Source: Actinomycetes bacterium
Lineage (GTDB): Bacteria; Actinomycetota; Acidimicrobiia; Acidimicrobiales; Ilumatobacteraceae
DNA: 39,916 nucleotides
Reading direction: 5' to 3'
Assembly (NCBI GenBank): GCA_021414085.1
Contig: JAIOPC010000003.1
Coordinates: 1 to 39,916, forward strand
The notes beneath the pieces are model-generated. The model made no database searches, was not told the origin of the DNA, and was given only the letters and a program-made list of their open reading frames with translations. Made by a program: the position numbers and the translations under genes. Shown piece after piece: positions 1 through 39,916 of this stretch; the stretch's first letter is position 1, and each line of letters opens with the position of its first letter.

Positions 1-160
1 TCACGCACGATGGGCCGACAATTCACAGTCAAGACACGTCGGTCAGTCACACCCAGGGTCAAACCCAACAGCGAGACCACCACCCGGATCATGCCCCCAG
101 GCGTCGACCCCGGGCGCCATCACATAATGGCTGTCACACCCAGTCCGTAGAGTGCTGCCG
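1..160. other. Left-edge region before the AddB-like gene
   Basis: No gene can be called confidently here. The 11-base word GTCACACCCAG occurs twice, at 46-56 and 133-143. On the minus strand an open frame starts at an ATG at 92-90 and runs off the left edge with a hydrophobic start (Val/Leu-rich), so the beginning of a divergent membrane or secreted protein is possible. A plus-strand frame is also open from the edge to a stop at 148-150. Neither is long enough to judge. The last bases carry the putative promoter of the downstream gene. Confidence 0.3.
148..153 (+). promoter_or_regulatory. Putative -10 box (TAGAGT) of the AddB-like gene
   Basis: TAGAGT fits the TANNNT -10 consensus and lies 7 bases before the ATG at 161. 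That spacing would place transcription start at or next to the ATG, i.e. a leaderless mRNA, common in Actinomycetota. It also argues against the upstream in-frame GTG at 152, which lies inside the box. No convincing -35 was seen. Confidence 0.45.
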
Positions 161-3115
161 ATGCCGATCCAGCGATTGACCACTCCTTACGGGGGCCAGT
201 CGTTACGCGCCTTGCGGACGGCGATCGATCAGGTGCAGGCGGGCGATCCGCTGGCCGCAGTCACCGTTCTTGTGCACTCCAACGCGGTTGGCGTCTCGGC
301 GCGCCGCTGGCTGGCGGCAAACGGTGGCATCGCTGCGGCACAGTTCCTTACCGCGTTTCGCTTCGCCGAGTTGCTGGGCGGCGCCGCGCTCGCCGGCGCC
401 GGAAAGCGACCCGTCAGCACGCCCGTCGTCGATGTCGCGGTGCGCCAGGTGCTGGCCAGTTCCGCCGGGGTCTTCCAACCGATCGCACACCATCAAGCCA
501 CCATCACCGCTGTGCGCAACACGTACAAAGAGTTGCGCCATCTGCCCGACGCGGCGATCACTCGCCTTGCCACCAACGGGTCTGTGCGAGCTCGCGAAGT
601 TGTTCGCCTTCATCGCGCAATCCACGGCCGCCTCACGGGCGAGTGGTACGACGAAGCCGATCTGCTCCACGCCGCATGCACCGCAGCGGCGATCGCTCCC
701 CCGCGCACGATCGTGTTCCTTCCCCAGCGCCTGCGCGCAACCGAGGCAGCGCTGATCGATGCCCTCGGCGCACACGGCGAAGTGGTCGTGCTCGAAGGTA
801 CCCACCAGCTGCCCAGCGATCTTGCGCTGGAAGTCGTCGATGCATCCGATGCCGACGAGGAAGCACGCGAAGCAGTTCGCGTCGCCGTCAACGCCGTTCA
901 CGACGGCATCGCGTTGCACCGCATCGGCATCGTCTGGCCGCGCCACGAACCGTATGCGCGTCTCGTCGGCGAACACTTGCAGCAAGCCGGCATTGCGTGG
1001 AATGGTCGGCCGGGCGTTGCCCTGCACGAACGACTCGCCGCCCGCCTAGTGCTGGATGTGCTGCAACTCGATCGGCGAGGCATTCGCCGTGCTGATTTGT
1101 TCGCCCTACTTGCCAGTGTGCCTGCGCGCACAAGCGACAGGAAGCGGGTGCCACGACAGCGGTGGGAGCGGATCTCGCGCGACGCGGGGCTTGCCGGCGA
1201 CGCCGATTGGACGACTCGGTTGACGGCCTACGCAGCGATGCAGCGCGCGTACGACAACGAACTCGATGCTGCGGCCGCCGAGCAACTGCTTGCGTTCGTC
1301 GACGACTTGCGCGCCCAGCTGGGCGCGCGCGATCAGGCGAGGCCCTGGCAGCACTGGGCACGAGTCGCACGCACGCTGTTGCACCGCTGGCTCGGCGGCC
1401 TGCACGGCGAGTCGTCGCTGCCACCGGAAGAGACCGAGGCGCTGATCGCGGTGCAGGCTTCGCTCGACCGATTGGAACGGCTCGACAGTCTCGCCGAGCC
1501 GTGCACTCGCGCGGTTTTCGCCAGCACGCTCGATGCCGAACTGGAATCCGCGCCGGGCAGAGTCGGGCGCATCGGTGTCGGCGTGCACGTCGGCCCGCTG
1601 TCGTTCGCCGTTGGGCAACCGTTCGACTTGCTCGTTGTTGTGGGCGCCGCCGATGGACTACTGCCTGCGCCACCTCCGCCGGAGGCGCTGCTCGGCGACA
1701 GCGACCGCCAGCTCACCGATGGTGCGCTCGCGCTGAACGCCGACAGCGCCGACGAGCAACGCGGGCAACTGTGGGCGGCGATCGCCGGTGCCGCCCGCGT
1801 TGTGCTGGTGGCACCACGCGGCGATCTGCGCGCCACTGCCCTGCGCCAACCGTCGCGGTGGATCGGCGAACTGGCCGCGACCGTGCCAACGAGCACACGC
1901 AGCGTGCCGTCGTTCGCCGCGGGTCTCGCCGACACCACGTTTCCGGCAACGCAGGCGCAACATCGCGTGCGTGCGCTGGTGCATGCGCGCCGCAGCGGCG
2001 TGAAGTTCGTCGACGATCCGTTGGTGAAATCGGTTGCCGCGCTGCGCGCTGGCAGCGCAATGCTCACGGCACGCGCCGCGCCCCAGTTCACCGAGTACGA
2101 CGGAAACCTCGCGGGATTGCCGATCGAGGCCTTCGGCGACCGAGCTGTGTCGCCGACCAGACTCGAGGCGTGGGTCGCATGCCCGCACGCATGGTTCATG
2201 CAATACGTGTTGAATGTCGATCCGGTCGAGCAGCCCGACGAACAGTTGAGGATCACGCCGCGCGACCGAGGAAACCTTGTTCATCGTGCACTCGACCGTT
2301 TTCATCAACGCGTGCTTGCCGGCGAATTGCCGCAGCCCAGCGCCCAGGGTTGGGGGCCCACTCACTTCGCCGGGCTGCTCGCCGCCTTTGAGTTCGAAGC
2401 GCAGCTGATGGCCGCAAACGGAATGGTTGGCCGCACCGCGTTTTGGCACGCCGAACAGAGCAACCAACGACACGAGCTGCACGAGTGGCTGCGCGCCGAC
2501 AGTGCGCTGATCGCGGAACGCGGTTCGCAGCTAGTGGCATCCGAGCAACGCTTCGGCAGCGACGAGCTACCGGTCGTGATCGCACTCCCCGACGGAAGCG
2601 CGCTGCGCCTGCGCGGAATGGTTGATCGCATCGATCGCCGCGCCGACGGCACGCTGGTCGTCACCGACCACAAGACCGGCAAGTCAGATCCGTTCAAAGA
2701 TGTCTCCGACGACGACCCAACCGCTGGCGGCAGCAAGCTGCAGCTGCCCGCCTACGGCGCCGCCGCGCTCGCTCTTGGCGGCCTGGCACCCGGCTCGCCC
2801 GTGCACGCCGAGTACGGCTTTCTTGCGAAGGGCCAGTACGGCCGCATCGGCGCCGAGTTCAACGCGCCAACCTGGCAAGGCGTTGGCGAGGTGCTGCAAG
2901 GGATCGCGCAGGGGATCCAAAGCGGCCTGTTCATCGCGCTTCCCGAAAAGTCGCAATTCCGTCGGCCAGGCTACGTGACCTGCGAGTACTGCGATCCCGA
3001 TCACCTGGGCACAGCCGAACTGTGGGCCGAGTTCGAACGCAAGCAACTCGATCCGAGCCTCGTGCCCGTGCTTCGGATCCTTGGCGCCGACGACGCAACG
3101 GAGCTGGCTCCGTGA
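161..3115 (+). CDS. PD-(D/E)XK nuclease subunit, AddB-like (inactive helicase half)
   Basis: 984 residues from ATG 161; an in-frame GTG at 152 is possible but sits in the putative -10 box. The size and layout match AddB/AdnA-type partners of dimeric helicase-nucleases that process double-strand DNA ends before RecA loading. The N-terminal UvrD-like fold has no recognisable Walker A motif, as is usual for AddB. The C-terminal RecB-family nuclease is clear: GMVDRID near 819-825 supplies a metal-binding Asp, and DHKTGK has D836 and K838. A Cys at 674 and CEYC at 941-944 correspond to three of the four cysteines of the AddB-type iron-sulfur cluster; the usual fourth is missing because the tail reads CDPDHLGT. 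The stop overlaps the next gene's GTG start by four bases, so the two subunits are translationally coupled. Family assignment is firm; an exact AddB-versus-Adn name is not. Confidence 0.85.
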   Translation: MPIQRLTTPYGGQSLRALRTAIDQVQAGDPLAAVTVLVHSNAVGVSARRWLAANGGIAAAQFLTAFRFAELLGGAALAGAGKRPVSTPVVDVAVRQVLASSAGVFQPIAHHQATITAVRNTYKELRHLPDAAITRLATNGSVRAREVVRLHRAIHGRLTGEWYDEADLLHAACTAAAIAPPRTIVFLPQRLRATEAALIDALGAHGEVVVLEGTHQLPSDLALEVVDASDADEEAREAVRVAVNAVHDGIALHRIGIVWPRHEPYARLVGEHLQQAGIAWNGRPGVALHERLAARLVLDVLQLDRRGIRRADLFALLASVPARTSDRKRVPRQRWERISRDAGLAGDADWTTRLTAYAAMQRAYDNELDAAAAEQLLAFVDDLRAQLGARDQARPWQHWARVARTLLHRWLGGLHGESSLPPEETEALIAVQASLDRLERLDSLAEPCTRAVFASTLDAELESAPGRVGRIGVGVHVGPLSFAVGQPFDLLVVVGAADGLLPAPPPPEALLGDSDRQLTDGALALNADSADEQRGQLWAAIAGAARVVLVAPRGDLRATALRQPSRWIGELAATVPTSTRSVPSFAAGLADTTFPATQAQHRVRALVHARRSGVKFVDDPLVKSVAALRAGSAMLTARAAPQFTEYDGNLAGLPIEAFGDRAVSPTRLEAWVACPHAWFMQYVLNVDPVEQPDEQLRITPRDRGNLVHRALDRFHQRVLAGELPQPSAQGWGPTHFAGLLAAFEFEAQLMAANGMVGRTAFWHAEQSNQRHELHEWLRADSALIAERGSQLVASEQRFGSDELPVVIALPDGSALRLRGMVDRIDRRADGTLVVTDHKTGKSDPFKDVSDDDPTAGGSKLQLPAYGAAALALGGLAPGSPVHAEYGFLAKGQYGRIGAEFNAPTWQGVGEVLQGIAQGIQSGLFIALPEKSQFRRPGYVTCEYCDPDHLGTAELWAEFERKQLDPSLVPVLRILGADDATELAP

Positions 3116-6100
3116 CCGAGCAACTCAACCTGTTCGGCGCCGCACAGGCCGCAGCGACACCCGACGCTGCTGACCGCGCGCTGGTGACGAACAACCTCGA
3201 TGTCACGCTCTTCGTTGAGGCTGGCGCAGGTAGTGGCAAGACCGAGGCGCTGGTCACCCGCGTCGCCAACCTCGTGCTCGCTGGCGTGCCGATGGGCTCG
3301 ATTGCGGCGATCACGTTCACCGAGAAGGCGGCTTCCGAACTGCGCCACCGCGTGCGGGTGCGACTGGAAGCTGTGGCCGCCACCAGCGACGACACACAGG
3401 TTGGGCTGGCATCCGGTGCGATCGCCGAGCTGGATCTGGCGCCGGTCGGCACCCTGCACGCGTTCGCTCGGCGCGTGCTCAACGAGTTTCCGATCGAAGC
3501 GCAACTGCCACCTCGTTTCGATGTGCTCGACGAAGTGCAGAGTGCAAGTGCGTTCCACGAGCGATTCACCGACTTCCTCGAAGGGCTGCTCGACGACCCC
3601 GACTCGGTGCGCTTGGTCGAGCTTTGCCAACACGACAACTTCGGCATCGAAAACGGTGCCCGCCGCATGGCAGCCGACTTTCAGGCGAACTGGGACCTCG
3701 TGGAGGATCGGGTTTCGGCCGCGCTGCCAACACGCTTCGACGATGCTGCAGCCCAACGAGGTCTTGCTTCCGCGTGCGCCGCCGTCGCCGCCTTCGTGGC
3801 GCCGGAGGGCGACACGCAAGAGAACGTGATCACCGCGTTCGGGCGCATTGGCCAGCAAATGGCGGCGCCCTTGCCGATGGGCGAACTGCTGCGGCTCATC
3901 CACGAGCTGCTCGAGAAGATTCCGTATTCCGGCAAAGGCGCGACCGACAAGTGGAACAAATTCCACGGGTCACCCGATGTCGTGCTCGCCTACCGCGCAG
4001 CCGTCGCGACGGCGCGCGAGCTCGGCAAAGCCACATTGCTGTTGTGCAACGAGGAACGGCGGCTGACGCTCGGTGCGTTGTTGCGAGAGTTCACGTTGCA
4101 ATCGGTTCGCGATCGCGAACTCAACGGCGAGCTCGAGTTTCACGATCTGCTGGTGCTGGCTCGCCGGCTGGTCGCCAATAACCCCGACGTGCGGCGACAA
4201 CTTCATCAGCGATACACCCGCGTGCTGCTCGACGAGTTTCAAGACACCGACCCCATCCAGCTTGAGTTGGCCGTGCGCATCACTGCCGACCCCAACGATC
4301 AACCCGCCGACTGGCGACAGTTGCAGCCAATCGCCGGGCGGCTCACCGTCGTCGGCGATCCGAAGCAGAGCATCTATCGCTTCCGGCGTGCCGACATCGC
4401 GCAGTTCCTGCGTGCCAGCGACCAGATCGGCGCGCAGCGCGCAACTCTCAGCGCCAACTTCCGCAGCCCATCGCCGATCATCGATTGGGTGAACACCACT
4501 ATGGGCGCGCTCATCAAGTTCGAGCCCGACGTGCAGCCGGCATACGAACCGCTGATGGCTGCCCGACTGGGCGGCCACGATCACGGTTCCGTGACCGTGT
4601 TGGGGGCGCAACAGCACGAGGACCTTGGCCGCGCCGCTGCTGAGGCGTTGCGCGAGCGCGAAGCCGACGACGTCGCTGGCGTGGTGGTGCAAGCATTGAC
4701 CGAGCAGTGGCAGATTTGGCGCGACGGCAAGCTGCACGCCTGCCGGCCAGGCGACATCGCGATTCTGTTGCCGTCACGACTGTCGCTGGTCGCGTTGCAA
4801 GTGGCACTCGCCGCTCGCGACATCCCATGCCGCGCCGAGAACAGTTCGCTGGTGTACGCAGCCAGCGAGGTACGCGCGCTGATGTTGGCTTTGCGCGCAG
4901 CCGACGACCCCACCGACGAGCTTGCGCTGGTGTCGGCGTTGCGCACTCCGCTGTTCGGTTGCAGTGATCGTCACCTGTACGAGTGGAAGGTCACACATGG
5001 CCAAGCATGGAACTGGCGCCACCTCCCCGACGAGACATCCGAGCTTTTTGAGCACCCCGTGGCAGTCGGGTTGCGCTGCATGCGCGAACTGGAAGCTCGC
5101 GTGCAGTACAGCACCCCTTCGCAACTGTTGGCTTGGTTGGTGCAAGACCGCTGCGTGATGGAACTGGCGTTGGCCGGTCGCGACCACCGCGACGTGTGGC
5201 GCCGAGTGCGGTTCGTGATCGATCAGGCGCGCGCGTGGAGCGAGGCAGGCGGGCACGGCGTGCGCCGTTACCTGCTGTGGACGCGCTTGCAAGGCGACGA
5301 AGGTCGCTTCGTCGCCGAGACAGTGCTGCCGGAAACCGATCACGACGCGGTGCGCATCATGACTGTTCACGCGGCCAAGGGTTTGCAGTTCCCCATCACG
5401 ATCGTGTCTGGCCTCAGCAGCAGTCCAGTGAGCAATCGCGGTCGGCGAGTGGTGTGGCCCGAGTCGACATGGACTCTGTCGGACCCCGACGACCCGACGT
5501 ATCAGCAGTTCCAGCCAATCGACGAGCAAATGAGCGACGCCGAGCGCATCCGCCTCTTGTACGTCGCGTGCACGCGGGCGATGGATCACCTCGTCGTGTC
5601 GCTGCACCGCACCGACAAGAACACGCGCACGTCGGCCCGGATCATCGCCGACGCAGCAGGCGAGGCGGTGCACAACGAGTTCACGGGTTACGAAGGTGCA
5701 CTGAGCGCGCCCGAGGCACCGGCAAGTGAGCTGGCGTGGGCCGACGAAGCCGAATGGTGGCAGACGTGGCAGCGCGATCTGGCCGCAGCCAGCCGACCCG
5801 CCGCGATGAGCGCAACGGCGCTGGCGCACGCTGGCGACGAGGTCGTGCCCGCGACACCGACCCAAGACCCAGAAGCCGACACCGACGAGGGACTGCTGAA
5901 AGACCCGATCGATCTCGACCTGCCACCGTGGCAACGCGGTCGCTATGGCACCGCGGTCGGCCGCGCCGTGCATGCGGTGCTGCAGTTCGCCGATCTGCGT
6001 TCGGGCGACAACATCGCAGCACTCGCGGCAGCGCAAGCTGCAGCCGAAGGTGTGCCAGATCACGAGCAGACCATCGCGCGCCTTGCTCGCTCGGCGCTCG

Positions 6101-6468
6101 CGGCACCCATCGTCGCCGAAGGGATCGAGTTCGAACACTGGCGCGAACTCTTCGTTGCGGCTGAGGTTGAAGGAACAATCGTCGAGGGCTACATCGACCT
6201 GCTCGTGCGCCATCCACAGCGCGGCCTGACGATCGTCGACTACAAGACCGACCAGATTCCAGAGGGCGACGAACGCACCGCGCGACTCGCGCGGTACGGA
6301 ACCCAGTTGGCGGCGTACGGGCTGGCACTGCAACGGGTGTTGGGCGAACCGGTCGCTGGTGGCGTGCTGGTGATGTGCCGCGCCGAGGGCGACGCAGTTC
6401 AGGTGCCGATCGCCGATTGGGCCGACCGCACCGAAGCGCTACGGCAATCGCTGCTTGCTGGCGTTTGA
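3112..6468 (+). CDS. UvrD/AddA-type ATP-dependent helicase-nuclease
   Basis: 1118 residues. The GTG at 3112 is chosen because it overlaps the upstream TGA (GTGA), although the frame is open further upstream. This is the motor subunit of an AddAB/RecBCD-like end-processing enzyme. Walker A is EAGAGSGKT (36-44). Walker B is DEFQD (374-378). Motif III is GDPKQSIYRFR (415-425). The late motif around TVHAAKGLQFP and the YVACTRA motif are both intact. A C-terminal RecB-family nuclease carries GYIDLLV (D1029) and DYKTD (D1043, K1045), so helicase and nuclease activities are both expected. With the upstream gene it forms a heterodimer in which both subunits carry a nuclease domain. Its 3' end overlaps the convergent gene at 6439 by 30 bases, leaving no room for an intergenic terminator. 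Confidence 0.92.
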   Translation: MTEQLNLFGAAQAAATPDAADRALVTNNLDVTLFVEAGAGSGKTEALVTRVANLVLAGVPMGSIAAITFTEKAASELRHRVRVRLEAVAATSDDTQVGLASGAIAELDLAPVGTLHAFARRVLNEFPIEAQLPPRFDVLDEVQSASAFHERFTDFLEGLLDDPDSVRLVELCQHDNFGIENGARRMAADFQANWDLVEDRVSAALPTRFDDAAAQRGLASACAAVAAFVAPEGDTQENVITAFGRIGQQMAAPLPMGELLRLIHELLEKIPYSGKGATDKWNKFHGSPDVVLAYRAAVATARELGKATLLLCNEERRLTLGALLREFTLQSVRDRELNGELEFHDLLVLARRLVANNPDVRRQLHQRYTRVLLDEFQDTDPIQLELAVRITADPNDQPADWRQLQPIAGRLTVVGDPKQSIYRFRRADIAQFLRASDQIGAQRATLSANFRSPSPIIDWVNTTMGALIKFEPDVQPAYEPLMAARLGGHDHGSVTVLGAQQHEDLGRAAAEALREREADDVAGVVVQALTEQWQIWRDGKLHACRPGDIAILLPSRLSLVALQVALAARDIPCRAENSSLVYAASEVRALMLALRAADDPTDELALVSALRTPLFGCSDRHLYEWKVTHGQAWNWRHLPDETSELFEHPVAVGLRCMRELEARVQYSTPSQLLAWLVQDRCVMELALAGRDHRDVWRRVRFVIDQARAWSEAGGHGVRRYLLWTRLQGDEGRFVAETVLPETDHDAVRIMTVHAAKGLQFPITIVSGLSSSPVSNRGRRVVWPESTWTLSDPDDPTYQQFQPIDEQMSDAERIRLLYVACTRAMDHLVVSLHRTDKNTRTSARIIADAAGEAVHNEFTGYEGALSAPEAPASELAWADEAEWWQTWQRDLAAASRPAAMSATALAHAGDEVVPATPTQDPEADTDEGLLKDPIDLDLPPWQRGRYGTAVGRAVHAVLQFADLRSGDNIAALAAAQAAAEGVPDHEQTIARLARSALAAPIVAEGIEFEHWRELFVAAEVEGTIVEGYIDLLVRHPQRGLTIVDYKTDQIPEGDERTARLARYGTQLAAYGLALQRVLGEPVAGGVLVMCRAEGDAVQVPIADWADRTEALRQSLLAGV

Positions 6469-7212
6469 GAGTTCGGCGTCTGAGTGATGGCGCACACGCG
6501 CGACAGGTACCGGCGATCCGGTCGTCTCGCGTAGCGACCTCACCATCGACACGATCAGGTTCTTCACCAGCACCAGCGCGACGAGAACGGCGAGTGCGAT
6601 TGCGAGCGGCTGCACGATCGCGTTCACCAAACTCGAACCACTGTCTTGCAGCGGCGTCAGCACACCCGAATCGACCGACGACCCATCGGCCAGCAGCGTG
6701 CTGATCGGGTCCTCGATCCGCGGACACTCCAGGTCGCTGTCGTCGACACCGATGACTGCATCGCCACCAAACAGTGGCGCCGGTCGCAGGATCTTGCTGA
6801 CCAGTCGATTGGTATCGAGGTCGAGGCGCACACCAACGATGTACTCGACGCCGATTTCCAGAAAGCTCGCCTCCTGGCCGTAGAAGATGAGCACGCGATT
6901 GATCGGGGCGTGGCCTTCGAGGGTGCCCGCCAACATCGACAGCACCCGGAACTGCGCCGTTGTCGCCGGGTCGTCGACATTGATCACGCGCCCGCGAAAG
7001 ACCGCAAGCGCTGGTTCCGGAACGATGCACCCTGGCGGCGACAAGATCAGTGGGCCGGCCGCCGCTGGCGGTGCGACCGGCACGGTCGGATCGGTGACGA
7101 GAGTCGTCGTGGTGCTGTCGTCGGGCGGCACCGTGGCGTGCGCTGGCGCGCTTGCCAACATCCACAGCAAACCTGCAACGAAACAGAGGCCCGCCCACCG
7201 CACGATTCGCAT
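6439..7212 (-). CDS. Secreted, C-terminally membrane-anchored protein of unknown function
   Basis: 257 residues from ATG 7212. Upstream in-frame starts exist, but this one gives a proper signal peptide (MRIVRWAG, then a hydrophobic stretch ending SAPAHA near residue 26) and has a TAGCGT box 7 bases upstream. After cleavage there is a Pro/Thr-rich linker, then a globular region with two cysteines (GCIVPEP and LECPRI) that could form a disulfide. One transmembrane helix follows near the C terminus (AIALAVLVALVLVKNLIV) with a short basic tail. The predicted topology is an extracytoplasmic domain anchored by its C terminus. I recognise no family. It is convergent with, and overlaps, the AddA-like gene, so a functional link is not implied. 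Confidence 0.7.
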   Translation of the reverse strand: MRIVRWAGLCFVAGLLWMLASAPAHATVPPDDSTTTTLVTDPTVPVAPPAAAGPLILSPPGCIVPEPALAVFRGRVINVDDPATTAQFRVLSMLAGTLEGHAPINRVLIFYGQEASFLEIGVEYIVGVRLDLDTNRLVSKILRPAPLFGGDAVIGVDDSDLECPRIEDPISTLLADGSSVDSGVLTPLQDSGSSLVNAIVQPLAIALAVLVALVLVKNLIVSMVRSLRETTGSPVPVARVRHHSDAELSNASKQRLP

Positions 7213-7219
7213 TCGCGTC

Positions 7220-7225
7220 ACGCTA
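7220..7225 (-). promoter_or_regulatory. Putative -10 box (TAGCGT) of the secreted-protein gene
   Basis: On the minus strand TAGCGT lies 7 bases before the ATG at 7212, the same geometry as the other leaderless-type candidates in this window. It supports 7212 as the true start over the upstream in-frame codons. Confidence 0.4.
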
Positions 7226-7272
7226 CTGAGCACGGTGCTTGGGCGGGTGTCAGCAGGTGGCGCACCGGCCAT

Positions 7273-7392
7273 ACTGAACGCATCGGATTCAATCCACATC
7301 GCAAGCGGGTCGCCCGCCGCAGCGACATCGTGTTCGTCGCGGCCGCAGTCGCGGCCTGCGTGGCGTTGGTTCTGTGGACGATCCTCGGCTGA
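7273..7392 (+). CDS. Possible small single-helix membrane protein, start codon unclear
   Basis: A frame ending at TGA 7390-7392 encodes about 39 residues: a polar, Arg/Lys-rich N-terminal part (TERIGFNPHRKRVARRSD) followed by one strongly hydrophobic helix (IVFVAAAVAACVALVLWTILG) that ends the protein. In the last 30 codons almost every third base is G or C, which is coding-like, and the positive-then-hydrophobic pattern fits a small membrane protein with its N terminus inside. However, there is no ATG, GTG or TTG in a sensible place; the codon where a start would be expected (before ACT GAA CGC) is CAT. It may use a non-standard start, be a remnant, or be chance. The start given is only the apparent limit of the conserved-looking part. 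Confidence 0.3.
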   Translation, partial: TERIGFNPHRKRVARRSDIVFVAAAVAACVALVLWTILG

Positions 7393-7399
7393 CGCTGCT

Positions 7400-8578
7400 T
7401 CAGACGCCGGCGAGTTCCCGAAGCTGATCTACACGGCGGCCATAGGTCAGGTCGAACGTGTGCCGGCTTGCGAACTCAAGGGCCTGCACACTGGCCGCGG
7501 CGAGTTCGCCACGATGGTGGGCCAGCCGAACAATCTCGGCTGCCAAGGCGTTGGGCCTGCCCAGCGGCACATGCCACCCAGCGTGCGAGTGACGCACCAC
7601 GCCTTCCAGTGCTTCGTTCGCGTACCCGACGATCGGCACACCACACGCCAGCGTCTCGATGTAGGTGCACGATGGGTCGCCCTGTGGGTGCGGACACACA
7701 AATAGGTCCATCTGCTGTACAAACGGAATCAGTTCGGTCCGAAATTCTTTAGGTGCGAGCACCTTCACGAAGTGGTCGAGGCCGTTGCTGACAACCTGCG
7801 CGTGCAACGCGTCGGCAAGATCGCCAGCGCCGACGATCGACAACTCGAAGCCGACGTCTGCCTTACGTAACTCCTTGACGACCTGAAGGAGATCAAGCAC
7901 GCCCTTCGTTGGTGTCAGTCGACCCGTAAAGACAAGCTGCAGTGGATCGGTCGCAGCGGCAAGCTTCGCGAGCCGAACATCGAGCGCTGAAGGGTCGATC
8001 AAGAGATCGTCGGTGATGCGGTTGTCGAAGTACAGCAACCGATGTTGGTTCACCTTGGCGTACTCGTCGAACGTCGGCGTTCCGTTGCACTGCAGCGCCG
8101 CCGCGGCAGCCAGCGACTTGTGAATGCTGCGTCGCTGGCGCCACAACCAGAACAGCCGCCTTGCCTTCACAAAGTTGTTTGGTGAGTCGATGGCGGTGAT
8201 GACGTTCTGAGTGCGTCGGCTCCACTCGGCGACGTACACAACCGGAACACCCAGATCGCGCCCAATCGCCGCCAGATGGTTGTACCGATGCCCGACACCA
8301 CACAACAAAGCCGCAACGTCGTCGGCGAAAACCCCTGCATCAAGCTCGTCGTGCGACCGAATCACCAGTTCGAACGGCAACGAAGCAATCTCGCGTTTCA
8401 CCGTGCCGAAACTGGTCCCCCAGTTCGAATCCTCGTAGGCGATCAAGCGCACGGTGCCGGGCCAGAACTTCGCGTAACGCTCGACCTCTTCGAGAAACTT
8501 GGCGCTGACTTCCACGATGCCATCGCGTGACGACACCACTGGGCAATGCAACACAACGGCCAAGCAATGTCGCGTCAT
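7400..8578 (-). CDS. Glycosyltransferase family 4 protein
   Basis: 392 residues from ATG 8578. The frame is open upstream, but the typical GT4 N-terminal strand (CLAVVLHCPVVSSRDGIVEV) begins just after this ATG. It is a GT-B fold enzyme transferring a sugar from a nucleotide donor. The C-terminal donor domain shows VFTGRLTPTKGV (about 216-227) and the acidic signature CTYIETLACGVPIVGY, with E308 in the usual position, followed by NEALEG. The sugar and acceptor cannot be told from sequence. It is divergent from the GT87-like gene, the two start codons being only 27 bases apart. With the other glycosyltransferases around it, a role in surface polysaccharide assembly is likely. Confidence 0.85.
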   Translation of the reverse strand: MTRHCLAVVLHCPVVSSRDGIVEVSAKFLEEVERYAKFWPGTVRLIAYEDSNWGTSFGTVKREIASLPFELVIRSHDELDAGVFADDVAALLCGVGHRYNHLAAIGRDLGVPVVYVAEWSRRTQNVITAIDSPNNFVKARRLFWLWRQRRSIHKSLAAAAALQCNGTPTFDEYAKVNQHRLLYFDNRITDDLLIDPSALDVRLAKLAAATDPLQLVFTGRLTPTKGVLDLLQVVKELRKADVGFELSIVGAGDLADALHAQVVSNGLDHFVKVLAPKEFRTELIPFVQQMDLFVCPHPQGDPSCTYIETLACGVPIVGYANEALEGVVRHSHAGWHVPLGRPNALAAEIVRLAHHRGELAAASVQALEFASRHTFDLTYGRRVDQLRELAGV

Positions 8579-8591
8579 TGGTCGCCCGTGA

Positions 8592-8597
8592 TACCTT
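8592..8597 (+). promoter_or_regulatory. Putative -10 box (TACCTT) of the GT87-like gene
   Basis: TACCTT lies 8 bases before ATG 8606. It belongs to a set of TACCNT boxes (with 16493 and 25309) at nearly identical distance from an ATG, suggesting leaderless transcripts. The gap to the divergent gene is 27 bases, too short for two separate leadered promoters. Confidence 0.4.
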
Positions 8598-8605
8598 GCG
8601 CCGCA

Positions 8606-9829
8606 ATGAGCGCACGACGTACCGCACTCTTGTGGGTTCTCGTCACTCTGATCGCAGGGCTTGCCGCGTACAGAATGCAGCCGCTGCTCGCCGATAGCCG
8701 CGATGCTCCTGCGACTGGCATCGGCACAGATTACCGGGCGACCGTTTACGGACCGAACATCCTGGTCTCCGAGCACAGCAACCCGTGGGACCCCGACGCG
8801 TCAGTGCCGCGCTTCGGTTCGTTTCCGGCTCCGCCGATCTGGCCAGTGAGCTACATCGCGTATCCACTACTTGATCGCGTTGACTACACGACCGGGCTGA
8901 CGCTGTTCATGTGTTGTTCGATACTGCTGGTCGCCATTGGTTGCGCACGCATCGCGCGATCACTCGGTCTGTCGCGGCAACGGGCACTGCTGGTTGCGTC
9001 GTTGATCGCGCTCTCACCGACGCACCTGTACGACCTAGCCCTCGGGCAGACCGGAGCCGGTTTGGTTGCGGCGGTGGCCTTCTTCGCGATTCGAGCTCGG
9101 CAACAGCCGAGCTGGTGGCACCACGTCGAGAAATGGACCTACGGCGCAACGATCCTGTTCTTGTTCGCCAAGCCGACGTTCGCACTCACTTTTCTGGCGG
9201 CCAACCTTGCATACGAGCGATCCGCACGAATTTTCGTTCGCTTCCTCGCCGCGGCGGTCGCCGTCGGTCTGGCCAACTTCATTGCGATCGTTGTGCGCTC
9301 TGGCGCAGGCCTCGGAACGATTCTGCGATCGATGCGCGAGACCAGCACGATCCTCAGCGAGGTACCCGTGAACCGCATGGACGGCGATCGACTCGACTTG
9401 CTGTCACTGATCCACCCATCGGCGCTGCTCGACCTGATCGCACTAGTCGCTGTTGCTGGCGGCCTGGTGTTGCTGCATCGAATGTGGCAGACGTCGCGCT
9501 CCGATCTGCGCGAGCGCCTTGTGATGGGCATCGGGTTAGTCACCATCGGCACCTATCACCACACGTACGACAGCCTCCCGTTGCTTGCATTGCTGTGTAT
9601 CACCGTCCTCGTGTGGCCAATGCGCCGAGCCATCCCACTTACGATCGGGTTAGTGGTGCCTGGATGGCTCTACGGGTTCAACGCCGTGCGCACGGCAATC
9701 ACCGATGTGGTCGCGATCGACTTCTTTGCGTTGTCGGCGCGCATCATCTTCCACGTCGTGGTCGCCGTCTTGGTGGTGACTTACCTCGATACCAGACGTC
9801 AGAACGCAGACTCGATCACTGTGACCTGA
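8606..9829 (+). CDS. GT87-like (DUF2029) polytopic membrane glycosyltransferase
   Basis: 407 residues from ATG 8606. An in-frame ATG further upstream would read into the divergent gene. There are about ten hydrophobic helices. Family features of GT87/DUF2029 mannosyltransferases are visible: an Asp-Tyr in the first extracytoplasmic loop (GTDYRATVYGPN, D42) followed by NPWDPDA, a GQTGAGLVAA segment, a KPTFALTF segment and THHTYD-like TYHHTYDS. Such enzymes use polyprenyl-phosphate sugars (typically mannose) on the outer face of the membrane. It sits among polysaccharide genes. The 3' end overlaps the convergent yraN-like gene by 31 bases. The family call is by motif recall and moderately firm; substrate is unknown. 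Confidence 0.7.
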   Translation: MSARRTALLWVLVTLIAGLAAYRMQPLLADSRDAPATGIGTDYRATVYGPNILVSEHSNPWDPDASVPRFGSFPAPPIWPVSYIAYPLLDRVDYTTGLTLFMCCSILLVAIGCARIARSLGLSRQRALLVASLIALSPTHLYDLALGQTGAGLVAAVAFFAIRARQQPSWWHHVEKWTYGATILFLFAKPTFALTFLAANLAYERSARIFVRFLAAAVAVGLANFIAIVVRSGAGLGTILRSMRETSTILSEVPVNRMDGDRLDLLSLIHPSALLDLIALVAVAGGLVLLHRMWQTSRSDLRERLVMGIGLVTIGTYHHTYDSLPLLALLCITVLVWPMRRAIPLTIGLVVPGWLYGFNAVRTAITDVVAIDFFALSARIIFHVVVAVLVVTYLDTRRQNADSITVT

Positions 9830-10272
9830 GTGCCGACCACCGCGGCCACATCGAAGCGGATCTCGAAGTGGCCAGTCGGTCGAAACTCGGCAAGCCAAAT
9901 CGCGGCCAACCGGCGAACACGTTGTTGCTTCTGCCAACCGACCGCGGCTTGCGGGCCTCCGAACTGTTCGGTGGCGCGTGCTTTCACTTCGCAAAACACG
10001 AGTACAGCCGGACCACTCAGAATGAGATCCACCTCGCCTGCCTGGCAGCGCCAGTTGCGAGCAACGAGCGCGTAGCCGCGTTGCGTGTACCACCGCAGCG
10101 CTTCATCCTCACCAAATCGTCCGCGCGCCTGAGCGGCAAGCGATCTTTGTGGCGCAGTCTTTGCTACAGGCCCAACTCGGGCGGGGGTAGCTCCTCCACG
10201 TTGACGTCCTTGAAGGTCAGCACGCGTACCTTCGGGACGAAGCGGGTCTTGCGGTACATGTCCCACACCCAT
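9799..10272 (-). CDS. YraN/UPF0102 family nuclease-fold protein
   Basis: 157 residues as drawn. The recognisable UPF0102 core starts near residue 47 (AQARGRFGEDEALRWYTQRG, then ARNWRC). It contains GEVDLI (E80, D82) and FCEVKAR (E95, K97), the PD-(D/E)XK-like signature of this family. The cellular role is unsettled. The start is problematic: between the DUF2469 stop and the core there is no ATG, GTG or TTG in frame, the codon at the natural place being GTA. The nearest in-frame starts are GTG 10266 and ATG 10272, which make the gene overlap DUF2469 by about 100 bases and add roughly 35 residues of unfamily-like sequence. The DUF2469-yraN order is the common actinobacterial one. Confidence 0.8.
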   Translation of the reverse strand: MGVGHVPQDPLRPEGTRADLQGRQRGGATPARVGPVAKTAPQRSLAAQARGRFGEDEALRWYTQRGYALVARNWRCQAGEVDLILSGPAVLVFCEVKARATEQFGGPQAAVGWQKQQRVRRLAAIWLAEFRPTGHFEIRFDVAAVVGTQVTVIESAF

Positions 10273-10463
10273 GCGTCGACCAACTCCACCTCGATCGCCT
10301 GGCGGGCGCCTTCACCGTTAACGGTGAGCTTGACATCGTTGGCCAGGTAGAAACGGCGCTCGGTTTCCACGGCAAAACGGAACATGCCCGCGATGTCTTG
10401 GTATTCCTGAGCGAGTTGGAGTTCGCGCTCGGCCTCGAAATTTTCGAGATCGTCAGAGCTCAA
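10164..10463 (-). CDS. DUF2469 family protein
   Basis: 99 residues from a TTG at 10463, chosen because the family begins with an MSxxDLExxE-like sequence and this frame gives MSSDDLENFEAERE. The conserved heart ETERRFYLANDVKL is present, as are the acidic N terminus and the basic centre. The family is small, restricted to Actinomycetota, and normally lies next to yraN and close to rnhB and rplS. The function is not known to me. Here rnhB and lepB, usually between rplS and this gene, are absent. Its last 100 bases overlap the only available starts of the yraN-like gene. Confidence 0.85.
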   Translation of the reverse strand: MSSDDLENFEAERELQLAQEYQDIAGMFRFAVETERRFYLANDVKLTVNGEGARQAIEVELVDAWVWDMYRKTRFVPKVRVLTFKDVNVEELPPPELGL

Positions 10464-10511
10464 CGTGGGTGCAGTCTCTTAGAAGGACACAGACACCGAT
10501 GGCAACGCCTA

Positions 10512-10859
10512 TCAGGCGTCGCGCTTTTCCTTGATGCGAGCTGCCTTACCGACACGATCGCGAACGTAATACAGCTTGGCGCGACGCACGTCGCCCTTCT
10601 TGAGAACTTCCAGCTTGGCAACCGTCGGGGCATGCACCGGGAAGGTGCGCTCGACACCAACGCCCGAGCTGATCTTGCGCACGGTGTAGGTCTCTTGCAC
10701 GCCGCTGCCCTGGCGGGCGATGACGTTGCCCTGAAAGACCTGGATGCGCTCTTTGTTGCCCTCGACCACCTTCACGTGCACTTTGACTTCATCGCCGGGA
10801 CCGAAGTCGGGGATATCGGTGCGCATGGACTGGGAATCGACAAAATCGGTGGACTTCAT
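10512..10859 (-). CDS. rplS: 50S ribosomal protein L19
   Basis: 115 residues, the normal L19 length. The body is unmistakable: [20 protein letters not shown], then [13 protein letters not shown], then [13 protein letters not shown], then [20 protein letters not shown]. The protein sits at the 30S-50S interface of the ribosome. ATG 10859 is used; a second in-frame ATG eleven codons later is less likely. It lies 48 bases downstream of trmD on the same strand, the standard trmD-rplS order, and is probably cotranscribed. A 6-base inverted repeat (ACGCCT/AGGCGT, 10505-10519) overlaps the stop codon but has no T-run, so I do not call a terminator. Confidence 0.97.
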
Positions 10860-10907
10860 GGGGGCAACTCTCTGTCGGCTAAATAGTCAAACGACTGGAA
10901 CGAACGA

Positions 10908-11642
10908 TCAAGGATAGGTGACGGCAGGGAACTCTTCCAACAGCCGCTGCTCGGTTTCATCCAAGCCGCCACGGGCTTCGATCAGGTCGGGGCGATCGCG
11001 CAACGTGCGGTGTAGCGCCTGGGCGTGGCGCCAGCGGGCGATACGGGCGTGGTCGCCGCCACGCAAAACCTCGGGTACGGCCCAGCCCCGGAAGTCGGCC
11101 GGGCGCGTGAAATGGGGCTCCTCCAGCAGTCCGGTGGCGCCAAAGCTCTCATTGACCGGGCTGACCTCATTACCCATCGCCCCTGGTAGCAGCCGCACAA
11201 CTGCCTCAATGACGAGGCAGGCGGCCACTTCCCCACCGTTCAGAACAACATCGCCGACGCTGAGTTCACCATCTACTAGGTGCTCGCGCACCCGATGGTC
11301 GACGCCCTCATAGCGGCCCGCGATCAGCGAGAAGCCAGCCCCAGCCGCGAGTTCGTGAGCGAGCGCTTGGTCGAAGCGGCGCCCACCGGGACCGAGCAGG
11401 AACAAGGGTCGCGGCGGCTGCGCTGCCGCGACCGCGTCGAACAACGGCTCGGGCTTCATCACCATGCCCGCGCCACCACCGAATGGCGCGTCGTCGACGG
11501 TGCGGTGAACGTCGGCGGTGTGATCGCGTGGGTCGTGCAGCCGCAGATCGAGCAGCCCCGCGGTGCGGGCCTTGCCCAACATGCTCTCTGCGCAGAACGA
11601 ATCGATCAGCCCAGGAAAGATGGTGAACACATCGACGCGCAC
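10908..11642 (-). CDS. trmD: tRNA (guanine-N1-)-methyltransferase
   Basis: 244 residues from GTG 11642. It methylates G37 N1 in tRNAs reading CNN codons, using S-adenosylmethionine, in the cytoplasm. The SPOUT/trefoil-knot features are all present: MRVDVFTIFP start, DDAPFGGGAGMVMKPEP, LLGPGGRRFDQ, GRYEGVDHRV, LSVGDVVLNGGE (usual Tyr after GD replaced by Val), and PGAMGNEVSPVNESF with the linker to PHFTRPADFRG and VPEVLRGGDHARIARWR. rimM and rpsP, which often precede trmD, are not adjacent; the next gene upstream is the divergent DUF952 gene 19 bases away. It is followed by rplS. Confidence 0.96.
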   Translation of the reverse strand: MRVDVFTIFPGLIDSFCAESMLGKARTAGLLDLRLHDPRDHTADVHRTVDDAPFGGGAGMVMKPEPLFDAVAAAQPPRPLFLLGPGGRRFDQALAHELAAGAGFSLIAGRYEGVDHRVREHLVDGELSVGDVVLNGGEVAACLVIEAVVRLLPGAMGNEVSPVNESFGATGLLEEPHFTRPADFRGWAVPEVLRGGDHARIARWRHAQALHRTLRDRPDLIEARGGLDETEQRLLEEFPAVTYP

Positions 11643-11650
11643 AATCTGTA

Positions 11651-11656
11651 AGCCTA
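11651..11656 (-). promoter_or_regulatory. Putative -10 box (TAGGCT) of trmD
   Basis: On the minus strand TAGGCT lies 8 bases before GTG 11642. The whole gap to the divergent DUF952 gene is 19 bases, so the trmD promoter must overlap the DUF952 coding sequence and the mRNA would be leaderless. Confidence 0.4.
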
Positions 11657-11661
11657 CGACG

Positions 11662-11970
11662 ATGATCTTTCACCTGACCGAACCTGCCCGCTGGCAGCAG
11701 TCGCTTGCGGAGGGCCTGCACACAGGTTCCACCCGCGGTGTCGAGCTTGCGCAGGAGGGATACATCCACTGCAGCACCGCCGAGCAATGGCCTGGCGTGG
11801 TCGAACGCTTCTACGCCGACGCCACCGAGCTGCTGCTATTGCACGTCGACGAGAGCCAGCTCGACGCGCCCTTGGTCTACGAACAACTCGGCGACGCGCC
11901 GGAGTCGTTCCCACATGTGTACGGGCCGATACCAATCACGGCTGTGGTACAAGCCGAGCGGATACGCTGA
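11662..11970 (+). CDS. DUF952 domain protein
   Basis: 102 residues from ATG 11662; the frame is open upstream into trmD, but the family starts at this point with MIFHLTEPARWQQ. Other family marks are GYIHCSTAEQWPGV in the middle, LLLLHVD, and the C-terminal FPHVYGPIPITAV. DUF952 proteins are small cytoplasmic proteins; I know of no demonstrated reaction. It is the first gene of a plus-strand run with the GT-C, DUF6492 and WecG-type genes (gaps of 6, 13 and 2 bases), so it is probably cotranscribed with polysaccharide genes, perhaps only by position. Confidence 0.88.
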   Translation: MIFHLTEPARWQQSLAEGLHTGSTRGVELAQEGYIHCSTAEQWPGVVERFYADATELLLLHVDESQLDAPLVYEQLGDAPESFPHVYGPIPITAVVQAERIR

Positions 11971-11973
11971 GGA
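11969..11973 (+). promoter_or_regulatory. Ribosome binding site supporting a TTG start
   Basis: GAGGA, overlapping the DUF952 stop codon, stands 3 bases before TTG 11977 (GAGG core 4 bases). It is a little close but is the only Shine-Dalgarno-like sequence here, and no other start codon is available near the beginning of the hydrophobic protein. Confidence 0.45.
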
Positions 11974-11976
11974 TTC

Positions 11977-13641
11977 TTGCGGGGCGGCCTTAGAACACGC
12001 GCCGAATACTCGGCACGACTTTTCGAGTTCGGCTTGATTGTCGTTCTTGCGTTGCTGCCATTCTTCTGGCGACTGCTCGCGGACGCTGGCGACTTGCCAG
12101 CGGGCGATGCGTGGGCCTACGAGCGCATCTTCGATACGTACCACGCCACGGGACATCTCCGTTTAGTCGGATGGAACGACATCACGTTGGTCGGAGTGAT
12201 CCCGGTGACGTCGCTGTGGGTCGCGATCGTTGGGTACGGCCACCATCAACTTCATCTGCTCGGCTCCGTGATGTGTGCGTGCGCGTTGCTCGGTTTTCGT
12301 TCGCTGCTGATTACGTTCGGCGTCGCCCGGCGGATTCCTGCGCTGCTGCTGTTTGCTGGCTTCAGCGGGTTCGTTGGCATCGCCGGCACGTACCTGTCCG
12401 ACAGCTTTGCAATCGCTGGCGCGGTGTGGGCCGTTGCGCTTGCGTGCCGGGTTACACATCCGCGTGATCGCGAATGGCCGCGGTGGGCGAACGTTGCGGC
12501 AGTGATCGGCGCCGCGCTGGCGGCGTCGTTCGGATTCCTCGTCCGCCAGCAGATGGCTGTTGCCGCTCTCGCTGCCGCCTGGCTGCTGTTGGGCCGGCGG
12601 CCGTTCGCGCGCGACCGAGTCGTGCGCGCCGCACTCTTCGCCGCGACGTTCGCTGCCGTATCGGTTCCTGTTTACCTATGGCGATCGGGCCTCGAGCACG
12701 GAGGGAAGATCGAGTTCGACTTGCACATGCGCGGCATGGCTGCGGGTGCTGAAGCAATGTTCGTCGCGCAAGGTCTGCTGTTGTTTGCCACCTTGCTCTG
12801 GGTGCACGGCTTGCACCCCGTCACCAAGCGCGGAGCTGCAATCGTCGGGTGCATCGCGCTGGCCGAGTTCGCCGCCATGGCCGGCGGCTGGTCGCAAGTT
12901 GTGCCGGCTCATCCGTTGGTTTCCGGAATTCAAGAGCAGTACGGCCTTGATGGCGGCGCGGTCGCACTGATCGCCATTCTCGCTGCGGCAACTACCGGCT
13001 GGGTCTGGACCGCGCGCGCGTGCGTCGAATGGCGTGATCGTGGTGTACACCTCAGCGCCGAGTCACCATTGCGTCATCCCCTGGCGGCCGTTGCGCTGCT
13101 TGCGATCGCAGTCGAGGCCACCGTGGTTGTTGCTACGGGCGCGTACTGGACGCGCTACTCGCTGTTCATGGCAGTCGCCACCATTGTTGTGCTGTTGGCT
13201 CGGCCCCTCCAACGAAGCGCCGCTGCTCTGGCGATCACCATTGCGGTGCTGCTGGCTTCGTACTGGGAACTCGATCACTCGCTGACACCCACCGAAGCCA
13301 TCAAGGAAGCGGCAGCTATCACGTCCTGCCTCGGCATCGCCCCCGAACATCTCGATGCGACCTTTAGCTGGGATGGCAAGTACTACACGGGCATCGCATC
13401 TGTCTACCGCGGCGACCTGGTGAACGACGGCCTGCCAATCACGCACGACTGGTCGACTTTCCCCGCAATGCAACGCGACGCCGTGCTGACCCGCGCGAAC
13501 CCTGGCAACAACGATGCGTGGCTGGTGATCGGGCCGATCAGCTCCTCAGCACTGATTCCGACGACACAGCAGGACTGGTGGCTGACGGTGCGCCGATCTG
13601 CAATCACCACCGCCGACCAAGCTTCCTGCCTCGACCGCTGA
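11977..13641 (+). CDS. Polytopic membrane protein, probable GT-C glycosyltransferase
   Basis: 554 residues from TTG 11977. The sequence shows a basic N terminus, a first transmembrane helix (FGLIVVLALLPFFWRLL) and then a short loop with an acidic motif PAGDAWAYER (D44). That is the layout of GT-C enzymes, which hold a catalytic Asp in the first extracytoplasmic loop. About ten further helices follow, and a soluble tail of about 120 residues ends the protein. GT-C enzymes use lipid-phosphate sugars outside the membrane. I cannot assign a specific CAZy family. Its position between DUF952 and a DUF6492 glycosyltransferase, inside the polysaccharide region, supports the role. Confidence 0.6.
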   Translation: MRGGLRTRAEYSARLFEFGLIVVLALLPFFWRLLADAGDLPAGDAWAYERIFDTYHATGHLRLVGWNDITLVGVIPVTSLWVAIVGYGHHQLHLLGSVMCACALLGFRSLLITFGVARRIPALLLFAGFSGFVGIAGTYLSDSFAIAGAVWAVALACRVTHPRDREWPRWANVAAVIGAALAASFGFLVRQQMAVAALAAAWLLLGRRPFARDRVVRAALFAATFAAVSVPVYLWRSGLEHGGKIEFDLHMRGMAAGAEAMFVAQGLLLFATLLWVHGLHPVTKRGAAIVGCIALAEFAAMAGGWSQVVPAHPLVSGIQEQYGLDGGAVALIAILAAATTGWVWTARACVEWRDRGVHLSAESPLRHPLAAVALLAIAVEATVVVATGAYWTRYSLFMAVATIVVLLARPLQRSAAALAITIAVLLASYWELDHSLTPTEAIKEAAAITSCLGIAPEHLDATFSWDGKYYTGIASVYRGDLVNDGLPITHDWSTFPAMQRDAVLTRANPGNNDAWLVIGPISSSALIPTTQQDWWLTVRRSAITTADQASCLDR

Positions 13642-13654
13642 GCGCGACAACGCC

Positions 13655-14509
13655 ATGGAGTTCACGCTCATCACCCCGACCTATTTGCCAGATCTAGCTC
13701 GCGCGGAGCTGCTGGTGGAGTCGGTGCAGCGCTGCTGCCCTGGCCTCGCGCACCACCTGATCGTGGATCACCGCGATCTCCCGCACTTTCGGCACTTGAG
13801 CGACCGCGCGACCATCATCTGTTCGGACGATCTGCTGCCCTGGTGGATTCACCGATTGCCGGGACGTCGCTCGCTATGGCTCAGCCTGCGCTCGCGACCG
13901 AACCGCGGTTGGATCGTGCAGCAGATCCTGAAGATCACGGCGGCATCGCAAGTCGCGGCCGATGTCTCAATCTTCTGCGATAGCGACGTCGCGTTTGTGC
14001 GGGAGTTCAATCCGACTCGCTCGCTCCTTCGTGGCGACTCGGTGGCATTGCTTGATGTTGAGTTCGTCAACGACGAGGTTCGTGAGTGGACCGACGTTGC
14101 GGGTCGCCTGCTTGGTATCGCTCCCGACACCTTGTCGCCGCGCGGTCACGTCGGCAACCTGATCTGCTGGCGTCGCGACAATGTGGTGTCGATGATCGAG
14201 CGGATCGAGAATGTGGCCGGCACCGATTGGCGCACTGCATTGATGCGCTTGCCCACGTTCTCGGAGTACATCCTCTACGGAGCGCACACGCGCGCCGTGC
14301 TGGGCCACGAATATGCCGGGCAGCACCCGTCCACGCTGCCGTTGGTGAAGGCATCGTGGGGACTCGACCTCGGCGACGAACACGCCTTAAACGACTTCTT
14401 CGCCGAACTCGATCCGGCGACGGTGGCCGTCATGATCCACTCCAAGGACGGCATCGACCCCGCTCGCTACCGCGATCGCCTCGCGACCATGTGGGATGCG
14501 GTCAGTTAG
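13655..14509 (+). CDS. DUF6492 family glycosyltransferase-like protein
   Basis: 284 residues from ATG 13655. It begins MEFTLITPTYLPDLARAELL, the opening of a GT-A-type fold. It carries a DxD-like metal/nucleotide-sugar motif FCDSDVAF (D109, D111), followed by GHVGNLICWRRD and FSEYILYGAHTRAV, in the style of DUF6492 proteins. No membrane segment is seen, so it is a cytoplasmic enzyme, perhaps adding a sugar to a lipid-linked intermediate. Donor and acceptor are unknown. It is tightly packed with the WecG-type gene downstream (2-base gap). Confidence 0.65.
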   Translation: MEFTLITPTYLPDLARAELLVESVQRCCPGLAHHLIVDHRDLPHFRHLSDRATIICSDDLLPWWIHRLPGRRSLWLSLRSRPNRGWIVQQILKITAASQVAADVSIFCDSDVAFVREFNPTRSLLRGDSVALLDVEFVNDEVREWTDVAGRLLGIAPDTLSPRGHVGNLICWRRDNVVSMIERIENVAGTDWRTALMRLPTFSEYILYGAHTRAVLGHEYAGQHPSTLPLVKASWGLDLGDEHALNDFFAELDPATVAVMIHSKDGIDPARYRDRLATMWDAVS

Positions 14510-14511
14510 CG

Positions 14512-15282
14512 ATGCGAACAACACCGCTCTTCGGGCTCGACTTCGTCGTCAATTCCAGCATCGAGGAACTCGCCAACTCGCTAGAGCACGACGGACAAAC
14601 TTCGGAATCGAGTTGGCGTGTCGTGGTCACTCCCAACGTCGATCACCTCATCCGCTATCGGAAGTCGCCAACGCAGCGCCAGGTGGCAGAGTCGGCATAC
14701 ATGGTGCTACCCGACGGCGCGCCGATCGTGTGGGCCAGCCGACTGCTCAAGTCGCCGATCGATCAACGACTGGCGGGTAGCGATCTGTTCGCCGCCTGGT
14801 GGAAGAGGATCGTCGCGGCACAACGTCCGGTCGTCATCGTGGCGAGCAACGAGCAGCTCGCGCGCGAGCTGACGCACGACAACCCGCGCTGTCGCTGCAT
14901 CGTGCCGCCAATGTTCGCGGACGACGACCCGACGCGAGTTTCGTCGATCGTCGCCGACGTACTCGCGGAACTCGAGGCCGAACCCGCCGACGCTGTCGTT
15001 CTCGGACTTTCAACGGCGAAGAGTCACCTGATCGCGGCCAGCCTCACCGCGGCCGCCCCACCCCGCTCGCAGGCACCACTGGTGCTGCTGCTCGGCGCGT
15101 CTGCCGAGTTCTACTTCGGGCAGCAACAGCGTGCACCGAAGTGGGTGCAGCGGACGGGGCTGGAATGGTTCTATCGACTGGTCCGCGACCCGCGTCGACT
15201 AGCGAAGCGTTACCTCGTCGACGACATGGAATTCTTCCCTATGGTGTGGCGAGAGTGGCGGAGTCGCCGAGCGCGGCGATGA
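14512..15282 (+). CDS. WecG/TagA/CpsF family glycosyltransferase
   Basis: 256 residues from ATG 14512. Family marks: VVVTPNVDHLIRYR (38-50), LPDGAPIVWASRLL (66-79) with the conserved Asp at 68, and the C-terminal block QRAPKWVQRTGLEWFYRL (206-223) followed by DPRRLAKRYL. The family transfers N-acetylmannosamine or its uronic acid to undecaprenyl-diphosphate-linked GlcNAc at the inner membrane face. Two usual motifs are altered: the PKQE-type stretch reads LGLSTAKSH (164-172), and the Asp of the GxxFD motif is Glu (GASAEFYFG, E199). The 3' end overlaps the convergent GT4 gene by 44 bases. Family sure; donor specificity open because of these changes. Confidence 0.88.
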   Translation: MRTTPLFGLDFVVNSSIEELANSLEHDGQTSESSWRVVVTPNVDHLIRYRKSPTQRQVAESAYMVLPDGAPIVWASRLLKSPIDQRLAGSDLFAAWWKRIVAAQRPVVIVASNEQLARELTHDNPRCRCIVPPMFADDDPTRVSSIVADVLAELEAEPADAVVLGLSTAKSHLIAASLTAAAPPRSQAPLVLLLGASAEFYFGQQQRAPKWVQRTGLEWFYRLVRDPRRLAKRYLVDDMEFFPMVWREWRSRRARR

Positions 15283-16462
15283 ACTCCGCGCGCTGCGCGT
15301 GCATCGCGTCGTGGTCGTACGTCTTGACCCTCTGGTAGCCGGCGTCGCCGTACGCAATCCATCTTGCTCGTTCGGTGGGATCGGCAAACTCTGCGATTGC
15401 GCGTGAAAGCGCACCAACATCGCCAGGCGGAATGAGACGCCCTTCCACTCCGTCGGTCACGACTGAGCGCAACCCAGGGGTGTTGGAAGCAAGCACGGGC
15501 ACGCCTTGGGAGAAGGCATCGAACACGTTGCGTGACTGCTCGTCGCCGAGGTTTGGCACGATCAACGCGTCGACGCCTCGTAGCGCGTGAAAGAACTCGG
15601 GTCCATACCGCAGCGGCGTCGCCACGGCCAGCCGAACATGGTGCAACGAAGCCGCCGCGTGTTCGACTACCGCTTGCAGTTGGCCGACGCCCATCACCGT
15701 GCACTTCAGCTCGACCCCCGACTGGTCGACGATCGCGAGGGCCGACAACAGGGTGCGGACTCCCTTGGCCGGATCGAGCCGACCGATGTACATCAGGTGC
15801 GGCACGTGCCCGGCGGCCTCGGCGCGCGCGGCCGTGATCTGATCCGGTGTGGCGATCTCGGTGCGCAGGAACCACGCGGCCGGCGACACGAGATAGGGGC
15901 ACCCGGGTCTCAGGAACTCGGCGTACGCGGCGTGCGACACAAAGGCAAAGCGCGTGCGTCGAAAGAGCACCCGGTTGATTCGCTCCGCGACTGTGGCGCG
16001 CAGCCGCTGTCGCCAATTCGGGTCAACGCCGCTGGGGGTGCGCCAGGGCGTCGACTCAATGAACGTGTACCACGGCACCCGGCGTAACGCCGCGAACGGC
16101 ACACCCGTCCAGCCGTAGGGAATCGGATACTCGACGCATCCCATGAACGCAACATCCGCCCACCCGAGTTGCCGCCACATGGTCCACACTGCTCGCAGCC
16201 ACCCGCCGCCCACTAGATAACGCAGCAGGCTGGTGGCGTGTGGCAACGCCACAAACTCAAAGCCTTCCTGCTTGAACGCCACTGTGCCGGGTGGCGGCTC
16301 GGCAACCTCCATGATCGGGCAGACCACCCGCACCGCGCGCGCGATATAGGTGTGACGACTGAGATCACGCGCCGCTAACGCATCGAGGTAGACCACGCCC
16401 TGCGGCGAAGCGCCGGTGACGAAGGCCGGAACTCCCGTCAGGTGCATGTAGCGCTGGTACAA
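15239..16462 (-). CDS. Glycosyltransferase family 4 protein (TTG start)
   Basis: 407 residues from TTG 16462, chosen because a strong GGGAGGG ribosome binding site lies 4 bases before it; the ATG five codons later is too far from that site, and the frame is open further upstream into the divergent gene. A GT-B fold is seen: an N-terminal acceptor half and a donor half with MYIGRLDPAKGVRTLL (224-239), then DALIVPNLGDEQSRNVFDAF and SQGVPVLASNTPGL. The residue that is normally Glu in the EX7E motif is Asp here (VFDAFSQGVPV). No membrane helix is obvious. It is divergent from another GT4 gene with 45 bases between the starts. Confidence 0.82.
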   Translation of the reverse strand: MYQRYMHLTGVPAFVTGASPQGVVYLDALAARDLSRHTYIARAVRVVCPIMEVAEPPPGTVAFKQEGFEFVALPHATSLLRYLVGGGWLRAVWTMWRQLGWADVAFMGCVEYPIPYGWTGVPFAALRRVPWYTFIESTPWRTPSGVDPNWRQRLRATVAERINRVLFRRTRFAFVSHAAYAEFLRPGCPYLVSPAAWFLRTEIATPDQITAARAEAAGHVPHLMYIGRLDPAKGVRTLLSALAIVDQSGVELKCTVMGVGQLQAVVEHAAASLHHVRLAVATPLRYGPEFFHALRGVDALIVPNLGDEQSRNVFDAFSQGVPVLASNTPGLRSVVTDGVEGRLIPPGDVGALSRAIAEFADPTERARWIAYGDAGYQRVKTYDHDAMHAQRAEFIAALGDSATLATP

Positions 16463-16466
16463 GGAA

Positions 16467-16473
16467 CCCTCCC
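16467..16473 (-). promoter_or_regulatory. Strong ribosome binding site deciding a TTG start
   Basis: The minus strand reads GGGAGGG, then TTCC, then TTG. It is the best Shine-Dalgarno sequence in this neighbourhood and fixes the start of the minus-strand GT4 gene at 16462. Confidence 0.65.
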
Positions 16474-16488
16474 GACGGACCTGCGGCG

Positions 16489-16494
16489 AGGTTA
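16489..16494 (-). promoter_or_regulatory. Putative -10 box (TAACCT) of the minus-strand GT4 gene
   Basis: On the minus strand TAACCT lies 26 bases before TTG 16462, a spacing that leaves room for a short leader with the GGGAGGG site. It shares two bases with the plus-strand TACCGT box, so the two promoters would be mutually exclusive or face each other. Confidence 0.3.
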
Positions 16495-16498
16495 CCGT
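16493..16498 (+). promoter_or_regulatory. Putative -10 box (TACCGT) of the plus-strand GT4 gene
   Basis: TACCGT lies 9 bases before ATG 16508, the same TACCNT pattern and distance as upstream of 8606 and 25324, consistent with a leaderless transcript. Confidence 0.4.
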
Positions 16499-16507
16499 GG
16501 GCACGAC

Positions 16508-17743
16508 ATGCCACGGCCGATCACCTATCTCGCGACGCACTACCCGGCGGTCTCGCACACGTTCATCGCCGACGAGATCGACGCGCTCGAGCAGCTCGGC
16601 GTGGACGTCGCGACGGTCTCGATCAACTCGGTTGGCGACGCCGACGCGGCTGCCGATAGCAAACAGCGACGCGCCACCACCACTTACCTCAAGTCGCTGC
16701 CCAAGTGGCGAGTACTCGCAACCGTCGCGGCCACCCTGCTGCGGCACCCGTCCCTGTTAGCGATCCCGCTGCGGACAGGCGCGCGAGGCGTTAGGGCGAC
16801 CCTGTGGAGCTACTTCCAACTTGCCGAGGCGATCATGACCTACCGCGTCATGCGTCGATCGGGCAGCCACCACTTGCACGCGCACTTTGGCCAGGCGCCC
16901 GCGACAGTGGCTTGGTTGACGACACAAGTCGCGCACCGTCACCGCACCGGTCGCACCAACACATGGAGCATGACGATCCATGGCTGGCACGAGTTCGCTA
17001 ACGAACGCGAAGCACGGCTGCGCGAGAAGGTCGCCGACGCCAGCTTTGTGGTCGCGGTCAGCGACTTCACTCGTTCACAACTGTTTCGTATCGCCGACAC
17101 TCAGCACCGTGACAAGATCCACGTGGTCCGGTGCGGTGTCGACCTCACACGCTTCTCGGCGCGCAGCGATGAACCATCGAATCCTCGCCCACGTATCGCG
17201 ATCGTGGCGCGGGTGTCGGCCGAGAAAGGCCACTCGGTGCTCGTCGATGCCGTCGCAACCATGCACCGGCGCGGCCTCGACGTGATCGTCGATGTCGTGG
17301 GTCCAGAGGTCGACGAAGTTGGCGCACACGTTCGCAGCCAGGCCGAAACAGCTGGAATCTCCGACGCGCTCGTTTGGCACGGTGCGCTTCCCCCCGACGG
17401 CGTGGCGGGCGTGCTTGCACAGGCGAACGTGTTTTGTCTGCCGACGTTTGCAGAGGGGCTGCCAGTCGTCATCATGGAGGCCATGGCACGCGGGGTCCCA
17501 GTGGTCACCACCTACATCGCCGGTATCCCCGAGTTGGCCGTCGACCATACGACGGCTCTTGTCGTGCCCGCAGCACGCGGCGATCTCCTAGCCGACGCGC
17601 TCACCGAGGTGCTGAGCGACGATGCCTTGCGTCACCGCATGGTGACGGCGGCGGGTGCTGCCGTGCGGCAACAGCACGACATCGCGCAGAACGCGCAGCT
17701 GCTCGCGCAACTGTTTCGCCAGCACGGCGAGGGCGCATCGTGA
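16508..17743 (+). CDS. Glycosyltransferase family 4 protein, WcaL-like
   Basis: 411 residues from ATG 16508; an in-frame ATG at 16442 would overlap the divergent gene. The N terminus THYPAVSHTFIADEIDAL (10-27) has the YPxxSHTFI signature of WcaL/AmsK-type exopolysaccharide glycosyltransferases. The acceptor half also has HAHFGQAPA (124-132). The donor half has VARVSAEKGHSVL (233-245) and a full EX7E motif, EGLPVVIMEA (E316, E324), then GVPVVTTYIAGIPE. It probably adds a sugar to the lipid-linked repeat unit in the cytoplasm. The stop overlaps the next gene's GTG by four bases, and the gene leads a three-gene run ending at 19205. Confidence 0.88.
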   Translation: MPRPITYLATHYPAVSHTFIADEIDALEQLGVDVATVSINSVGDADAAADSKQRRATTTYLKSLPKWRVLATVAATLLRHPSLLAIPLRTGARGVRATLWSYFQLAEAIMTYRVMRRSGSHHLHAHFGQAPATVAWLTTQVAHRHRTGRTNTWSMTIHGWHEFANEREARLREKVADASFVVAVSDFTRSQLFRIADTQHRDKIHVVRCGVDLTRFSARSDEPSNPRPRIAIVARVSAEKGHSVLVDAVATMHRRGLDVIVDVVGPEVDEVGAHVRSQAETAGISDALVWHGALPPDGVAGVLAQANVFCLPTFAEGLPVVIMEAMARGVPVVTTYIAGIPELAVDHTTALVVPAARGDLLADALTEVLSDDALRHRMVTAAGAAVRQQHDIAQNAQLLAQLFRQHGEGAS

Positions 17744-18270
17744 GCAGCAACCCTTCGCTATGGACGCTGTGGCGCGAGGACTACGCGACGCACGGCCGCG
17801 ACTCCACGCTTCCCGGATTTCGTGCACTGGCGTTCCATCGCTTTGGTGTGTGGCGCTTGCGGGTTCGCCCGCGCATCCTGCGCGCCCCCCTCACGATCCT
17901 CTACCGCCGCTTGTACCGGCGTGCTCGGAATCGTTACGGGATCGAGATTCCACATTCGGTGGTGATTGGTCGACGCTTGCGGATTGAACACCAGAGCGGC
18001 ATCGTCGTGCACGGCAGCGCCGTCATTGGCGACGATGTCATTCTGCGCCAAGGGGTCACGATTGGTAACCGCCACCTTGATCGTCCCGACGATGCGCCAG
18101 TGATCGGCAGCCGCGTCAACATCGGCTCTGGCGCAGTGATCCTGGGCGCAATCACGATCGGCGACGACGTGTCGATCGGCTCGAATGCAGTCGTCCTCGA
18201 GAATGTGCCAGCGGGCAGCACTGTCGTCGGGCCCCGTGCCGCGATCCGAACCCGCAACGAGAAGCCGTGA
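17740..18270 (+). CDS. Serine acetyltransferase-like left-handed beta-helix acyltransferase
   Basis: 176 residues from GTG 17740, chosen for its four-base overlap with the upstream stop. Hexapeptide repeats run from about 75 to 170: IGRRLRIEHQSG, then VHGSAVIGDDVILRQGVTIGNRH (as two repeats), then IGSRVNIGSGAVILGAITIGDDVSIGSNAVV. The ILRQGVTIG segment is typical of CysE-like enzymes found in polysaccharide clusters. It most likely acetylates a sugar of the repeat unit with acetyl-CoA rather than making O-acetylserine, because it lacks the long N-terminal helical domain of true CysE. The stop overlaps the next GTG by four bases. Confidence 0.82.
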   Translation: MSSNPSLWTLWREDYATHGRDSTLPGFRALAFHRFGVWRLRVRPRILRAPLTILYRRLYRRARNRYGIEIPHSVVIGRRLRIEHQSGIVVHGSAVIGDDVILRQGVTIGNRHLDRPDDAPVIGSRVNIGSGAVILGAITIGDDVSIGSNAVVLENVPAGSTVVGPRAAIRTRNEKP

Positions 18271-19205
18271 CGGGTGCCGAGCCGTCGCAGTACGCAGTGA
18301 CGGTGGCCGTATGCACGTTTCGGCGAAACGACCTGCTCACCTCACTCGTGCAAACAGTTGCTGCTCTCGCAGCAAACGAGGTGCCCGATGGCGCGGTGCG
18401 ATTACTCATCGTCGACGACAGCCCTGAGAGCGGGGCCGCGGAGGTTGTCGACAACCTGCGTCACAACGTCGCGATCACGCTCGACTACTTCGCATCGGCG
18501 GCGGCCGACATCTCGATCGCACGCAATCACGCGCTGCAACTGGGTGCCGTGGCCAGCGACTTCCTGGCGTGCCTCGACGACGATTGCGTGCCCAACCCGG
18601 GTTGGTTGCGCGAGTTGTTGCGCATCGCCGACGCGAACACGGCCGACGTGGTCGTGGGCCATCGCCAGTTCGTGGCGGCCCCCAACGCACCTCGATGGCT
18701 GAGCGAACAACCCTTCCTTGCCGAGAACCTGCACTACGTCGACGGCAGCGTGCCGACGCATGGCAACACGGCCAACATGCTCGTGCGCTCGTCGTGGCTG
18801 CAGTCGTCGCGAGTTCGCTTTCGTTCTGAGATGGGCACAGCCGGCGGTGAAGACATGGTCTTCTTCTCCGACGCTGCCAACGCCGGAGCCAACATTCGCT
18901 TCGCTGCCAACTCGATCTGCGACGAGCCGTGCGGCGGCAAACGAGCGACGCTTCGCTATCAGCTGTGGCGACAGTTCTGGCTTGGCAACAACGAGGCCGT
19001 CATCAACGCGATGACCCACCACGTCACGCGCCTGCGGCTCGCCGCCCGCGCCTCAAAGCGCATCCTTGCCGGAGCAACACATCCTTTGCGCCGACTGCTG
19101 CGACGCCAAGCACCGCAGTGGCGGTGGGCGGTGGCGCTCACCGGCAGCGGTGTCGGGCTACTCGTCGGGGTAGCTGGCGTCCACCTGCGCCATCGCAGCT
19201 TCTGA
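18267..19205 (+). CDS. Glycosyltransferase family 2 protein
   Basis: 312 residues from GTG 18267 (GTGA overlap with the upstream stop). It has a classical GT-A fold: VTVAVCTFRRNDLL (11-24), LLIVDDSPESGA with D50/D51, SIARNHALQ, and the metal-binding LDDDCVPNPGW (D104-D106). GGEDMVFFSDA follows in the acceptor region, where the ED pair is usual for GT2. A hydrophobic stretch near the C terminus (WAVALTGSGVGLLVGVAG) may anchor it to the membrane. It ends the GT4, acyltransferase, GT2 operon and overlaps the convergent flippase gene by 48 bases. Confidence 0.87.
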   Translation: MTGAEPSQYAVTVAVCTFRRNDLLTSLVQTVAALAANEVPDGAVRLLIVDDSPESGAAEVVDNLRHNVAITLDYFASAAADISIARNHALQLGAVASDFLACLDDDCVPNPGWLRELLRIADANTADVVVGHRQFVAAPNAPRWLSEQPFLAENLHYVDGSVPTHGNTANMLVRSSWLQSSRVRFRSEMGTAGGEDMVFFSDAANAGANIRFAANSICDEPCGGKRATLRYQLWRQFWLGNNEAVINAMTHHVTRLRLAARASKRILAGATHPLRRLLRRQAPQWRWAVALTGSGVGLLVGVAGVHLRHRSF

Positions 19206-20498
19206 CGCGTCGCCATCCGTTGGCCGCGGTTTGTCTCCCAGACGCCACAACATCACCCAGGCAGCGATTGCCAGCACGGCGTCGCCGGCATAGGAGCCAA
19301 TCACGGCTCCCTTCCAACTAATGCTGGGCACGAGCGTGATGTACAACACCATCGCGACTACCGCCGACGCCACGATGCACCACAGCCGGGCGACGGTATG
19401 CCCCAGGCCCATCAGCGCGTTGAGGGGAAAGTGCGTAAAGCCACGCACGATCATCAGCGGTGCCAGCCAACGCGTGATCGAGATTGCTCCGGAGAATCCG
19501 TCACCGACGACAAGCGGCAGCGCAATCGGCGCGGCAAGCAGCAGGCCCAGCGCGGCAACAGTGGTGTACGCCGTCGTGGCCATCGTGTACTTGGCCGCGC
19601 GCCGCATCTGATTCCCAACTTTCGGGTCAACGAATGTCCGGTGGCTCGAGGCCACCAGCGCATTGATCGGAATCACCGCGAGCAGCACCATGCGATAGGC
19701 AGCTGCGTAGAGACCAAGGTCGGCGCCGAGACCGTTCGCCGACATCGTCAACTTGTCGCCGTCGTTGTGCAGGTTGAACACCAGCAAGGTCGACGACATC
19801 GTCAGCGTTGTCGCAACGTGCTTGCGTCGCAGCCGCCCAAGTCGTCGCGGCACGTCGACCGATGCGGTGACCTTCCAGAAGGCAACCGCACCGATCACCA
19901 CACAGCAGATTGAGTAGACGATGCCGTAGGAGCGCAAGGTGAGCGAGTCTGTGAAGTACAGAGCGACGACCGCAACTGTCTTCACGACAACAAGACTGAG
20001 CTGCAGCACGACGGTCGCCCGGAACCCGTTGACGATCAGGCGCAACGTTCTTGCGATCTGTACGAGCGTCGTTCCAAACAACTCGGCGACCATGAACAGC
20101 ACCACGGTCCAGATCGACAAGCGAGGCAACAGAAACTGCGATGTCGCCAGGACGATCACGACTGAGATCCCGATGAAGACTGCGTAGATCGAGAAGAAGT
20201 GCGCGCTCACCGTTCGCGCGGAGGAACCCATTGCCGATTGCAGGAACGCGAGCCCGGGGCCGATGTGAGCCAACGCCAGTGAAACACCGATCAGGCTGTA
20301 CATCGCGGCGAACGACCCGTAGTCGGTGGGGCCCAACCCACGGCCAACGAGCGCAAAGAACACGAACGTTCCCACCAACTGGCAAACCTCGAGCACGAGA
20401 CCAGAGGCACCGTCGCTGAGGGCTTGACGCCCCACACCGAAACGCGATGTGACCGCCGCCAGCGCGCCGCGCCGCGCGTTCGGGTCGGGCGTCGTCAC
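19158..20498 (-). CDS. Wzx-type polysaccharide flippase
   Basis: 446 residues from GTG 20498, chosen because it overlaps the upstream gene's TGA by four bases; the frame is open further upstream. About twelve to fourteen hydrophobic helices occur throughout. The early motif VGRGLGPTDYGSFAAMYSLIG (split across helices 1 and 2) is typical of the MATE/Wzx oligosaccharide flippase group, which moves undecaprenyl-diphosphate repeat units across the membrane. It lies last in the minus-strand operon 25223 to 19158 with the polymerase/ligase, acyltransferase, GT2 and chain-length genes, exactly the partners of a Wzx/Wzy pathway. Confidence 0.82.
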   Translation of the reverse strand: MTTPDPNARRGALAAVTSRFGVGRQALSDGASGLVLEVCQLVGTFVFFALVGRGLGPTDYGSFAAMYSLIGVSLALAHIGPGLAFLQSAMGSSARTVSAHFFSIYAVFIGISVVIVLATSQFLLPRLSIWTVVLFMVAELFGTTLVQIARTLRLIVNGFRATVVLQLSLVVVKTVAVVALYFTDSLTLRSYGIVYSICCVVIGAVAFWKVTASVDVPRRLGRLRRKHVATTLTMSSTLLVFNLHNDGDKLTMSANGLGADLGLYAAAYRMVLLAVIPINALVASSHRTFVDPKVGNQMRRAAKYTMATTAYTTVAALGLLLAAPIALPLVVGDGFSGAISITRWLAPLMIVRGFTHFPLNALMGLGHTVARLWCIVASAVVAMVLYITLVPSISWKGAVIGSYAGDAVLAIAAWVMLWRLGDKPRPTDGDASEAAMAQVDASYPDE

Positions 20499-21712
20499 GT
20501 CTTGGCCCGCGACAAGGTGGCGAACACGATGAGCAACGCTGGCCACACCCCGTACGCGGGCAGTGCCTCCGAGAATCCGAACGACATCACGATTGCGCAG
20601 AACAGCAACGTCAGGCGGCCGAACGCGTCGTCGCGCAATAGCCCCCGCCACCCGGAACGAACGGTGCTGAGGAGTTGCAGCACATACAACGCCAGCCCGA
20701 TTGCGCCAAGGCGCAACATCAGATCGAGCGCGGCGTTGTGTGCGTGGGCCACCAGGAAGCCGTTGTGGATGTTGATCGAACGAATCGGCTCGGCCCAGAT
20801 GTTCTCCCACACGCCGTAGCCGTAGCCCTGCCAGAAGCGGTGACTAATCGCGTTGGTCACCCCTTCCCAAATCACTGTTCGGCTTGAGAAGGTGAGGTCT
20901 TTACCACTGAGCATGACCACCGAAGCAAACATCTCCGCAGCGACCAACGTCGCGACCAGCGCCGCTGCCATCAGCAAAGAACCCGCCGAACGCCCCAGGC
21001 GCTGCACGACACCCTTGTAGCCGCCCAACATCCAGTTAACGATCAACAGCATCACCAGCGTGGCCAGCCCTGTTGTCGTATCACCAAGGATGAGTAGTCC
21101 GGCAACGAACACCATGAACCACCGGCGAAACGTTCGGTTGGGGTGAAAACACAGCACGGCCGATGCCGTCAACAGCAGACAAGGGGCCATGGTGTTCTTG
21201 TGGATGAAGCCGCCGTGCAATCCGGGAACCGGACCGCCAACTGAATAGGCGCTGCCTGGCTGCACCGCCAACGCAAAGAAGATGAGGCCAATGGCGATGT
21301 ACCCACTGCGCAGCAGGCAACGCACAAAGTCGTCACGCCCGAGCACCTGTGCGACTACGACGATCGTGATGATCGTTGCCAGATCGCGGCTTGACGCGCT
21401 GATCCACCCTGCGCGGTTGGTGTCCCAGTTGTACGAAGCCACCCACCACGCCAGGTAGACCAAGCTGATAATGGGCAGGAACACCTTCGTCAGCGATCGC
21501 GGTGGCGAGACGATGAGGGTTGCCAACAACAGCATCGCCTGCACCCCGATGTACTTCATCGGCGTCAGAGCAAACAGAAGTGTGTACGCGCCGAAACCGT
21601 CGACGAACGCGAACGTCAGGCTGACGAGTGCGAGCTGGCGCCACAAGGCCGGCCTCGGCCCGCGCATAGCTGTCTCGTCGGCCCAGACACCAGCTGGTCG
21701 TGCGTCAAGCAT
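20495..21712 (-). CDS. O-antigen polymerase/ligase (Wzy/WaaL-like) membrane protein
   Basis: 405 residues from ATG 21712, which overlaps the upstream stop by eight bases; a GTG at 21733 is the alternative. There are about ten to twelve helices. The Wzy_C/O-antigen ligase signature is present: a loop with VPGLHGGFIHKNTMAP, then GDTTTGLATLVMLL, and the large periplasmic loop SSRTVIWEGVTNAISHRFWQ with GYGYGVWE and VAHAHNAALDLMLRLG. These proteins polymerise or transfer lipid-linked glycan units outside the membrane. Given its neighbour Wzx and Wzz-like genes, polymerase is the more likely role; ligase cannot be excluded. Confidence 0.8.
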   Translation of the reverse strand: MLDARPAGVWADETAMRGPRPALWRQLALVSLTFAFVDGFGAYTLLFALTPMKYIGVQAMLLLATLIVSPPRSLTKVFLPIISLVYLAWWVASYNWDTNRAGWISASSRDLATIITIVVVAQVLGRDDFVRCLLRSGYIAIGLIFFALAVQPGSAYSVGGPVPGLHGGFIHKNTMAPCLLLTASAVLCFHPNRTFRRWFMVFVAGLLILGDTTTGLATLVMLLIVNWMLGGYKGVVQRLGRSAGSLLMAAALVATLVAAEMFASVVMLSGKDLTFSSRTVIWEGVTNAISHRFWQGYGYGVWENIWAEPIRSINIHNGFLVAHAHNAALDLMLRLGAIGLALYVLQLLSTVRSGWRGLLRDDAFGRLTLLFCAIVMSFGFSEALPAYGVWPALLIVFATLSRAKT

Positions 21713-22847
21713 GACGGGCTCGCTGTCGAACACGTCGACCGAACTCGATCGCCGGACGCTCGATCAACCGATACGACAGCCACGCGGCCGCGAACGACAG
21801 CACTACCTTGGACGTCACCAACAATGCGCGGGGCACATCCGGGTAGCGCTCTTCGCTGAGGATCGTGAAGATCGTCGCGTGCCACAGGTACAGCGAGTAC
21901 GAGAGGCGCCCGAGCCAGCGCATCAGCGATGTCTGCAACGGCGCGGCGAAGATGTTCTTTTGGTTGGTGACGAGTTCCGCGAGGACGACGACGAAGCACG
22001 CACTCAGCGCCACCCCGCGAATGTCGTACGTATCGTGCGGTAGATACCAGTCGGCGGCGAACAAATCGAACGTCACGCCAGCACACGCCAACGCGAACAG
22101 CCACCGCGGCACCCGCCACCGCCCGGCGTCGTCGGTGTGCAGCATCGCCGCCAGTAGACATCCGAGGGCGAGACCCTCGAAGTCGAGGAAGGGAATCGCC
22201 AACCAGTGCGGATAGTCCAGCACGCCGGCGACGAGCACGCGCCCGAGCACCACACTGATCAGCGCAACGGCGGCGAACCACATCGCAAAGCGCCGGGTGG
22301 CGCGAAAGGCCATCGGCACCACGCAGAGCACGATCGGCCACACGAGGTAGAACTGCTCCTCAATTCCGAGCGACCACGTGTGCCCTAGGGCGCCGCGTGG
22401 CTCGAAGCCGTAGAACACCGGCCACAGATTTCCCATTGACCCGCCAGCGAGAGCGATCTCGCGCCGCAACGGCTCGCCCACACCGCTCATGAACGTGAAC
22501 GACGCGACCAGCAGGAAGGCCAGCATCACGAACAGCGGCGGGAAGATCCGAAACAGTCGACGAAGGTAGAACTGGGACAGCGACAGCCCACCCGTGCGGT
22601 CGGCCTCTTCCAGCGCCAGCTTCGTAATCAGGAAGCCCGACAACACGAAGAACAACATGACCCCGGAGCCGCCGCCGGGAAACACCGGTGAGTAGAGGTG
22701 AACGAGAAACACCGTTGCGATGGCAACGCCGCGAAGACCATCGAGCACCGGCAAGTGCCCCATCGGTTGATGCGCCAGCGGGTTTGCCGCACTTGGCAAC
22801 GTTGTTGCTCGCGATGCCGTATCTGGGCTGCTGGTGTCGGCGCTCAT
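21705..22847 (-). CDS. Acyltransferase family 3 (OafA/YrhL-like) membrane protein
   Basis: 380 residues from ATG 22847, which shares ATGA with the upstream GT2 stop. It starts with a short cytoplasmic stretch, then LDGLRGVAIATVFLVHL (35-51) with the conserved His at 50. FYLRRLFRIFPPLF follows, carrying the usual Arg pair, and then LGHTWSLGIEEQFYLVWPIV, the strongest family mark. About ten helices follow, ending with YSLYLWHATIF and RLIERPAIEFG. It O-acetylates (or otherwise O-acylates) sugars of the exported glycan. It lacks the C-terminal SGNH domain seen in some OafA proteins. Confidence 0.93.
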   Translation of the reverse strand: MSADTSSPDTASRATTLPSAANPLAHQPMGHLPVLDGLRGVAIATVFLVHLYSPVFPGGGSGVMLFFVLSGFLITKLALEEADRTGGLSLSQFYLRRLFRIFPPLFVMLAFLLVASFTFMSGVGEPLRREIALAGGSMGNLWPVFYGFEPRGALGHTWSLGIEEQFYLVWPIVLCVVPMAFRATRRFAMWFAAVALISVVLGRVLVAGVLDYPHWLAIPFLDFEGLALGCLLAAMLHTDDAGRWRVPRWLFALACAGVTFDLFAADWYLPHDTYDIRGVALSACFVVVLAELVTNQKNIFAAPLQTSLMRWLGRLSYSLYLWHATIFTILSEERYPDVPRALLVTSKVVLSFAAAWLSYRLIERPAIEFGRRVRQRARHA

Positions 22848-23671
22848 CGCAGCAGACCCCGAAGTCGACCGGCAGCGATCGCGGTGCGGCGGCAGACGCT
22901 GGTTGCCGAGCGACGCGCGGTGCGTTGCCCGTTGGGCCGAAGCATGCCGAACCGCGATGCCGCGACCCCGCCTTCGGTTCCCGGCGTTCCGAACGTTCGC
23001 AGCACCTCGCTCATGCCGCGACCGTACGAGTAGTGCTGGCGCAACATCGCAAGCACACCGGCGCGGTGGCGGTAGTCGATGACCGCGCCCCCGACGTGAC
23101 CGATTGTGTAACCGGCACGCACTAACGACCAACTGATTGCGATGTCTTCGCAGCGGGTGAGGGTTTCGTCGAAACCGCCAACAGCCTCGAATGCTTCCCG
23201 ACGAATCGCCAGGTTGCCGGTGAGCAGATAGGGCTTGCCGAGAAAGCTATTCAGCTCGCCCCGTGTGGGCGCTGGGTACCAATGGCGCATCCGTTCGTCC
23301 GCAAACACGTCGACGACGTCGCCAGAAACCGCGTCGAACTCATCAAGCCCGTTGACCAGCCCCGACAACCAGCCCTCGTGCACCAAGTCGTCGGCGTCGC
23401 AGAACCCGATCGCGGCACAGTTGGTCGCGGCGGCGCCGACGTTCCGTGCGTGAGCAGCGCCCTTGTGGTCGCTGGAATCGACGATACGCAGACGAGGATC
23501 GCCACTGGCCGCCGCAACGGATCGAACTTCGCTGACGACAGCCGGATCTGCGGAGTTCACCGAGAGCACGACTTCGCTCAGCGAGACACCCGACTGTGAC
23601 AGCACGCGCGCAACCTGCTCGCCGAATACGGCATCGATGGACCCCACCGGTATGACAACCGCGGTGTCCAT
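22844..23671 (-). CDS. Glycosyltransferase family 2 protein
   Basis: 275 residues from ATG 23671, which lies 4 bases after the stop of the chain-length gene. The start MDTAVVIPVGS is a typical GT2 first strand. GAAHARNVGAAA is followed by FCDADDLVHEGW (D92, D94, D95), the metal-binding region, and LTRCEDIAISWSLVRAGY supplies the ED pair. The C terminus is basic (RRTAIAAGRLRGLLR). It is cytoplasmic, with unknown sugar. It belongs to the Wzz-GT2-acyltransferase-Wzy-Wzx operon. Confidence 0.87.
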   Translation of the reverse strand: MDTAVVIPVGSIDAVFGEQVARVLSQSGVSLSEVVLSVNSADPAVVSEVRSVAAASGDPRLRIVDSSDHKGAAHARNVGAAATNCAAIGFCDADDLVHEGWLSGLVNGLDEFDAVSGDVVDVFADERMRHWYPAPTRGELNSFLGKPYLLTGNLAIRREAFEAVGGFDETLTRCEDIAISWSLVRAGYTIGHVGGAVIDYRHRAGVLAMLRQHYSYGRGMSEVLRTFGTPGTEGGVAASRFGMLRPNGQRTARRSATSVCRRTAIAAGRLRGLLR

Positions 23672-23675
23672 CGCG

Positions 23676-25223
23676 TTAGCGACGACGAAGCGGCGCGCTC
23701 GGGGTGGTAACCGCCAACACGTTGGGCTGTTGTTCGCGCAGCTCACGCCCGATCAGGGCCAGCGCTTGCTTCTGTTGACGACCGGTCGGAATGGCGAGTA
23801 CCACGGCATCGGCGATGTGAGCGAACTGGACGGTCGACGCCGCACCCAAGAACGGGCCACCATCGACGATGACGACGTCGGCCAGCGGGTCGAGGCGAGC
23901 GAGCAGTTTGGGCACATCTTCGCGACGAAGCACGGCGCCGTTGTCCATCATGTCGGCCGCAGCAACCACTTGCAGGGCGGGTACGCGCGTTGGGCGCAGC
24001 AGTGTGGCCGTACCGGGGGCGCGTGGTGGACCACCGCTGTATGCGGGCAAGCCGGCAGGCTGTAGTTCGAACAATTGCGAGAGCTCGGGGTGTAGCGGGT
24101 CGGCATCAACGACGACGACCTCTGCCCCATTGAGAGCAAAGCGGTTGGCCAAAGCGCCCGCGAGGCTGGTGGTACCTACGCCAACGTCGGTGCCAGTAAC
24201 GAGCACGACGAGTGCGTGATGCTGACGATCGAGCGCGTCGGTTCGCACGCGCAGGTGATCGATGAACGGCGTTGCGTTCGCAGGCAGATACTCAACAACC
24301 GCGCGGCGATCATTGGAGATGCGATAAGTCGGCACCGAACCGACGACAGGCACCTGGAGGATCTCGGAGGCTTCCTCGTTGTCCAACACCTTGCGCGAGA
24401 TCCTGGCGGCGACAACGGCCAGGACGAGCCCGAACACCAAACCACCCAGCACGCCGGCGGCGAGGATCTTGCGATTCGATGAGACGAGTGGTGTCGTCGG
24501 AAGCGTCGCGGCTTGCACGACCTGGCTCGACACGCGAACTTGCTCGCCGAGCTCAAGTTCGTTCTTGGTGGCACTGACACCCTGGAACTGCGAAAGCACT
24601 GCTTGCTTCTGCGACACAAGGCTGGGCACGACCTGCTCGATAGGCGGGATCGGCGGGCAGGTGGTGGTGCACACGGTGCCGGCTGCGGGAAGATACGGTG
24701 CCATCGCTGCCGCGATCTCTGCGTCGATGGCGGTCAGTTGTTCTTGCAGCGCGACCAGCTTGGCATCGACCCCCGCCAGGCTGGAGGTACGCGTTGCATC
24801 GACCTGCGTCTGCAGATTGGCGAAGTACTGCTGCACGTAGATCTTGGCGATCGTCTGCGAGAGCTGAGCATCGGCAGTCGAGACGGTGAGCTCGACGATG
24901 TCGGTGTTCTGCGCCTGTACGACGGAGAGTGTGCCAAGAATGCTCTCCGCGGTCGCCCCATCGCCAATCACCTGAGCAACCGCATCGGCGGAGCTGTGCG
25001 ACCCGAGGACGAGCAATTGCCCGGCGACATACCGGTCTGAGCTCAGGCCGCCGGTCTCGGGAGACACGCTCGGCGGGGCGATATAGAGCAAGGCTCGTGA
25101 TTGATACACCGTCTCGGTATCGCCGCGCAGCGTCACGCCGACAGCGCTACCAATCAGCAGGCCACCGACGGCCAGCCACCAGTAGCGCTTGACCGCGCTT
25201 ACGACGAACGAGAGTTCCACCAC
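23676..25223 (-). CDS. Wzz/tyrosine-kinase-like chain-length protein with degenerate ATP site
   Basis: 515 residues from GTG 25223 (a second GTG follows directly). It has the actinobacterial CpsCD-fusion layout: helix 1 about 14-33, a periplasmic coiled region to about 245 with a CTTTC pair (185-189), helix 2 about 253-273, then a cytoplasmic P-loop domain. Such proteins set glycan chain length and, as BY-kinases, autophosphorylate. Here the Walker A reads GTDVGVGTTS (344-353), so the essential Lys is Thr351. Walker A' VVVVDADPLHPE and Walker B VVIVDGGP are kept. The C terminus (APLRRR) has no tyrosine cluster. A non-catalytic scaffold is therefore likely. It heads the minus-strand polysaccharide operon and is divergent from the GH74-like gene. 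Confidence 0.85.
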   Translation of the reverse strand: MVELSFVVSAVKRYWWLAVGGLLIGSAVGVTLRGDTETVYQSRALLYIAPPSVSPETGGLSSDRYVAGQLLVLGSHSSADAVAQVIGDGATAESILGTLSVVQAQNTDIVELTVSTADAQLSQTIAKIYVQQYFANLQTQVDATRTSSLAGVDAKLVALQEQLTAIDAEIAAAMAPYLPAAGTVCTTTCPPIPPIEQVVPSLVSQKQAVLSQFQGVSATKNELELGEQVRVSSQVVQAATLPTTPLVSSNRKILAAGVLGGLVFGLVLAVVAARISRKVLDNEEASEILQVPVVGSVPTYRISNDRRAVVEYLPANATPFIDHLRVRTDALDRQHHALVVLVTGTDVGVGTTSLAGALANRFALNGAEVVVVDADPLHPELSQLFELQPAGLPAYSGGPPRAPGTATLLRPTRVPALQVVAAADMMDNGAVLRREDVPKLLARLDPLADVVIVDGGPFLGAASTVQFAHIADAVVLAIPTGRQQKQALALIGRELREQQPNVLAVTTPSAPLRRR

Positions 25224-25235
25224 ACACCGCCTTGA

Positions 25236-25247
25236 GAATCGAGATTC
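25236..25247. repeat. Short inverted repeat in the divergent promoter region
   Basis: GAATC, two bases, GATTC: perfect 5-base arms. It lies 13 bases upstream of the chain-length gene's GTG, where a regulator could block its transcription. Short arms make chance possible. Confidence 0.35.
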
Positions 25248-25259
25248 AGCCGTAAAGGC

Positions 25260-25271
25260 TATCGGCCGATA
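25260..25271. promoter_or_regulatory. Candidate operator: perfect 12-base palindrome TATCGGCCGATA
   Basis: The sequence equals its own reverse complement over all 12 bases and lies centrally in the 100-base gap between divergent start codons at 25223 and 25324, 37 bases before the putative -10 box of the GH74-NRPS-PKS operon. That position suits a dimeric regulator acting on both operons. No regulator gene is in this window. Confidence 0.45.
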
Positions 25272-25308
25272 CTCAGCTGTTCTGAACCTCCGATCCCCCG
25301 ACCGTTGT

Positions 25309-25314
25309 TACCCT
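25309..25314 (+). promoter_or_regulatory. Putative -10 box (TACCCT) of the GH74-NRPS-PKS operon
   Basis: TACCCT lies 9 bases before ATG 25324, matching the TACCNT boxes upstream of 8606 and 16508. It would give a leaderless transcript covering four coupled genes up to 39177. Confidence 0.45.
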
Positions 25315-25323
25315 CTCGCGCCA

Positions 25324-27681
25324 ATGACACGCGTCGTTGGTCGTGTTTCGTCGCGTCCGCTTGTGGGGTTGGCGATCACGATCAGCTCCCTGTTCGGCAG
25401 CGTCGTCGCCAGCTCGTGCAGCCTTTCCGAATCTGGGTCCGACACAACGCTGGAGGGGGTTGATGGGTCTGATCCGCCCGTGACGGCCGGCCCGCAGGCC
25501 GACATCGACGTCGCGCCAGTCGTCCAGGGCACCTATATCTGGCGCGCGATGCCAGTTGGGGCGGGAGGGTATGTGACCGGGATCGTTGCAACTGCAGCGT
25601 CACCGGCCGCGATGTATGCACGCACCGATGTCGGCGGCGCCTACCGGTGGGAGCCGGCCTCGCAACAGTGGACGCAGTTACTCGACGCGACATCGCTTCC
25701 CGGTGCACGACCTGGCGACGTGCTCAGCGTCGACAGCATTGCGGTGGCACCGTCACTTGGATCACGGGTCTACCTCGCACTCGGTAACGACGAGAATCCC
25801 GCGCCGGACACTCCCGTTGCAGGTGCCGGTCGGATACTGGTGAGCGACGACAGCGGCGCAACGTGGCGTGCCGCTGACCAACGCTGGTTCATCAGCGGCA
25901 ATCAACGCTTCCGCGCGGGGAGCGAACGACTCGTTGTTGACCCCGCCAATCCCGATCACGTGTTGTTCGGCAGTTCGCGCGAAGGCCTGTTCCAATCGTT
26001 CGATGCTGGTGCGACCTGGGCGCCGATACCGACGTCGATGGTGCCCGCTGGCATCATCGACGATCCAGCCAGCGACCAACCGGGAGTGTCCGCGGTCGCA
26101 TTTGTGGGCACGACAATGTTCGCGGCCGTCGCTGGCAGTGGCATGTACATGAGCAGCGACAACGGCGCGTCGTGGACGATGGTGCGACCGTTCGATGCCG
26201 CGCAATACGGTGCCGGCGCTATCGAGGTCGCTGGCGACCTGTGGTTGGCGATCAATCGGACCGACGGCCTGCCCGCCGACTTGTCAGTGTTCGATTTGGA
26301 CGCCGCGTCGTGGACCGACCTTCCCATACCGTCGACCTCGCTAGTCGCCGTGTTCGCGGTCGACCCGACCGACGCGTCGCGCGTTGCACTTGCAGACGAA
26401 GCGGTGCGCAATGGCCACATCTGGACATCAACTGACGGCGGGCAGAGTTGGTCGGCGCACGACATCGACATTGCGTCGCCGCAAATTCCGTGGTTAGCGA
26501 ACACAGACCTCGATGACTTCATGAGCACCGGACGCCTGATGTTCGACCCTGTTGACGGCTCGCTGTGGTTCGCGGAAGGAATGGCCGTTTGGCACAGCAC
26601 CGATCCGCAGGCCGCAACCATCACCTTTACCTCTGTCGCGCGCGGCATCGAGGAAACGGTTGCATCGGCCGTGATGGCCGCGCCGGGTGGTGTACCCATC
26701 GGAGCAATCGCCGATCGACAGGGCTTTCGCTTCGACGACACGGCGCGGTATCCGGAGCGAACGCTGATCGACGACACCTTCGTTGGCGGAACCGGCCTGG
26801 ACTACAGCGGCGGGAACCCGGAGGTCGTCGCGTGGGTCGGTGCCGAGTACCACATCTACTACTCCGAAGAGCGCCGGGCCCGTGGCGCACTCTCGACCGA
26901 CGGCGGCATCACGTGGCAACAGTTCAGCGGCACTACTCCGGAGATGTTCGGTGGCGAGGTAGCGGTGTCGGCGGTTGATCCCGACGTGTTGGTGTGGCTC
27001 CCGACTCACTTCAGCGACCCCTGGGAATATCTGCGCAGCCCGGTCGGCGTGTACTACAGCCACGACGGGGGTCAGTCGTGGACGCACACCGATTCAGTCG
27101 CTGGCATCGACTCGTTCCATCGCTTCCTGTGGTGGTTCAACCGGCGAGCGTTGGCGGCCGATCGGGTAAACGGCAGCTTCTATCTGATGTCCGATGAGGG
27201 TCGCTTCTTCACCAGTAGCGACGGTGCGGCCACGTGGCAAGAAGCTGCCAACGCACCGCCTTGCCTCGACGCGAACGCATGTCATGTGCTCGGTCAACTT
27301 CTTGCACAGCCCGATCGCGCCGAGCGGTTGTGGGCGGGCGTCGGCATCGACGGTCTGTATCGCACCGACGATGCGGGGCGCACCCCATGGAGCAAACTGA
27401 CGGGTGTCGACGAAGTGCGTGCGCTGGGCTTCGGTGCGCCGATGATCGCGGGTGGAGCCGCCACGGTCTTTGTGTACGGCCGCGCGAACGGCGACGCCAA
27501 AGCCGGCCTTTATCGCAGCGACGACGACGGCACTACGTGGCGACTGATCACTTCGTTCCCTGCCGGGTCCTACACCGACATCAACGCCATCAGCGGCGAT
27601 CCCGACGTGCCAGGTCGCGTGTACATCGCATTCAGCGGCACTGGATTCGCACAAGGCGACCCGATCGGAGCGACGGGATGA
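25324..27681 (+). CDS. Secreted GH74-like (xyloglucanase-type) beta-propeller protein
   Basis: 785 residues from ATG 25324. The frame is open upstream, but this ATG gives a signal sequence and has the -10 box. The signal peptide ends near Cys32 (GSVVASSC), a weak lipobox, so it may be a lipoprotein. The mature part starts like GH74: IWRAMPVGAGGYVTGIV, then YARTDVGGAYRW (D102, in a strongly conserved acidic motif of the family), VDSIAVAP, SERLVVDPANPDHVLFGSS. Eight Asp-box repeats (S-x-D-x-G-x-T/S-W) are visible: DDSGATW, FDAGATW, SDNGASW, TDGGQSW, TDGGITW, HDGGQSW, SDGAATW and DDDGTTW. They indicate two propellers. GH74 enzymes cleave beta-glucan backbones such as xyloglucan. The stop overlaps the NRPS start (ATGA). 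A sialidase/Vps10-like binding role is the alternative. Confidence 0.8.
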   Translation: MTRVVGRVSSRPLVGLAITISSLFGSVVASSCSLSESGSDTTLEGVDGSDPPVTAGPQADIDVAPVVQGTYIWRAMPVGAGGYVTGIVATAASPAAMYARTDVGGAYRWEPASQQWTQLLDATSLPGARPGDVLSVDSIAVAPSLGSRVYLALGNDENPAPDTPVAGAGRILVSDDSGATWRAADQRWFISGNQRFRAGSERLVVDPANPDHVLFGSSREGLFQSFDAGATWAPIPTSMVPAGIIDDPASDQPGVSAVAFVGTTMFAAVAGSGMYMSSDNGASWTMVRPFDAAQYGAGAIEVAGDLWLAINRTDGLPADLSVFDLDAASWTDLPIPSTSLVAVFAVDPTDASRVALADEAVRNGHIWTSTDGGQSWSAHDIDIASPQIPWLANTDLDDFMSTGRLMFDPVDGSLWFAEGMAVWHSTDPQAATITFTSVARGIEETVASAVMAAPGGVPIGAIADRQGFRFDDTARYPERTLIDDTFVGGTGLDYSGGNPEVVAWVGAEYHIYYSEERRARGALSTDGGITWQQFSGTTPEMFGGEVAVSAVDPDVLVWLPTHFSDPWEYLRSPVGVYYSHDGGQSWTHTDSVAGIDSFHRFLWWFNRRALAADRVNGSFYLMSDEGRFFTSSDGAATWQEAANAPPCLDANACHVLGQLLAQPDRAERLWAGVGIDGLYRTDDAGRTPWSKLTGVDEVRALGFGAPMIAGGAATVFVYGRANGDAKAGLYRSDDDGTTWRLITSFPAGSYTDINAISGDPDVPGRVYIAFSGTGFAQGDPIGATG

Positions 27682-30600
27682 CACCGTTGCGCTGCGCTCT
27701 CATCGGAGCCGACACACTCCTGATCGAGTGCGGGCAGATTCTGCGCGAACGCGGCCATGACATCGTCTCCGTCGCGGCGGGCAGCGCGAGGGTCGCAGCG
27801 TGGGCAATCCACGCTGGGGTATCGGTACACGAGATCGAACAGCTCGATGAGTGGGCCGAGGATCTGCGCCGACACTCGGTCGACTATCTCTTTGCCATCA
27901 CGCACCTCGAGTTGCTACCTGCATCGGTTGTCGCCGCGGCCAACCGCATGGCGATCAACTTCCACGACGGGCCGCTTCCCGAGTACGCGGGGCTCAACAC
28001 TCCGGCGTGGGGCATCCTGCGCGGCGAGCGCGAGTGGGGGGTGACATGGCATCGCATCGATGAGGGTGTCGACACGGGCGACGTGATCGCGCAACGCCGA
28101 TTCGCCATTGCCGAGCGCGAGACATCGCTGTCGCTGAACACGCGCAACTTCGAAGAAGCGATCGACAGCTTCAACGACCTCCTCAACATGTTGGAAGCCG
28201 GTCAGGTCACCGCACTGCCGCAGGGCGCAAATGCGCCCAGGGCAGTCTTCCGACGCGCCGACCGACCCGACGGCGTGCTGGACTTCAGCCAGACGGCCGT
28301 CGAAGTCGACCGAGTCGTGCGCGCACTCCACTTCGGCCCGCACCCGAATCCAGTCGCCGCGTCGGTCGTGTGGCACCCACTTGCCGCGATCGTGGTCGGA
28401 TCATCCGACATCGTCGATATCGATAGCCCCAGCGCGCCCGGCACTTTGCTCGCCGTCGGGGTCGGGACGCTTACCGTTGCCTGTTCGACTGGCGCGGTTG
28501 TGCTCGGAGACTTGCACGGGCTCGATGGCACACCATGCAGCGCCACGCAGTTCTTGGCGGTAACAGGCGCGAAGGCTGGCGACGTCCTGCCACCGCTCGG
28601 CATCGATCAGCGCCAATGGCTCACCAGCTGCGCACACGCGAGTCAGCCCGACGAGGCCACGCTCGTCGCACGGCTTGGCGAGATCGCACCTGCGATGTTT
28701 CCTTGGCCACACGACGCGCAGCAGGTGCGCGGCTCCGCACGCGCCGTCGCGAACGTTCCGCTGACGCTCGCCTGCGAACCGGCACGAGTTGTCAGTGCGC
28801 TCGCTGTCTTGCTGACGCGGCTGAGCCCTGAGGGCGGCTCCGACGTCGTGCTTGCCGGTCCACCGGTTCCGGACTTCGCACAATCGCTGATGAGCAGTGA
28901 GACCGTGTTCAGTCTCGCGACGCAGACCCTCGACGGAACTCGCACTTCCAGTTGGTTTCGCGACCTGGTCGCGCGGGCACCTTCGCTCGCCGCTCGCCCT
29001 GAGTTGGCGAGCGGGCTTGATCTGCCCATCGGGATTCGCGTCTCGCGCAACGACACGCCGCTTCCTCAGCCAGTTGTTGTGCTGCAACCGTCGGATGCCG
29101 ACAACGGCTGGGAGCTCGAGTACGACGCAGGTCGGGTCAACGAAGCCGACGTCAACGAGTTCGCGCGCTGCCTTGCCCTCACCATTGCGGCGTTCGACAG
29201 CCACGACCGGTCCCCCGCTGATGTCCCGCTGCTGTCGGCCGAAACCTACGAACGCGTCGTTCACGAGTGGAATGCGACTGACGCGGTGTACGAATCCGCG
29301 TGCATCCACGATCTGATCGCCCGACAGATCGCTGCCACTCCGCAACGGCAGGCCATCGTTTGCGGCGCCGCTTCGCTGACCTACGCCGAGCTCGGGCAAC
29401 GATCGAATCGTCTCGCCGCGCACCTGCAGCAGCTCGGCGTCGGCCCGGGGTCGCTTGTTGGCGTGTACGTCGAACGGAGCATCGACCTCGTGGTGGCGGT
29501 GTTGGCGGTGCTGCAGGCCGGTGGCGCGTACGTTCCCCTCGACCCCGCCTATCCGACGGACCGCGTGCGACACATGATCGCCGACAGCGGGGCGCGCGTC
29601 ATCGTGTGCCCCGACAAGGATCGCGCCAAGCTGCCATTGCCAATCGACGCCGTCGACCGAACGATCGTTGCTGTCGACGCACCGCGCGCCGACGGCGCGT
29701 TGCCGACTCACCAGGCGAAGCCCGACGACATTGCGTATTGCATCTACACGTCAGGAAGTTCGGGCACACCAAAGGGCGTGTTGGTCGAGCATCGCAATGT
29801 GGCCAACCTGTTTGCGGCGATGGACCACATCATCAAACGCACCGACAGCGACACGTGGTGCGCGGTGACCAGCTTGTCCTTCGATATCTCTATCCTCGAA
29901 CTGCTGTACACGCTTGCCCGCGGCATGCGTATCGCGCTGTACGTGCCCGACACCTATCAACTGGTCGCTGCCCGCCGACCGATGGACTTCTCGCTGTTCT
30001 ACTTCTCCGCCGACGAGGCCCACGCAACCGACGGAGGGAAGTATCAGTTGCTGCTCGACGGCGCACGGTTCGCGGACGCCAATGGGTTCTGCGCGGTGTG
30101 GACTCCGGAACGTCACTTCCACGCGTTCGGTGGGCTGTACCCGAACCCGGCGGTGACCGCGGCAGCAATCGCCACCATCACCAAACGAGTCAGCATTCGG
30201 GCTGGATCAGTGGTGTTGCCCTTGCATCACCCGGTGGAGATCGCCGAAGCCTGGAGCATGATCGACAATCTCTCCAACGGCCGGGCAGGCGTTGCCTTTG
30301 CCAGCGGCTGGCAACCCAACGACTTCGTGCTTCGCCCGCAGAATTTCGCGCATGCGAAGGAAGCAATGTTCGAAGGCATCGAGCAGATTCGTCGGCTATG
30401 GCGCGGCGAGTCGGTGAGCTTCGAGGGTCCTAACGGCAAACCTGTCGCGGTGGCGACATTGCCGCGACCAGTGCAGGCGGAACTTCCGACATGGATCACC
30501 ACGGCTGGCGACCCGGCAAGTTTTGCCGCTGCCGGGACCGCAGGAGCGAACCTGTTGACCCACCTTGTCGGCCAGTCAATCGATCAACTGGCCTCCAAGA

Positions 30601-32267
30601 TTGGGGCTTACCGCACGGCCCGCGCCGCCGCTGGCTACGACCCAACGACCGGCGTAGTCACCCTGATGTTGCACACATTTGTCGGCGACGACGACGCCAC
30701 TGTTCGGGCGACGGTACGCGAGCCGCTGCGCAGGTATCTCAACACCTCATACAACGTGCTGCGCGAACATGCCTGGTCGTTCCCCACGTTCCGCCGTCAC
30801 GACGGCGCACCAGTCACCAACCCCGACGATCTCGTCGACGACGACATGGCCAACCTTGCTGGCGACGATCTCGACGCAGTCCTCGACTTTGCGGCTGAGC
30901 GCTACTACGAGAACAGCGGGCTGTTCGGCACACCCGACCAAGTGCTGCCACGCGTCGCAAAACTTCATCAAATCGGTGTCGACGAGATCGCCTGCCTAGT
31001 CGACTTCGGTGTCGCGCCCGACACTGTCCTTCGCAACCTTCCGCATCTCGCCCGCGTTCGCGAAGTGGTCGCCAAGCAGTCGACAACAAACCCTGATGAC
31101 GCGAGCGACGCATCACTCGCCGAACTGATTGCCACCTCGTCAACAACGCACATGCAGTGCACGCCGTCGATGGCACGAATGCTGACTCACGACCCAGCCA
31201 TGCGAACAGCGCTCGGTGGCGTGCAACAACTGCTCGTGGGCGGCGAGGCGCTGCCAACCGACCTGGCGCACGAATTGCAGTCACTAGTCGGCGGCGCCGT
31301 CACCAACATGTACGGCCCTACTGAAACAACAGTGTGGTCAAGTTCCTGGCCGCTGCAGTCGGACTGCGACTGGACGCCAATCGGAAACCCGATCGCGAAC
31401 ACACAGATCTATGTGCTTGACCACGTCGGGCAGCCGACGCCTCCGGGAGTCGCGGGTCACCTGTGGATCGGTGGTGACGGCGTCGCCCGCGGCTACCACC
31501 AACGGGCTGAGCTGACGGCGGAACGCTTCCGACCAAACCCGTTTCGCGAACACGGTCGCATGTATCGCACGGGCGACCTTGCACGCTGGCGCGCAGGGCC
31601 CGACGGCTGCGCCACCCTCGAATTCATCGGGCGAGCCGACGAACAGGTCAAGCTGCGCGGTCATCGCATCGAGCTTGGCGAAATCGAGTCGGCGATCTGC
31701 CGGATCGCCGACGTCGAGGATTGCGCGGTGATCGTGCTCGACCGCTCGGATGATCGAGCAGACCAACAGTTGGTGGCTTACGTCGCTACCGGCATGGCGC
31801 GGACCTTCGACACCACCGCCATGCGCGAACAGCTGCGCACCCGACTTCCGGAAGTGATGGTGCCCAACCAGGTTGTTGTGCTGTCGGCGCTACCGCGCAC
31901 GCCGAACGGCAAGCTCGACCGCCGCGCATTACCTGCGCAAGCAGCGGAAGCGGCGATCGACGTGGCGCAGCCCACCACCGATGTCGAGGGACAAGTGCTC
32001 GCCGACTGGCACGACGTCCTAGCAACGAACGCGATCGGCATCGACGACAACTTCTTCGACGCCGGCGGGCACTCTTTGCTCGTCGTGCGCCTGCACCGAC
32101 AGCTACAGCAGACGCTTGGGCGAACGATTCCACTCACCGACCTCTACCGCTTCCCGACGGTGCGAACGTTCGCCGCCTCCCTCGCAAGCAACGCGCCCTC
32201 CCCAGCGATCGGGACTGCGCTCGATCGCGCCGCGCGTCGACGCGCCAGCACGCAGGGTCGACCATGA
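27678..32267 (+). CDS. NRPS: formyltransferase - C remnant - A(Gly) interrupted by flavin monooxygenase - carrier
   Basis: 1529 residues from ATG 27678 (ATGA overlap, GGAG 7 bases upstream). The formyltransferase domain (1 to about 310) has N94, H96 (NFHDGPLPEYAG) and D132 (GVDTGD), with the 36-residue His-to-Asp spacing of methionyl-tRNA formyltransferase. Residues about 330-525 resemble the tail of a condensation domain without HHxxxDG. The A domain has YTSGSSGTPKG (690), FDIS (D736), YGPTET (1212), YRTGDLARW and K1412 in PNGKLDR. Between FDIS and YGPTET, about 769-1135, lies a luciferase-like monooxygenase of the MupA/Atu3671 type (AVWTPERHFHAFGGLYPNP, FASGWQPNDF). The carrier domain is GGHSL (S1466). 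Read by alignment to GrsA, the specificity residues are DILQLGMVWK, close to the glycine code. It starts the chain; its stop overlaps the PKS start. Confidence 0.9.
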   Translation: MTPLRCALIGADTLLIECGQILRERGHDIVSVAAGSARVAAWAIHAGVSVHEIEQLDEWAEDLRRHSVDYLFAITHLELLPASVVAAANRMAINFHDGPLPEYAGLNTPAWGILRGEREWGVTWHRIDEGVDTGDVIAQRRFAIAERETSLSLNTRNFEEAIDSFNDLLNMLEAGQVTALPQGANAPRAVFRRADRPDGVLDFSQTAVEVDRVVRALHFGPHPNPVAASVVWHPLAAIVVGSSDIVDIDSPSAPGTLLAVGVGTLTVACSTGAVVLGDLHGLDGTPCSATQFLAVTGAKAGDVLPPLGIDQRQWLTSCAHASQPDEATLVARLGEIAPAMFPWPHDAQQVRGSARAVANVPLTLACEPARVVSALAVLLTRLSPEGGSDVVLAGPPVPDFAQSLMSSETVFSLATQTLDGTRTSSWFRDLVARAPSLAARPELASGLDLPIGIRVSRNDTPLPQPVVVLQPSDADNGWELEYDAGRVNEADVNEFARCLALTIAAFDSHDRSPADVPLLSAETYERVVHEWNATDAVYESACIHDLIARQIAATPQRQAIVCGAASLTYAELGQRSNRLAAHLQQLGVGPGSLVGVYVERSIDLVVAVLAVLQAGGAYVPLDPAYPTDRVRHMIADSGARVIVCPDKDRAKLPLPIDAVDRTIVAVDAPRADGALPTHQAKPDDIAYCIYTSGSSGTPKGVLVEHRNVANLFAAMDHIIKRTDSDTWCAVTSLSFDISILELLYTLARGMRIALYVPDTYQLVAARRPMDFSLFYFSADEAHATDGGKYQLLLDGARFADANGFCAVWTPERHFHAFGGLYPNPAVTAAAIATITKRVSIRAGSVVLPLHHPVEIAEAWSMIDNLSNGRAGVAFASGWQPNDFVLRPQNFAHAKEAMFEGIEQIRRLWRGESVSFEGPNGKPVAVATLPRPVQAELPTWITTAGDPASFAAAGTAGANLLTHLVGQSIDQLASKIGAYRTARAAAGYDPTTGVVTLMLHTFVGDDDATVRATVREPLRRYLNTSYNVLREHAWSFPTFRRHDGAPVTNPDDLVDDDMANLAGDDLDAVLDFAAERYYENSGLFGTPDQVLPRVAKLHQIGVDEIACLVDFGVAPDTVLRNLPHLARVREVVAKQSTTNPDDASDASLAELIATSSTTHMQCTPSMARMLTHDPAMRTALGGVQQLLVGGEALPTDLAHELQSLVGGAVTNMYGPTETTVWSSSWPLQSDCDWTPIGNPIANTQIYVLDHVGQPTPPGVAGHLWIGGDGVARGYHQRAELTAERFRPNPFREHGRMYRTGDLARWRAGPDGCATLEFIGRADEQVKLRGHRIELGEIESAICRIADVEDCAVIVLDRSDDRADQQLVAYVATGMARTFDTTAMREQLRTRLPEVMVPNQVVVLSALPRTPNGKLDRRALPAQAAEAAIDVAQPTTDVEGQVLADWHDVLATNAIGIDDNFFDAGGHSLLVVRLHRQLQQTLGRTIPLTDLYRFPTVRTFAASLASNAPSPAIGTALDRAARRRASTQGRP

Positions 32268-35200
32268 GCGAGTCCATTGCGATCGTCGGCATGTCGCTAC
32301 GTGTGCCGGGCGCGGCCACGCCCAACGCCTTTTGGAACAACCTCGCTGCGGGCGTCGAAAGCATCGTCACGCTGAGCGACGAACAACTCGCGGTTGCGGG
32401 TGTCTCTCGCGAGGCGATGCAGCGGCCGGGATACGTCCGACGAGCCGCAACCCTTGATCGAATGGAATGGTTCGATGCGGAGTTCTTCGGCTTCTCGCCG
32501 AAAGACGCGGCGATCATGGACCCACAGCATCGCCAGTTCCTCGGCGCGTGCTGGGAAGCGTTGGAAGATGCTGCGCACCCGCCATCCACGTTCGACGGCT
32601 CGATCGGCGTCTTCGCCGGCTGCGGCATGGGCTCATACTTCGCGTTCAACCTGCTGAGCAATCGCCAGCTTGTTGACGAAGTGGGAATGTTCCTGTTGCG
32701 CCACACCGGAAACGACAAGGACTTTCTCGTCACCCGCGCCAGTTACCTGCTCGACCTGCAGGGACCAGCCGTCAACGTGCAGACGGCGTGTTCGACTTCG
32801 CTGGTCGCTACTCACCTTGCCGTGCAGAACCTGCTGAGCGGCGAGTGCGATCTTGCGCTGGCTGGTGGGGTGACGATCGAGATTCCACATGGCCGCGGAT
32901 ATCAATATCAGTCGGGCGAAATCCTCTCGCCCGACGGCCACTGTCGCGCATTCGATGCCGATGCCGCCGGAACCGTGTTCGGGAGTGGTGTCGGTGTCGT
33001 CGTGTTGCGTCGACTCTCGGAGGCCGTGGCCGATGGCGACCATATCTACGCGGTCGTTCGTGGCACTGCGATCAACAACGACGGTGCGCGCAAGGTGGGC
33101 TACCTCGCTCCATCGATCGACGGTCAGGCGGCCTGCATCGCGGAAGCGCTTGCGGTGGCGGATGTCGCGGCAACGAGCGTGCAGCTCGTGGAGTGCCACG
33201 GCACCGGCACCGCGATGGGCGACCCAATCGAGATCGCAGCGCTCGATCAAGCATTTGGTCGACCGACCGATGGGGTGCCCTACTGCCAGATCGGCAGCGT
33301 GAAGACCAACATCGGTCATCTCGACACTGCGGCCGGAGCCGCCAGCCTGATCAAGGCGAGCCTGGCATTGCATCACCAGGCAATTCCGCCGAGCCTGCAC
33401 TTCCAACGCCCCAGCCCCAACAGCGTTCTGGAGGGCAGCGCGTTTCGGGTAGCCACTGAGCTCACGACGTGGCCTGCCGCAAATGCACCGCGACGCGCCG
33501 GGGTCAACTCGCTTGGCGTCGGCGGCACCAATGCCTTTGCCGTACTAGAGGAAGCACCGGCCCGAGCCGCGAGTACTGCGGCGGTCGGGGCGCAACTGTT
33601 GGTGCTCTCCGCGCGTAACCGAGCCGCGCTCGACGACGCCAGCGAGCGTCTTGCTCGCCACCTCGACGAGCACCCCGATCTCAACCTGGCCGATGTTGCA
33701 TACACGCTGCACGCTGGTCGCCATCAGTTTGCGGAGCGACGAGTCGTCGCCGCATCGTCGGTCGCAGAGGCAGCGCGGTTGCTCCGCAGCGGCGATCCGC
33801 GACGGGTGTTCACCCACAGCGCCGGATCACGACGCCCACCGGTGATCTTTCTGTTTCCCGGCGGTGGAACGCAGTACCCGCAGATGGGCGCCCAGTTGTA
33901 CGCCAGCCAGCCGACCTTCCGACGGCACGTCGACGACGGCTTGCGTCTCGCGCAAGAACTTCACGGAGTCGATCTTCGACCACTTCTGCTCGCCGATCAC
34001 GATGAGAACGCAGACGGTGCCGTTGCGTTGCACGATCCATCGCTACAACTCCCGGCGCTGCTCATCATCGAACACGCTCTCGCGCAACTGCTGATCAGTC
34101 GGGGCGTGGTCCCGGCGGCGCTCGCCGGTCACAGTGTTGGCGAGTGTGTCGCCGCGTGCATTGCGGGCACGATGACGTTCGCGGACTGCCTCGGTCTGAT
34201 CGTGCTGCGCGGCAAGTTGATGGATCGCACACGTGGGGGGATGCTGTCGGTGCGCATGTCGGCCGGAGAATTGAAGCCGATTCTCGACGAGTGCGGTCTT
34301 GACCTCGGAGTCATCAACGCTCCCGACTTGTGCGTCGCATCCGGCACAGAGGCCGGCCTCGTCGCGCTTGAGGGGCGGCTCGAGCAACTCGGTGTCGAGT
34401 TCAGTCGCGTGCGCATCAACATCGCGGCGCACAGTCGCTTACTCGACCCCGTACTCGAAGAGTTCCGCGCGTATCTGAAGACCATCACGCTCTCGGCGCC
34501 GAACATCGCTTGGGTGTCGAATCAGACCGGGACGTGGGTCACTCCAGCGGAAGCCACCGACCCCGAGTACTGGGTGCGCCAATTGCGCAGCACCGTCGAC
34601 TTTGCTGCCAACATCGCGGCTGTCGCACACGAGCACACCGACGCCCTCTTCGTGGAGGTTGGGCCTGGCACGACGTTGTGCTCGCTGGCGCGACTGAACC
34701 CGGCGGTCGGTGCCCGCCACGGCACCGTGCACACGATGCGCCAGGCAGACGAAGCCGTCGACGACTCGACGATGCTGCTCACCGCACTCGGTCGCTTGTG
34801 GGCCTATGGCACGGAGTATCCGACCGCGCATGCGTACGGGGCCGGTACAAGACACCGTCTCAGCTTGCCGACCTACGCGTTTCAAGAACAGCGCTACTTC
34901 ATCGAAGCGCGGTCTGACGACCGCAGCGATTCGTCGGAGGCAGCCGGCCTCGAGCGCGCGCCCGCGGATCAGTGGTTCTGGGAACCAGTGTGGCGAGCAC
35001 ACTCCGTTGCTGAACCGACGGGCGACGCCATGACGTACCTCGTGTTTGCCGATGTCGTTGGCATTGCCGACAATGTGGTGGCACGACTTCGGGCGGCAGG
35101 ACATCGCGTGGCCGTGGTGCGGGCGGGCGACTCGTATCGCATGATTCGCGCCGACGACTACTTGCTTGCGGCCGAGCACGGACGCAGCGGCTACGAGCAG

Positions 35201-38200
35201 CTCCTCGCCGATCTCGTCCGCACCGGCTACGTGCCCGACCGCGTGCTGAACTTGGCGCTGTTGGCCGTGCGACCGGACTTCCGGCCTGGGCACAGCTTCT
35301 TTCATCGCAATCAGGAGCTCGGCTTCTACAACCTTGTGTTCTTCATGCAGGCATGGGCGGCCGAGGGCCTGCGCCGACCGCTACACCTCGTCGTCGCCAC
35401 TGCTCACGCGCAGAAAGCGGCCGCCGGCGACACCGTGACGTGGCCAGAGCAAGCAACTGTGCTCGGACCGTTGTTGGTGCTGCCTCACGAGTTGCCCGAC
35501 CTGACCTGCGTCGCCGTCGACCTTTCGCTACCAACACCCAAGCGGCGATCGAAGCCCGATTATGCGAGCGTTGTCGACGCGCTTGTCGTTGAGGCTGAGG
35601 CCCCGCAGGCGGGGGTCGCTGCCACTGAGGTTGCCGCCTGGCGCAACGGGGCTCGTTTGGTGCGCACCTATCAGCGCGCAACAGTCGGCACCGCACGACC
35701 GTTCCCGCTTCGACGCGGCGGTGTTGTGTTGATTACGGGTGGCCTCGGCGGCATCGGGCTGACCATCGCGCGTCAGCTGCACGAGGCGCACAACGCGCGG
35801 CTTGTGCTCGCGACGCGCACAACGCTGCCTCCCGAGGAACAGTGGCCCGAGCTCACACGCACCCTCGCCGCCGACCACCCGCTGCTGGCTCGGATCACCG
35901 GACTGCAAGCGCTGCGCGCAGCTGGCGCCGACGTCACCGTGGTGCAGGCCGACGTGACGAACATCGCACAGATGAGCGACGCCATCGCCAAGATCCGCGC
36001 AACACGCGGCGGGCTACACGGAGTGGTGCATGCGGCAGGCGTCGTCGACGACCGACCACTACTTGAGAAAGAGCACGTCGACATCGAGCGCGTGCTTGCG
36101 GCCAAGGTCTACGGCACGCTCGTTCTTGATGAGCTGACAGGCAACGAACCGTTGGATCACTTTGTTGTCTTCTCGTCCACGAGTGCGATAACTGGTCCAG
36201 CTGGCCAGCTCGACTATGTCGCCGCCAACGCATTTCTCGATGCCTTCGCACAAGCGCGGCCGGGCCGCGTTACCTCAATCGCGTGGGGTGCGTGGTCTGA
36301 GGTCGGCATGGCAGTCGAATCAATCCACCGCCTTCTCGACGACGGTCATCAGCGGGCGCAGCCCTGCGTCGGCCCACTGTTCTGTACTTGCGTCACCGAC
36401 GCGGCAGGCGAAGTGACGCTGAGTGCATCGTGGTCGAGCGACGCGTGGTTTCTGAACGAGCATCGCGCCGCGGGTGGCGCCGCGATGTTCCCCGGAGCCG
36501 GCTATGTCGAGCTTGCCCGCCAGGCGCTGCGTGAGGCAGGAGTTCATCGGCCGTTCGAGCTACGCGAGCTCGTCATGATCGCCCCCCTTGCGGCCGCCAC
36601 CACTGGCCCGACACGAGTAGAGGCGACACTCAGCCCTACCGACTACGGCTACTCGTTGCAAGTGCGCCGAATGGTCGCTGCAGATGTGAACGTGGTCGAC
36701 GAGCCGAAGTGGGCAACGACCGCTCAAGCGCAAGTCGTGCTGCGCTCCCCTGCCATCGGCCCTGCCGTCGACGTGAGCCTTGCGCTTTCACAGACACCGA
36801 ACCGCGGTGCAATTCGCATACGCCAGCAGGATCATCTACGCCTTGGGCCACGATGGAACGTCGCGCAATCGATGCAGAGTGGTCCGCAACAATCCGTCGC
36901 GGTCCTGGAGATTCCAGCCGAGTACGTCAGCGATCTGGATGGGTTTCCATTGCATCCAGCGTTGGTGGACATCGGACTGTGCTTCGCGATCGAGCAGGTG
37001 CCCGGATACACGGGCGATGCACTCTGGGTGCCGATCAGCGCGCAATCAATCGTCGTGCACGACCCCGATGGCCCCGCCGACCAGCTGCGCCGCGCGACAG
37101 TGCTGGCGACGATCAGGCCGGGCAGCAGCGAGGCAGCCGGGTTCGCGACCTTCGACGTCGTGTTCGTCGATGCCGCTGGACGCGTCGCACTCACCGTCAC
37201 CGGCTTCACGATGAAGCGTTTGGCGGGTCGCCTCAACCTCAGTCCGCTCCCCAACGAAACGGTGGCCGAATCGAGCGCGGCGCATCGGCGGCCGGCAACC
37301 GCGGCCGAAGACGCTTTGCGCCACAACGTGTCACAGGGCATCCGCGCCGACGAAGGTGCGGCAGCATTCGAGCTCGCGTTGACGCGATACTCGGGCTCCC
37401 AACTCGTCATCAGCGCACTTGATCCGCTGGCGTTGGCGGCGCAGACGGATCGCATCAGCAGCAGCGCGTTGCATAGCGGCGTCGATTCGGGCGTGACGTT
37501 CGCCCGACCGCGACTGAACAGCGCTTACGTCGCGCCGCGCGACGCTCTCGAACGAACGTTGACCGAGCTGTGGCAAGAGCTCCTCGGAATCGATGAGGTG
37601 GGGTTACACGACAGCTTCTTCGACCTTGGCGGCCACAGCCTGATTGCGGTGCGCTTGTTCGCGCGCATCCGCAAGCTGTTCACCGTCGATCTCCCGATCT
37701 CCGCCCTGTTCACTGCCGACACGGTCGAGGCTGGCGCCGCGCTCATTCGATCGATGCTGCCCACAACAGATTCTGCGGGCGCGAAGCCGACGACGCTCCC
37801 GAGTCAGTACACATACCTCGTGCCAATGCACTCGCGCGCCGAGCGCGGCACCACGCCCTTCTTCTTGGTCGCGGGGATGTTCGGAAACGTGCTCAACCTG
37901 CGTCACCTCAGCAACCAGATCGGCACCGACCGGCCGTTCTATGGCCTGCAGGCGCGTGGACTGTTTGGCGGCGACAAACCGCACGAGACCTTCGAGGAGA
38001 TGGCAGCCGCCTATCTGCAGGAAGTGCGCGATGTTCAGCCGCACGGCCCGTACCTGTTGGGTGGTTTCTCTGGCGGCGGAATCACCGCGTTGGAAATGGC
38101 TCGCCAGCTGCGTGCCGCCGGCGAACACGTCTCGTTACTGGCGATGCTCGACACGCCCGCACCGTCGATGCGCCAACCGCTCACCGCCGCCGACAAGATC

Positions 38201-38626
38201 GCGATTCTGTTACAGAACATTGCGCGCCACAAGTTCGGCTACGTCGGGCGTTGGTGGCGCAGCCGCCAGGATTGGAGGCGCGAGGTCGCCGAGCGTCAGC
38301 AAGTCCCCGCGCCTGAGCTCGGCATGCAACACAGCGTGGACATCGAGGCAGCCTTCCTGCGCGCTCTCGCCAGCTACGACGTCGGGCGCTACGACGGCGA
38401 CATCACTCTGTATCGCCCTCCACACCGCATCGAGTATCGCTTGCCCGGCCACCGCGGCATCGACGTGCGCCGCGACTTCGTTCAGGACGACAACGGATGG
38501 CGCCGCCACTGCGCGCACGTCGAAGTAGTCAACGTTCCTGGCGACCACGACTCGATGGTGCTCGAGCCGCACGTGCGCGTGCTGGCCGAGGCGATCCGTC
38601 ACGCGATCGAGGCGGCAGAGCAATGA
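32264..38626 (+). CDS. Type I PKS module: KS-AT-KR-DH-ACP-TE
   Basis: 2120 residues from ATG 32264 (ATGA overlap with the NRPS). The KS has a complete triad: C176 (QTACSTS), H312 (VECHGTGTAMGD), H352 (NIGHLDTAAG). The AT has GHSVGE (S624); its second specificity motif reads IAAHS, which does not clearly say malonyl or methylmalonyl. The KR has LITGGLGGIG (G1159), FSSTSA and DYVAAN (Y1318); VDD near VVHAAGVVDD suggests a B-type ketoreductase. The DH has H1400 (NEHRAAGGAAMFPG) and D1569 (HPALVDIG). The ACP has GGHSL (S1792). The TE has GFSGGG (S1936), D1963 and H2095. KR precedes DH, the reverse of the usual order. There is no ER. It would add one extender to the NRPS-bound chain, reduce and dehydrate it, and release it. 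Confidence 0.92.
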   Translation: MSESIAIVGMSLRVPGAATPNAFWNNLAAGVESIVTLSDEQLAVAGVSREAMQRPGYVRRAATLDRMEWFDAEFFGFSPKDAAIMDPQHRQFLGACWEALEDAAHPPSTFDGSIGVFAGCGMGSYFAFNLLSNRQLVDEVGMFLLRHTGNDKDFLVTRASYLLDLQGPAVNVQTACSTSLVATHLAVQNLLSGECDLALAGGVTIEIPHGRGYQYQSGEILSPDGHCRAFDADAAGTVFGSGVGVVVLRRLSEAVADGDHIYAVVRGTAINNDGARKVGYLAPSIDGQAACIAEALAVADVAATSVQLVECHGTGTAMGDPIEIAALDQAFGRPTDGVPYCQIGSVKTNIGHLDTAAGAASLIKASLALHHQAIPPSLHFQRPSPNSVLEGSAFRVATELTTWPAANAPRRAGVNSLGVGGTNAFAVLEEAPARAASTAAVGAQLLVLSARNRAALDDASERLARHLDEHPDLNLADVAYTLHAGRHQFAERRVVAASSVAEAARLLRSGDPRRVFTHSAGSRRPPVIFLFPGGGTQYPQMGAQLYASQPTFRRHVDDGLRLAQELHGVDLRPLLLADHDENADGAVALHDPSLQLPALLIIEHALAQLLISRGVVPAALAGHSVGECVAACIAGTMTFADCLGLIVLRGKLMDRTRGGMLSVRMSAGELKPILDECGLDLGVINAPDLCVASGTEAGLVALEGRLEQLGVEFSRVRINIAAHSRLLDPVLEEFRAYLKTITLSAPNIAWVSNQTGTWVTPAEATDPEYWVRQLRSTVDFAANIAAVAHEHTDALFVEVGPGTTLCSLARLNPAVGARHGTVHTMRQADEAVDDSTMLLTALGRLWAYGTEYPTAHAYGAGTRHRLSLPTYAFQEQRYFIEARSDDRSDSSEAAGLERAPADQWFWEPVWRAHSVAEPTGDAMTYLVFADVVGIADNVVARLRAAGHRVAVVRAGDSYRMIRADDYLLAAEHGRSGYEQLLADLVRTGYVPDRVLNLALLAVRPDFRPGHSFFHRNQELGFYNLVFFMQAWAAEGLRRPLHLVVATAHAQKAAAGDTVTWPEQATVLGPLLVLPHELPDLTCVAVDLSLPTPKRRSKPDYASVVDALVVEAEAPQAGVAATEVAAWRNGARLVRTYQRATVGTARPFPLRRGGVVLITGGLGGIGLTIARQLHEAHNARLVLATRTTLPPEEQWPELTRTLAADHPLLARITGLQALRAAGADVTVVQADVTNIAQMSDAIAKIRATRGGLHGVVHAAGVVDDRPLLEKEHVDIERVLAAKVYGTLVLDELTGNEPLDHFVVFSSTSAITGPAGQLDYVAANAFLDAFAQARPGRVTSIAWGAWSEVGMAVESIHRLLDDGHQRAQPCVGPLFCTCVTDAAGEVTLSASWSSDAWFLNEHRAAGGAAMFPGAGYVELARQALREAGVHRPFELRELVMIAPLAAATTGPTRVEATLSPTDYGYSLQVRRMVAADVNVVDEPKWATTAQAQVVLRSPAIGPAVDVSLALSQTPNRGAIRIRQQDHLRLGPRWNVAQSMQSGPQQSVAVLEIPAEYVSDLDGFPLHPALVDIGLCFAIEQVPGYTGDALWVPISAQSIVVHDPDGPADQLRRATVLATIRPGSSEAAGFATFDVVFVDAAGRVALTVTGFTMKRLAGRLNLSPLPNETVAESSAAHRRPATAAEDALRHNVSQGIRADEGAAAFELALTRYSGSQLVISALDPLALAAQTDRISSSALHSGVDSGVTFARPRLNSAYVAPRDALERTLTELWQELLGIDEVGLHDSFFDLGGHSLIAVRLFARIRKLFTVDLPISALFTADTVEAGAALIRSMLPTTDSAGAKPTTLPSQYTYLVPMHSRAERGTTPFFLVAGMFGNVLNLRHLSNQIGTDRPFYGLQARGLFGGDKPHETFEEMAAAYLQEVRDVQPHGPYLLGGFSGGGITALEMARQLRAAGEHVSLLAMLDTPAPSMRQPLTAADKIAILLQNIARHKFGYVGRWWRSRQDWRREVAERQQVPAPELGMQHSVDIEAAFLRALASYDVGRYDGDITLYRPPHRIEYRLPGHRGIDVRRDFVQDDNGWRRHCAHVEVVNVPGDHDSMVLEPHVRVLAEAIRHAIEAAEQ

Positions 38627-39177
38627 GGGTCGCCGCGCTTGCAATCGACCCGCTGCACATCGCGGCGTTACACGCAGAAGAATTCGCCCTTGTTGCGACA
38701 GCGCGCGCTGAACGGCTGGCCGAGTTCGCGAGCGGTCGTGCGTTGCTGCACGACATGCTCGACACGGCGGCGCCGATCGTGCGCGCTACCAACGGAGCAC
38801 CAGCGTGGCCGAAGGGAGTGGTTGGCTCGCTGGCCCACGATCGCACGCAAGCGGTAGCGGTCGTCGCGTCGGCAGCGGAGTACCGGGCGATCGGCATCGA
38901 CATCGAGCCCCACGGCGCAGGCGACGACGACGAACTGCGCGAAGCCGTGTTGCGCACCGACGATCCCGACATTGATGCGTTGGCCGCTTTCGTGATGAAG
39001 GAAGCCGCCTACAAAGCGTGGAGCGACCTCGGCGGCGAGATTGTCGGTCCGCTGGAGGTCCGGCTCACGGTCGACGCAAGCAACTTCGCCGCGGAGATGC
39101 CAAATCCCGGAATGACTGTGCACGGAACAATCACCGACACAGGCGGAAACTGGCTAGCAATCGCGACGATCCGCTAG
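38623..39177 (+). CDS. 4'-phosphopantetheinyl transferase (Sfp/EntD-like)
   Basis: 184 residues from ATG 38623, overlapping the PKS stop as ATGA; the frame is open upstream. It transfers the phosphopantetheine arm of CoA to carrier-domain serines. The two family motifs are present: GIDIEP with metal-binding D93 and E95, and FVMKEAAYKAW with K126, E127 and K131. GSLAHDRTQAVAVVAS matches the EntD-like substrate motif. As the last gene of the coupled operon it almost certainly activates S1466 of the NRPS and S1792 of the PKS. Confidence 0.92.
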   Translation: MRVAALAIDPLHIAALHAEEFALVATARAERLAEFASGRALLHDMLDTAAPIVRATNGAPAWPKGVVGSLAHDRTQAVAVVASAAEYRAIGIDIEPHGAGDDDELREAVLRTDDPDIDALAAFVMKEAAYKAWSDLGGEIVGPLEVRLTVDASNFAAEMPNPGMTVHGTITDTGGNWLAIATIR

Positions 39178-39210
39178 CGAGGCGCTTGCGCACCTGGGGT
39201 TGGCACCGGT

Positions 39211-39916
39211 TCATGCGGCGCGGATTGTTGGTGGTCCGATGGTGCGGATTGCTCCGTCGGGTTGGGTGACGGTGAGTGTGCGGTTGGATGCGAGGTGGAG
39301 GTGCCAGCCGCCTTCGTGGACGAGGTGGTGGTGTTTGTTGCAGATTGGGATGAGTTGGTTGATGTCGGTGAGGCCGCCGAGGCTGTACCAGGTGACGTGG
39401 TGGATTTGGCAGTGATCGAAGGGCACTTCGCAGAGTGCGCAGCTGCGGTAGAGGGCGCGTAGGGCGCGGCGTTGGTGGCGGTTAGCGATTCGGGTTTCGC
39501 GGCCGAGCATGATGCGCACACCATCGGCGGCGACGACGACGGGGCTGACTGAGCCGATGCAGGCCCAGCGGCGGATTGTTTCGATGGGGAGTCCGAAGCG
39601 GCCGAGTGCGATGTCGTAGCGCGTGTGCTCGTGCGCGTGACCGGTGAGCAGGGTTTCGGCGTCGATGAGCACGGTGACGTCGGGTGTACCTGAGGCCGAG
39701 CCGGTGTCGTCGCCGAGCAGCATGGCGGCGAGCGCGAGTGCGGCGAGGTGTTGTTGTTTCTCGATCGGATCGGTGGGGCAGGTGTCGGGTGTCGCGTTCG
39801 CGAATTGGCGCTCGACGGCGTTGCGTAGGGTGCCTTCCAGCCGTGCGCCGGTGGCTGGGTCGAAGCGGCCGTTCAGGCACCACATGCCGTCGCTATCGGT
39901 GAACCACTTCAGACGG
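39211..39916 (-). CDS. DUF222/HNH endonuclease, C-terminal part (runs off right edge)
   Basis: 235 codons including the stop are in the window, and the frame is open to the right edge, so the N-terminal half is missing. The visible part starts inside the DUF222 region (TDSDGMWCLNGRFDPATGAR, then DVTVLIDAETLL). It ends with an HNH nuclease domain: CALCEVPFDHCQIHHVTWYS, then INQLIPICNKHHHLVHEGGW, with both Cys-x-x-Cys-like and His clusters. This is the 13E12 repeat family, multicopy in many Actinomycetota genomes and often near genome-variable sites. It is convergent with the phosphopantetheinyl transferase gene, 33 bases apart, and unrelated to the biosynthetic operon. Confidence 0.88.
   Translation of the reverse strand, partial: RLKWFTDSDGMWCLNGRFDPATGARLEGTLRNAVERQFANATPDTCPTDPIEKQQHLAALALAAMLLGDDTGSASGTPDVTVLIDAETLLTGHAHEHTRYDIALGRFGLPIETIRRWACIGSVSPVVVAADGVRIMLGRETRIANRHQRRALRALYRSCALCEVPFDHCQIHHVTWYSLGGLTDINQLIPICNKHHHLVHEGGWHLHLASNRTLTVTQPDGAIRTIGPPTIRAA

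Follow-up and report, generated by a model that had tools for sequence, protein, structure and literature searches.

In Wzc of Escherichia coli, the octamer becomes less stable when the Tyr tail is phosphorylated and recovers on dephosphorylation, and cycling between the two is needed for capsule (PMC11986026, PMC12004946); the octamers were solved using an inactive mutant, K540M (PMC11986026). EcpK of Myxococcus xanthus, a BY pseudokinase that belongs with the PCP-2 protein EpsV to a Wzx/Wzy system, has been proposed by its authors to act as a phosphorylation-independent scaffold (PMC12004946). PssP2 of Rhizobium leguminosarum is described as a one-chain PCP-2 protein with a degenerate kinase domain, reported without Walker A, A' and B and without the Y-cluster, and a pssP2 mutant alters the length distribution of the EPS (PMC4182512). 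Fused PCP-2/pseudokinase proteins are attributed to Cuthbertson et al., and the examples named there are Gram-negative (PMC12004946).

The protein described here is encoded in the window, by which we mean the whole stretch of 39,916 nucleotides that was analysed, from a host in the Actinomycetota. It resembles Wzc, as seen in the K540M structures 7nhr, 9exo, 9exq and 9i2q, in its architecture and in the fold of its kinase domain, and K540M can be regarded as the laboratory counterpart of its Thr-351; it differs in that Wzc, in its wild-type form, has a Tyr tail and is active as an autokinase, and identities in the structural alignments are 12–18%. With EcpK it shares a BY-kinase fold, the lack of a working Walker A motif and the lack of a Tyr tail, but EcpK is a separate protein without any of the three Walker motifs, whereas the window domain is fused to its PCP-2 part and keeps A' and B, which also sets it apart from PssP2. 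The hosts differ as well, that of EcpK being Gram-negative. CapB1 of Staphylococcus aureus keeps the Walker A Lys. It has been discussed as a possible BY pseudokinase, and in this respect is like the window protein, but it is a protein on its own, whose lack of activity is treated with reference to N-terminal and Y-cluster contacts (PMC3795738).

Gene and protein sequence

The gene lies on the reverse strand at positions 23676–25223 of the window (stop codon included), as an ORF of 515 amino acids with a GTG start and no internal stop, in a reading frame that is open over 543 codons. We describe it as a putative chain-length regulator of the PCP-2 type to which a BY-pseudokinase domain is fused, on the basis of the ORF, of weak BY-kinase and AAA_31 matches below the curated cut-offs and of a Wzc-like model. 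The coordinates that follow in this section and the next are all on the same strand.

The initial annotation had noted a Thr in place of the Walker A Lys, the retention of the other two Walker motifs and the loss of the Tyr-rich tail, and all three observations were borne out. In the P-loop GTDVGVGTTS (residues 344–353; 24165–24194), placed by alignment to relatives, Thr-351 (codon 24171–24173) occupies the position of the Walker A Lys in the GEGK[ST] loop of BY-kinases. The Walker A' motif VVVVDADPLHP (residues 369–379; 24087–24119) keeps both Asp-373 and Asp-375, and the Walker B motif DVVIVDGGP (residues 449–457; 23853–23879) keeps Asp-454. The C-terminal tail is short (residues 506–515; 23679–23708) and free of Tyr, and no Tyr occurs in the protein beyond residue 470. 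At the site of the [ED]xxRxxR ring-interface motif of BY-kinases (residues 319–329; 24237–24269), located by column counts, the window protein has P319, D322 and R325, the clade-typical residues being D322, R327 and an acidic residue at 329. Assignment as a MinD/ParA ATPase was ruled out, the P-loop reading GTDVGVGTTS and not KGGxGK[ST]; the loop KGGxGKT is found in ParA-type proteins from the same genome.

Predicted fold

The window protein matched the NCBIfam profile TIGR01007 (tyrosine autokinase) at 3.1e-11, with 43.2 bits, below the cut-off of 108.05, and Pfam AAA_31 at 4.4e-4, with 20.7 bits against a cut-off of 27. A Pfam Wzz match was found at the expected place (25065–25217), and since its 13.2 bits are below the cut-off of 25.5 we use the term ‘PCP-2-type’ rather than calling the protein a plain Wzz member. 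The kinase domain of BceF was a match among PDB sequences (2.5e-5).

An AlphaFold2 model was built from 14 sequences (L046 was omitted from the alignment, its match starting in a different frame from its ORF) and had a pLDDT of 81.7 and a pTM of 0.48. It shows, in one chain, the order expected of a PCP-2 protein, namely two helices around an outer domain, followed by a P-loop domain. The hydrophobic helices, at residues 15–31 (25131–25181; seen both in the model and as a hydrophobic stretch of sequence) and 251–275 (24399–24473; from the model), are presumed to be transmembrane, by comparison with Wzc. A Foldseek search with the model returned full-length Wzc at the top (E 6.3e-20), with BY-kinase domains further down, and the structural matches to Wzc span residues 2–511. 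With VIA-align, the kinase part superimposed on 3la6_D over 220 residues (Z 21.9, rmsd 4.3) and nearly the whole chain on 7nhr_C over 422 residues (Z 21.4, rmsd 11.8), the latter rmsd being expected if the domains are placed differently. The model thus predicts a PCP-2-like architecture in which one chain also carries the kinase-like domain. Like the BY pseudokinases EcpK, HfsB and PssP2, the protein appears to combine a BY-kinase fold with the absence of the catalytic residues and of the Tyr tail.

Loss of the Walker A Lys among relatives

An ortholog with Lys would have pointed to a sequence error, as the initial annotation recognised; such orthologs were looked for and were absent from the genomes searched. 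In a first search of 61 genomes (the host's own and those of 60 relatives), none of the four closest full-length orthologs, L003 (80% identity), L004 (39%), L005 (38%) and L006 (33%), has the Lys; L005 has also lost the Walker B Asp, and two clade fragments, L007 (from the same genus) and L081, stop short of the Lys site. Named genomes, when scanned, yielded 14 loci, every one recorded under Actinomycetota or a group within it. Clade-level matches (at least 170 bits) were present in 25 of 397 genomes of the order Acidimicrobiales, where the matches next below the clade scored at most 149 bits and those read carry Lys. No further clade members were found at 1e-40 in 396 genomes across the phylum, the three other matches having GEGK loops. 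The 395 genomes of the class Acidimicrobiia yielded one relative from outside the order, L169 (genome G794), in which all three Walker motifs are gone and which stands at the far end of degeneration; another match from outside the order, L170, covers little past the N-terminal half.

For the tree, 132 rows were cut to 121 by dropping nine ParA/MinD-like rows, together with L081 and L086, which have too little of the kinase region. It was built without the P-loop columns and has no outgroup; Lys was taken as ancestral from the known BY-kinases. The window clade, set off from the other rows by a branch with an SH-aLRT of 98, comprises 33 rows, none of which has Lys, residue 351 being Thr in 14, Ser in 10 and Ala in six. 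Across the 121-row tree, the Lys state changed at least four times when starred branches are counted, and five times on the best tree.

A sequence error or a decaying pseudogene is therefore ruled out, by the 543-codon open frame, by the same change in the ortholog at 80% identity, by the clade-wide absence of Lys and by a dN/dS of about 0.05 (at a dS near saturation).

Tyr was counted in the first 60 residues after position 505. Among 52 Lys-less rows, 43 have no tail Tyr, seven have one and two have two, and among the 69 Lys-bearing rows 64 have at least two, three have one and two have none, one of these last (L031) truncated at a contig end. The Lys and the Tyr tail mostly change together, a pattern that is suggestive: an independent-pairs test gave four pairs on starred branches, of which 3.5 on average were concordant (p 0.125), a number of pairs too small for the association to become significant.

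Residues lost, kept and gained in the clade

We compared the 33 clade rows with the 69 Lys-bearing rows by column counts, from which gaps were omitted; the latter set is defined by having Lys, and was drawn from the search of relatives and from genomes searched with the clade profile or TIGR01007, so that it is not a random sample. The acidic residue two positions before the Lys, [ED]349, is present in 69/69 Lys-bearing rows and in 0/33 clade rows. The ring-interface motif [ED]xxRxxR at 319–325 is found in 46/69 and 0/33, respectively, and 23 Lys-bearing rows are therefore also without the full motif. The residues of the Mg2+ site have, on the other hand, been kept: S/T352 in 69/69 Lys-bearing and 31/33 clade rows, Asp-375 in 67/69 and 31/33, the Walker B Asp-454 in 69/69 and 32/33, and Asp-373 in all 33 clade rows. 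Four positions are gained in the clade, D/E322 (0/68 Lys-bearing rows against 28/33 clade rows), R327 (0/68 against 29/33), R361 (0/69 against 29/33) and R434 (3/68 against 31/33). Arg is found at position 347 in 21/33 clade rows, the window protein having Val-347.

When the window gene was compared with that of L003, dN/dS was lowest in the kinase-like part (0.05), which is the slowest to change, followed by the outer domain (0.13) and the membrane parts (0.20–0.25), these ratios being rough because dS is 1.96, near saturation; in the P-loop region alone the synonymous sites are saturated, and no dN/dS is given. On these comparisons, selection maintains the kinase-like domain for a role other than catalysis by way of the Lys.

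A second PCP-2-like clade without the Lys comprises ten rows (L102, L103, L104, L106, L126, L128, L131, L134, L135 and L136). Its P-loop includes NP[HQ]S in six of the ten, and it has no tail Tyr; the Walker B Asp is present in 1/10, Asp-373 in 0/10, and Asp-375 and S/T352 in 8/10 each. Nine of its members (all but L106) score above the TIGR01007 cut-off, as does L101 (133 bits), a lone Lys-less and tail-less protein within a Lys-bearing group. Homology-based annotation therefore calls for caution, ten proteins that lack both the Lys and the tail exceeding the curated cut-off for ‘tyrosine autokinase’. In L142, L144 and L145 the Walker A Lys is replaced by Arg (EGRTT), a substitution that may be conservative and need not mean a dead site.

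Lys-bearing BY-kinases in the same genomes

The genome that contains the window is 97% complete in 18 contigs and gave nine TIGR01007-type matches, one of them the regulator gene itself. Seven of the other eight were read (L035, L036, L038, L039, L040, L041 and L042) and have loops of the ParA/MinD/Mrp kind (KGGxGK[ST] or KGGTGRT); the ninth match (C7:15512, E 0.06) lies in an ORF of 474 residues, which we take to be Ffh. The second intact BY-kinase that the initial annotation thought worth seeking did not appear: no Lys-bearing BY-kinase was found among the TIGR01007-type matches of this genome, seven of the eight others having been read. Weak Wzz matches numbered three, namely the gene itself, one different protein and a 76-codon frame with a stop (on contig C17). 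Contig C17 also encodes L041, a ParA-like protein in which the KGGTGRT loop is fused to tetratricopeptide repeats (Pfam CbiA and TPR). A match to a low-molecular-weight phosphatase exists in addition, and no argument rests on it.

Across the genomes that hold a clade member, at least one Lys-bearing BY-kinase-like protein is present in 20/28, where many matches of about 50 bits or less were left unread. None was found in the remaining eight (G000, G001, G031, G123, G140, G155, G244 and G351), in which seven further low-scoring matches all have KGGxGK[ST]; G123 is a single contig and 98% complete, the other seven being incomplete drafts. Four of these eight (G031, G140, G244 and G351) have another Lys-less BY-kinase-like protein; the fragmentary clade gene of G244 does not include the kinase part. 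In 7/28 genomes (G052, G105, G222, G264, G301, G381 and G412) a Lys-bearing protein is encoded within 20 kb on the same contig, a count that contig ends may have lowered, and at L050 it is 2.8 kb away on the opposite strand. A partner kinase may therefore be relevant in some of the clade genomes, and none was found in others.

Genomic context

Downstream of the regulator, and in this order on the same strand, lie a family 2 glycosyltransferase (22844–23671; Pfam Glycos_transf_2, 5.1e-13; the listed ORF extends to 23746), a membrane acyltransferase (Acyl_transf_3, 3.1e-28; ORF as listed, 21705–23132) and a Wzy-like O-antigen ligase/polymerase (20495–21733; Wzy_C, 1.5e-10, 41.5 bits against a cut-off of 31.7), a context such as is expected of a PCP-2 protein. 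The ATG of the glycosyltransferase, at 23671, is four bases past the stop of the regulator. Farther along the window there are more glycosyltransferases and a WecG/TagA protein. Scans of 23 different window ORFs (20 against Pfam and 6 against NCBIfam) revealed neither a Wzx nor an initiating transferase; two initiating transferases are encoded on other contigs of the genome, one of them on C7, and no BY-kinase was noticed in the first 20 kb of that contig.

Fifteen loci (the window and L043–L056) were compared, one representative of each recurring gene cluster being scanned. Wzy_C recurs in eight, a G1P-cytidylyltransferase-like gene in seven, Wzx (Polysacc_synt) in six, an EPS_sugtrans initiating transferase in six, a family 2 glycosyltransferase in five and a BNR/sortilin protein in five; the gene calls in the relatives' loci, made from third-position GC, are crude, and in L043, L053 and L055 failed to pick up even the clade gene.

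Other features of the window may be recorded here. A sortilin/BNR-repeat protein (25189–27681, forward strand) with, by eye, a lipobox-like stretch adjoins the regulator gene and has BLAST-clustered relatives in L043, L052, L054 and L056. At 27234–39177 (forward strand) an NRPS-like protein (formyltransferase, AMP-binding and luciferase-like monooxygenase) is followed by a PKS and a phosphopantetheinyl transferase; this block adjoins the polysaccharide genes and has BLAST-clustered relatives in L043 and L044. At 152–6468 (forward strand) a PD-(D/E)XK nuclease stands beside a UvrD helicase-nuclease, presumably an AdnAB-like pair.

Discussion

We consider it probable that the window protein is a Wzc-type co-polymerase (PCP-2, with both halves in one chain) whose cytoplasmic BY-pseudokinase domain works without Tyr phosphorylation. 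The initial annotation had proposed a pseudokinase that still regulates Wzy-dependent polymerisation; the pseudokinase part is upheld at the level of sequence, by the clade-wide absence of Lys, the lack of tail Tyr, the purifying selection and the lack of a Lys-bearing BY-kinase among those of the genome's matches that were read, whereas the role in polymerisation is suggested by the fold and the neighbouring genes. The membrane and outer part would lie around the Wzy-like polymerase, whose gene is the third one downstream, or would touch it, and would influence polymer chain length. A cycle of Tyr autophosphorylation in cis is not expected from the kinase-like domain, which has neither the Walker A Lys nor the acidic residue at 349 nor a Tyr tail, and kinase activity has presumably been lost. 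The domain would instead probably serve as a scaffold, ring assembly or partner binding being set by protein contacts and perhaps assisted by a bound Mg-nucleotide. By analogy, the mechanism is most likely of the same sort as that of EcpK and PssP2, the pseudokinase domain determining contacts within the ring or with partners. Against this explanation, the Wzz and TIGR01007 matches are under their cut-offs, the assignment rests on profile and fold comparison with a pTM of 0.48, and the pathway is known here only in part, no Wzx or initiating transferase having been recognised among the window ORFs scanned. A pure scaffold, moreover, has no need of the Mg2+-site residues that nearly every clade row conserves.

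That conservation speaks for a different account, in which the domain binds Mg-ATP/ADP without the Lys and its nucleotide state, rather than phosphorylation, switches ring assembly. The initial annotation had also suggested regulation by nucleotide binding alone, which the kept Mg2+-site residues would permit. The second Lys-less clade, in which Asp-454 and Asp-373 have been lost, forms a contrast that favours it. The Lys-to-Met mutants Wzc K540M and CapAB K55M have, moreover, been solved, and three of the K540M entries, which carry tail changes too, are titled MgADP, so that loss of the Lys alone does not exclude ring formation or ADP binding; the Lys has been reported to stabilise, among its other effects, a state that cannot coordinate Mg-ATP efficiently (PMC8517177). 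The same second clade, however, largely keeps Asp-375 and S/T352, and conservation need not mean binding; L005 is without the Walker B Asp and L169, outside the order, without all three motifs, and we regard gating by nucleotide as possible but rather unlikely.

We think it still less likely that the pseudokinase enters mixed rings with a Lys-bearing BY-kinase and regulates it in trans. Such a kinase is encoded in most of the clade genomes, sometimes near the clade gene, as at L050, but none was found in eight, among them the window's own genome and G123, which is a single contig; no clade row has the ring-interface motif, and the authors of the EcpK study argue that such pseudokinases are independent of active BY-kinases (PMC12004946). 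An active ATPase or kinase, using a substitute basic residue such as Arg-347 or acting on another substrate, seems highly improbable: Arg-347 is common in the clade, but the window protein has Val there and no tail Tyr, and the Lys and the acidic residue 349 are absent from all 33 rows.

The category to which we assign the window protein, as a phosphorylation-independent BY pseudokinase, is already in print (EcpK, HfsB, PssP2), and the Actinomycetota clade does not figure among the literature matches listed. Among these matches, which cover few subscription journals, none describes BY pseudokinases from Actinomycetota, the loss of Lys and tail with a retained Mg2+ site, the altered interface motif, or changes repeated within one order. 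As a tentative proposal, about which we remain doubtful, a deep Acidimicrobiia clade might have swapped phosphorylation-driven ring cycling for a nucleotide- or contact-gated cycle, the Lys and the tail going together and the Mg2+ site being kept, and have rebuilt the ring interface with D322, R327, R361 and R434, similar switches having occurred several times in one order.

In the current model of PCP-2 proteins, the ring assembles and comes apart through rounds of Tyr phosphorylation, on which function depends. Proteins of the present type occur in several lineages of one order, sometimes in genomes in which no Lys-bearing BY-kinase was found, and, as natural one-chain proteins without the Lys and the Tyr tail, they allow one to ask what role the cytoplasmic domain has that is independent of phosphorylation.
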